Part shown: positions 1-64,000 of the stretch, in pieces
Layout: every line of letters begins with the position of its first letter
How positions within the stretch are numbered: the stretch's first letter is position 1
Source: Sphagnum magellanicum
Taxonomy: Eukaryota; Streptophyta; Sphagnopsida; Sphagnales; Sphagnaceae
Reading direction: 5' to 3'
NCBI GenBank assembly: GCA_021904315.1
Contig: CM038914.1
Span: 24,353,065-24,417,064, forward strand
DNA: 64,000 bases
Program-made: the position numbers and the translations under genes
Notes under the pieces: model-generated
What the model was told of the DNA's origin: nothing
The model's database searches: none
Seen by the model: only the letters and a program-made list of their open reading frames with translations

Positions 1-649
1 GTACTCATAGCTGCTGCTGTTGTCCTGTGCTCATTGCATTTGTCTGCGGCATGCCCTTCTGTGTTATTGCGATCTTTGCGTAAGCGTACTATTGCTGCGG
101 TTCTCTATTATCTTAACGAAATCCTGGATAGAGATGTTGTTTGTTTTTGAGTTGTTGAGGAATGTAAAACCTAAGGCATTGTTGCGAAGCGGAGGTATTA
201 CAAAAGTGTGATATTTCCTGTGCGACTGATGCCCAGATGGAATGTCACGCCACGAAAGAAAGTGGTGCATGACAGCGGCCAGACAACCGTAGAGCTTCTT
301 CCACGGTGCTTGCGATTTCTCCCATGCGCTTGCCCTACTATTCAAGAGCTCACATGAATCTTTGCCGGACACAACAACATGCATCTTCATCTTGCCTGCT
401 TTCCAACAACATTTAGAGTGAAATGGAGTACGGTGTCAGTTTTAGAAGCAAAGACATTTCTAAAACTGACGTCCCACAACGCTGAGTTCGAAAAACCAAT
501 GTAAACAACCTGGTCGAAAAACAAATAACTAAATAGAATTCGAGTGGAAGGTCTCGAAAACAACTTCAAGACATTAAGTTGTGAAGTATAGTCGATACAG
601 AGTATCCACTACCCACAGATTTGAGAACTCGTTGTTCACAATTTTGCAC
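1..649. other. no recognisable gene
   Basis: Open frames on the minus strand (64-390 and 387-569) match no family I know and lack supporting splice signals. The stretch holds a perfect 13-bp hairpin, listed separately. It may be the edge of a gene or element lying left of the window. Confidence 0.3.
435..470. repeat. perfect 13-bp hairpin
   Basis: GTCAGTTTTAGAA at 435-447 is followed, after a 10-base loop, by its exact reverse complement at 458-470. The role is unknown; it could be a remnant of a small inverted-repeat element. Confidence 0.6.
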
Positions 650-862
650 ATGAAGAAATCTCGAATCTTACTATACATCAATGCAGTATGAAGTCGTATC
701 CCAAGGGTTGCACTTTTGAACATACTTTGCGAATGAAGAAATCTCGAATCTTATGACACACATCAATACAATATGAAGTCATATCCCAAGGGTTGCACTT
801 TTGAGCATACTTTGCAAATGAAGAAAGCTCGAATCTTATGACACATCAATGCAAGATTGAAG
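650..862. repeat. tandem repeat, about 84-bp unit, 2.6 copies
   Basis: Units begin with ATGAAGAAATCTCGAATCTTA at about 650, 733 and 818 (the third reads AAGC for AATC). The first two full units share long identical stretches such as TCCCAAGGGTTGCACTTTTGA. The array is short and has no coding character. Confidence 0.8.
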
Positions 863-3500
863 TTAGTGTGGGTGGTACAAATGATGGGTGACTCAAGACT
901 ACGAAAATGCAAAGGAAGCTCTAATTGTCCACCGTAAAAACCTCTGCCCAGTTTCTTAGTGTATTTTCAGGAATGCTTTCTAATTTTCTAGTAAGAGAAC
1001 CTCAGTCTAAGTTCAGTCCCAGTTTTGAGATTGTGAAATTTATTTGGAGGTTGTCTTGGTGGGGGGTTTGGGCAGGGTTCTTCCAATTTCTAAATCCTTG
1101 GGTTTCAATTCAGCACATATTTTGCTAAGAAGCTTAGAAACCAGTTCAAAAATCAGGTCCAGTTTTTTTTGTTTTTTGGTGGCACAAATCAGGTCCAGGT
1201 CCAGTTTCATGTACACACTACCCAATGCTGGGGATTAAAGTTTTTCAACGAATTAAAACAAGAATCAATTAGTACAGGTGTGACCAAACAGGAGGTCACC
1301 ACACTAGTGTGAACACAACATGTTTTTAAGGTTTTGTTTTGTTTTATTGTTTTCATTAGCCATCACCTTTTGCATTCTTGCGGCGGGAATTTTTCCATCA
1401 CTACTGCAAGGAATGCATGGGTACGCTATTATGTTTGTTTGTGTGTTATGGAGGATAAGAATTGCACAGCGCGATGGATGGTGGAGGAGGGAACTGCATT
1501 GAAGATGGTTTGGCGGAAGTGAAGGAACATGAAGCATAAGAAGGAGTATGAGGGAGAAAGAAGAGGACTTTCAAGGTATGTGTTTTGGTTGATTGTTGTA
1601 ATTTTGAAACTACTTAGCTTGTTGTTGAGGTTCTCTGCTGTGCCAGTGACTTAGCTGAGTAGTTGTGAAGGTCATTGTATGAATAGATATGAGGGGTTGA
1701 TGCCAAGGATTGATGAAGAATTGAAGGGTCCGAGCCGTAGATCTAAGGGGCATATAGAAGACAATGAGCATCTTGAAATGGGGAGTTTGTGTCGCAGTAC
1801 CTTGTGTCTGTGTTGTAGGCTGCTGTCAAAGTGAGTACCAGAAACCTCAAGGGGTATCCTTAGGGTGGACAAAATGAGTATACAAAACAAGAGTGAAAAA
1901 AGGACTTGAAGGGAGAAATTTGTCGTCCATTCTTACATAAAAGTTTGTCCCATTGAATGGCTTTAGACAAGCTTGGTATCTACTTCTCAAAGTTAGGTGA
2001 TTTAGAATGCATTTAGATTCAAGAGTCTCTAGGTCTTAGGTTTTCAGATGAGAAGAGTGGAAGTACACTACATTGTTGCATTCAGTGGGGAATTGGTTAG
2101 CGGCTCAAATGGATCGAGTGAACCTTGAGAGTTCTGACCTCAAAGGCCATACCTCGATAGATTCTTGATTCTTGATTCTTAATGATATGCATTGGAGTTA
2201 GGTAGCTAATGGTTTCTGGCCATACATGTGAATGTGTGGTGTAAATTTAGGATTCTATAACAGCTTTGCCAATTTGTGTATGCATAAGTTGGTTTTGTTG
2301 AAAGCGGTGACATGGGAGCGAAATAAAAGGTCAAGAGATGTTATTTGTTGTAGGGTACTAGAAACTCCAATTCTGCTTAGGCCCATTGTATGTTGTTAGG
2401 TTTGTTCTTTTGTCATCCACTTCTTTTTTGGTTACACAAGGATTAATTACAACCTTTAATAACTAATTTAAATTTAACTATAAAGTTAAGCCAAATTATT
2501 AAGTTTTCAAAAAAATCAAGTTTCTCATTTTAAAATCTTGACCTTGTTTTCATGAATGTTTTTTTAATGGTTTTGGATCTAAGAAAAGGTTAATTTCATA
2601 GGCCCATTCTTGTTCAGTTTTGACAAAATGGTGTCGATTTGATTATAGGTAACAAAAATTTGAACCCACAATTTTCACCATGCAAATTGGATACCCTCCC
2701 AACATTAGTAAAAGCTTTCACCCATATTCATTGTGTCTTTGGAGGAATGCTTACTGAACATAAAAATCAGAAAGGCATTTCGAAAAATGAAATGCTTGCA
2801 ATTTGTGGCAGGCCAATGTTTTTTTTTTCAATTTCTTGATGGATCCAAGGTGATGAACATCACTAGACAAATTTCAATTTAATGGCAACATTATTTCAAG
2901 ATTTCAAGGCCAATGTATTTTTTTCAATTTCTTGATGGGACCGGGTACCAAGCATCCATACGAAGGTTTTGACTTAACTACCAACACTATTTCCAAGAAC
3001 TTTTAAAATTGTAGCTAGTAGACATAAATAAGATAACATTTTCCCCCAAAAAAAATTCTCTTGATTTTAGGCTAATTCATTTTCAAAAAATTGTGTCACC
3101 TTTTGACAAATTTTCACTCAACAAAATTTGGGAAAGTTTTTTTTTGTTGAAATGCCTCATATCATTTATTCCTTGTGATACCCAAAGGGTACCCATCAAG
3201 TATCAAAGGAAAAAAACATTTAAATTGTTGATTTTTACACCATGTGTTACCTTTGGCCATGGGCGTTACTAAAATCAAGTTTGCCACAGAACCATTATCT
3301 TAGAATGATCAGCAATGGAGCTTAAGACGAGGTGGAACTTATTGGGGAGCCTTCCTTCTCAAAATTCCAAAGTCTGGTGAAAGTGCTTCCCATTGTCATT
3401 AATAAATGTAGTGTGATCTTTCTAATTTGATGCTTTTGAACATCTTTTTGGGTTTGCCCATGCTTGGGCACATTGCAAGCATTGGATAGGGTTTTTAGGG
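863..3500. other. AT-rich intergenic DNA, no gene seen
   Basis: Only short overlapping frames on both strands, none with a recognisable motif. A loose direct repeat, GGCCAATGT followed by a T-run and CAATTTCTTGATGG, occurs at about 2811-2848 and 2909-2939. GGGTTTTTAGGGTTTTG just before 3510 may belong to the 5' end of the LINE that follows. Confidence 0.4.
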
Positions 3501-3769
3501 TTTTGTTGTTAGCAGCTAGTGTTTGTGAGCTGTGTGGTGATTTTGCAACTTGAAGAAGGAGGGTTGTGATTAGGAATCAAAACAAAAATTGTGAGCATGG
3601 GCATGGGATGGCCCAAATGAATGGAGGTGGCAAGTCCTTTGTAGATTGTGTGCGACAAAACAATTGTTGAAAAGGAGTTGACTTGATGCTTGTGGAGGAA
3701 AGGGAACTTACAAAAGAAAGGATGTGAGAGATTTTTATTCGTCAAAATGGAAACCTTAAGTTCAACATT

Positions 3770-4200
3770 GTGAAGATGACTCTAAGGGGAAACTTGTTGC
3801 TAGGATTTTCTCGTAGCAATGCGAGTTTCCTTTTAAAATATAATAAGCGGATGGTCCAAGTAAATGAAAATGTTGTCAAAATAAAAATGGCCTTCCTTTA
3901 TGACCACATTATCATCGCAAGTTTTGTGGGAATTAGACCTTCTCCTATGGCATATAATTCATGGCTTGGAAACCTTAATAAAAAAATAGGAGGGGGTAAA
4001 ATGTTGTTTGACTATAGTCTACAAAAAAGATTATTTATGATCAAAATAAAAGGTCTTAACACTGTGAAGAAGCTTTTGATGTTTACCCCCTTCAAAATAA
4101 ATTAGGGGATGTGCATTTTCCAAGGGTGGGTATCAAGCTTTAATTCCAACAATCCATGAGGGATGAGAATTTCATTCTAGATCATTTTTAGAAAATTCCT
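3770..4200 (+). pseudogene. LINE ORF1 relic with DUF4283 domain
   Basis: The open part (3770-4105) has the DUF4283 layout: a basic stretch, then LQKRLFMIKIKG, then a hydrophobic position and FTPFKI. Past one stop the frame continues with G-x-CIFQGWVSSFNSNNP, matching the usual l-x-LQ-x-W-x-P-x-F-x-P motif. In plant L1 elements this domain is the nucleic-acid-binding ORF1 protein. The open frame at 5212-5589 is probably the ORF1 C-terminal part; I recognise no motif in it. Confidence 0.55.
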
Positions 4201-5794
4201 GGCTGAATTTCAAAATGTGTGACTGGAAATTATAGTTGGTTTAGACAGCTTGTTCGGGTGCAACAAAGCAATTGTTCACACAATTAAACAAAAGTTTTGC
4301 AGGGCATTAGAAATTGGGGGAAGGCTAGGAAACTTCATTGTAAGTAATGAATGAAACTACATGTGGAACCATAATGGTGTTGATTGACTACGATTTCTTA
4401 CCCATCTAGTGTAGGTTTTGTTTTGAGCCTTTTCATTGTGTTAAATATTGCCTTAGCTTGGCAAGTTTGAAAGCAAAAAATAGTAAATCAATGGGGGATG
4501 GCAAAATACAACTATCACACAATAACAAAGGTTACTTTGCCCAAGTACAAGGGGCGCATGCTTCATAAAGGGAGTTGAATGTGAATAAGCCGATGTCTCC
4601 TTCTATTCCAAACTAGAAAGAATTGTCGCCAAGGTCGACAAACCAAGGAAAACACCAATGGACCTTTTTAAGAAGGTGGAGGACCTAAAAAGGTGGCTGA
4701 TGAGTTCATTCAAGCCACTAAAAGTTTAAAAAAACAAATTGAAGAAAAATATGTTGCCTCTTATTTAGATATTAACTTTTAATTGTTGTGTTGCCAAAGA
4801 TGAGTTTTGTTTAGATGAAGGCAATAAAGATGTTGGGAACTTTCAAAGGTTGGGTGATAAATCTACAATCTTAAAAGAAAGGGTTGGGATACAAGAAGCT
4901 TAAGAGAAATCAAGTTAGTCATGAGATTGATCAAAGGCCCCATATAACACTAAAAATAGTAGGAATTGTTGGTAATGGCATGGAGATGAGGTAGTAGGGA
5001 GATGATGACTTGCAAGTTGAAGGAAAACTACCATCTAATTACGGCATTATGCCATGGTCACCCCAAAAAATATCTAGCACCAAAAGGTTAGCATAGTAGT
5101 AGTTGACCTTTGAAAAGGACTCTAAGGGGCCTACTTTAGGACCTTGAAGTCCATACTTATGGCACCTAATGCACCAATAACAATGTAAGGAATGTTATTT
5201 AAGGTGGCTAGGTGGTGGATGCAAGAATTAGTGGCTATGGAGGTTTTCAATCAATAAGGGACAACATGGCAAGGGCTAAGGACACCTTCATGAATATTCA
5301 AGTAGGGGACCCTGACACATTCAGTAATATTGTCAAGTCACCTGGAAAATTGGAAAACAACATAACTGTCAAGGCCCAACATGTCATAGATCAATGCAAA
5401 GGGGGTAATGGGTTGTTGATAGTAGGAGTACAATGTGGGCGTAACCAAGTACTTTTAAAAGAAGTTGATAATAATATTAGCATTGTTAGACTGAAAGATA
5501 ACATAAATTTTTTTTCAAATTGGTTGGAGATGTTAGCTAATCAAATAATCATGGTAGAAGAGGCAAATTGTAATTACATACAAAAATAATTCATTGCTCC
5601 ATCAAACTAAGGCATTAGGGTTAATGAAACTTTTCTTGTTTCAAAAAAACATTATCCATACCTAGTGGGTGGGAAAATTTGTAGGCATAAACAAAATAGG
5701 TGTAATGGAGATGAACAGAACCTTTCATTTATTAAATGATGATGTAAGTACACATGATGTATCACAATGCCAGGGGTCTAAATGACCCAATTGC

Positions 5795-6400
5795 TTTACA
5801 AAAACTTTGGCTTTACTATAAGGAACAAACACCCACATTAAACATCTTTCTTTTACAAGAACACAAACTATGTGGGGAGAAGGTGAAGAACTTAGGCTGT
5901 AGATTGTGGAAAGAGTTAATTATTGGTTGACAAAAGCTGCCCTTGGGTACTCTCAACAAATGAAAAAAACAAACAAAGGAGGTGTCTACACATTAGTTTC
6001 AGAGAAGCTTGCAACAATGGTTGTGGAAAGTGGGACCTTAATGGAAAAATACAATGGATAATCTTGAAAGCATTACTAAGAAGGGATTTAGGAGCATGAC
6101 AAACATCTATGCCCCTAACAATGCAAAGGAATGATGATTTCTTTGGGTTGAAATGGTTCAAAAATTACCAAATGATTGTAAATGGTTTTTTATTTGATTG
6201 GAATATGGTGGAACAATGTAAGGACAAGTCCAACACATGCAATCGCTTAATATCTCAATTTGAATCATTAGTCTAGGAGTAGTTCTTGGCACAATTCAAG
6301 GTGGAAGACGTATTTGATTTTAGAAGTAGGTTGAATATATATGGGATAACCAATGGAAGACAAGAGTTAAAGTGATGGCTAGATTAAATAGATTTTATGT
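5795..6400 (+). pseudogene. LINE endonuclease domain relic
   Basis: Reading across frames, APE-type endonuclease landmarks appear in order: FLLQEHKL at about 5846-5870 (active-site QE), NIYAPNNAKE at about 6101-6131, a degraded G-D-F-N site readable as DWNMVE near 6200, and RLNRFYVP at about 6384-6407. This domain nicks target DNA for target-primed reverse transcription. The frame changes several times, so the domain is inactive. Confidence 0.7.
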
Positions 6401-6962
6401 CCCTAAGGATGGAAGGTGTCAACAAGGGGGTTTTGTGGGGAGGTATGTGATTAAAGGAGATTGTAATTTTTTTGTTTTCTATCCAATTCACTTTTGTTAC
6501 ATTCTTGGTGAACCCAATAGTAAAAAGGGGGGAATATTTTGCATGAATGTCATAATCTTGAATGATCCAAATGCCATTGCTGGTATGTCCAAACTATGGG
6601 ATGGGTTGAAAACTCAGATGTTTTTCATGTTTAAACTTCGTAGGGTGGTTAAATATTATAAGTTGTTTTGTATAAGAAATGCAAAGGAAGTCAAACAACT
6701 AGGAAAGGATTTGAGGTCTAGGCTGAAGGTTATTCAAAAGGAACTGTAAATGAATCCCCAAGATGATGCATCAAGGGCTGTAATGGAACATGCCATTGAG
6801 CCTCTAAGAAAATTTGAAAAAAAAGAATTAAGTGACATTTTAAAAAGAAGTCAAGGGATAAATGGCTAAAAAAAGGCCATTCAATTATTAAAAAATATTT
6901 GTTACTTTAAGGAGCATAGCCCCTGGACCCATATTTTAGAGCTAAAAATCAAATCAAGTACC

Positions 6963-7935
6963 ATGGTCTCCTCCTTAGTTGAACTAAACGAATGTTACAA
7001 AGAATTATACTCCAAATTATATGTTGGTGAAGCAAAGAAAGAGGGCTTTGGAAATATTAGAAAAACATTCCAAAAGGTTTTGAAAGACAAGATTCCTAAA
7101 CAAATGAAATGGAAGTTAACCCAATCCATCACAGAATATGAACTACATTCAACCTTGGAAGCAATGGCTAAAGGAAAAACCACAAGACCAGATGGTGTGG
7201 TAATGGAATTTTTCTTCAACATATGGTTAGTCACAGGGAAGGAATACATTGAGATGGTTTAGACCTCAATATTAAAAGGACACTTTTTGCTATGAATCAC
7301 AAAAGGCTAATCACATTGTTGTACAAGGGAAAGGAAAAGAAACAATTTTCAAACTATTGCCCCATCACATTGTTCGATGTTACTTATAAAATCTTCACCA
7401 AGGCCTTTCAAGTGCGCTTACAACTAGTTTTTATATGGATGTTATCAACCAAGATTAATCAACTTTCTTGCCATTGAAATTTATCCTGAACAATATCCTT
7501 TTGACCCATGAAACAATTTCATAGGCAATAAGGTCCAAGCAACCATTGGTGTTCCTTAAATTAAACTTTTCAAAAGCTTATGATAGAGTGAATTGGAGCT
7601 TTCTTTTTGGTTGCATGAAGAATCTAGGGATCCCGATCGAATTCATCAATATGACAAATTTATTTTCAAGGAAATTAACATTTGCAAGTGTGGTAATCGA
7701 TGGGAAAACTTATGAGGCCTTTGCAATAAATAAAGGGGTACAACGGGGATGCCCCTTAGTGCCATACCTATTTTTAATTGTTGGGGAAATGCTTAATGCC
7801 ATGGTCCATGAAGACCTAAGATATGGGAAAATTCAAGGTGTACAATTGCCTAGGTCTGAAAAACAATAGGTCATTCCCTAATATGTAAACGACATTAGTT
7901 TTATAATCATAGTATCTCAAGCTGGATTGTCACAC
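6963..7935 (+). pseudogene. LINE reverse transcriptase relic
   Basis: Pieces of a non-LTR reverse transcriptase lie in order: a KGKTTRPDGV motif (about 7170-7200), LITLLYKGKEKKQFSNYCPI (about 7307-7366), the palm motif LKLNFSKAYDRVNW (about 7555-7596), GVQRGCPL-x-PYLF (about 7735-7770) and YVNDISF (about 7882-7902), standing for the catalytic FADD box. The motif A aspartate reads Asn (LKLN for LKLD) and the FADD box reads YVND, so catalytic acids are lost on top of the stops and frameshifts. Confidence 0.85.
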
Positions 7936-9479
7936 TTGGCGAGTGTGCTAGATCTTTTCAACAAGGCATTAGGTCTTCAAAGTAAGCATTCCAAATTTGT
8001 GGCCTTTTGGCTTGGAAGGAAAAAAAAAAGACAAATTCATTTAGACAAAGGACTTCAACTAACCTAGGCCTCTCCTAAAGCCATTTCCAAGTTCTTAGGA
8101 ATGCCTTTTGGACTCTCTATTGGTTCAATTGATGTGGACAACTTTTTATAAAAAAAAATGCAACACAAATTGAGGTATTGGTCCACAATGAAACTCTCAT
8201 TAGTTGGAAAAAAGGTTGGAATGAATAGTATCCTTCTTTCATCCCTTTGGTTTTGTCAATGTGTGGGGAGGTATTAGGAAAAGAGTTCAAAAGGTCAACT
8301 ATTTGTTGAAAAACTACCTTTGGTCTAGGTCTACCCATAATTGTTGATGTTGAGTGGCATGGGATCAATGTTAGGAAAAAATATGGAAGGGGGTTCAGGT
8401 CTAGTACATGAATCCAGTTGAAGCTAGGGAAGCAATGTTGTCCAAGTGGGTAATTCACACCTTAGAGCTAAGGGACTCCAATTTACAAATCCTCCTTTTA
8501 AAAAACTACCAACCCCGCATGGGAGGTAAATGGGCCTTTGATCGAAAATGGTGTTAACAAATTGGGCACCAAATAGTGCCAAGATTTGTTTTATGGAATT
8601 GCACAAGTAGGGCATGGGTTAAAACGGTGAAAAAATTGAAGTTTAATTTTCTTCAAAACCCTAGTATTATCTCAACAGTAAGTTTATGGTGGAACAAAAC
8701 AATTGACCAACCCTAGGAGATGGGCTTTGTTAATAATAGAGTAACAAGGTTACACTCATTGGGGTGGGCAACAATTGAGGATGTATGGGTGGTAACAGAA
8801 AGTAAATTTGCTTTTATTGAAGAGATGGGTGACAAGTTCGTTTTGTCCTTGGCAAAAGAACTTGCTTATGGGAAAATTGCTACCAAACTAGAATAAATGT
8901 GGAGGAACCAATTAAGGTCATAGGACAATCATGGTGCCATTGGGGAGTGGATCAAACTATTCGAAGATAACAAACCTCTACCTATGGTGATTTGCCAAAC
9001 TTTTGTAATGTTCTGACTAGTGCTTAAATGTGAAATGCAACAACTTTACATCCTGCAAGAGGTGAAGATTTACACGATAGGTTCACAATTTAGAACATTG
9101 ATCCCCATAGAAATAGAGGGGACATAAATGGGTGACGATCATAGTAAGGAAGGCAAGGTGGCACTTGTTAAAATTGTTGAAGTGGTAAGAGGCTCCCAAA
9201 AAATGCATTACCTAATTTAATTATGCAAAATAGGCTCTTTAGAACCTAACCTAATACATATGTGTGGAAAGTAAGGGAACCCCTCCTCTCTTTTACAACT
9301 AGACTAGGTAGAAAGATGTTGAGAATGGCTAAACCAAAGGTTGTGGGAAAAAGATGGTCTAAATTTATGTCGTCCTCCTTTGGGTTTAAATGGGCTAACA
9401 CATGGAACAAAATGCATGGCAAGAAAAAAGTTGGCTTCATTTGGGCTATTTGGAACAAGGTTGTGTGTGGTAGTGAATT

Positions 9480-9600
9480 TGTGGAAAGTTAAAGTGGATG
9501 GCTTAATCAACCAAGGCTGCATGCTATGCAGAAACGAAAAAAAATCCATCATGCATCGATTTTGGGAGTGTAGATACACACGATAGGCTTGGGATTACAC
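9480..9600 (+). pseudogene. LINE zf-RVT zinc-binding tail
   Basis: VNLWKVKVDG is followed by CMLC and, further on, H-x4-C (MHRFWEC), the C-x2-C...H-x4-C pattern of the zf-RVT domain at the C-terminus of plant LINE polyproteins. The next residues (QAWDYTKTIV) also fit. It lies about 1.6 kb past the polymerase core, as expected. Confidence 0.75.
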
Positions 9601-9899
9601 AAAGACTATTGTCTGCGAGTTGGTGAATGGGGCTTAACCATTTGAACTTGTGTCTTCAATGCAGTGGAAACATACTACTTTTGCTGATAGAGTACCAAGG
9701 CACCTTCATCATGTGGAAAATATTTAGTTTTTCCTTAAAGGCATCATTTTGTGGTCTATTTGGATTGAACATAACGATTTGGTCTTTAACAATGTGAGAT
9801 GGGATGGTTGTAAGATCCAAAAAGCCATTTGGGATGCCTTGTTTGATTATGGTAGGGTTGCTTGGAGATGGTGTGTCAAAAAGATAAACTAATCTTCAA

Positions 9900-12800
9900 C
9901 TTTTGAGCAACAAATCTTGGAATTTTTTTATAAGAGATGGGGAAAGAATCATGTTATTTGTGTGAGGGAAGGTAGGTTCATTAAATGGAGCTATGATAGC
10001 CTTCATAGGGGCTTCATTAGTTACGTTTATTTGAACGCTTGTCGATGCTCCCCTATGGTGGGGTCTTTTGTGGTTCCTTTTTCTTTGCAATGAATTTCTT
10101 CATCGTGACAAAAATAAATTTTTTTTTTTTTTTCAAAAATCAAGCTTGCTTCAACTCCACCTTGTGTGGGCTCATATAGTTATGCCCATAATCTCACATG
10201 CTACCCTACATGTAACAAATTACATTCTAACCACTTCACATAAAAAATGAGATATTCAATGATCATTGCCATAATATGCATAATGGCAAGTGACATTATC
10301 ATATGTGATCTTCACCCTTGACCAATTTTTTTTTTATAGAAATAAGATTAACCCATTTTCCCAATTATGTTTATATTGATTGTCCATAAATGTAAATTAA
10401 AAAAATGTATTATTTTTCCATTGAAATGGACTTTAAAAAATTGGTAAATATTTTGAGCTTTCAAATTTTCCTTATAATTTGTTTTGTGTTTTGAAATGAC
10501 ATGCAAACATGCATTTATGACTCATCATAATATTATTTTTTTAAATTTTGATTTTGAAAAACAATAGCAAATTCAACCAACAAGCCATTGGCACCCCCAA
10601 CAAGCTCAAAATTGGTGTGTGGGTGAACACACCAACAGGTTGGAACCCAAAACCCTTTTTGAGCCTCCAAAAACTATACCATCAAGAGATGTCATCAAGA
10701 ACATGATTTGATAGTTTGCGTAGTTAAGATAAATTTTTTTCATCAAAGATTTTTCATTTAACTAGTCCATATGTCTAATTTTTTATATGGTTCAAAGCTA
10801 CCACTACAATGACAAAAGTCCCTCAAATGATTCATTTAATCATTTTGATTATAAAAAAATTTCCTTGATAACTAGATATGTTCATAATCACTAAATTGAG
10901 CGCCATTTTAATAAAAGGTGTACTCAAATTTTACTAATCAGATATTTCATCTTGAAAAAATATAAGGGAAAAACTACTATTATAGGATTATGGGGACAAC
11001 GTAATATTGTTATACCTTGACAACTTGGCATAAATTAAATTATTCTTTAATTTGTTGTAATTTTTGTAATTATTTTATATGTTAATTTTTTAAAAAAAAT
11101 ATTGAAGTTGTAGGAGTTTGATTTTTAGACGTCCTAAGGGGGAGGATATTAAGTATGGGATGACTTGACCAAAAAAGTTCAAGTTATTGGAAAAAAGGAT
11201 ATCTTACAATAATTTTATTATTTATTATTGAAGTTTTTAGAATTAAAAAGCCAGGTGTGGAACCAAAAAACTAAACTTAAATTAATTATTAATCATGTGC
11301 CGAATCTACCAAGGTACTATGATATATCATTATCATGTATGATGTTATCAATGGACAACAAATTAAGGATGATGTACCAATGAAATAATGATGACTTTGT
11401 AGTTGACAAATGTGAAAATAACCATCACACCAAGATGACATCACATATTTTTGAATAGGGATTTTTTGGGTTATGTTTTTAAAAATATTTAGAAAAAAAA
11501 CCTAATGTAATTTACCACTAAGCGTTGACACATTTGCAGTTAAATCCTTAGTGTTAATGTCAACTTAGTAACTTGTTCATGGTGTTGGGTGCTAGCACAA
11601 ATATTATTTCATTAACAATAAGTGTTGATAAGCAATTAGAATGTAGACCTTTACTTTTTACATGGAAAACATGGAAAACATTCTAAGGTCATTTGCTTTG
11701 TATCTGGATGCACTAAGTCCTAGTAAAAAAGATTTTTTTGTCAATTAAAAGAATCTTTCACTAGTCACATGCAAACATTTTTCCATTTAAATTATAAAAA
11801 GCTTACTCCCTCAAGGTTACAACTTTCATATTAAGTAAGGCCCTTGCAAACCTTCCCTTATACCATAGTATGGCAAGTTCCACATTTTGGTGTTGATTAA
11901 ACATTTTATTTTGAAATTTTATGTTGAAAAAAAATCCAAAATATTTACAAAATTATCTAGTTTTTTTCAAAAAAAAATTTCTTGAAAATATATATATTTT
12001 AGAATTTCAATAGTTTAAATATATATATAATTTGGTGTTGAAACTCCAAGATCCTATAATATGTAAAACTCAATGTTCTACCGATATATCTTTTACCCAT
12101 ATACATTCACCAAGTATAAATAGTGTATATAATTTAGTTTAATTTTTTTTCAAATCAACATATTCTAATGAAATGCATATTCAAAGGCATGTATTTTTTA
12201 AAAGAATATATTAATCATAAACTTGACTATATGTGTGAAATACCCACACCCATCATTAGATATGTTTTAACATCTAGATAAAAATGATTAAAGCAAATAT
12301 ACCTTAAACCCTAAAGTTTGTCAATTCTATTAATTAAATGGGATGCCTTGCAAATCCCTTGTTCTTTTTTTCTTTTTCTTTTTTCTTTTTATAATTGATC
12401 AATTTGATTGGCCCATTTTTTTAAAAAAAAATTTATATGTTTTTATGTAAAGATAAAAAATTTCTTTTTGGTTCAAATATATAAAATGAAAAGGTGAAAA
12501 CATTGGGTAAACCATATAGGAGAAAATCCATATTATTAATGTCTGGTAAAAGTGCACATGCTAGAAGTGATAGGTTTGTGTGGGATATATTTCAAATGGG
12601 ATTCATTTTATTTTGAAAGGTCATAACTTTCACATTACTTAACAAAATTAGATGATACAAAAGTTTATTATAACATGTAACAAAAAGAAACAAGAGGTAG
12701 ATCACAACTTATTTAGTCATACACATGTTCAACTACAACAAGTCTCCTCATAACTTTAGCGCTAATGAGTTTTTCAAACAACAAATCTATGAATCCATTT

Positions 12801-14480
12801 TTAGATTATCAATTAAACTTAAAATTATGAGTATTCAAAGATCAGTGCACTCCAAACTTTCTTTCATAAGCACAATTGTCCTTTCTCTGGTGATCTTATT
12901 GTGGACTGAAACAATATCCCATCCCAAATGATCCCAACTCCCAACAAAGACTACCAAACAGACACAACACACATGCCTAGAACAAACCAAAACATAACAT
13001 ATTAATATAATCACAACAAATGAAACAAGTTTGCTTCTTATATCTAGATACTATTGTTATTCATAGTCATTAATAAATTACATTATCTAAAGAAGTGATT
13101 GAGAGAGAATACAAAAACAAATCATCATTTTGAACTCCCATGCCTAGAGATTCCCCAAGAATGAATTTTTTGAAACAAAGTCTACCATTGGAGCTCCCAA
13201 ATGGATGGGTATTATTTCTTCCCAACAACCACATACACATCACAATGGCCAACATAAACATCAACAACAACATACCAAATCGTTTCAAGGATTGCTTACA
13301 AAACCCCTAGAGCATGTTATCATGTCTTTGAATCAACCCTTACATACTACTATTGAACTTGCGATCCTACAGTTAAAACATACATGTAGCAAAAAATGCA
13401 TGTTTCAAAAACAAAAAGTAGGTTTCGAAAAGGCATTATTCCTCCACGCCATTTTTATAAAAATTTGCATTTCAATAAAAATAGTCTGAACTTAAAAGAA
13501 AAACCAACACACAATAGCCAAAGAAAGTTTGAAACTTAGCCCCTAGTTGAAGAACTCAGTAGCTCTTCAAAATAACAAAAGCTTAGTTGCTCCATCACTT
13601 GTGTCCTCCAAAACCAACTTGCAACAACTCATATGACCCTTGCAATGAAGAACAACTAGCCAACATTGAGCACCCTAAAGGTGTCATATAATAACTTGCA
13701 AAAAGCAAAACAACAAGAAACAATACAACTTCCCCACCCATCGCCTTCAACTATTGGCATTTTGTTGCGTATTGAGTCTGATGGTTGACAACATTATGCC
13801 ATCACTTTAGAGTTTCATCCTTACCCAAATTTTCATCACAAGCATTCAAAGATGAGGTACAAATTATCTTCACACTCCATCACCAATCCAACGTCAACCA
13901 TACATGAAATATTCAGTCATAAAGATGTCTATCCTAATCAAGGATGAATCAAACATTTTGATTTTTTCATTTTGACATTGTAATTGACCTTTAAAATTTA
14001 TTTTTAAAAGTCCAAAATGTGGACACTTTCTTTTAATTTTAAATATTTAAATAAATACATAAACAATATACAACCATTTTTTACTGGGCAAAAGAGGTAT
14101 ATGATAAGAGGTACCTAAAGCCTACACATTTACCCCCAAAAATAAAATTACATACCCAAACTCTAACCTATTGAATTTTTTTGAATATTAATATACCTTT
14201 ATGCAAGGACATATCAAAAACAATATACCCACACAACACTAATCAAAAGCTTCAAGATTTTTTTATTAGTGTATTTGAAGATATAAAAAGCATTTCATAA
14301 AAATCTCATGATGCATTTCAAAAAACCAAAACACCTAAACATATTCCTTTAAGTGTGTGCAATCCATTTTTCAAAATGTGTCACAACCTTCTTCTTTTTT
14401 GGATACCCAATGGTACCTAGCAAGCATGATACCCTTTAAATACCCTTCAGGTACCACAGGGAAATAATAATAACAATAAC
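9900..14480. other. AT-rich intergenic DNA, no gene seen
   Basis: The stretch is dominated by A/T runs, including a 17-base T-run near 10120. Open frames such as 12725-12931 and 13205-13489 have low complexity and no motif, and no RNA gene or intact repeat unit is visible. Confidence 0.4.
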
Positions 14481-14501
14481 AACATCAGTTTTAAAGCATT
14501 T

Positions 14502-15098
14502 TTAAGCTCGATAACACCTTCGGAGCATGGGAGTTCTAGGAGGAAGTAAGGGGCCAAGGCAAATGGTTACTTTCAGAACTCCCCATTCCTGGGGAATTGG
14601 CCTACAAATATATTCACCTCTCCCATTCATTAGATGAAAGGCCACCCAAGTTCTTTTTGGGGGGGCGGGGGGGAAACGAACCAATTTGATTAGCCCATCA
14701 CTAAAAAAAATATGAAACCATAAAGCAGGCTCCCCAAAATTGAAGGTTCTATTTTGAAACATAGAGTTCCATCAAATTGGCCCGCCTATGTAGGTGAAAG
14801 GAGGACAACATTTGCCAAAGCATATTGGATAAAAGTGAGGTGCTATTGGAAACTCTTTGGGGAACAGGTGAACCCAAAATAAACAAATTTCGGTGGAGTC
14901 ATTAGGAATTGACTGGGGAGACGTAAGAGAATCAAATCTGCCAATCATGTTAATATGTGTGTGTTTTTGTCGCGAAGTGTCCAAGCATCGAGCGAGGAAA
15001 AGCGCAGAGCAGAAAGACCAAACGCTTGATGCCAAAGAATTAAACGTCCAAGGATTGCTATCTAAGGAAACCAAATTATATTCCGCCCGTAGAGTCAA
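14502..15098 (-). pseudogene. near-open reading frame of unknown origin
   Basis: Two open stretches in the same minus-strand frame (15098-14772 and 14762-14502) are separated by a single TGA, giving almost 200 codons. The middle part, around ICFGKCCPPFTYIGGPI, looks protein-like, but I do not recognise a family. It lies just upstream of, and opposite to, the LRRC57-like gene, so its right half could simply be that gene's promoter. It could also be an old element fragment. Confidence 0.25.
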
Positions 15099-15236
15099 AA
15101 CGATTCGTCAAGTCTCAGCTCTTATAGACTTGAAGCCGTGCAGATTTACAATGAGAAGTTGAGCGTGGAGGAAGGCGCGAGCGAGTTTGTGAAGACAGAC
15201 GAAGAAGAGTCGGAGGGAGGAACTCGGAGGACAATA

Positions 15237-18076
15237 ATGGGATGTTGTCAGGGTAAGCCTGGTGGTCTCAGCAAAGCGGAGCGGGATTCCAGATGGAGGA
15301 ATACCGGGATCGTTGGCCTGCGAGACTCCAATCTCAAGGTAGACTTGTCACTCTTTCAGCTCTTTAGCATCAAGCTGCTATTAGCTTTGTGTTTGGCAAG
15401 TGCAGGTTTTGTGCGGTTATATTGTTGCACTTGTTGATATTCAACCTAGCGGGATAGACCAGGGTTTTTCAGTTTGAGGGAGATTGTCTCTCCAACTTCT
15501 GCCGATAAGCCCGGAGCTTTTCTGGCCTCCCCTAATTGGCACTTGTTGGATTTTCAAGCGATCTCTCAGGTCAAGTCACCTCTCGGCCGTCTTGTTTTGT
15601 GAGAAGCTGGGGTTCCCTGAACAGTAGTGCATCTTTTCTGGATGTTAGCGTTGATGATGTGCAAGGGGAGGGATGTCATCATTGCAGGAGCTACCAGCGG
15701 AGGTTGTAAAATTGGCAGTTTCAATCCGTACCTTGGATGCCACTCACAATCGATTGGGTTTGTTTTCTGCCTCTTATCATGGCCAGCAATTTGTGAGTTG
15801 ATCACTTGAAGGAAGAAGTGAGTTTTGGAGAGTGGAAGATCAGACACTAAGTTCTTTTTTCTTTGGCCCTGGTTCTCCAATGCAGGGAGCTGCTGTTGAG
15901 TTTATACTTTCTTTTCATTGCCTCCTCAGTACAATCAGATCACAGTACACTGAATTCTATTTATTTCATCAGACGGCAGAATTTCTTATACCTAGTATGG
16001 TTCCATATTTGTGATCTGAATCCAGGGGAGAGATATTCAATGGTGAAGTGTTTTTATGATATCAGGCTGGTCATGTTCTAGTGTAGAATATGCTCAGCAG
16101 CCCCTCTTGCTTCTGAAGGATCATAATGATCATTTGTTCATCACTTTGTTTCTAGATTAGATGTGCTGCATCAATTCTGATGGAATAACTGCAGCCACAT
16201 TAGGTTTCTTGTGGGTATTCTCAAAGTACTTCATGACATTCAGTTTTTGAAACTGGTTATATATGTGAAAAAGGGATGAACTGAATTTGTGGCTTCTTTC
16301 CCCCTGTGCAGTAGAGCTTCCTCCAGAGATTGAGAACTTCGTCAACCTCCAGAGACTGGTGAGGAATTCCCTTCACTTTCAACGCCTCCAGCGACATGAA
16401 GATTTAGTTTCTGACTCTGGATGTCTATCTTGAAAGATGCTGGCGGAGAACTCGTTGCAAAGGCTTCCTTCAACATTGGGCAGGCTTCGCTCACTTAAAG
16501 TGCTTGTTCTTGATTCCAACCAACTTAGCATACTGCCAGATGAGGGTAACTATCTCCAAAACCCTCTCACTGATACTGTCATTGAAATTTCTTGACTGAA
16601 AGAAGAAGTTTCTCTAAGTAAATCCTGCTAAGAATTCCAGCTCTGTGAAACTGGGAAGGCACTTGAAATAGTGTAGCAGTTGTTGTTGAGCTCTGTATTG
16701 TATGCTGCTGTTGTCCTGTGTGTACAGAAGTAGTGTCATGAGTTTTTGGTTCAAGAGTGTTTTCTCTAGTTGTCATTTGGTGTGACTCATTGGCTGAGTT
16801 GTTCTTTTGATATTGCACTATCTTTGAGATGCAGGCGTCTGATAAGGGTTGGGCTTCTGTGCAGTTGGGCTTCTAGTGCGGCTTGAGCGGATGTCAGTAT
16901 CTCGCAACACTTTGAAGTCCCTGCCAACCTCCTTGGGCAGCATCCGCAGTGTAAGTCACTCATTGCTGAAGGTGATTGTCTGTCTTTATACAAGTGATAC
17001 TGGCAGCTCAAGAAAGTATTTGCAGTCATCATTTGCAAGTTGTGACATCTATTTTAAAGGGGGATGCAGCTGGTGCGGTTGGATGTAAGTGAAAACAAGC
17101 TTGAAGCACTTCCTGGATCACTTGGCAGTTGTTTCTCTTTGGAAGAACTTGTTGCAAATGGTATATTTTCTCATCTCACTTTTCTAACTCAGATTATACA
17201 TCATCTGAGTCTGCATGATTGTGACTGTGAAGTCATACTCACCTGTCATAATTTCATAGATTCTGCACCCTCCAGTCTCCATTTGTTGTTGTAGCAATTA
17301 TCAGCTGATGAACATCTTTCTCTTGTGGATGCTTGCAGATAATATGCTACAGGAGCTACCATCATCATTTGGTAGTCTAGGCAACTTAAAGACGCTGGTT
17401 CTGAACAACAATCCAAAACTTAAACAGGTATTACAGCAAACACTGCTTGTGACTTTGGATTCCAGAGGGAGCAGGACCCACATTTGATACTGACATAGAA
17501 ATTGGCAACGGATGAGTTCTGCATTTGATGTATTCTCACAGGTAATTCCACATGTATGATTTTTCAGTGGTACTTCATTTGTTGTGTAAGAGCAAAGGAC
17601 AACTCAGTATGCTTCAAATTGTAGTGCTAATTTAGTGTTGGGGGGGGAGGGTTTGTTGTTGTTGGAATTCAGCTGCCACCACTCCTGCTAAGAGATTGCA
17701 AGGCATTGCAAAGCCTGTCATTACATGGTACCTTGATTGATGCTGATCGTCTGTACCAGGTAAACACCAGAACTGTGCTTGTCATATAAGGGCAACAATC
17801 TTCTTGATTTTCCAGCGTGATTTTCATGGTGGGGGTCTTGTCATTTTGTGAAGCCCTTTCTAGCTTGTTTGTTCTTTCCTTCTTCCAGGCTATTCTTCTC
17901 TCTTTCTGAAAATCTGGAGTGTGTTGGGTCTTGCTACAAACTATCAGATGGAGGGTTTTGAAGGATTTGAAGGAAGGCGGAAGAGAAAGCATGACAAGCA
18001 AATAGACTCCAATGTGATGATAGACTCAAGAGGTTTTGATGAGGGCATTGATCTTCATATTATTACTCCTAGCTAA
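15237..18076 (+). CDS. LRRC57-like leucine-rich-repeat protein
   Basis: Nine exons join in frame to a 269-residue protein: 15237-15338, 15688-15757, 16312-16358, 16437-16545, 16865-16950, 17070-17160, 17339-17427, 17673-17759, 17948-18076. All introns are GT-AG and phases match. The start MGCC fits an N-myristoylation/palmitoylation site, as is usual in this family (about 260 residues), followed by RWRNTGIVGLRDSNLK. About eight short LRRs follow (for example LPSTLGRLRSLKVLVLDSNQ), then LPPLLLRDCKALQSLSLHG. The C-terminal tail is basic, then RGFDEGIDL. The family is a conserved, probably membrane-tethered LRR scaffold whose exact role is not settled. No disabling change is seen, so it looks functional. 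The 3' splice site of exon 4 (TTGAAAG) is weak but is the one that keeps the repeat register. Confidence 0.92.
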
Positions 18077-19130
18077 TCCTCATCCTCAGGGAGTAGTAGC
18101 ACCATGACTTTGTCCTTCAATCCATGTTGCAACTGTGTTTTGTCAAATCCATACTGATTGAATCATACAGAGTGCAGTGCAACACCAATCCCACTTACTG
18201 TCAAGAGTATAAGCCCTCAACCAGTTCAATGTTGTCTGCTTGCTGGGCTTTTCTATTTGGTCAAGAGGCTATGAAGCAGCAAACTGGCAGGAGTTTCTAA
18301 AAATGGTATTCATAAAATGCCTAAAAGTGGTATTCATAATTGTACTAGCTTTTCCAAAAAAATTCTGAGCTTTCTTTGAGGGTTTTGCACTCTTACCTAT
18401 TCTCTATCTTGTGGTTTGCACTCGAAGGCATTGTTGATATTGCAAGCAAGCCTGTAATATCAACACTGTTGCAGATTTTGCCAGTTAACAACCACTTTGT
18501 TGTGCATGCTCTGTGCCATCATGTGTACAAAATTGAGAACTTTGACACCGCATTCTGCTGGCTTCCTTCTCTCACTACAACATTTTTGAACTGGGTCCTG
18601 TTCTGTGCTTCATCTAAGCATTGCCTTGCCTGAAACAAGTATCAAAAGAATCATGCCTCACCTCCTGTTAGGATTAGGTTATAGCTTGAGGGTGGATTAT
18701 AAAATTTGTATAACTAAGTTGAGAGTGGATTGTAAAGCTGTAACAACTCATGTGATCTTGAAGTTGGGTGGAGAGGCCGTCCAAAATATGTGCTTTACTC
18801 ATCTTTATTCTCTCATTGATCCGCTATCAATTTCGAACAGTTTCTTCCTCAATGTGAATTTTACGATGCCAAGTACCGCCCCTTATGCGCGCTGTGAACA
18901 AAATGTCCTCGGTTTCCATTGAACTATTGACGCACAGACGATCCTGTGGGGGACGACGATTCTGTTCCTTCCGATTTTTCGCTCGAGGAGAAAACCGCGA
19001 GAGATTACAGTTTCGAACAACGGGAACTGAGCGAACCAACAGAAGACACATAGGTATTCTTCGCAACTCCAATCCTTTTTGCTGCAAAGAATTCAGAGAA
19101 ATCGTGCATTGGCAGTTCGACAGTTTGATA
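18077..19130. other. 3' flank of LRRC57-like gene and possible promoter of next gene
   Basis: 18077 to about 18800 holds no coding signal and likely includes the 3' untranslated region of the LRRC57-like gene. From about 18870 to 19130 base composition becomes GC-richer, as in plant 5' leader or promoter DNA, ahead of the exon-like pieces that follow. Confidence 0.35.
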
Positions 19131-19132
19131 TG

Positions 19133-20601
19133 GTGAACCTCGAGAAGATGTCGCGGAAAATCAAGCCATGGATGCGCAGATATCGATGTGTATCTGGTTT
19201 ATTATGTCGATTTTTCAGGTCGACATTGTTGAGAATATGCTGCGAGGGAGGAAGAGGAAAGTTACGATAAGCTCCAAGAAATGACGTTGGAGAAGAAAAT
19301 TGAGGCTGCAGAATCCGCCGATGTATGAGGAAAGCATTAGGTGAGGACAATGCCGAACGATGATGGAATCACGCTATATTTGCTGTGCAGAAAAGGAAGT
19401 CGCAGATCCGAAGCACTACACTGCGGGAAGAGAAGAGGAGTATACAAGAAGCAGAAACATGCTTCTGATGGTAGGAAATACAAACAATCATGAATATCTG
19501 TCTTGCTTACATTCAATGTGAGAAAGAGAATCCCTAAGCATGCAAACGGGATTGACAGACATGGAGATGATGGATTGCAGGTATAAGAGGTATCAGACGC
19601 CCTTGAAGGTTTACAGAATGGCTGGCACCAGCATCATCTCAATCTACCCCCAACTGTGCAACATGTGATCCTGGAGGTTTGCTTGTAGCAGGTGTGTAAG
19701 ATCTCTCTTACTTGCAATGTTAGAAAGAGAATCCCTAAGCATGCAAAAGTGATTGACAGACATGGAACATGATGGTTTGCAGGTAAAGTGGCATCAGACA
19801 AACTTGAAGGTTTACAGAATGACATGCACCAGCAACATCTCAATGCACCCCCAACTGTGCAACATGCAATCCTGGAGGTTTGTTTGTCGCAGGTGTGTTT
19901 TCTCCTCTGTAAGAAGAATTGGTTGCTGCTGACTGATGGCATCAACAAAGACATGCATGTTTTCAACATGTTCCACTATAGCTGAAGTTACATGCATCTA
20001 TTGAGCAGCTTGAGTATGAAGCAGATCGCCCCTGTGTTATTTCCTTTTGGATTTCTCTTGAGGAAATGGCAACTGTTGGAGAACTGTGAAACATGAAGTC
20101 AACCTTTTTCAAAAAAATTGGTTGCTACTATCTCATGTGGAATTGGAATGGAATTTGGTGGGTATAATTTTGTTCAAGGGTTTTGCTGTGCATCTGGAAG
20201 AATAAATGCCAGAAGAGTGCAGTTGGGGTAAGTGTGTAGTGTTGAAGTCACACAAGTGACTCTGCTTTCAAAAGAATGCTCTACACGCAGCAGTAGGATC
20301 ACTCCAGAAATCTGAATCTATCAGATCTGTTGGATCTCAGTCCTTGCATTTTGCTAGAAATTCAATCACAGAAGACAATGGAGTCAGTGTTGAAAATTGA
20401 AGATTGTGAGCAGTAGGATGGTATGAACAATTTCTAAGGAATTTGAAGCCACAAGATAATGATGCTCGTTTGGCAACATATCTCTCAGTTGTTGAGAGGA
20501 GATGCAATGACCTAATTTGTTGCTGGTTTTTGCTGCAGCTTTCCTCCAAGGAAGTCAAGTTTGATAAATATGAGCAGTTCCAAACCTCTCTTCCATTCAA
20601 G
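19133..20601 (+). CDS. possible multi-exon coiled-coil protein gene (unresolved)
   Basis: Several exon-like stretches with good splice signals lie in a row but I cannot join them in one frame: about 19230-19322 (Glu/Lys-rich, with ESYDKLQEMTLEKKIEAAE, donor GTATGA), 19391-about 19470 (acceptor GTGCAG), 19783-19877 (KLEGLQNDMHQQHLNAPP), about 19983-20030 (LKLHASIEQLEYEAD) and 20541-20601 (KEVKFDKYEQFQTSLPFK, donor GTGCGT). The charged, heptad-like composition suggests a coiled-coil protein. I recognise no family. A 200-bp tandem duplication (19495-19898) doubles one exon, and the first copy carries a frameshift. Start, exon joins and coding status are uncertain. Confidence 0.3.
19495..19898. 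repeat. tandem duplication, about 200-bp unit
   Basis: 19495-19695 and 19697-19898 are diverged copies. Both contain AGAAAGAGAATCCCTAAGCA, then GATTGACAGACATGGA, CTTGAAGGTTTACAGAATG and CAACTGTGCAACATG. The second copy is open as an exon (KLEGLQNDMHQQH); the first has a one-base difference that shifts the frame. Confidence 0.8.
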
Positions 20602-20884
20602 GTGCGTCAGCTGTCATAGTTCTCTTCAAAACTCTCATGGAACAATATACTTTTAGAATCCAAGCATATGGGAACTGTCAGGATTTGTGCAGGTCTCTTT
20701 CTGGATGAAGCAAAACCCAAACTCCTGAGCTGTACTTCTCACAGTCATCTACAAATAATGGGAATTACCAACAATGAACTAAACTTGAGAACCCTGCAGT
20801 GTGCATTGGGATGCCAGAAATATACTTGGAGTTAGAGCTGTCCTACTACCACAGATTGGTAGAACTTTGACACAGTTACGAAAG

Positions 20885-23497
20885 ATGACCACTCTGAAAA
20901 GAAGTATTGAGAAGTCCCAAGGATTTTCCAACAGTTCTCCTGAAGACCTGGATTGTAAAGAGAGAGATCCATGGAAGAAAGATGATTGTTTATCAAGTTT
21001 TAATACAACAGAGGTCCCACGGCAAATGGAGCAGATGACTAAAGTTGGACAGATCGAAGATCCAAAATATGTTCAGCGTCGAGAACTGGTGTTGAATACT
21101 GCAGTGGTGTTTGGACTTGGTTTTGCATGTCAATGCTGTCAAGAGGCTATAGCTGAAGAATGGAGCTATGGAGGTCCAAGTGGACCTACAGAATGGGCAG
21201 GAATGTGTGCAACTGGCATCCAACAGTCACCTGTTGACATTGCAGTCAACAAAGTGAGAGGAGGGGAAGCTCTTGGAGAGATTATATTCAAGTATAAATC
21301 TAGCTCTCCCATTTTTCAGAACACTGGTCATGGCACCATGCAGGTAACTATTATTCTTGTTATCTGCTCTTATTCATCTATGTAGATGTTCATTTGTATG
21401 ATTCTTACCAGTTCAGCTGGTTGTGGAGTTGCATTTGTTGTGGTGCTCAGATTCTTTGATATCATTTGGTGGAAGTATAAACAGCATGGAAAACTACTTG
21501 AAAGGTAATAGATAGGAGTCACCATGAGGTCTTTGTCACATTTTGCATGGCATTCGTAGGTGATAGTTTGTGAAGATTCAAGAGGCAGTGTCATGACTGC
21601 AAGAGGTTGAACCTCAGTTATCTTGAATGTGGCAGGTGAACTTCTCAAAGGGGGAGAATAGGCTGTATATCAATAGGAGGGAGCTGGAGCTTGTGCAGTT
21701 CCACTTTCATACTCCTTCAGAGCATGCCTTTGATGGCCTACGGTACCCCATGGAGGCACACTTGGTACACTGTAGGGCACCTTCCCTACTCTGACTATTC
21801 CTATTTGCAGACATTTGCTCAACCTACCATTTGTAAAGATTCATATTGAATTCAGCTGGCTAAATTAACACTGGGAAATAAGGCAAACCAGAGAGGAAAT
21901 TATCTTCTATTCCTTGCAATGTGGAACATCCAATAACCATCTCTAAGCTTCCACTGACGCAGATGATTTATCCAGCAGATCTCTTGCAATTGTGGGGTAA
22001 GCACACCTCACATTCTTTCTTTCAATCTGCCAAACAGGTAAGAAACTGTATGTCCTCCACCCTAAGGTTGACCTCAGTTTAGGTTATACCAACATGGCAA
22101 AACTTTTGAGCATAAGGATAGTTATGTTGCGACTGACAAGAATCGCAGTAGTAGTAGAAGTACTGTTAATCACCTGAATCATGATGAGAATAGATTAGTA
22201 ATCGATGAAATACAATATTACTGGTGGAAGATGCTGCTTTCTAGAATGACGCATTTCTTGAACCATTTCTAAAGATGGAACATCTCAGTGTATGTTGCAG
22301 AATTATGCTGCTTGATACACGTGATGCATTTCCAAATAAGGCACTAGCAGCAGCACTCCAATATTCACCCTTGGAACATGGCAAAGTTTTGTGAGATCTT
22401 CTTCCCTTGCCACTCTCTTCCTAACCCCACTTCTATGACTGAGATCCCTGTTCTGGAAAGTACATATTTTGTACATATTTGCAAACAAAAATACCCAATT
22501 TGAAATGAACTCGATAGGCTGTGGACAGACATGCCTTCAGACTACTTATTGCCAGCCACACATCTTATAATGTTTAACCACTCATCCAATTCAGTCATTG
22601 ATGACAATCTGTACTTTGTTGATCTGCATCATTGTACAATCTGGTCAATTGGTGCATACACTAGCGAAGGTCCAAGCCGTCATGGCTTGCAATGATGCCA
22701 TTTCATGAGGAATTTGTGATTGTGTTGCAGAAATTGAACTAAGAATGTAAGCAATTTGGTTGAAATCTGGAAGAGGCCCTGACATAACTAGTTGTCACTT
22801 GCAGGACTGTGCCAAATGTGCAGCTTTCTGCTGCATTTCTCCTACCTCCGAGAAGAAAAAGCGTAATTTTCCTCACCTGTTCATATTTTGATCTGCACAT
22901 ATCCTTTTTCCTTCCATCATTACAGTTTGCATCTGTATAATGTAACCTTCTGCTTTCTTCTGTATCAATTACCTAGACATAATGCTAAATTCTTGGACTT
23001 CTCTTGCAATTACTTGTTTCTCTGCAGGATGGCAGGAGAGGATACATGCATTACAGGGGATCTCTCACCACACCTCCATGCTCTGAAACTGTTGACTGGT
23101 TCCTCCTTGGTGAGTGAATCATGACGCTTGAAGCATGATTAACTGAGAGACACAAGAATGAGGTAGTCTAAGGACACATGCAGGAGATTGCTCTAGCAGT
23201 TTTCACTTGGTCTTGCAAGTTGTTGGGGTCATTTCTTCCATGAAGTATTCAACTCAAAACTCATCTTGATAGCATGTGATTTGATTCTTTGGATTCACAG
23301 AAAATCCGTTGAGAGTGCCTACATCCCAAATCATGGAATTCATGAAGTATGTGGGTGATGAGCACACCTTAGCCTTCAACTCGGTAAAGTTCCTTTCCAT
23401 CTTATGTTGTGTTTTTGCTTGGTTTTGTTAATTTCATTGAAACCACATATGTAGCATTTGTGATCTAATTTCACAATAGCAAGCTCGATTGATATAA
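20885..23497 (+). CDS. alpha-type carbonic anhydrase, probably thylakoid lumen
   Basis: Catalyses CO2 hydration to bicarbonate. Exons that join in phase: 20885-21343, 21636-21771, 21963-21996, 22805-22862, 23028-23109, 23301-23383; a last tiny exon 23480-23497 is tentative. Numbering from Met at 20885, all key residues are present: zinc ligands His176, His178 and His195 (QFHFHTPSEH, EAHLVH), Glu182, proton-shuttle His149 (NTGHG), substrate Thr in YRGSLTTPPCSE, and the two cysteines of the family disulfide. The N-terminus looks like a bipartite transit peptide: about 64 residues, then QRRELVLN, a hydrophobic stretch and A-I-A before the mature part, as in twin-arginine lumen signals. The frame is open back to an acceptor at 20799, so the true start may be upstream. 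About 25 residues expected after LAIVG are missing, so one exon between 21997 and 22804 was not found. The C-terminus is uncertain. Confidence 0.85.
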
Positions 23498-23499
23498 TG

Positions 23500-26340
23500 A
23501 ATCTCTCTTTTGTAAAAAATTCAGCAGTTCATTAACAACTAGTAGTTTATTGTTACAACATAAGTTCCTAAGGAGGAAACCAAGGCAAAAGGTCGGGAGT
23601 GTAGCTAGTCGTAATTTGATCTTTTGCATTGTGGTCTGCACTGCATAACAGAGACCACTTCAACCATTGGGAGGTCGAGACATTTTCAGAGGGCCTTGAT
23701 CCCTCAATTGAAATTTTGGTTCTGTATGTTGAACTTCATTTAGAATGGGACTCAAATGATTTGTGTATTTTTTTCAATGAAAAACTCACTTCTAGTATGT
23801 TGATGCAAATAGTATCTATTTGTAATAAATTCATGGCTTGATTGATGACTTAAAAGTCTTTCTAACATCCACACTTCAAGTTGTTCCCATATTTTGCTTA
23901 AATGGACATATATATCCAACCATTCCATCGTGCTCCAAGCAAACATTTCATGGGGTTTGTTATGTTTTAGTTTTGTTGGTGTTTCTAGTTTTGATTTTTG
24001 TTTCACAGTTGTAAAGTATCCAAGTTTAAAAGCTTCATGTCTTTATTGTCATACATTAAATGAAACCATGGCATGTGCCAGACTGCAATAGAAAAAAATC
24101 CAACAAAATGATTATTGTATCCAATTACTAAATAGATCAAAAATGAGCATTTAAAACAGGTTGTTTCATTATTGTAGAATAAGTTTCGAACTCAAATGCA
24201 AAATCATGTTTCAATGTATCATGAATGTTTTTCCAAGCTTTTTTATTTTATTTATATTTTTTTGATACTGGGAGTTCCTATACAAAAATTAATTATTCTA
24301 ATCTGTGTTGCACATCATTTTGCATGTGATTTGAATCATGCAATGTGAAGCTTATTTGGTGAATATATATATATATATAATCTTCACAAGTAAATACTAT
24401 TAAATATTTTGTGTTACTTTTCTATTTTGTTGCAACAAAGTTTCTATCTTGATTTATTATTGACAAGATGAAAAGTGGACTAGCCATCATCCAAAAGAGG
24501 ACTTCACCAAATTTTACTAGAGGTCAAACAGGTAAATAGAAAAAATTTAGGAATCTTACTATGGACAAATGATAAGCTAGGGCCTATTGTTTAAATCTAG
24601 GGAATTAAAAAAACATTTCTTAAAAACCTAGCAAATTTGATCGATTTTTTCTCAAAAAAATCCTTTGGGTCATTTTGAAGCCCTTTCTTTCACTTCACCA
24701 AGTGGCAAAATTATGCCCCAAAAAAAACATTGATGGGGATGTATCATTATAGTTAAGTTATTTATTCAATTGAAAGAAAGACGAGGAGAGGATGAAAACA
24801 TGGGACCTTCGTTCATAAATCCACACATGGTTTTGAATAAGATTTTTTTATTAAAAAACACATTCATTTTGGTTTGATGGCAGTAGGGATATGAAAATAG
24901 AGTGGGATACCTTAATGGGAGTTGGTCTATCACTAGGGGTTACAAGTAATTGTTTAAAAGATGAATCAATACGAAGGCCCAACGGCCAAATGCATCATGG
25001 TCCTTTTTCATAGACTTCCAAAGTGAATTAATATGCAATGAGGTCTAACATTCCTAAGAGGTCGTGTGAGAATAAACAATCATGGATTGCAGGTGGGTAA
25101 ATTCATAATCAAGGGAACAAGCTGAAAAGGCATTAAGTCAAAATGAAAACTACAAACAACAAACATATGACTGTGTGATGTTATTTGAGTCATGCTAATT
25201 ATAGCAAGTTATGCTAAATGATCTTTAGGTGATCATCTTGTAAAGGATCCCCTTAATTGCAAAAATATAAATTTGTAAATGTTCAAAAAAATCTAGTGAT
25301 GATGGAAAAATTGGAGCTGGTATAGGGTAGATGGGTTTAGGGTTCATTAATAGTCTCATTTTATCAAAATAGATTTCAGTTTGGAATTTGCTATGATGGG
25401 AATGGACATATGTTTTTCTAAAGTCGTTTTATTTTCAATATCATAGTCACAGATGATGCTAGGTCACTCAAAACTTACTCTTTGAAGTTCATCGCCATAA
25501 AAGTTGATAGTTACACTTATTTGTTTAACATTATATTTAGATTTTGTTCTTCTAAATGGAACATCCGCACTAACAATTCCTTCTTCATCTGCTAAAACAA
25601 CCAACTACGGGCCAAAGAAGGGCAACAACTCATTCTTATTCTTAAAGAGTCAGGAAGAAAAGAAGAAAAGTTTTAAGTTCTTTTGTAGCTAGACAATTGT
25701 GAGGAGTCACGAGCATACTTTCAATATCTTTTGCACTAATTTGCATCCTACTTCTTTTCAACTAAATTCAAATTCAATTGAATTTGAATCCAATTAGAGT
25801 GAATCTAAATTTAATAGAATTTGAATTCAATTCAATTTCAATGAATCTAATTTCAATTCAATTCAAGTTGCATCCAATGTCATTCAAACGGAACTTAATT
25901 TTCAGAAAATCAACTCATTTTCATTATTATTTCATTGTCATTGGTAGTGCAAAGCATTGTGGAACCCAAATTGATTGATAAAAAAATTGTTACCCACACT
26001 AAAAAACAACACTATATTAAAAAAATGTAATTTGAATTAAATCATGAAGTTATAAATATGTTCAAATTTTAAGAGTCCTTTGTTGAATGCTAAGTTGTAA
26101 ACATGGTATAATGTGCATGATACATAAACATAGTTGTATTTTATGACATAAGAAAATGAACCATCAAAAAATGAATGAATTTGTGAATGATTTGACCATT
26201 TTCAAAGACATCATTTAATACACATTTTTTGAAAACATTTCTTTTCAATGATAATCAAACATCTAATGAGGTAATGAGGCAATGCCAATATAGTCTAAGG
26301 TCAACTTACAAAAAAATTCACTTAAATTACAATAATGAAA
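23500..26340. other. intergenic, no gene seen
   Basis: Contains an (AT)n run near 24366 and, at 25760-25870, a cluster of GAATTC/CAATTGAATT-like palindromic words. No open frame carries a motif. Confidence 0.4.
25760..25872. repeat. AATTCAATTGAATTTGAAT-like self-complementary cluster
   Basis: Short words AATTCAA, TTGAATT and ATTTCAATTCAA recur in both orientations over about 110 bp, so the stretch can fold on itself. It resembles the AT-rich array inside the CACTA element at 60.1-61.1 kb in word use, but this may be composition only. Confidence 0.45.
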
Positions 26341-26790
26341 ACATTTTTGAACATTCAAGAGTGTGAATGTTCCTTCAACAATGTTAACTATGTCATATGA
26401 AATGTCATATTACATAACATTTCTTGAAATTGAATCCTTGACATGGTCAAAACCCTAACATTAATTTGCACATATTTTGATAGGCTTTTATTGAAAAGGT
26501 TCCTTGTGCACGGCTTATTGAAATTGGTCCTTGAACATGTGTGCAAAGTGTAAAACTTCCCTTAGCTATGTCAACAACTTTGTCATCATGAATATGATAT
26601 TTCAATGACATTTTTTCAAATTCAAACATTGTTAAGGTGACAACATTGAATAAATTTGAACTTCCTAGATTAGATTCAATGCACATCATGAATTGAGCAT
26701 GATTTTCAATATGGCAAGGATGTTGCAACCACTTGTGAACCACTTCATATAATGACCACAAGTCATAGTCAAATTCACTAGATGAAGAAC
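26341..26790 (-). pseudogene. ZZ-block relic, copy 1 (C-terminal part only)
   Basis: The open frame 26761-26447 gives LWSLYEVVHKWLQHPCHIEN and later KGSFTLCTHVQGPISIS. It is a diverged copy of the part after the ZZ finger in the block at 32.29-32.72 kb, where DNA similarity runs over about 430 bp. The zinc-finger part itself is not present here. It probably arose with the neighbouring NLR relic in a block duplication. Function unknown; truncated, so presumed dead. Confidence 0.55.
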
Positions 26791-26799
26791 ATCAATTTG

Positions 26800-28215
26800 C
26801 AATTACAATTTGTGACTAAAAAACAATTGCAATTAACTTTACAACTAAAAAATCCCTTTGTTGCATAAGTGACATCCCATTGAACTTTTAGTTACAAATG
26901 ATGATTTGCGTGATGTCAGCACATTTCCCGTGGATGAAGTATGCAGTCAACGTAAACACTTCCATCCTTTGACTAGTGTATGACATTTGCAACTATTAAC
27001 CTTTTTTTTACAATTAGTAAATAACCCTATAATTAATTGCCATTTGTCAACATAATATTTTTTGGGAAATGTTTTAAATTATTGAAATATTAATTTAGGC
27101 CATCCATAATTTCAACACATATTTTAATTAGATTTTGACATGTGCAAAACTTGAAAAAAATTATATATGATTTTCTAATATATAATGAAAACAAGTCAAC
27201 ATGGTCCAATTTCGACTATTCACATGATGACATTTGGACAAAGGAAAAGTTAACATGCGGCACTTGGAATAAAATTATACCCTAATACACCAATATGTTA
27301 TTTTTGACAAGGGGTGCCAGAACTGGTAAATAATTTACATTGAAACTCATAATTCAAAGATTATTATGATTATATAATAAAGACATATCTTCTAACTTAA
27401 CAAAAACCAAGGTTTTGCTGATGGCATCAACATGTAAAGATGTTTTCAATATTAACAATTTAAGAATACATTCAACATTGAACATACCTATGCAACAATC
27501 CTTATATAATTTACCAAACTTATCATTAGATTCATTAAATAGGCTTACATGTTGAGACGAATAATTATAACTTGTTGTGATAAATGAAATGGTGCTAGAA
27601 TGTTTAATGTTATAAATAATAGGTTAAGATCCATAAAACACATAACAATTTTTTTGGTGGTGTTGATGTTATCATGATAGGTGATTTTTTTCAAGCATCC
27701 CTTGTGAAAGATGGTTGGATCTTTCAAAATATCAAAAATAATGTTAATGCATTAACACCAAATTTTTGGTAAACATATCTCCAATGTTATGAACTAAATA
27801 AAGTTATGTGATAGTCTCATATGGTCTTTATACAAACTTTGAACAAATTTTATACTACAACAGAAAATACAAAGGATATTGAATTTATAAATTCAATTTG
27901 TAATCGACAACCACCTAACAATTTCACCATTCCATATTTGATGATGGTCATGGGTTAATAATGATGTATGACATACACATGCACTTAAAATCCTTCAATA
28001 CAATAACTAATGATGGTTCAGAATATATACTAACAACTTTTAATATTAATACACAAAAATCAATATATATATTGCATGTGTGTATAAAGTTCATTCATGT
28101 TCAATTTTTACATTCCTAAACAATCTTGAAACTATAATTCAATAATCTCTTGAACATTGTCCAATCATCATTATGGGAGATTTTTATGTTAACATTTTAA
28201 AAGACAATAACCAAC

Positions 28216-28283
<68 letters not shown>

Positions 28284-29190
28284 TTCATGAATAAATTCCA
28301 ATTAAAATCACAATTTAGTGAAAGCACCACAAAAGTTGGATCTCAATTAAACCATATATGGGAAAATGTCCATGGAAATGAATGCAAATATGGTGTAACA
28401 AAAGCATATTGGTCAAATTTTCACAAATTCGATTTATATTGCATTCAAATTACCAAACACACTTCCAATGTATAACAAAAAAACCATTAATGTCTCCATT
28501 TATTTAAAGTGTAACATTTGTGAAAATATGCATGTACGTGTTGCATTTTCCACCTAATTAAGTACTCCGAAAATGTTGGCGCCTTTTGGATTAAATTTGC
28601 ATTTTTACATTTTTTTTCATGGACCATGTGCAAAAACAAATTGTAAATATCAATACTAAGACAAAAAAAAATTTGAATGATTTTTCTATCCACACGTACA
28701 CCCATCAAACATCATAACAACACACCTTTCATGGAAAACCTAAACCCAAAATGTGATAAAAACAAATATAAAAAATGCCAAATTCTCAAACTTCAAAATG
28801 AAAATGAGACCAAAAATAAAAATCTTTCCATGTAAATTATATCCCTTCAATATTGATGTTTATTTCAAAAATTGAAATACCTCATGCACATTGCTAAAAA
28901 TTGTCTACATCATCCAAGTTTGAAAAACTTGGATTTTCTTAAACAATATAATCAATCAGAACTTTATATTCATTTGTATAGTTAAATAAAAGACAATGGA
29001 ACCATGGTTTCAATTTCTAAACATGTACAATGAATTTTAAGATGGCTAGAAAAAATAATAATAATACAAATGTGAAAAAAAATAAATTATGATCTTTCAT
29101 AAAGCCAACAAACTTTCATCCAATATAACTTGAGTTCGTAGTAAAACATTAAATGTAATAACTTATTTTCAAGAGATAGCTTGTTGTGGT
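26800..29190. other. AT-rich intergenic DNA, no gene seen
   Basis: Holds a (TA)n microsatellite at 28219-28278. Frames crossing it give artefact repeats of Tyr-Ile. No gene is supported. Confidence 0.45.
28219..28278. repeat. (AT)n microsatellite, about 30 units
   Basis: An uninterrupted alternating AT run of about 60 bases. Its length is likely to vary between individuals. Confidence 0.95.
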
Positions 29191-29199
29191 AGAGCCACA

Positions 29200-30430
29200 T
29201 GTTTTGTATACCACACACATGCCCCCTTTTTCAAGTTTAATATTACATTTTCATAGTTAACATGTGCATAAACTTGAATTATGTCTCCAATTTTCACATA
29301 TTGAACAAATTGATGTTTTCTTCACAATGTGCATGAATAAGTCACATCATATTCATTAAAAACCCATAGGAAAAAAATGTACTTTTGTAGATTTTTTTTT
29401 TGGCTCAAAAAATACAAGTTTTGAAAAAATTATAATCATTAATGAAATATTGATCATAATGATCACAACGATAAAGTGAAAGCACATTACAAGGGGTCCA
29501 AAAATGTTGTCACATTGTATTGTTTTCCAAGGGTGTCCATGTTTGAACTTCAACCATGGTAATATTGGAGCATATTTTCCAATTTTTTTGCATAATACGG
29601 TAGATTATACCACAAAGAATTCAATTGCAAAGAAAATTCCTTCTTCCAACTTATGTTGTGCAATTCCAATATATATATGTGGTAAAAAAATGTATGTCAT
29701 TATGTACTAAAAAATGCAAATATACTCAAAAAATGATTGAAATGATTTTTAGTCTTTATGAAATTTTTAATATCTATTAAACATTGTGATTCCATATGAT
29801 TGGAATAAGTTTGTGAACCATGTGAAGAGTTTGATAATTATCATATCACAAATGGGTGTTTTGGGGGGGGGGGATGACTGTAAGTATGTGATAAATTAAC
29901 ATTTTGACAAACTATCATTTTCAAATGGAAGATGACAAGATATGCGAGGTGAGTCATTTTATTTATTTTTCATTTCAAACATTTTTTGGCTAACTAATTC
30001 AAACCCAAACCTAATGTAATTCAAAAACAGAAACAAGTTCTATTATATTGTATATACCATAAATATATTCGTTATTCCTTGAATTTAAGCTTTTAATTTT
30101 ATTTTTATTTTTCAAATAATATTAGATGTCATTAATTTTGTGAGAATTAAATATCAAGCCCAAACATTAAAAGTGAACCCAAAATTAAATGTAATATGTT
30201 TTGCAAAAATATGCTTTACATACATGTTGTGAAAGTGCCCAAAGTGGCCCCCCCGTAATATGCTTTCACATAATAATTTATCACAAAGGTGAAGATCAAA
30301 ATAATGCATTATTCTTACCTTGTAATTTTGCCTTCCATGCATAAATCAATTGCATCACCAATAATCATTTTTGATGTCATCTTACCATTTTTCACAAATT
30401 TCAACCCATTATCATAATAGCTAACCACTT
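29200..30430 (-). pseudogene. unidentified duplicated module, copy 1
   Basis: Two blocks match DNA at 36.19-36.60 kb. The block at 30430-30290 reads SYYDNGLKFVKNGKMTSKMI then IGDAIDLCMEGKIT, immediately followed by AAGGTAAGA, a good splice donor. The block at 29560-29200 reads FNEYDVTYSCTL and later FVQYVKIGDIIQVYAHVNY. Protein similarity to the second copy is kept better than the surrounding DNA, suggesting true exons. I do not recognise the domain. A stop inside TYSCTL(stop)RKHQ shows decay. Confidence 0.45.
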
Positions 30431-30868
30431 ATAAAGGTGGTTTAGTCTACAATGTAACATCGTACAACTTTTAACAACATAAAATAACACATATATCGTA
30501 GGATTTTAAATACCATTTCAAATGATTGTACAAGCAATGAATCAATAAATGGCATCATCAACAATAATTGTGCACACACAATTTGGCTAATTGTCCTTCA
30601 ATTATTAAGTCAATTTAAAATTATTTCCACAACCATTCACTTACCAAATTATAAATGTTTTGTTAATAAACTATGGGGTGCAACAAAATTTCGTTCATTT
30701 AATGATCAGGCATGTTTGTGTCTCACATTTTAATATTGTTAAAGTCGAAAGAAATGATGGAAACGAACAAGCTCTTCTAGTGCACCTTCAACCACTTCAA
30801 CAAATGATCATTTTATCAATGCCCTTAACAAAGAGCCAACATTTGCACTTGGATCACCAATTCTATCT

Positions 30869-31750
30869 TTAGGCACCAACCTTTACTCTTCCCAATATCC
30901 AATCAATACCCACACTTGATGATCCTTGAGATATTTTGCAAAGTAAAAAAAAACAATCTTTCAAGTGTGACTCCAAGTTGTCATAATTAAGCGTGAGAAC
31001 TTCAAAAGGTTGCACATCCACATTTTTATTAATATTGCATGAATGCTTTAATATTTTGTGTTGAAGCTTCCATTGTTCCACATCAATTTCCCCAAACATT
31101 ATTCCACCTATCACCTTAAGAACCAATGGGACACCTTTGCACTCTTGAGCCACCAAATGGGCCACCCCCTCTAATCCATGGGGCACATTACAATTTGTTG
31201 CACCAAATGCATGCCAACAAAAGAGGTTCCAACTATCCTCCTTTTGAAAGATGGGGCACATGGAACATTTGAGCACCTTATTTATGCAATATTTCTTTCC
31301 TTTTAGAGGTCAATTCAAAGTGACGCTTCTTAGTCCCTTATCTAAATCAACCTAATCAAAATTTTCCTAATGCCAAATGTCATCTAAAACAAAAAAAATT
31401 CCCTTAACTTGATAAACACATAATAAAGTTCACATTTATAATCCTCATCATTAGATTGAACATAATTTAACAAACCCAATTTGTTAGACAAGGTTTGGTA
31501 TACTGATTTTTTATGGGGATTTTTCCCCACCATAAGCCAAATGAAAAAAGAGCCTTGAAAATGTCATTGAATTTCCATATCATAGGCTTTTTAAGCAAGA
31601 GGGTCTTTCCAACCCCTCCCATGCCTCAAACTCCAACATAGTGAAGACTTGGGTCACTTCCCTTTGAAACCAACAATTGGTTCAACTCCTTGCTCACAAC
31701 ATCCAACGCAACAATAGATTAAGTATGCCATGTTGCTCTATTGTGGCTAA
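30869..31750 (-). pseudogene. RPW8-type NLR relic, copy 1 (NB-ARC part)
   Basis: The NB-ARC region of a plant NLR immune receptor is visible. The P-loop reads GMGGVGKT near 31600-31640, preceded by a stop codon. The open frame 31276-30869 carries the GLPL-type motif (ECKGVPLVLKVIGG) and the RNBS-D-like motif LKDCFFLL. No N-terminal RPW8 domain or LRR region is found next to it. It is 80-90 percent like copy 2 at 38.2-39.1 kb by eye. Stops and frameshifts make it a pseudogene, although its P-loop is better preserved than that of copy 2. Confidence 0.8.
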
Positions 31751-31759
31751 CTATCAACA

Positions 31760-32280
31760 ATTCTAGGCAATTCTTGTGAATGTTTTAATGCTAGTGAAGT
31801 TTAATCTTGACATCTAGCAAAACCAATTTTCATGATGGCTTTCTTTTCATGTGACCCCACAAAAATACATGGAATCATGTGTAACATTGGAAGCATGAAT
31901 CATGCCTATTTTAATCACCTATTAAGTACATTAACAAAAGAAAGCATCGTGGCTAATATATATATATATATATCCACACAATTATTTTTCATCAAATGAA
32001 ATTTTTAATAGAATAATTTTAATAGCATTCACCCCATTAAAAAACACATTTTTTATTTCCCTCCACAACCATCTAACATTCCTTTTTGCATTTTGAACCA
32101 TCAAACCAGCAAATTCCTTTATGGTGCTTGATTTTTCAAGTGATCAAAGTCTCAAGATGTTCATTAATGGAATGAAAAGTCACATGAAAAGAAAAGAGAC
32201 TTTTTGCCAATTCTAAATAAAGATATTTTTATTATATCTTGGTGGGCCTTTAAGGGAAGAAAATGTTGAAGTAATAATAA
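31760..32280. other. spacer between duplicated blocks
   Basis: Contains an (AT)n run near 31958. On the minus strand 32130-31990 reads as KEFAGLMVQNAKRNVRWLWR, which looks protein-like but is not assigned. Confidence 0.3.
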
Positions 32281-32289
32281 TTGAAACAT

Positions 32290-32967
32290 CCTTGAACACT
32301 CAAGAGTGTGAAAGTTCCTTCAACAATGTTGATTATCATATGAGATATCATATTGCATTGACATTTTCTAAATTGAATCCTTGACTTGGTCAAACCCTAA
32401 AATTAGTTTCCACATATCTTGGTGGGCCTCTGGAGAAAAGGTTCCTTGTGCATGGCTTATTGAAATTGGTCCTTCAACATGCATGCAAAGTGTAAAACTT
32501 CCTTTAGCTATGTTGATAGCTTTGCCATCATGAGTATGATACTTCAATTACATTTTTTCAAATTCAAACACAATTTAGGTGACAAAATTGAATAAATTTG
32601 AACTTCCTGATTTAGATTCAATCCACATCATGAATTGACCATGAGATTCAATATGGCAAAGATGTTGTAACCAATTGTAAATGACCTTATATAAGGACCA
32701 CAAGTTATAATCAAATTGTGGACTAAATCTCTTCCAACTAAGTAAAATATTAGAGGCTTCAAAGGTGTTGATTGTTATGTAACCCATAGGGTGTAGAAAA
32801 GTGTTAGTCATGGGATGTTCATGGTTGTCGAATGAATGGAAAACTTCACAAAAATCTAAATCTAAACAAGTATCACAATGCCAATGTTGTGTCACAATGG
32901 GTGTCCACCCACAACCATCACATTTAAAATGAAGCCCTTGAACAAATACACCAACACATGACATCAA
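32290..32967 (-). pseudogene. ZZ-type zinc-finger protein relic, copy 2
   Basis: The open frame 32967-32575 has a ZZ finger: CDGC, then HWHCDTC, D-x-D-FCE and HEHPM, giving C-x2-C, C-x2-C, a single Cys and H-x-H ligands. One expected Cys after CE is missing. The stretch PI-x4-HWHCDTC-x-D-x-D with the later HPMT most resembles, from memory, the ZZ finger of the BIG/UBR4-type proteins. A further 80 residues (FDYNLWSLYKVIYNWLQHLC and on) match copy 1 at 26.4-26.8 kb. The frame ends in a stop where copy 1 runs on. It may be a gene fragment or a domain once joined to the NLR upstream. Confidence 0.55.
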
Positions 32968-32979
32968 TTATATTCATGT

Positions 32980-35800
32980 AAGTTAATTTGAAAACATTAT
33001 GAAAAAATTATGTCCATTGCAACTTGTCCAATGCAACTAAAAATGAAATGTCTAATGCAACTATATTACAACTAAATAAACAAATTGCAACAAACATGAT
33101 TTTCTCATAGTGAAAATTAAAGATTTTGAATGGGATGTCTAGGTCTTAAGTGTGACAACCTTAGTTGAATGTGAATTTATAATCTATCAACATTGAATTA
33201 TAACAATTTCATTTGAGTTGCATGGTGTTGCATTTTTTTTATTTCAATTAATTTGAGTTGGTATTTTGAGCAACAAAATTGAAACCAATGTTTGCAAATT
33301 CTTGGTTTTTAGAATAACCATTAAATCTCAATCTAAAATATTTTTTAAAATGGAAGACCATTTGGCTCCAAGCATAGGGAATATTTTCAAAAATTAAAAC
33401 TTGTCAATTTTAGGGTCAAGTCAAATTTTCTTGATTAACAATTCCACGTCCAATGAGTTCAACCCCATGTGTTAAAATTTGATACTAATTGTGTCAAAAA
33501 AGGTTTTGTTTGAGGAGTACTATGTGAAGGAGCTATAATTTTTTGCACCTTACAATTACTTAACTTTATAATATTCACGCACTTAATCCACCTTAAATTA
33601 AATTAAATGATTTATATTGAATTTTGGTATAATAATTATGTTTTAATTGAAGCCATGGCGAATGATGTTAACAGGATTCATAATTTGTCCCCATGTTCAC
33701 ATATACCATGCAAATGACCATTGAAGATTTTTTTAATCATAAAGATGACCTAACTAATGATTAAAAATGATTTAAAAATATCATTTAGTAGATCATTCAA
33801 CAAACTTCCATAGCCCTTCATGACATTACTTTAATGCCTTTCCCTCAAATTTGAAATCATACTCAAATTTTGAAGAACCATTAAGGTCCTTTCCAAAGTT
33901 TCAAACTTATAACAAAATTGATTGAACTTATTAAAAATTAATACCTAAGTCCTTTGTAGATTTTTTTCATTTTTTTAGTACTTTGGATTAATGCATACCC
34001 TATGCAAACATACCATATATGCTGATTTTGGGAATAAGTTCATGATCCTATTATAAATTTAATTGGATTATAATGCTTACCTCACAACCAATATAGAAAA
34101 CATTATATATTTACTTGCATTATTTTCATTTTTTAAAAAATGCTTTCAATCCAACCATTATAAGAACTCGTGGTTCTATAACATGGACCTTATTTAAGTT
34201 TAAATGTGGACATGGGTGCAAGTACAAAGATAACAACCAAAAACCATGTCAGATAGTGGTGAAAAATGTGAATATATATATTTGACATTTTAAAATTATG
34301 TCAATCATCCCAAGTTGTGTTAAATGAATGATATGAAAGTTGAGGAATTCAAATTAAAAATTCATTAAATTCAATTTTGGGTTTTGATTTTTAAAAAGGA
34401 CATTTGAATTTGAATAAGTGGTGCGTTAGATGTGGTTAATTTTACAAAGGACTAAGTGAAGGATTATTGTAATAACATAATTTTGATGGTAAAAAAAATT
34501 AGATGATAACAACCTACTACCCAAGTTCAAAAAACAATCAAAATTAAAAAGATATGGAATTTTTAAAAATTAAATTTAAAATATTTTTCAAAAATTAAAG
34601 ATTTCAAGAGTCTTTTACCACATGTAAATGGGGTGTAATGTGCATGAAATATGAAAGAAAGTTTTAGTTTATGATATAAAAAAACAAAAACCTAAAGTAG
34701 TTAGCAAATTTTGGTATAATTCAAAATTATGATACATTTTCAAGATGAAATGTAAAATTTGGTAGAATTTACACACTTTGAAATTTTCATAATTATTCAA
34801 CAATGATTAACACAAAACATGTGATCTATTGGGGAAACTATATATATATTTAATAACAAGTTGCAAAATATTTCATTCAAAAATTGTTTCATATGAAAAA
34901 GTGAAAAAGGACTAAAAAGGACTGATAATCGTTTTGTAAAGTAATCCCATTGGCTCCTATCTACGTACTTGCACCCACATGGTTTTGGGGTCAAGTTGAA
35001 GATTTTTTTATGGCATGAATTATGGCAACCAAAGTTGAATTATACAATTTTGCACTCTTGAGGATCTTCTTGACTTTAAAATGAAAAACATCAAAATTTA
35101 ATGATCATTTCCCACAATCATCCATATGATCCAAAGTAGTCAATTCTTAATATATGAGGGGAGAGGAAGGAAAATGATTTACTATGAAGGAGCTCTATGT
35201 TATTAATTGTCCTTTAAATACCACATTACTAGGTTTTTTTGTTAGGGGAAAAAACTATCTAAATGAACACATTATTAGCTTGCAACCAAATTGCAATATT
35301 AACCTAAAAACTTAAGAAACCCAAACCATATCTAAAATTACAACCCTAGATTCTATATAAACCTATGACTTGGACCTTGTATAAAATTCCTAAATCCCCC
35401 AAGTTGGTTTTAAGGTCAAGTATAGGTCTTGCAGAAACTCTTTGACCCATGGTGGGTCATATAATCTAGAGGGTCTTGCCCCCATGTAGACATGTCAAGT
35501 CCGATTTTTAGACCTCATCCTAAGTAAAAACCCAAAATCAACGAACACTAGTTGAAACCACATTATCTATAATCTTTTAAGAACTAGTTCATTATTTATT
35601 TCATTGAAATATATAATCCATCTCATTTAATTGGCATGCTAATGAATTGTTGCATACATCAATCAATTTCATTTGGCATTTTATGTAGTAAAGTTGAAAC
35701 TACGTGAAACTACCTTTTAACAAATATTTTTGTTTCATTGCTTCACAAAAGCATGGAATCAATTTCCACCAATGTATATTGAGTTAAAAATTTCCAACAA
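32980..35800. other. AT-rich intergenic DNA, no gene seen
   Basis: No open frame with a motif and no clear repeat unit. If the NLR and ZZ pieces once formed one gene, this would be its intron or spacer. Confidence 0.4.
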
Positions 35801-35826
35801 TCTTGACAAGGGTCTTGTGCCTATAA

Positions 35827-36600
35827 CTATACCTTGAACATGATATCCCAACCAACAATGCCTCTCCATACATGAAAAATGTATTTAGTGCGATGTGTGC
35901 AATAAGTGACCATGAGCATGCACCAACTAGAAAGGACATTTACAAAAGCCTTTTTAAATAACAAAAATGTAGAACATAAGAATGTCAAAAGGCTTTTTGT
36001 TTGTCTTGTGGTACTTACTTGGGGGGTTGTGGTCATGAAATATTTTATGTCCAAGTGGTAAGATTGTCAAAGATGTGTGGATTGTCCACCAACACCAATT
36101 CATCAAGACTTGTCTTTAGCTCCTTTTATGATACGCCCATATTGCTTTGGATTTTCATGCCCCCATAGATACCCACATGGATGTTTTCTACTGTTTTATA
36201 TACCACACACATGCCCCCTTGTTTCAAGTTTTATATTAAAGTTTCATGGTTAACATGTGCATAAACTTGAATTATGTCTCCATATTTCACATATTGAACA
36301 AATTGATGTTCTTTTCGCAATGTACATGAATAAGTCACATGGTATTCATTAAAATTATGTGGGAAAAACAAGAAACTTTTGTAGATTTCTTTATTGGCTC
36401 CAACAATACGAGCTTTTATCCTTGATGAAACCTTGATCATAATGATAACAACGATAGTTTGTCACAAAGGTGAAGATCATAGTAATGCATTCTTCTTGCC
36501 TTGTAATTTTTCCTTCCATTCATAAATCAATTACATCACCAATAATCATTTTCCGTGTCATGTTACCATTTTTCACAAATTTCAATGCACTATCATAATA
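35827..36600 (-). pseudogene. unidentified duplicated module, copy 2
   Basis: It matches copy 1: SYYDSALKFVKNGNMTRKMI then IGDVIDL and a stop (36600-36480, again followed by an AAGGCAAGA-type junction), and FNEYHVTYSCTL then FVQYVKYGDIIQVYAHVNH (open frame 36440-36231). A further open frame, 36054-35827, may be a later exon. The family is not recognised. It lies 3' of the LRR part of the NLR relic on the same strand. Confidence 0.45.
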
Positions 36601-36930
36601 GCTTATCAGTTGTAAGGGTGGTTTAGACAAATTTTAATAACATAAATTAAGTGTGCATGATTAAATCATGACCATATATGTATGATTTTTCATACCATTT
36701 CAAATAATTGTGCTACCAATGAATATACAAATGATATCATTAATAACAATTGTGCACACACAATTTGGCTAATAGTCCAACTATTATTAAGTCAATTTAG
36801 AATTGAATTCACAACCATTCACTTGACAATTACAAATGTTTTGTTAATAAACTATTTGGTGGAACAAAATTTCATTCATTTAATGATAAGGCACTTTTGT
36901 GCCTCATGTTTTAATATTGTTAAAGTCCAA
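36480..36930. repeat. duplicated block, second copy of 30290-30740
   Basis: Long similar stretches are shared, such as CACCAATAATCATTTT and CACACAATTTGGCTAAT, followed by TTGTTAATAAACTAT. Together with the coding blocks on both sides this shows that the whole region 26.3-31.8 kb and 32.3-39.1 kb came from one tandem duplication. Confidence 0.75.
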
Positions 36931-37047
36931 GGAAATCATGGAAATGAAATATTATCATTAAATTTAAAATGTGACCATAACTCTAACCAAATATTATTGT
37001 ATGGCATGAAAATCTTGCTTCCAATTAGGTGGCAAACTTTCAAATCC

Positions 37048-39567
37048 CTACAACGGTTCACACTTGGTGTCCTTTAATTGGAACAATGAATATCTTGACA
37101 AATCCACCTCCACCAAATTCATCAACAAGTCCAACCCTAGCAAATGTGTCAAACTAGGGCATTGGTGTAATATTAAATGGCTCAACTTTGGCAAATTTTG
37201 AAATGATGGCAACTCCATTAGATTGGGACAATCACTAAGGTCAAAATGTTTTAAGCCTCTTGGGAATGCTTGAACACAAACAAGGTATTTACAACCTTGC
37301 ATACATGACTCAACTAGGGCTTGCAAATCTTCAAAGCACTTAGGAATCTTAGTAACTAATAAATGGTTTGACATGTTGAAAACTTGAAACAATTTCAAGT
37401 TTCCAACCATAGAAAGGTCAACCTCCAATTGGTGACAATTTTTTAGGTTGAGAGTTTTCCATCCATGAAGATTGTGCATGGCCTTCGGTAATGTTTGTAA
37501 TTTAAGGCAACTTGAGAGCTCAAAATAACTCAAATCCTTAAGATCACCAAATGACTCAAGTAATGCATGTAGTTTGGAACAGTACGAAAAGTGAAGATAC
37601 TTCAATTCCTTGAGATCACCAAGTGACGTAGGTAACGCATGTAGTTTGAAACAATATGAGAAGTTAAGATACTTCAATTCCTTGAGATTACCGAGTGATT
37701 CAAGTAATGTATGTAGTTCTTAAGAATTCAAGAGGTTAAAATACCTTAATTCCTTCAAATCACCAAGTGTTTTAGGCAAAAATTGAAGTTGGCAATAAAT
37801 CAAATCCAAGACTTTCAAGTTTTGGACACCTTTCAAAAAATCGTCTAGGATAGATTATATTTGATTGTAAATGTGCACATCTCATGTGCCAAAAATGCAG
37901 TCTTTAGGAGTGAAGTCAAATGGTTATACATGAATGACAAATTTTGAACATTAAAATGTTCCTTTGATTTTGTTGTCCATTTTAATGGGAAATGTTCCAA
38001 ATTTTGACCAACTTGAAAAAGAAAAAGTTCTTTCTTCAAGGGTGTATTGCCATGAACAGATATGTAAAACACTAAGTCTCTCATCACATCATGTATCTTA
38101 TAAGTGCAATCCGACTCTTCTAATGCACCTTCAACCACCTTAATAAACAATCATATCAATGCCCTTAACAAAGAATGAGTGTCTGGACTTGGATCACCAA
38201 TTCTATCTTTAGGCACCAACCCTTCAAGTTCCCAATATGTAGTCACTCCTATATTGGCATTGGATGATTTTCAAGATATGTTGCAAAATTAAAAAAACAA
38301 TCCTTCAAGTGTGGCTCCAAGTTGTCATAACTAAACTTGAGAACTTCAAAAAGTTGCACATCCACATTCTTATTAATGTTTCGTGAATGATCTAATATTT
38401 GGTGTTGAAGCTTCCATTGTTCCACATCAATTTTCCCAAACATTGCTCCACCTATCACCTTAAAAGCCAATGGGAGACCTTTGCACTCTTGAGCCACCAA
38501 ACGGGCCACCTCCTCCAATCCATGGGGCACATTACAATTTGTTGCACCAAATGCATGCCAACAAAAGGGGTTCCAATTATCCTCCTTTGAAAGATGGGAC
38601 ACATGGAACATTTGAACACCTTATTTATGCAATATTTCTTTCCTTTTAGAGGTCAATTCAAAGTGACGCTTCTTGGTCCTTAGCTAAATCAAGCCAATCA
38701 AATTTTTCTTGATGCCAAACGTCATTTAAAACGAAAATACACCCTTCTCTTGATAAATGCATTGTAAAGTTCATGTTTATAATCCTCATCATTAGATTGA
38801 GCAAAATCTAACAAACCCAATTTCTTAGACAAGGTTTGGTGTAATGATTTTCTATGGGGATTTTCCCCATTGTAAACAAAATGAAAGAGAAGCCTTGAAA
38901 GTGTTGTTGGATCTCATGATATTATAGGCGTTTTGAGCAAGAGGGGTTTTTCCAACCCTTCCCATGCCCCGAAGTCCAACATAGCAAAGATTTGGGTCAC
39001 TTCCTTTTGAAAGTAACAATTGCTACAACTCCTTGTTCACAACATCCAACCCAATAATAGATTGAAGTATTTCATGGTGCTCTATTGTGGTTGAACTAGC
39101 AACAATTCTTGGCATCGTAGTAACATGAATTTCATCAATTTGTCTTGTTTGTGCCAAGATTATAATCAATATAGTTAAGCTTAACAACTCTAAAATCCCT
39201 CGCACACATTCTGTAATGTCAATAATGGACTTGGTTGTTCAATACTTGTGCATTAAAAAAACCATTTAAGTTTTGACTTTCCACATTTAGTTACAATTTT
39301 GTTTGCTTTTTCCAAGGTTTTTTCACAATCTTGTAACCAATTTTGCATTGAGTTATGATTAGTCACAAAAATAGGGGAAATTCCATGCACACCAAATTCA
39401 AGTTGCAAAAGTTCAATAGCCTTATTTATGTGGGGTTTAAGATTCATAACAAGGTGTTTGAGAGTGGCACAATATCTTTTACAATGAATGGCCTTTTCAA
39501 GCCTACTCATCACTTCATCCAACACCTTTCCAGTGACATACCCAATAGTACCCCTACTAGGATCCAT
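37048..39567 (-). pseudogene. RPW8-type NLR immune receptor relic, copy 2
   Basis: All parts of an RPW8-NB-ARC-LRR receptor occur in order on the minus strand. The RPW8-like N-terminus is 39567-39253 (VLDEVMSRLEKAIHCKRYC, W-L-x-D-C-EKTLEKA). The P-loop is near 38955-38925, reading GMGRVGKTPLA where GMGGVGKTTLA is usual. The kinase-2 motif FVLNDVW is near 38725. The GLPL motif (ECKGLPLAFKVIGG) and LKDCFFNF are in 38611-38249. The winged-helix part is 38150-37845 (YKIHDVMRDLV, the MHD region) and LRRs are 37677-37048 (LPTSLGDLKELKYLHFSYC). Such proteins signal cell death on pathogen recognition. Stops and frameshifts separate the pieces and P-loop residues are changed, so it is a pseudogene unless it is heavily spliced. 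Confidence 0.85.
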
Positions 39568-39569
39568 GA

Positions 39570-40820
39570 AACTCTAAACTATCAATGTTCACCTTCTTTT
39601 AACAAATGTCCAAGTTGTCAAATTTGTAGTATCAAACCCTAAACCCACTACATAGGTAAGGAATGCTTTTACAACAAAAGGTTCGTAACGTTTAGTTGCT
39701 TTAATTGGTTTGAGGGAAAAACTCATAATCATTGTCCCCTTAAATGTAAATTAGCCCCCATATATCTTGTGATTACACACATGTATTATATATCAATTTT
39801 GTTTTGAATGAATCCTAGGAACTGTGGTGGCCTTAACAAGAATATTGCATGGAACAACTTATGATCCTTGCAACCACTTTCAATAGTCATAAGCACACCT
39901 ACTTGCATGAATAAAATCTTCACTTAAACTTAATCCTTTTGAACCATTGTAAAATAAGGATCAACAAAATCTAAAATCATGGGACTTTGGTTATAAATTG
40001 AACATTTATGAACAAGCTTCTTTCTAACTAGTGAAGGCATGGAAATGTTTGAACAACTACACCCATAAGCCACTGCATAACACACATAGACCTTTATGAT
40101 GGCAATATAAAACACAAAAGCAAAGAACAATTTGTCACTTGCATGAACCCAATGAAAAGTGGTAGGAAGAAGGATAAGGTTGATAGCCATAAGCAAATAG
40201 GTTTTTATGAATAAAATATGCACTTAAACCTACTCCTTCACATCTTGACCCTGCATCACCAACACTCAATTGGAAAAATATCGTTTATGAACAAGCTCCA
40301 CCCAAGCCATTAGGGAAATGTTTGAACAACTACACCCACAAGTAATAACCACATAGCAACAAAAACAAAAAAAAACTATGATGATCATTGACACACTTAA
40401 GACATAGAAGCCAGGAACAATACATCACCTAATAGGGTTGGTAGCCTCTTCAAACAAATCCCGTGAAGAGTGTGATAGTAACAAGGAGAAAACCAAAAAG
40501 AAATATCATCAAAGATGCCCTTGAATGCAAGGTCAAGCACATGGAATTTTTTTGTCCTTGAAGGAAACATAAAAAAGACCTCAACTCAAGAAACATGCAT
40601 CACACATGCCAAGCAAAATGGATAGATTGAAGACACATCAAGCAATATCACCCTAGAAATAGCCTTGCTAGAGTTCCCAGTTTATTGCACATGTTTGAAG
40701 GATGACTATCACAAGAAACAAGACAGAGAGAAAATAACCAAAAGGATGAGCATTCACCATCCAGAATTTCAAAGCAGGCAAGAGATCACAAAAGTTTTGA
40801 ATGTTTGCACCCAACCAGAA
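39570..40820. other. intergenic; possible small secreted protein frame
   Basis: The minus-strand frame 40223-39930 has an inner Met followed by a hydrophobic segment and V-H-A, like a signal peptide, and a C-x-C-containing tail. A related stretch repeats at about 40210-40390 without a long frame. Nothing else is seen. Confidence 0.2.
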
Positions 40821-40825
40821 GCTTC

Positions 40826-41287
40826 CTATTGCTGCTACGTTTGTCTGTCCACCTAGAATTTACAAAGACAAACTATTGGAAACACTTGCACCACCACAAA
40901 ACACAAGCTCAGATATGGTATCAATCACCATGCTTGGATGGTGCTGAATCTGATCACAAACAAAGTTCAAAGAAACCAAAATTTGCCTCACAAGCTCTCA
41001 AATGATACTGCTCTCTTGTTCACACTTTTAGTACAATAATGCGGAGTGCCTGTTTGCATTATTTTACTCAAGTGTGAACAAGAGAGCTATAGATTTTGAG
41101 AACTTGTGAGACAAATTTTGGTTTTTAGTCTTTATCAACTTCCACACCATCCAAGCATTCTGATAGAAGTGATTTCTGTGCTTGTGTTTATTATGGTGGT
41201 CTAGTGTGTCCCACTGTGCTTGTGTGTATGATAGTCCAGTGTGTCCTACAGTTAGATTTTGTAAATTCTAGACAGACATCTCAGTAG
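40826..41287. repeat. long foldback (inverted repeat), arms about 215-230 bp
   Basis: The left arm 40826-41042 and right arm 41056-41287 are reverse complements with mismatches, separated by a 13-base loop. The inner stem includes 18 exactly paired bases (GCTCTCTTGTTCACACTT). Other shared words are CTAGAATTTACAAA and ATGCTTGGATGGTG. Transcripts would form a long hairpin. It could be a foldback transposon or a source of small RNAs. No coding function is apparent. Confidence 0.8.
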
Positions 41288-41289
41288 CA

Positions 41290-41754
41290 ATCTTATGGTC
41301 AGGTCCCAAAATTAGAATATTGGTTATTGTTGATCTATCTGGTTATATAATTGAAATTGTCACATTATGAGTGTCTAAACTTGAATAATCAATATTCTTG
41401 TGCATGTTCAATTATCTAACATGCAATAGCAAGTAACAAAATCAGTTTGTATGGTCCATTAGCCATTCTCCTGCCCAAATTAAAGAAATGGGTGATTTAT
41501 TCATTATGCTTTAGCCCCTTTTATTTTTTCTAAGTGGTGGCAGAAGTCTTTAGTAACATCTGTTGAGCATCGTCCATACTAGACTAGACTCTCACAAAGA
41601 GATGACTCAATTGCATGATCTAAGCTTTATTCTCATCTCAAGAAAGTACCAATCTGCACAAAACATTATTGTACAACACAAAAAGAAATGAAGGATTGCA
41701 AATAATCTCAAGTGCAATCAAGAATTGTCACACTCCAAAGATATTCAGGTAGTT
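41290..41754. other. 3' flank of plastid membrane-protein gene
   Basis: No coding signal. The part next to 41755 probably holds the 3' untranslated region of the minus-strand gene. Confidence 0.3.
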
Positions 41755-43867
41755 CTATTTGCTCGACTCAAAGTGAAATACACTTGCAAAAGCAAGCAAA
41801 ACTATGCTGACTGCCACTGGGATCACAATCATAGCCAGTGCTTGATTGATGTTCGGCACTGTGATAGTGGGCACAGCAAGGCTGCCATATTTGATAACAA
41901 ATGCACCCCCAAGAGAACCAACAAAAAGCTTCCCCAAGTACTGCAGGTCTTCCTGCACAAGGAAAAGGACAAATTATCTAAGAAGAGTGCAATCAGTCAT
42001 GCATAGACATGCACTTACAAAGCTTGTAAAAAGGAGGACATTGATCTGCAATTGATGATCAATAATCAAATTTTGCAATGATAACAATGGCCACAACATA
42101 TCAAATAGATTAGAAGATGTCAGCCACATGCATACTTTTAGTAAAGCAAGTATGCAGGAGGAAGAACATGCTGAAAGTTGACACAGATGTTTCCAAACTT
42201 AATCAAAATAAACATGTGTCAAGACAACTAAATATGCACCTCAGACTGTAGAAACTTACATTCTTTCCTGCTACTCATTAGAAGGAAAAGTGTTGCACTA
42301 CAATGGCCAGAAAGCTGCTTATTGAAAGATTGGGAGAGGAAGTTGCACAATCTTGGATGCCTTCACTTCATAGTCTTTTGAGATTTCTGAATATTTGTCA
42401 TCTGCTCTAATGCAAACCAAACAAAAAGACAAGTTGACTCCGGTAGACCTGTTAAGGCTTACAAGGAAGTAAGCTTTATCAGTGCAACCTAATGTACTAA
42501 GCATATCAATGTACTGAGCATGCCTTGTAGACAATTTCATGTCTATCAGATTGCAAATAAAGTTCCACAATAATACATTTAAGGTGACTGCTATTAAATA
42601 ACCTATCTGTTATGATGTTAGATTTGGTGTTGAGTCCTAATGGAAGCTAAGTATATAAAACATGCCTGAAATTTTGGACAAAAAATATATGAAATTTGCA
42701 TCCTGGGCTTCTGTCGCATTTCCATACAATATTCTAAACTGATAGTACATGCAGATGCACCAAGCTATTGGACTTTCTGTCACATGAACGTGAACAACAA
42801 CTGGATGTACCTAAATTATGAACCTGAGGTGAACCCAGCAGATCCCACAATAACTCTAAACTCAAGCACCTCAGCCTGGAAAGTGTACTTGGGATGGGGT
42901 CACCAAGCAAGACCCTTGGCATTGCAACCATATAGAGGCCCATACTGACAGCATAGGACCAAGGCTCTCAGTCACACCAATCAGCATCAGAGTTTAATTT
43001 TGAATCCCACTGGTGAACTTGCATGCAAATGCTTGCTGAATGGCACATCTGTTTTAAGTCTTTTCAGGCAACATCATCTTGATGATGTGACATGAAGAAG
43101 CAGTTGCCAAGAAATACAATGGGAATCGGACTCTCACATCAGTGTTGCTTTTAGACAAATGCTCCTTACTGTCTCCTAGGCAGCCTATTCATGGTGTTAT
43201 CCAGTGTTTGAAAAGCATTCTACACCCGTAATAGTTCATGTTTAACCATTGCAAGTGCTTAAGGAAAAAAATGTTGAAGGAAAGTTTGAGGGAGCTTTCC
43301 AAGACCAAAGACAAGGTGCAGTGGCCCCAATCTCCCTCAATTTCCAGTTGGTTCTGAGTTTTGTAACATGCAGAGAGCGGCCGAGAAAAGCTACTGGTCA
43401 TACCAAGACCTGCTGCAATGAGATTCTCCGCATCTTCACAAAAGGAAATGAAGACACCCGCAACATCGCAACGACCCACAGCCACTTGCAACAAGGACAA
43501 AGAGCTATAAAGCCATGGCCAGACGTGAAGCTCAGCACAGAAGAACGACAACAATGATAAAGAAAACGCTTACAGAAGCAAGAAGCTCTCGTTTCTCTCC
43601 TTCTTTGCCATCTCCTTCAATAGACGAAGCTCTCGACGACGACATGCCTTCTCTCATCCTCCTCCTGGCTCCTCCTCTCCTGGGCGGCCATAGCCGCAAC
43701 AAGTGTGGATTAGAATTCCCCAAAAAATCCCCACAATTCTTCCGACTGCTGTTAATCGCAAAGAAACAACTCCTACACGTAGAGCCTCCAGGCATGAAAC
43801 CGAAAGAATTGCAATGCCGAAAGCAAGGAGCTGAGAGCAAGGGCAACGCCATGGCCATGGCCATCAC
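41755..43867 (-). CDS. small plastid-targeted membrane protein (partial model)
   Basis: Three exons are supported on the minus strand: 43867-43574 (98 codons, donor GTAAGC), 42045-42019 (nine codons, INVLLFTSF) and 41952-41755 (65 residues plus stop). All are in phase 0 with proper AG and GT ends. The first exon begins MMAMAMALPLL and is rich in Ala, Ser, Cys and Arg with few acids, like a chloroplast transit peptide, then turns acidic/basic (EGDGKEGEKRELLAS). The last exon has Gly-rich and hydrophobic segments (VGSLGGAFVIKYGSL; IVIPVAVSIVLLAFASV), so the protein likely sits in a plastid membrane. I could not place the exon or exons between 43573 and 42046 and do not recognise the family. A telobox and a G-box lie upstream. 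Confidence 0.55.
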
Positions 43868-43905
43868 AACGTGATGTCACTGCGTAAGAAGAGATGGTAG
43901 GATTT

Positions 43906-43923
43906 ACCCTAAACCCTAAACCC
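43906..43923 (-). promoter_or_regulatory. telobox (two AAACCCTAA units)
   Basis: ACCCTAAACCCTAAACCC lies about 40 bases upstream of the start codon at 43867. Short telomere-like boxes at this position are a known feature of plant promoters and 5' leaders, especially of growth-related genes. It is far too short to be telomere. Confidence 0.6.
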
Positions 43924-43967
43924 ACATCCTATCCGGTTCTCGCCTGCCAAGAGTGGTCGAGAGGCCA

Positions 43968-43979
43968 AGCCACGTGGCT
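43968..43979 (-). promoter_or_regulatory. G-box palindrome
   Basis: AGCCACGTGGCT is a perfect palindrome with a CACGTG core, about 100 bases upstream of the plastid membrane-protein start. G-boxes bind bZIP and bHLH factors and are common in light-regulated plant promoters. Confidence 0.6.
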
Positions 43980-44246
43980 GCCACCTAACAGAATGGCCGT
44001 TTATGGTAAGGTGGCCGTTTATGGTTCAATGTTTTGGAAGGGCATCAAAGGCCACTATGTGTCTACCTAGTCTTCAACTATGCAGCTCAAGGTATCCTAC
44101 CACTTGATGTTCGGGCACCAAACAATTCAAAAAAGGTATAGCCAAATAAAGAAGAAAATTTATTGATATTTGCCAAAACTTTTGAAAATTCATTCCTTAT
44201 CCCAACCATTGGGTTCCTAGTACAAACACAAAAGGTGTATTTTGTG

Positions 44247-44352
44247 TCGGGTAATGCCCAAGGATAAGGGCATTACAAGAATAAGGGGAACACATGAGGC
44301 AGTAGTCAAGCGTAGGATTCGCATTTTGGTAATGCCCTTGTCCATTACCCGA
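44247..44352. repeat. inverted-repeat pair with internal hairpin
   Basis: TCGGGTAATG and GGGCATTAC appear near 44247-44276 and again, inverted, near 44330-44352 (TAATGCCCTTGTCCATTACCCGA). The left half is itself a hairpin with a perfect 9-bp stem (GTAATGCCC / GGGCATTAC). The total is about 106 bp, so it may be a tiny foldback element. Confidence 0.65.
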
Positions 44353-44359
44353 TGTAACG

Positions 44360-47130
44360 AAACTGCTAAAAAATTTCTTTACAAAACTTTTAGTCATGAT
44401 ACACTAAGACAAAACAAGATTAAACGATAGATATTCAAATTCAAAATTGAAAACAATCTTTAAATACAAAATTGTTTGACAAGGATCATATTAAACTTGT
44501 TTTTATGTATTCTTGATTGATTACAATAGGAAAGTTGCATGTCTTTATTTGTTGATTACAAACTCTTGCATCATGTTCTGCAATTGCATTGTAGATTACA
44601 AAAAGCCTCCATCAATGTGAAACACTAAAAATGTCAAAATGGATCCATGAATTTCTAAATCAAATTTCAGTGCTTAGAGACTTGCTTGTAAACCACTAAA
44701 TGAAACATGCAACTAGATTCTCACTACCAACATATAACATAAGAAATCTTTAACGACCAATGAGCACCATTAGTACCATGTCAATGTATTCCCAGTTCAA
44801 CATTCCAAGCAAAATCTTCATAAATATATTAACTTATCTTGTCAATGTCCTCCTATACTTGCATAGCCAAATAAAACGTATAGCAAAACATTCGCGAAAC
44901 TACAACAACAATGCAATGTAAAACATTTCACAAAACATATTGAAATAAATTATAATGGGCATTACATCATTGAAATTACTTCATGGTTTTGTACTCACCA
45001 ATAAGATCAACTCAAAGTTTCAAACCTAAACTTGTTTACAAGTTTGAAATTCTTGGAGTGTAGTTTATTAATGTCCTTTCAATCCAAATGTTCCAACACA
45101 CTGCTTCTTCAAGTGTAGAGGTTTGCACCAAAAAACAACCACTAACGTCCATAAACACAACACACATTTTGTCTAGATGATCCAATAACGGATTCACAAG
45201 TAGCAAATAAAGTGGAATGAAAAGGCACATTTTGTGCAAATGATTTGACAATGTTCTCACAAGCAAATAACAAAAAGGAATGAGAATGTCAAAAAATAAA
45301 TTCATGAGAAAATGAACAAGCACAATGTCATCATTGCATTCTAAGACGAACAAGAGCAATCATGCCATGTTACGACTTAAAGAAACTTTAAATTGAATTA
45401 TGCAAATCAATCCAAATCAACGATTACAAATAAAGTGAATGGATACAATTGAGACTAGATGAAAAGTTGTTGGATGGAACAAATATGTTTTCATCCCCAA
45501 CCCAATGAATATATCACTTTATATTCAATCCAACCCGGCCCTACCCTAGAGATAGGCCTATATCTTGTATCCTAGATTTAACAATTATGATTATTTAGAT
45601 CTTTAATCCAATGGTAACAAATGTGTCACCAACCAAAGACAATCGATGGTGGATAATGTGTTGACTTTAACATACAATATAGATCCTACCGATCAATGAT
45701 GTACCCTTGGGATTCCCCCAACCAAGATCCTACGATGCAAATATCACTAACTTTAAAACATATAATGTCCTAGAATGGATGGTTGAAATCCATCAACATC
45801 AACAGTTGAAATTAAAAAATGTTAGAGGCCATTTTTCATAGATGAAATTTTTTTGGATGAAGATGCCATTTATCATCCAAAATGGGATGAATTAAATAGC
45901 AAATAACTACCTAGTTGTATCTTAACTTGATTGGATGGCTAAGATTTTTTCAATTTAACATCAATGGTCAATTTGTGAGACGTAATTTTGACAAGGCTGA
46001 TTATTAGATCTCGTTGACAAGAAGGGGTACAATGGAAATGCCATCGACATATAATCTATGGTTGAAATGTGATCAAGGTAATTCTAAAGCAACCTATCAA
46101 CAAATGACCCAATGACCATTGTTATGGACAATCATGATTTAGGTTTTTCCTCCATCAATGGTTGAGATGCAAATCATCTTGGACATCAAATATGCATCAA
46201 GATACCTATATAAACCAATGTTTGATCATGCTCTTCCTCTTTTTGTGTTGCACTATCGGCTATTGTTCTCGATTGAGTTTTGATTTTTCTTGGCCTTGTC
46301 AAAGGCATCCAATTTTGTGAAGCTTTGCATTTTTTTTGTGTTGTGTTGAAGGTGTTCTCCCAATAAAGGTTGCAATTATTTTTGTGGAATGGAAGGGGCT
46401 CTATTTTGCAAAGCTATGTGGATTTTTTTTTGGTGTTGAAAGTGGTTTTCTTGCAAACTATGCCATTGTTTTTGTCATGGCGAAGTCGTTGTCTCTTACA
46501 AACTTTGTGGATTTTTTTGTTGTGTTGAGTGCATCATGGAGATATTTTGATTTCATTGCCACTCTCCTTCTCTATTATTGTTGTTGCATATTTTTTTCAT
46601 ATCCATTGTATTTTTTTCTTTGCTTTCTCTTCCTTTCTTAATATTTTTTTGTTGTTTGTCACTTTGCATTGTCATCAATCCATTGTCGATTGGTTTCTTT
46701 TCAATGCGGTTTTGGATATTCACATGGTTGGTGGATTTTTATTTTTTTTCATGCGGTTGATGGTGATGGTGTCTTCAAATCACTTTTGTACATCTCAAAA
46801 TAAACTATGAAACCTACTATTACATCATTAGTTCGTGTTGTAGTAACAAGATCACAGTCTTTGGAGTCAACCAACTAATTGCCAACTTGTGTGATTTTAG
46901 TTTTATTTTCCTTGAAAGTTTTTTGGTCCTAATATTAAAAAATTTCTTGTTCTATCTTTTGTCCATTTACATTTTTCTTTTCAAACTGTTTATTTTGTTT
47001 TGTTTTTATATCCTTGGGTTGTGTTTTTCATGTTTTGTAAGCAATGATCCTATAATTTTGATTAGTTGTTATTGTAGTTGGGTTTGATGGATTTTGTAAA
47101 TTGTTTGTTTGTTTATATTGCAAATCAAGT
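44360..47130. other. intergenic, no gene supported
   Basis: 44.4-46.2 kb shows nothing. At 46.3-47.1 kb the plus strand is T-rich, so frames there are artificially hydrophobic (Phe, Leu, Val). The part next to 47140 could be the 5' end of the recombinase relic. Confidence 0.35.
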
Positions 47131-47139
47131 TGTTGTTGA

Positions 47140-48590
47140 TGATGATGTAGAGGAGCTTAATAGTGCTGGTGGAGAGGAATTTTTTTTTAAAGGCATTTAT
47201 GAAATATAGGAAGTCTATTCAACTTGCTTGTTAAAGACAATTACCTTGATCCTTGTACTTATGGAGAGTATGGTGATGAGGAATTGAATCTTGTTATCAA
47301 TGGTGACGATGATGAAAAGATCAACCATTGTTTCAAGGATCTCAATTTTCAAGAGTTGAAGAATGTGATGGCCAGCAGACATCAACACAATATTCATTCC
47401 GAAATTTGGGCAACTAATGCATTTGATGCATGGCATAAACTATAAAAAGTTGGATACCTCATTATCGATTGTGGAATTACAGCTTTTAAACCCAAGCTAC
47501 TTGTCAATTACCTTTCAAAGTTTTTGTTGCAAGTATTGAAAAAAAATGGGGAATTTTATCCTCCTACTAAGTTTTCTTCCTACTCCTATATTTATTTCAT
47601 TTGTTGGTTTTTTTATTTGAATAAGGTTTTAAAAATAATTGATGGTGCTATTTTTGTGGTTGTTTACAACATAACTAGTCTATTTCAAACATTTGGTAAA
47701 GTGATATGATTAAGAAAGGTTGTGCAAGATATAGAGATTAATAACTCAAGTCTAAAATTCAGCATGTATGCAACAACGATGTCTTTGAAAGAGTGAAATT
47801 GATTGTGAATGAAGCCATTAATAGATCTATGGTTGTTGGCTTTGGGAGAAGTATCACACAATTAAATGTTTTTTCTTTTTTGGAAGAGAAGCTTATGCTA
47901 AGTCAAAAGAAGCGTCAATTAACTTCACCTCAAGCTGTCAACCTTCAATTTGGCTATTACTATACATGGAATTTTGTTATCCATGGAGCCCAAGAGTCGA
48001 AAAGGGTCAACAATATGGACTTATCCCTACATGAGGATGAATTTGGTCCATTTTTGAGGTAATATGTTCTATATTCAAATAAAGATCTTTTATTTTGGGT
48101 GTTGAATTTTATTTTTTCTTGTAAGATGTTTAGATTTTTTCAGTTTTATGTCTTCTTTTTTTATAGGTACTAACAAGGCCAGTCAAAAAACTAGAAGTTT
48201 GATGTTGATCATTGTGATGTGGAACACCATTGGCCAACAATTAACTAAAACATTACAAACATAATCGAGATGTATAAACTTATGATTTTTCATTAGCCTC
48301 CATTTGACAATGCTTCTTTACCTTATCCATTTTTTGTGATGCCCAAGGTCAAAGACTTTGAGGTTACAAAACATACTTGGTTCATGAAAACACATGTAGG
48401 TAGGAACACTCTTGGGAAATTGACCAAGAAGTTTACAAATGATATCCCAACCCTAAAAGGTAAATGAATTGTTAATAAGATTGGGCGAGGCATTGTGATT
48501 TCAAGAATGGAAAAATTCGATACAATAGAATATGGTTTGATGAAATTTTTAAGGCATCACAATGCCAAAAGCTATAGGTTTTTTGTTTTA
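47140..48590 (+). pseudogene. DUF3504/Crypton-like tyrosine recombinase relic
   Basis: The plus strand reads in one frame from 47224 to 47709 with a single TAA at 47443-47445: WATNAFDAWHKL, LLVNYLSKFLLQVLKKNGEF and YPPT. It then shifts to 47793-48058 (GFGRSITQLNVFSFLEEKLM; FVIHGAQES; DLSLHEDEFGPFLR). A 108-bp intron (GTAATATG...TTATAG, 48059-48166) restores the frame, which runs on through WFMKTHVGRNTLGKL and NKIGRG-x-VISRMEK to RHHNAKSY, with five in-frame stops. The order matches the DUF3504 domain of ZMYM2/KIAA1958-type proteins, derived from Crypton tyrosine recombinases: an N-terminal SAM-like part, an Arg-containing motif (here His replaces it), a WY...GKNTLG-like stretch, then H-x-x-R and GH...S-x-x-Y. 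Stops and lost residues make it dead. Element ends were not found. Family assignment is by remembered motifs. Confidence 0.6.
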
Positions 48591-48599
48591 TTTATTTAT

Positions 48600-49230
48600 T
48601 TATTTATTATAAAATTATTTTTCTTTTGTTTCATTTCATTCCTATCTTTTCTTATATGTTTTTTAATTAATTAATTTATGTATTTAATGTGTTGTATTTC
48701 CAAGTTCCTTTGGTCTTTGTCATTTCTTATTGTTTTTTCTATTTTTTATTATGATGTTTATGTTTTCTATGTGTTTCTTTTACATTTTCTTTGTTTTTTT
48801 TGTCATTAATAATGGTTTTTTGTGGTTGTTGTGCAAGGGTTACAATAAAATATTTTGTTTTAAAAAAATAACAATATACATTACATCCTTTATTTGTTCT
48901 GAAAATATTATTTTTGTTTGTAAATGTTTAAACCACAATCTTTTAGGTGTGCATAACATCAACATAATTGGTACTTAAATGAATGAAGTTTATGGGTCAA
49001 TGTCCTTCCCAAGACCTCGTTCACAAAATGTGACTTTGTTACTTGACGTGTCATGAAAGGCAACTTGAATTGCATATGTTATTTCGTTTGATGAAACTGA
49101 AGCATTGAAATAATGTCACTGGCATTTCGTGACTCCTCCATCAACATGTCATTTATTGTTCAAAATTCATGCAATATTGGCAAGCCAACATCCAACCCAA
49201 CCAAAGGAGAAGCTTGATGAATGGATTCAT
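48600..49230. other. T-rich intergenic DNA, no gene seen
   Basis: Frames at 48730-48978 are hydrophobic only because of T-runs. A TTTA-type run near 48590-48610 is the only repeat. Confidence 0.4.
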
Positions 49231-49238
49231 TTATCCCT

Positions 49239-49913
49239 TTAATCACATTCAAAACTTCCTTGGCTAATTGATGCCTCTACCAAATATAGTAATATTTTGG
49301 TGTTGTCCATGCACTTGTTCAACATTAACTTTGCATGAGTCAAGGTTTTCTCAAGGTCATCTAACCATGTGTTTAATAAAAGCTTATCTTGATTTGTACA
49401 ATGAGACACTAGGGCTTGGCCTAGAAAACATTGTAGTTGCAACAATTGAACATTTAAACTACAAGAGTACTTGTAGTTGATGGCAATTTTTATAGATTTC
49501 AATGCATGATTCAACAACATTTGTGTCTAAATTGTAACAATACAAAGATTGGACCCTGGCTCTAGCATGATTGGAACTCTCTTTCACCTTCATGGCACTT
49601 AATAAAATTTCAACCTTCACATGCCCCAATAGTGCATCACCTTTTGGTTGACATGTTTGAGTTCATTCAAACAATAATGCCACTAGACTTGACAAATGAA
49701 GAGATTATGCCATTTCCTTTGCAATCTCACATTTACAAGCCCCTCCTTTTGGGACATATGCACTTTTTGAGACACATAATTGGTGATTGCTAGGTGGGAG
49801 GACTCAAAACAAAACTTGTCTAGTCCATATAAGCAAGTAGACCGACTTGTATAACCATAGCACCCATTTCTCTCTACACCCAGCAACTTGAATCCCCTCA
49901 GAAAATTCATCAC
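49239..49913 (-). pseudogene. RPW8-domain fragment of an NLR
   Basis: The open frame 49520-49239 includes WLDDLEKTLTHAKLMLNKC, closely like W-L-x-D-C-EKTLEKANKIVTKC in the RPW8 part of the NLR relic at 39.3 kb, and upstream of it the same spacing of basic and leucine residues. A second open frame, 49913-49683, lies upstream on the same strand and may be part of the same relic. No NB-ARC or LRR part follows, so this is a fragment. It is more diverged than the two copies at 31 and 38 kb. Confidence 0.55.
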
Positions 49914-49919
49914 ATCAAA

Positions 49920-51930
49920 GATGCCTCTACAAATCTCTTGTTTGACTTATTGCCTCTAATTTTGTACACCCATTTATTTACTCCTGAGGAATGAATCTTC
50001 AGAAGTAAATCAAAGAAACAATTATCCTGACAAACTTTGGATGCTCACGTGATCCAAACTTAATTTGAACGCCCAAATCAGCGCACAGCACAATTCCAAC
50101 TTCTCTTCAACTCTCCACGTTCAGAGCCTTGAAATTGATGTGACTAAAAGTATAAATCACTATAAATCATAGGACCAAAATCTATTGATGAACTTTCCAT
50201 CACTGTTGGGCCATGGAGAATTCACTCAGAGCATATGCTAGTAGATTGTAAGTAGACTTGATCTGGTACACAAAACTGAAGTAGTTTTCACAACACCACA
50301 ACTAAAAAAGGATCATAGCTCTTGTCCTGGTGTCCCATCTAAACATTTGCAGACCAGAAAGCTAAAGATCTTAGAGAATATAACTTCAGACCAAAGATGT
50401 AACTGGATCTGCCTCACTTCTCTAGTAAGAACTCTACTAGATTTGTTCAAGGAATGATCAAATTAATTTTCCCTATATTTGTGATGCAGTCTCCCTTCCA
50501 CTCCATCCCAGGTCAGCTTTTTGGAACAAACCTAGCGATCCACTAGCTTAGAGCATCTCCAGAAGTGCACAGTACATGACCCTGCACAAATATTTCTCAC
50601 ATCCAAGTTCAGTTTTTTTTTTTTTTTTTCCAATGCCACCCATAAAAGTAAAACTGGGACTGCATATATATGTGTGAGACTACTAATAGCAAACTACCTA
50701 CATCAATCCTTATGGTTGGCGAATTGGAAATAGGGATCAGCAATCAAATCGTATTTATTACACTCTTCTCTAGTAGTTGTTATGGTTTGCTGTGCCATTT
50801 ACCAATCTCAGGAAATTGTGCAAAAATGCTCAGCCAAAACCATTTTGCTGAGCCAAACTGGCATGTTTGACTTTTCTTCATCCAATTTTAATTTCCAGGG
50901 TCACACACTGAACATAGGTGGAGTCGCTCTTAGTTTCAATATGTGTTTCCTTTGGTTGGTTCTCTTCTAAAACTCATCAATTATGACAGCTAGACATCCA
51001 AACTGGTTGCACATGGAGCTTTATGCTAGCAAATGTTGGAACAATAGTGTTTGAATTATAGCCATGTTTTCTGTGGCTTTGAACTTGATGAACTTGTCAA
51101 AAGAACGAGCTTTAGAGAGAAAATCTGCAAGTTGGCATGTGTACCCACTCATATAGCTCAAATAGATCAAACACCAAAAAACCATGTTTATCAAATGGAG
51201 CTTCTTGCAATTAATTTGTACATACTTTCACACCAAATTTAGCAATGTGAATTGGGGTTAAAAAAATGTTGCTTGGTCCTTCAGGTTGTTAAGCAACTTA
51301 TGAAAATTTCCAAATTCTTTTTCAAAGCTTTTCATCGATCCTCTCATATTGGCCAAGAAGCTTGAATATAGGATTGACTGTATAAGTAAAGATCCCAAAC
51401 AAAAGGATTGATACTCAGAGTACTTTTGTATAGTTTTCCATGTAGACTACCTTTGGAAAGGTTTTTCTCATCTTGTAATGAATTTTCTTTCAACCCTAAT
51501 TTTGATTTATTTGGGTCCATGTCTTTCACATTCAATTATATTCCAATGTTTCATTGTACTTCCATTTTTTTTAGGAATTTGTTTCTCTTCAAATACATGA
51601 AATGGGGTTTAGATTGCCTACATTTGGTAGATTTGACTAACTGCAGAGGTAGTTAAGATTTAAGACTTGCAAGTTGTAGCCTCTGAAACAGGGGTAAGTG
51701 ACACCCCTATTCAAAATTTGCACTCAATCCTGTTTTTTCTACCACCTAATTTGTCCCTCTTGCCTCAATCATTTTCTTTGCTAAATTGGCAAGTCATTTT
51801 CTCCATTAGATTATGGTAGAAATTTCATGATCTGCAGGTCCTCCAGGACCTTTAATTTTCCTACCCGTAATTGATAGACGAACACAACCATTTATTGATT
51901 TAAAAAAAAAATATTCATGCCCAGTAGTTA
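49920..51930. other. intergenic, no gene seen
   Basis: Contains a T-run near 50612-50630. No frame has a motif and no duplicated unit was noticed. Confidence 0.4.
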
Positions 51931-51934
51931 CCAG

Positions 51935-52065
51935 CACTACTACAAAATGTGCGTGCTGTTCATAATTCTAGTGAACAGAGACTAATGAATTCATTACTTT
52001 TTCACTAGTCCGGTTCACTATAACCAGTGAATTCACTTGATGTACAAGGACACTTTTTGTTAGTG
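51935..52065. mobile_element. 131-bp CACTA-type miniature element
   Basis: It begins CACTACTACAAAATGTGC and ends with the inverse of CACTAACAAAAAGTGTCC, giving imperfect terminal inverted repeats of about 18 bp that start with CACTA. The flanks are CAG and GAG, an imperfect three-base duplication. Internal AGTGAA and TTCACT words are repeated in both orientations. No coding capacity, so non-autonomous. Confidence 0.5.
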
Positions 52066-53129
52066 GAGGTAGGCCTGAGGGCTCAAAATGCAATCTAAAT
52101 TTTCAGAGTGCCACGTGGCATCATTTAAAACACTTTCAAAGGAAAGCTGAAGGGTGACCAACCAGTCATCAGTGTAGGTGCCGCAAGTTGGCCAGGGTGA
52201 ACCAGCACCCATGTTGGTACCTTGACCTTTTTGAGTGAGGCCTCTTAGTGGCCATCTTAAGCCCAAAAAATGTGAAATCTGAACTCAGACACTCTGATTT
52301 AGTCTTAGTATGGGATATTTGTAATGTTTAGAAATAATTTAAATGGACTAGCTTGGGTTCACCCAAAGGCTCTCAAGTCACTGTGCCCTTGTTGGCTGAT
52401 GGAATATCATTGAAACTACTTAATAGCAAGATGGGAATTTGAAAAAGTTTCTCAGAGTCCACAATTTTTTTATAAAAACAATCAAGGCATTGAGGCTAGT
52501 GTTGCCCTGTTATTGGGGAATTGTTTTAAAATAAATATGTTGGGTACTAATAAAGGGCACAATGACAGGCTATTCTATTCTATTCTATTCTATTAATTTA
52601 ACGTCAATACCCGGACCAGAGAGATCCATTTATTGCAACCTACATGCCGGTTCTCACTAGCAGCAATATTTATTTTGGGGAAAAAAAAAAGGTGAGCTAG
52701 AGTTGCACAAGAAGTCCAAGACCATATAATTCACAGGGCTGTTGTGAAAATCCCCTCCGATCTCATTTGTATCATTAAATCCATCAGAGACATGTCTGTG
52801 GACATCAGTTGCAGAAAGCGTCCAGGTGCTGAAGAAGACTTATGTATGCCAGAGAGAGACGGACGTAGTCAATAAAAGACAGCAATAGGCCTACCTCCAC
52901 TCCAGGTCCCAGAAGGGACCAACTAGTTGCATGCAGCCTCACTTACCATTCGGTAACCACACACCAGGCATTAGTCATACAAGGTTTGGACAAGCTTCTA
53001 AATGACATTTACCGCTCATCGGGACACCCTGAAATTTTGGTGATAATTTCAGTCATGCTGATGAATATACTTCATTCTCTCAATATGGTTGTATAGGTGT
53101 GAAAGTAAACAATTCAAATTGCAAGCATT
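52066..53129. other. intergenic with short microsatellite
   Basis: A (TATTC)n run of about five units lies at 52571-52597. The part from about 52850 to 53129 is probably the 3' flank of the minus-strand gene that follows. Confidence 0.4.
52571..52597. repeat. (CTATT)n microsatellite
   Basis: Five uninterrupted CTATT units followed by AATTTAACG. Confidence 0.85.
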
Positions 53130-54725
53130 CTATGGTAAGGCCTCAATTTCTTTTGAGGCCTTTGCAAAGGATTTACAGATGGCCAAACCAGCAGCAACAG
53201 CAAAAACTGCAACAACTGTACAAGTTATTCCAACTCGAGGCCCATAAATCACCCACGAACTGAAGCTTATGGCAATAAGGCTCCATATTGTGTCTAACAG
53301 TACCAGAATTCCAGGGATGCCAATCAATGGCCCAATTTTGCACACCCAGACCCAAGCAACATGGCTTGGGTTGCCAAGCAAAGTTCCTAGAAAATAGGCA
53401 GTGATTCCCAACCCAAGGAAGTCTAACAGCAGAGCTAATGTCCACAGTCCTCCATATACTTCTAATTGCCAACCAGACATATTTGGGGCATTGCTTACAA
53501 ATGGTTGGATTGCAATTCCAGCTAGAAGCGTCTCCTGCACAAAACAACAGAATTTTCGGAGTGAGTATTGGGTTTCACTTGCTTGTCAACAGATTTAATG
53601 CCACTTCACAATTCTACACTTTCGCCTTTCTTCCAGTCAATATTTTCTGAGAAAGACGAATCATGACATGCAACTGGAGCAACTCTTCTGATTTTTGAGG
53701 ATGAACTCACTGCAATAATGAAAGTGCTCCAGAGGTTCTGAAAATCTTTTTGTATTGCATGACCAGCTGCTTCTTTGTTTTCGAAGTAGGATGGCCATTC
53801 TTCCAGCTGGTTGACTGGGTCCTCAAATACCCTGGAGAGTTCCCTGAATGTTTGCAAAACTGGGTCTCTCTTCATGTCTTCCAACTGTTCATTCTCTATT
53901 GTTGAAAGTGTTGATCTCTTTTTGTACCCAGTTGTATCTGTATTATTTTCTGTACACCACACACAAACAGAAGACACAGCCCTCCAATCTCTGAAAAGTT
54001 ACCAAATCTGTACCTACTCCCCAGGGCCAAATTGCATGTCTAGTATACCAATATTTGACTCTTACCTGACTCACATATCATAAAGCATTTGTGCAGACAA
54101 GATTGAAGACAGAATGATCTTGTATTACCATATTCCAAATGGTCATGTACAAATTGCTGGAAAGCAAGTGCGTGTCTAATTTTTCAGAAAACACCCTATT
54201 TCAAATGCTCGGCACTGAAATCCAGAACTAGTCGTTTCTTTCTCCCTGGTGGCATCCATCCATGCCACGAATTAAGGACAATCGCAACATATTAGAATAG
54301 AGAAATAGAATGTTACTCATTTAGTCTTGGTGCTAAGAGAACATGACCCAATGCAGAGTGTCATCAAAAGTGCTCATCGGATAGATTTGGCAAGTCTGCC
54401 CTGCCACTTGATTTCTAAACAAGAAGAGTAAAAGAGAGGCTCGAAGAATTCTCCGAAGCTATAATTTCAACAGCGGTTGAGGTGAGGCAGGTTGGAGCAT
54501 GATTCTATGCTTTTACACAGACAGGAAGTTGGAAACACATTTATTGTAGATGAATTGCAGCCTACCAGTTTCTGTTGATTGATTTGATCTTTGAGAAAAG
54601 CTATTCGCTGATGATGGGAGTCCATTCATGCCTGTTTCTTGTGCGATGCTCACTGGTGAGGGTATATTTGAGTTAGCTGGAATGGTATCGAATGTCATCC
54701 CATTGAATTGAGTTGAAGAAGCCAT
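53130..54725 (-). CDS. 267-residue multi-pass membrane protein of unknown function
   Basis: Three exons join exactly in phase: 54725-54566 (start ATG, donor GTAGGC), 53949-53711 (acceptor TACAG, donor GTGAGT) and 53534-53130 (acceptor GTGCAG, stop TAA). Residues 1-53 are Ser, Asn and Thr-rich and look disordered. Residues about 54-133 are hydrophilic with a predicted helical part (DPVLQTFRELSRVFEDP, EEWPSYFENKEAAGHAIQKD). Residues 134-267 hold three or four membrane segments (GGLWTLALLLDFLGLGITAY; VCKIGPLIGIPGILVLL; VGITCTVVAVFAVAAGL) and end in a charged tail. No signal or transit peptide is obvious. I do not recognise the family. Clean splice sites and an open frame indicate a working gene. 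Confidence 0.8.
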
Positions 54726-55950
54726 TGATATTCAGCCTCAAACCAAATTGCCTGCAAATCACCAAGAACAATTGGCATTAAAGTTGGATGTAATGTTCAA
54801 GTTTGTGTTTCCAACAAGCTCAACCCAATTTTTTTGAAAAACAATCAACTGCAAAGTCCTTTACAACCATCATCTGAAAAAAAATTACAATCCCACTGCA
54901 CTACATAACTGAGTTCAAATCCTGCTCTTCGAATATATACGTACCTGAAACTCATATGCTAGCATGAAAGGTAACTGAGAGCGGATTATCACACCTGAGA
55001 TGATTTCCAAGGCCAACAAGCTGAAAGTGCTCAAAGTTGGTCCCACGTCTTTTCGGCCTGGACTCCTAGTGTAAAAGTGGGCCTTACTTCACAGACTGTA
55101 GCAAAAGCCTGCTGCTACCAAATGGAGCCTTGGAAGCCTTGAGAGGAAGGATGTGCGAAAAGAGGAGTGACACACTGAAATGCTGAGAGTGGTGGCAATG
55201 GGCAAAATATCATCATCTTCCTCCTTTCATGCCTTGCCGACAATTGATGTTCGCACAAAATATAATTCACCAAAAGTCTAGATGAAAAAAGCTTAAAAAG
55301 TTATTGATATTGTTGAGATTGTCAAAGAGAATCAAACTCCCATTGGGTTACGAATATAAATCCGCAACACAAGGTGTACTTTGCATACTTATTCCTCAAT
55401 TGTTGACATTCTGAAAAAGCAAATCTGAGATTATTCAACCTGCAGATGGCTGGCTGTGGACAGCCTGAACATTCTGGAACAAGTGCCTGAATATTACACC
55501 CAAACCACTTCTTTTGTATGAGAGGACTTAATTCCCACTGGCAGGCACCAACCTTTATCTATATAGGAAATTTCAATGTTGGGTGGTTATTCACATTTTA
55601 ACCGCTTGTTTTGGTTCTTAAAATCTTTTAATTGAAGAACCAAGATATAGTTCTCAAATTTTTTGAAAAAACATTCATTCGTTGTTTTGGTCCTTTATTT
55701 TTATTTTCCTTGATGCTCAACTGGTTCTTTCACAATGGATTCTTAAGATCAGTTGGTTATATTGTTAAGTTGGTCCTTTAACTTCACTTTCAGATTTTAA
55801 TATTGAAATCTTTAAATGTTTTTTCAAATTTTTATAAGCTAAAAAATGTCAACAATTGTTAGAAAACTATAATATGTAAACAAAAACATGTGATAACATT
55901 TCAAACATATACAAGGCCAAGAACAATAGATTAGTCTTCCTTCAATTCAT
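54726..55950. other. promoter side of membrane-protein gene, no further gene seen
   Basis: Likely contains the 5' leader of the minus-strand gene, perhaps with a leader intron. The rest is unassigned. Confidence 0.3.
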
Positions 55951-55969
55951 CTTGCTCAAATTAGTCTCC

Positions 55970-56492
55970 AAACCCATCTAATTCATGCTTTAAGTCTAAT
56001 TCAAAATTATCAATTGTAACAAATTATTAGGGGCCTTGCGACCCACCTTTGCATCATTTGGCCAATTCTTATTCACAAAAATTAATTTTTCAAGGTTCTT
56101 TGATTGTAAGTGACATTTCCTCAAATTGGTAAGAATTTTAGTAAAGGGAAAAATTTCATAGTTTCAATTTGAAAATTTACAATCTCTAATATATGTTTAA
56201 CTAAAAAGCCAATAATTGGAAATATAGTTTCATGTTTCTTCCACCACTCCAAAAGGCATTTGATATCTTTTGCATCCACCTAATATCTATGAAATAACAA
56301 TAATTCTTGATTAACAAGCTCCTTTGTAAGTTCATTGGTGTTGGCCACCATTTCAAAAATGTCTAAGCTATTCTCTTTGTCAATTTTATAATCAAAAGAA
56401 TTTTCAACTCTAGACAATCGATACAAATGTTGATGAAACTTCAAGATTGTAAGAAACAAGGATTTTCTATCATATTCTTCAACTATGGCCAT
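55970..56492 (-). pseudogene. hAT transposase C-terminal relic (minus copy)
   Basis: Frames on the minus strand from 56492 read DAKDIKCLLEWWKKHETIFP and then, after a frameshift, TNLRKCHLQSKNLEKLIFVN and KNWPNDAKV. The W-W ... F-P ... L-x-x-N-L-x-K-L-x-F-x-N order is that of the hAT dimerisation domain. The residues that normally give E-R-x-F-S are degraded (IETMKFF). Only this end of the transposase is present. Confidence 0.65.
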
Positions 56493-56499
56493 GAAAAGA

Positions 56500-57470
56500 G
56501 ATCAATCTCAAACTCTTGAATCTAAAATCTAAGATCAAGGCTTGCATATTATGGGCTTTTCTTTCATCTTATCTTATTAAAAAAAAAGGAAAAAGTCAAT
56601 CATCCCTCTTTTTAATGTTCTTTGTAAATAATTCAAATGAATTATCAACCCATATTCATCGTCATAAATCAAAGCATTTGATAAAGGGGGATGGCTCATT
56701 TATTTGTTTAGCTTTAGGCCCATGGATATGAGTGCATTCAAGGCATCACTCAACAACTAATGACCTTAGATTGGCTTAAAATGCAAGCAATATCAACAAG
56801 AAACAAAATGTTTATTATAATTAGTGATATATGTCATGTGAGTGCAAGAGAAACATGATTAATGACCTTAGGACCAATTTGCTTGCTATGTTAAAGGGCA
56901 ATGGTTTCTTGGAGTTGAAGGGATTCTCAAAACATAATAACTTTGCTTGTAAACTTGCACAATTTTATTAATTAGAAATAAACATTTTGGAGTACAAAGA
57001 TTCAAAGCAATGAAAAGGGGGAAAACAACAAAGTAACTTGCTTTTTATTTTGTTTTGATTGATGTGTTCAATTAACTAGGCTTGAAACCTGCATAATGCA
57101 ATCCCTCATCCATTCCTGTTTTTCTTTCCTTGATTTTTTAGGCCATGTAATACATTTCTACAAAAAAATTAGGCTTGATTTTTCTCCGTCATTGGCCTTA
57201 TTGAACACTTACTAAAAAATGGAAAGGTCAAGTGAAAATTAAAATCAAAAGGTGCAAAATGAAGGTGAAATAATATTCACAAGTGAAATTGAAATTGAAG
57301 AAGAAATGAAAGGAATTGAAAAAAACCCAAGTTTGCAAATAGAGTCTTGCAAAATCTCAAAATTGAATGAATAAATCTACAAATTGAAGAAACAAAGAAT
57401 TGAACAAATTTTGGAACAATTACATCTTAATGAATCTTTGTTTCCGATTGTTGCATTTCTTGCCCATTAA
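56500..57470. other. spacer between opposed hAT fragments, no gene seen
   Basis: AT-rich, with purine-rich AAATTGAA words at 57230-57420. No motif-bearing frame. Confidence 0.4.
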
Positions 57471-57482
57471 ATTCTTGTCGTT

Positions 57483-57625
57483 GTGGGATCTCAAATAGCA
57501 ATTGAAAAAATATTTTACTTGGATGGAATACTTACAAATTTGAAGAGATGTCACTTGCAATCAAATAATTTAGATAAATTAATATTTGTTAGCAAAAATT
57601 GGCCCAGTGATCTTAAGGTGAGTTG
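57483..57625 (+). pseudogene. hAT transposase C-terminal relic (plus copy)
   Basis: The open frame reads GSQIAIEKIFYLDGILTNLK then RCHLQSNNLDKLIFVSKNWP, nearly the same protein as the minus copy but on the opposite strand. The similarity stops at about 57620, right where the likely Helitron 3' end begins, so a Helitron insertion may have cut it. Confidence 0.65.
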
Positions 57626-57724
57626 TAGTTCACATACTAGTTTGACTAGTTTGAACCTTGTGCTTAATGCACATGTGTGTGTGTATTTGATGGTACATAT
57701 TACAAAATTACAATTACAAACTAC

Positions 57725-59757
57725 ATTTCCAAAACTTCTTTATATACGACATTTCGCATGTATCCATCGAAACCTTAGCCGTTGAAAATCTTGATGTTTG
57801 CACTGCTTGTGACCCTTGCGATAAGAACATACAGTTGACCATGGGAATAGACTAGAGACGGCAAATATACCCCAACGTTGTTCAATGTCTGACCTTGACT
57901 CTTGTTGATTGTGATCACAAATGCCACTCAAACAAGAAGTTGACGACAACGCAAAACAAATGGCTAATCGATCCCAAAGGGGGACATGATGATGCAGGGT
58001 ATGAACACACATTTGCCGACATTGTTCCGTGTGATGATCTTCGTTTCAATGACATGTTGACCCAATCTCTTGACAATCAACTTCGTACCATTGCACAATC
58101 CTATTGATTGATTGAAATTACGCAACAAAAGGATTGGCACACCCACTTTGAGTTCCAATTTATGATTTGCGATATCGTTGAATTGCAAAGTGTTCAAATT
58201 CCACCGGATACAATGAATCCATTGAAACTCATGTAGTAGCATTTGCACCTTCTTCTATCGGAGTCAAAGAATTTGCGCTTAAGTACATGTGCAATTCTTC
58301 AGATAATGATTCTATAATTGCATTGTTGACTTCATCAACGTCAATATTTTTGGGGGCCTGAATGTTACGTTACATAAGATACATGGCATCTCTAGAGTGG
58401 CGTTGGTGATCCGGATAAATGGTTCAGATTAATCCTTTTAAGCTACAATCTTCTACTGGTAGCCTCACATGGGACGGAATTTTGATCCAATCTGGATCGA
58501 CACCTTCTTCTTCTACAATGGCAGGAAGACTACCATCTCCAACATTTTACACCCATTTGGCAAACTCTCACTACTCTTCAGAATTGGCTACCATGATTCG
58601 CATGTTGATATGAAGATGAAGAATTGTAACATGCTGCCAAAGATGCGATCGAAGCAACGAAGCACTGACAATGTCTTCTCGTCTTCCTTTGGGAACAATA
58701 GGCAAGATTTGTCGAAAATCCCCACCAAGGACCACGGTTTTCCCACCAAAGATCTTCTTGGTTGCCTGTGCGTCATCCAATTACATCAAATCATGCAGGG
58801 TCTGATCAACAATTTCGAAAGTTCGGTGATGCATCATCGGTGCCTCATCCCAAATGATCAAATCAGTTTTACGCACCAATTTGGCCACTTTCATTTGTTG
58901 TGTGATGTTGCAGGTCGACTCATGGTGCAGATCAATCAGAATCTTGAATCTTGAATGGGCGGTTCTATTGCCTAAAAGCAACAAAGATGCAATTCCTGAT
59001 GAGGCAACTGCAAGCATGACTTTGCCTTGCCTTCGTAGACGGGATAGAAGCGTTGTCCAAACAAATGTTTTGCCGGTTCCACCACTGCCATACACAAAGA
59101 ATAGTTTGCCCTCTTTGTTTGTCATAGCATTCAAAATAGTTTCATATGCGCTACGCTGATCATCATTGAGCGTATCTTCTGCATTGTCTGCATTTGTGGT
59201 CAATGAATGCTGATCATAAGCCAACTTTTCTTGGACTAATTGGTTTCATCCATGAACAGAAGGGACGTAATTAGACTTGGGAAGCGTTGGAAAATCTTTT
59301 AAGCAGTGTCCGTTGCGGATGAGAACTTGATCGATCTCATACAATGCATAATCCTTTAGCGCATCTTCATAAAGGGTAACAATTGGATCATCACGCTCGC
59401 GACATGTCATTGCTTCAACATCATCGCTCAAAGACTCCTAATGTGCATCCCATAGTTGTTTGGGATTCGTCACCTCACAAAACATCAACATGGAAGCAAA
59501 TATGTCATGCATCTATCGTCTTGAGGCCCAAAGACCGGCTTCTTCCAAGGCTTGATGCCATTCATTGTCATCTGCAAGCAAACCCATTACAATGCATGCA
59601 TCTTTGAATGTGTTGTGCTCTGTGCCATCCATTGTCAACAAAAGCTCGTAGGATGTGGCACCTTTGACGTAGTTCAACAGCATTCGCAAATAATAACGTT
59701 CACCCGATGTCGGGTGTGCATAATACATGTGACCAATGGCAAAGTCTCTCTTGCGCA
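57725..59757 (-). pseudogene. Helitron RepHel relic, PIF1-like helicase part
   Basis: From 59757 downward: RKRDFAIGHMYYAHPTSGER and LLADDNEWHQALEEA (open frame 59758-59513, the linker region), then helicase motif I GSGGTGKT near 59080, motif II DLIIWDEAP near 58850, motif [12 protein letters not shown] near 58720, LKVGVPILLLRNFNQSIGLC NGT near 58110 and [12 protein letters not shown] near 57905. PIF1-like helicases unwind DNA during rolling-circle transposition. One stop separates the two main helicase frames at about 58781 and others follow, so the protein is broken. The Helitron linker and Rep part mean this is not the host PIF1 gene. Confidence 0.88.
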
Positions 59758-59760
59758 TTG
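59758..59760. repeat. left target-site duplication TTG of the CACTA element
   Basis: TTG directly before CACTAGTAGAAA, matched by TTG at 62958-62960. Confidence 0.8.
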
Positions 59761-60109
59761 CACTAGTAGAAATCAGCCAAAATGTAACCAGTCAATTTAC
59801 GACTACATGCGACTTATAGTCGTTTGCGACTAGATTTGAGAATATTTGCAACTACAAGACCAACTTTCAACTATTTTGGTCATTTTCACAACTATGATGC
59901 AACTATTAGAAATTTCATCCTATTGGTTACATCAATTTTACATTTATTTTCATCCATTAATAGGTTGATATGTCCCATTAGTCACAATAGTCACCAAATT
60001 AGTTGCATCCTAAAGGTATTCTATAATGACATACGGGTATATTTTAATGTATGTACTAAATTATATATATATATGCATACATATGTATATTGTTCATATA
60101 ATGAATCGC

Positions 60110-61130
60110 AAAATTAATATTTGAACTTTGAATTTTTTTATTCAAATATGAATATTGATATTTCAATTATGAAAAAATGTTATTTTAACTTTATAAAAAT
60201 TTTATTAAAATTTGAAACTTGATATTTGAATCTGAAAATTGTTATTTCAATTGTTTAAAACATTATTTGAATTTGAAAATTTTGATTGAATATGATATTT
60301 TCAATTCAAAAAGACTGATTTGATTTAAAAATTGACTTTGAATTCTAAATTAATATTTTCGAATCCAAAACTTAGTATTTCAATTCAGAAAATTATAATT
60401 GATCATAAAAATGGATTAATTTGAATATTCCATTTAATTTTGAGTATTTTTATGTGAATATGAAATTTATATTTCAGCTATGAAAATTTTTCATTTATAT
60501 TTTAAATAATCATTTAATTCGAACCTGAAATTTAGATTTTCAAAATTAATACTTCAAGTCTGAAAATTAAAAATTGAGTCTAAAAATGGACATTTCAATT
60601 TTGAATATTGTTATTTGCATATGAAAATTAACATTTCAATTCTGAAATTTTTTATTTAAATTCAAAAAACTTTTTTGATCTAAAAACTGATATTTGAATT
60701 CTAAATTATTATTTTTGAATCTAAAAATTATTATTTAAATTTAAAAAACTTTATTGACTCTAAAAATTGGCAACTTGATTTTAAATATTTTTATTTCAAC
60801 TTCAAATTTGATATTTGAATTTTGAAGTTTAAAATTTAAATTTTAAGAAATTATTTGACTTGAAAGTTGAAATTGGAATTCCATATTATTATTTTGGATT
60901 CTCAGAATTAATATTTCAATTCAGAAAATTATTAATTAAGTCTTCAAATGAAAATTTTAATTTTGAATATTATTATTTGAATCTGAAAATTAACATTTCA
61001 ATTCTGAAATTTCTTATTTAACTTCTAAAAACTTCTAAAAACCGATATTTGAATTCTGAATTACTATTTTGGAATCTTAAATTTATATTTTAATTCAAAA
61101 AATTATTGATTGAATTTCAAGGGTTTTTTT
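60110..61130. repeat. diverged tandem array, about 175-180 bp units, AT-rich
   Basis: Sections such as GATATTTGAATTCTAAATTATTATTT recur at about 60330, 60680, 60860 and 61035, with weaker copies between, linked by TTTCAATTCTGAAAATT-like words. About five or six diverged units can be traced. Confidence 0.6.
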
Positions 61131-62319
61131 TACTAGTGCTATCCATAATAAATCACTTTTATAAATAATTATAAATGATTATGTTTATTAAATCTAAGTG
61201 ATACTAAATAATTATTGTTATGACATAGATTTGTATATTATATAATTTATATTATTATATTAGAAGAAATTAATTAAATAAATTAATGTGACATTACTTT
61301 AAAATCATTGTAATTACTTCATATAAGAATTAATTAGTATGTGCATAATTATTTTCTAATTGAACATAATTATTCACACTCTTTAATTTATAACTTCAAA
61401 CCTGAATTAAAAATTTGGAAAAAATTATAGTGTAGTTGGAATAATTATTTTATTGATTTTAATTTCACGAATTATTATACAATAATATTATCTTAAAAAA
61501 TTCTGTGATTAATCATCTATGATAAATATTTTATAGTAATTTTATAGTAATTATGAAAATTAATGTTATGTTTAACAAATTATTATATTTATAGTTAATA
61601 ATTACCAAGAGAAAAAAATTATTTGACCTGTAATAATTTTTACAAGAATAAATGTTATTATACAATAAATAATGTAATTAGTTGAATAATAATTCTTCAA
61701 AATTTTGTGTAAGAATTTACTTCTTAATAAAAAAAATTAATTCATTATATATAATTTTAAAATAAATATTTAAAATATTTAATTTTAAATTATAACCATT
61801 AAATTTATTTCATATTAATTATATTATATATAGCTCGATCAGATTCTAAAAAGTAATTAAATATTTTAAAATATTTTATTATTTATGAATTATGTATTAA
61901 TAACTTGTGAGTAACTAGATAGTTAGTTTGTCAAATATGAAGAAGGTATTACTTATTTAAGTAATTGATAATGAATACTGAATATTTGTAGTGTATAGTT
62001 TATAATTTAAATATATGTAAATTTCATCATTATGAACTAAATGATTATTTAATTATTTAGTACTTGAATTGTTTAAAAATCTAAAAACCCTAGAAAATAA
62101 GGGATGAAGAAAGCTTTGGAATTACAACTTAGTTTGTAAGGAAGTTGCAACTTCAAAACTTATCCCATATTGTTTGTTCTCCATTCCTATTTTGAACACT
62201 ATATAAACAAAGGGGTGTGCCTATGCAATTTCACATTAAGAAGTTTGTGCACATGGGATGAGCTAATCAAAAGGCTCAACCCAAAACAAAAAAATAAATA
62301 ATGCACAATTCTTAAGTAC

Positions 62320-62546
62320 ATACCTCCCCAACCTACTTATTTATCTAGCTAGGTAGGTACCTAGTTTGACCTACCCATCTAGGTCAGCCTATGTACCTAC
62401 CTATTTAAGTACCTACTTATATGAATAGGTATTTAGCCTAGGAAGGTAGAACCTACCTATTTACTACTTTACCTAGGTAGGTAGGTAGGTAGGTAGGTAG
62501 GTAAGGATTGTAGGCACCTATTTATGTACCTACCTAGGTACCTACC
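62320..62546. repeat. ACCT / AGGT tetranucleotide cluster in both orientations
   Basis: Degenerate TACCTACCT words at 62320-62420, then an uninterrupted (AGGT)n run at about 62474-62504, then TACCTACC again. The opposed runs can pair into a long hairpin. Confidence 0.85.
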
Positions 62547-62583
62547 AACCTAATATTAATATTTTTATTAAATTATTTTTTTA

Positions 62584-62714
62584 ATGCCACGTGGCATATT
62601 TACATTGGGCCACGTGCCATAATATAAGATCATCCAAATCTTTGAATTGAACGTCTTAGATTATTTCAAAATAATAATAATAATAATATAAATAATCATA
62701 TATTAAAACACGTG
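62584..62714. promoter_or_regulatory. three G-box cores in 130 bp
   Basis: CACGTG occurs at 62588-62593 (inside the 14-base palindrome ATGCCACGTGGCAT), 62611-62616 and 62709-62714, all inside the CACTA element near its right end. Confidence 0.5.
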
Positions 62715-62957
62715 GCAGCACATGATTTGCCTTGAATTGTGACCAAAATAGTTGCATATTAGTTGCATGTGACAATACGTATACAATGGAGTCAAAGGAT
62801 GAAATGTATTTGTTGACTTTATACTCTTTGTCATTTGCGACTAGTTTTCACATGCGACTTGTTTTAGGCGACTAAAAGGATTTTAGTTGCAAAATGTCTC
62901 TTGCGACTAAAATTTAGTCGCAAAGAGCAGTCGAAAATACATGTTTTTCTTCTAGTG

Positions 62958-62960
62958 TTG
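62958..62960. repeat. right target-site duplication TTG of the CACTA element
   Basis: TTG directly after the right terminus (CTTCTAGTG). Confidence 0.8.
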
Positions 62961-64000
62961 TGCATCACTTCAACTTTCAATTCCACACCCATTTCTGAGG
63001 GAATTGATCGAACGTAAGGCTTCGTGCAGCTTTCAATTCTTGGTTTATTTTGAACCATTCCGTTAGCATCAATCTGGAAATGGCTGACCGTGCTACCACT
63101 TCTTGCACATCATCGTCATCGTAAAACATTACCATTTGTTAATTGGGCAAACGGTATTGCAAACGCTCAATGACAGGAAATCGCTCATGCATATCAAACT
63201 TGAAGATGCGCCACGTTGCTTCTGATATAGATACATAACGACAGTTGAGATATTTTTTAATTTCATCAGCTTCAACCACATTCCCTTCAGTGGCATTGTC
63301 ACTCTAGCGTGAGATCACAACAATTGCACGATCATGTCTTTTATAAACGTACTTGAATAGGTACTTGACTGATGAATGTTGTTGCAGATTTCAATGTTGA
63401 TGTGCGCATCATATTTGGTTGATAAATAAACATTGTGCGGTACCACCCAACGATTGTCCAATTCAACACCATGAGCCAAAAGTGTGCGCCCCGTATCTCT
63501 GCATTGATAAATAGGATATCTGTTTACATCCGTCACCGTCTCGGATTGGAACTTATGTGGATATTGCTTTTTACATTTGCTTTCTTCCATGCATGGGGCA
63601 TTTGGAAATGCAGCTCCACATGGACCATGCATCATGCATTTGGCAACCGTTTCGTGGGCCAACCTATTTATCTCTGGATTCGAAAGTTTAGCACTGATCA
63701 TGCGGTCTACATCCTTGACCGTGTGTGGCTTGCAGTCTTCGACAAAGAAGATGAGAATGTGTGCATGCGACAGCCCATGCATTTGAAATTCAATGACATA
63801 GATTCTCGCAATCGTGTGTCCCAAAATATGTTTCTTGTGAATGTCATTGATTAATTCCTTCAGCTTGATTTTGAACACTTCGGTTACCAAATTCGATCGA
63901 TCTTGAGGTTGTTGTTCGAACAACATCGTTCTCTTGATCTCAGGCCATTGGGGATTGCAAGTGAATGTAACAAACGCATTTGGGCAACAGGCCCATCTGC
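62961..64000 (-). pseudogene. Helitron RepHel relic, Rep (HUH) part
   Basis: The open frame 63926-63315 carries the Helitron Rep signature: a basic N-terminal stretch with DRSNLVTEVFKIKL, then VIEFQMHGLSHAHILIF, whose H-A-H is the HUH metal-binding motif. CMMHGPCG and KCKKQYPHKF follow. Further down (63240-62975) come ISEATWRIFKFDMHERFPVI and, in another frame, EWFKINQELKAARSL then FPQKWVWN, followed by a stop. The HUH nuclease nicks and joins DNA ends during rolling-circle transposition. The frame continues past the window end. Frameshifts and stops make it a relic. Confidence 0.88.

Follow-up and report, generated by a model that had tools for sequence, protein, structure and literature searches.

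The window analysed here, by which we mean the whole stretch of 64,000 nucleotides from the moss Sphagnum magellanicum (assembly GCA_021904315.1, contig CM038914.1, positions 24,353,065 to 24,417,064 of the forward strand), contains at 47140-48575 what, judged from its sequence, is a tyrosine recombinase (YR) gene with introns, now decayed, lying within a longer element whose recognised parts are collected in Table 1. The window also carries, both on the minus strand, a Helitron_like_N fragment (Pfam, E 3e-14) at 63315-63926 and an LRR fragment like the LRRs of plant resistance proteins (best E 1.9e-7) at 37048-37677, together with a carbonic anhydrase match below the cut-off and a very A+T-rich stretch at 60001-62000 with 16% GC in comparison to 35% for the window. 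Scans of the window with Rfam (gathering thresholds) and for tRNAs were empty.

Table 1. Features of the element copy in the window (window positions, unless contig C8 is named)
Feature	Position	Strand	Remarks
Left-end palindromic module	44241-44355	+	Start of shared homology; inverted repeats; hairpin fold; site scan
Element 5' region	44356-47139 (about 2.8 kb)	+	About 65-80% identity to other copies; no codon periodicity, no recognisable protein domain
YR exon 1, N-terminal part	47140-47570	+	Frameshifts; stop at 47443-47445 in the longest frame
Intron 1	47571-47696 (about)	+	Donor GTTTTC retained; acceptor decayed, its putative place taken from copies L036 and L044
YR exon 2 with box I FVIHGAQE	47697-48058	+	Putative ancestral Arg codon, now CAT, at 47982-47984
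Intron 2, GT-AG, 108 bp	48059-48166	+	Sister copies interrupted at the same place
YR exon 3	48167-48575	+	K-x-x-R, and the His step preceding the tyrosine; five stops
DNA foreign to the element	48576-64000		Breaks the gene where exon 3 ends; continues beyond the window; may be several nested insertions
Parts of the copy beyond the window	Intron 3 homology resumes at C8:24468335; exon 4 at about C8:24468396; right end at C8:24469205-24469365		

The gene at the locus and its profile match

Four exons and three introns were recognised in the YR gene, and the intron places recur in sister copies, in which the splice sites are not always intact. The first-pass annotation had proposed a 108-bp GT-AG intron that removes a frame break, and this is borne out: with GT at 48059-48060 and AG at 48165-48166, the excision of intron 2 keeps the frame, and sister copies confirm the intron. 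That annotation allowed for a single intron, however, whereas introns 1 and 3 are now recognised as well. Its count of five stops past the intron proved accurate, these being in order TAA, TAG, TAA, TAG and TGA, all in frame, and the H-N-A-K-S-Y segment which it took as terminal is present, but the protein does not end there: the last residues of exon 3 in the sister copies are GHxNAKSYAK-like, and after them come an intron and then an exon 4 starting YDQT-like. The K-x-x-R of exon 3 has its Lys at 48477-48479 and its Arg, a CGA codon, at 48486-48488. Exon 4 with the catalytic tyrosine was moved about 66.7 kb off by later-inserted DNA and lies outside the window; a reading of the break at 48575 as a 3' truncation was dropped once the right-end search and copies L053 and L054 revealed the displaced exon. 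The tyrosine of exon 4 stands nine residues past the His, which we take to fit the spacing of the catalytic tyrosine, and the gene had at least four exons.

For comparison with protein families, read-throughs were made by joining exons over the introns and writing X for each stop or frameshift, the frames of the window copy being picked by alignment to sister copies and not to DUF3504. The read-through of the window copy matched Pfam DUF3504 (PF12012) over positions 1-159 of 162 of the model with an E-value of 3.6e-4 and 21.0 bits, in comparison to a curated cut-off of 29.7 bits, which it does not reach; the scan that gave this value covered 7 of the 9 sequences in alignment A1, which itself holds 9 of our 20 sequences. 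The signal appeared only after exon joining, as the four unbroken pieces of the window copy, taken separately, had no DUF3504 match in Pfam. In a Pfam scan of nine family members, DUF3504 was matched by four at E<=10 and not by the other five, no other family was matched by more than one member, and reversed or shuffled versions of the four matching members did not match DUF3504 in any of 8 cases. The first-pass annotation had seen here a Crypton-like DUF3504 tyrosine recombinase relic in a plant genome and had named a profile search of the joined exons as its check; the search has now been run with the outcome just given, and the proposal is supported by the DUF3504 match, the clean controls and the sister copies.

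A single DUF3504 E-value is not decisive alone, because one of 29 unrelated open frames of the element reached an E-value of 0.0015 in a chance match to Rgg_C, and the case is carried by the exon layout, splice sites and catalytic motifs that recur in sister copies, not by the lone E-value. A search of the genome with the DUF3504 profile gave no match above the cut-off and four weak places, among which L047 is a divergent member of the YR family, the top place L045 was not family-like once its frames were read, and L046 and L048 appeared unrelated to the family. Further searches gave one PHROGs match only (unknown function, E 0.25), two unrelated matches only among PDB sequences (E 1.2), and no relative in a viral-contig scan with an exon 2 piece.

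Copies, ends and catalytic residues of the family

The DNA search of the genome, which has 31 contigs and 438,994,042 bases, found 25 matches, some being parts of a single copy. A protein-level search with an exon 3/4 mosaic as the query, in which 150 of 276 candidates were scored, found at least 155 at E<=0.1, spread over contigs C1 to C19. Among the protein-level matches listed, most contain stops and the few stop-free ones are partial matches, one of which, L055, was found to be broken elsewhere on reading; no intact copy of the family was seen, nor any target-site evidence or transcript. Homology between copies begins at 44241-44245 of the window (in comparison with L029, L038, L041 and L042), which moves the start of the element from 47140, as first annotated, to near 44241, and in other copies it stops near position 6971 of L029, giving an element of about 5.9 kb in L029. 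The flanks outside these common ends are unrelated, save for segmental duplicates and scattered repeats; the family shows the pattern expected of a mobile element, numerous copies that have their ends in common but sit at unrelated places. An inverted subterminal match, ACTGCCAAAAAATT on the left and AATTTTTTTTGGCAGT on the right, was seen by eye in the decayed ends, and no clear codon periodicity was found when two copy pairs were compared over the 5' region and one pair over the 3' region.

The median pN/pS in frame was 0.46 for exon 1, 0.50 for exon 2 and 0.51 for exon 3 (78, 66 and 66 pairs, respectively) in comparison to 0.68 to 1.10 in shifted frames, the reading frame itself having been chosen via protein alignment. 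These comparisons and those of the splice sites omit L026, L027 and L028, which are segmental duplicates of the window copy, and keep the near-identical pair L032/L034. Since the in-frame values fall below the shifted ones, constraint on the YR protein probably acted during the spread of the lineages. In a tree of 17 of the 20 sequences the tips are long and the inner branches mostly short, a shape as after a burst followed by decay.

The segmental duplication joins window positions 42723-54000 with C18:17486600-17496599 and with a place on C17. Identity to the C18 duplicate is 90% in the element part and 96% in a left flank, while in the C17 duplicate the element is split inside intron 2 into parts about 35 kb apart on opposite strands. 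The gap before element homology resumes is about 66.7 kb in C8 and about 8.3 kb in the C18 duplicate. The insertion at 48576 is older than the duplication, because its first part is common to the C18 and C17 duplicates.

The catalytic residues were scored codon by codon across copies, low-scoring exons being dropped by the score thresholds of the exon and codon scoring. The box I codon in 17 scored copies was CAT in 11, TGT in 3, and TAT, CAC and TGA in one each, and never Arg; these counts include duplicates, as the window, C18 and C17 copies share one event and L032/L034 are duplicates too. A CGT-centred pattern searched genome-wide gave 11 matches (CAT 7, TGT 3, TAT 1, CGT 0) and none for the reversed control. 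Since a single CpG transition leads from CGT to either CAT or TGT, which differ from each other at two positions, the simplest reading of these codons is that the ancestor carried the box I Arg. The change from Arg to His claimed for box I in the first-pass annotation is retained, not as a mark of this copy but as one of several outcomes of CpG decay across the family. CpG depletion was considered as a hallmark of the element and set aside, with values of 0.25 to 0.39 in element stretches in comparison to 0.31 for the whole window; as the depletion is not special to the element, the CpG argument stands on the codons alone.

At the second Arg position, CGA or CGG was found in 3 of 17 scored copies (the assignment for L036 being uncertain), CAA, TGG, TAG or TAA, which are codons of the decay type, in 10, and other codons in 4. 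All 16 scored copies, L044 and L047 among them (40% and 33% identity, respectively, to the first row of alignment A1), retain the Lys of K-x-x-R, and it is found also in L055; the box II position is Lys, not His, in 16 of 16. With duplicates included, as also for the Lys, the His is retained in 14 of 17 scored copies and the Tyr (TAT) in 10 of 11, and the Tyr is present in L053 and L054 as well.

The left-end palindrome

The left end of the window copy contains a hairpin at 44247-44352 (the module as a whole, folded as 117 bases with RNA parameters, gives -45.7 kcal/mol), which consists of two inverted near-palindromic sites of the form GGTAATGCCC-8 bp-GGGCATTACC with 10-bp arms, one at 44250-44277 and the second, shortened by a deletion, at 44328-44349. 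Sites of this 10-8-10 bp form recur at the left end of other copies, and they resemble the recombination sites of YRs, which according to Kojima and Jurka are typically two inverted repeats of 11-13 bp placed 6-8 bp apart (PMC3212892, in part). The count of arms and spacers took only arms within 4 mismatches and by its design cannot tell whether the arms have been conserved better than the spacers.

Allowing up to 3 mismatches, the 10-8-10 site occurs 1758 times genome-wide in comparison to once for the reversed pattern. Four hairpin-bearing places were read, and the hairpin (about 115 bp, with paired sites) was present in all four, two of which share another inner sequence. Of the left-end DNA hits, 9 of 30 had a same-strand YR match within 10 kb downstream, a figure that rests on a partial YR list, namely 54 of the at least 155 protein-level matches plus two places from the DNA search, with the remaining listed rows inspected by eye, and that omits one hit which is the same palindrome read backwards. 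The palindrome as an element-specific recombination site is weakened by the 1758 genome-wide copies and by the presence of a downstream YR in only 9 of 30 cases. The palindrome may belong to the element as its recombination site and be shared with non-autonomous relatives, or it may equally be an unrelated MITE-like repeat that the element carried. A larger proposal, which we regard as unlikely, is that there is a separate Crypton lineage of land plants, in this moss at least, that is marked by introns and by the Lys of box II and whose left hairpin consists of two YR-type sites, the 1758 sites being non-autonomous relatives or footprints of the same recombinase.

Nature of the element and comparison with known systems

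Taken together, the results make the window copy very probably a dead member of a family of Crypton-like DNA transposons, which spread through the moss genome and had one recognisable gene, for a DUF3504/Crypton YR. The YR protein would cut and rejoin DNA via the tyrosine of exon 4, in the order Arg ... Lys-x-x-Arg ... His ... Tyr, and the element would move by site-specific recombination, perhaps, by analogy with what has been proposed for fungal Cryptons, via a circle. The activity would have ceased long ago. Decay is shown by stops, by frameshifts and by the box I arginine having been lost, and the window copy was split by an insertion and duplicated along with its neighbourhood.

A YR retrotransposon (DIRS, Ngaro or PAT type) that has lost its reverse transcriptase part, or has it elsewhere, would likewise have a YR and inverted repeats, such as the inverted-repeat sequence at the ends here, and DIRS1-like elements and the Kangaroo of Volvox are known in green plants and algae (PMC4157794, in part). 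We nevertheless hold this to be very unlikely: the 29 open frames scanned in four copies, namely the window copy, L029, L036 and L038, are short and decayed and gave no match at E<=1 to reverse transcriptase or RNase H, nor to another transposase; the 5' and 3' regions lack codon periodicity in the few pairs compared; and the profile match is to DUF3504. A reverse transcriptase in the element is unlikely on these frames, and since the scanned pieces yielded none, a Crypton fits better than a DIRS element.

It is likewise very unlikely that the copies are pseudogenes of a host gene that was domesticated long ago from a Crypton, a plant counterpart of ZMYM2 or KCTD1, and then duplicated with its introns. 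The three introns in the coding part and the lack of any intact transposon copy among those seen would agree with such an origin, as would DUF3504 itself, the domain of domesticated animal genes (PMC3212892, in part), but copies on many chromosomes share the 5' region and the 3' end with common boundaries, the tree has its long tips and short inner branches, and the ancestor's catalytic residues look present, in contrast to the DUF3504 genes of animals, from which the catalytic site is gone (PMC3212892, in part). A domesticated DUF3504 gene would be an intact, conserved host gene without catalytic residues; what was found is a multi-copy, decayed family. That the frame is a chance one unrelated to tyrosine recombinases is scarcely credible, for although the Pfam score lies under its curated cut-off and an unrelated frame matched another family at E 0.0015, several members match DUF3504 at compatible positions with none of 8 reversed or shuffled controls doing so, and recurrent features of the copies include catalytic motifs, splice sites and frame constraint.

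With respect to the literature, the 2011 survey of Cryptons covers animals, fungi, oomycetes and a diatom, with one DUF3504 gene in the mitochondrion of a green alga (PMC3212892, in part), and no described Crypton of a land plant or moss was found in the portions of the literature available to us, which cover sources other than Repbase, where a CryptonV group is named. A 66-bp label Crypton-V in the Metrosideros genome (PMC13084152, in part) comes from automatic RepeatMasker annotation only and was not taken as the description of a plant Crypton. Should a land plant have such a numerous Crypton-like family with introns, YR DNA transposons would range more widely, and the question would arise whether plants inherited them or acquired them by transfer. 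The recurring 10-8-10 site would offer a way to test directly what a recombinase of this kind recognises.

Among the known systems, DIRS1, PAT and Kangaroo elements are similar to the moss element in their YR gene, in inverted-repeat sequence at their ends and in having hosts among Viridiplantae (PMC4157794, in part), and differ from it in that no reverse transcriptase was detected in the moss element (29 open frames from four copies). Fungi, oomycetes and a diatom have CryptonF and CryptonS, which are YR DNA transposons like the Crypton-like element proposed here; they are associated with terminal direct repeats of 5-6 bp, and CryptonF proteins carry GCR1_C (PMC3212892, in part), which was not matched in Pfam scans of the moss read-throughs. 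CryptonA and the DUF3504 genes (KCTD1, KIAA1958, ZMYM2/3/4, QRICH1 and WOC) share with the window copy the DUF3504 match over nearly the whole model, and CryptonA shares with the moss element the single recognisable YR gene, with no reverse transcriptase in the moss pieces scanned. The moss family differs from CryptonA and these genes in its host, in the Lys that replaces the His of box II and in the three introns of its coding part, and the animal DUF3504 genes are domesticated and without a catalytic site (PMC3212892, in part).
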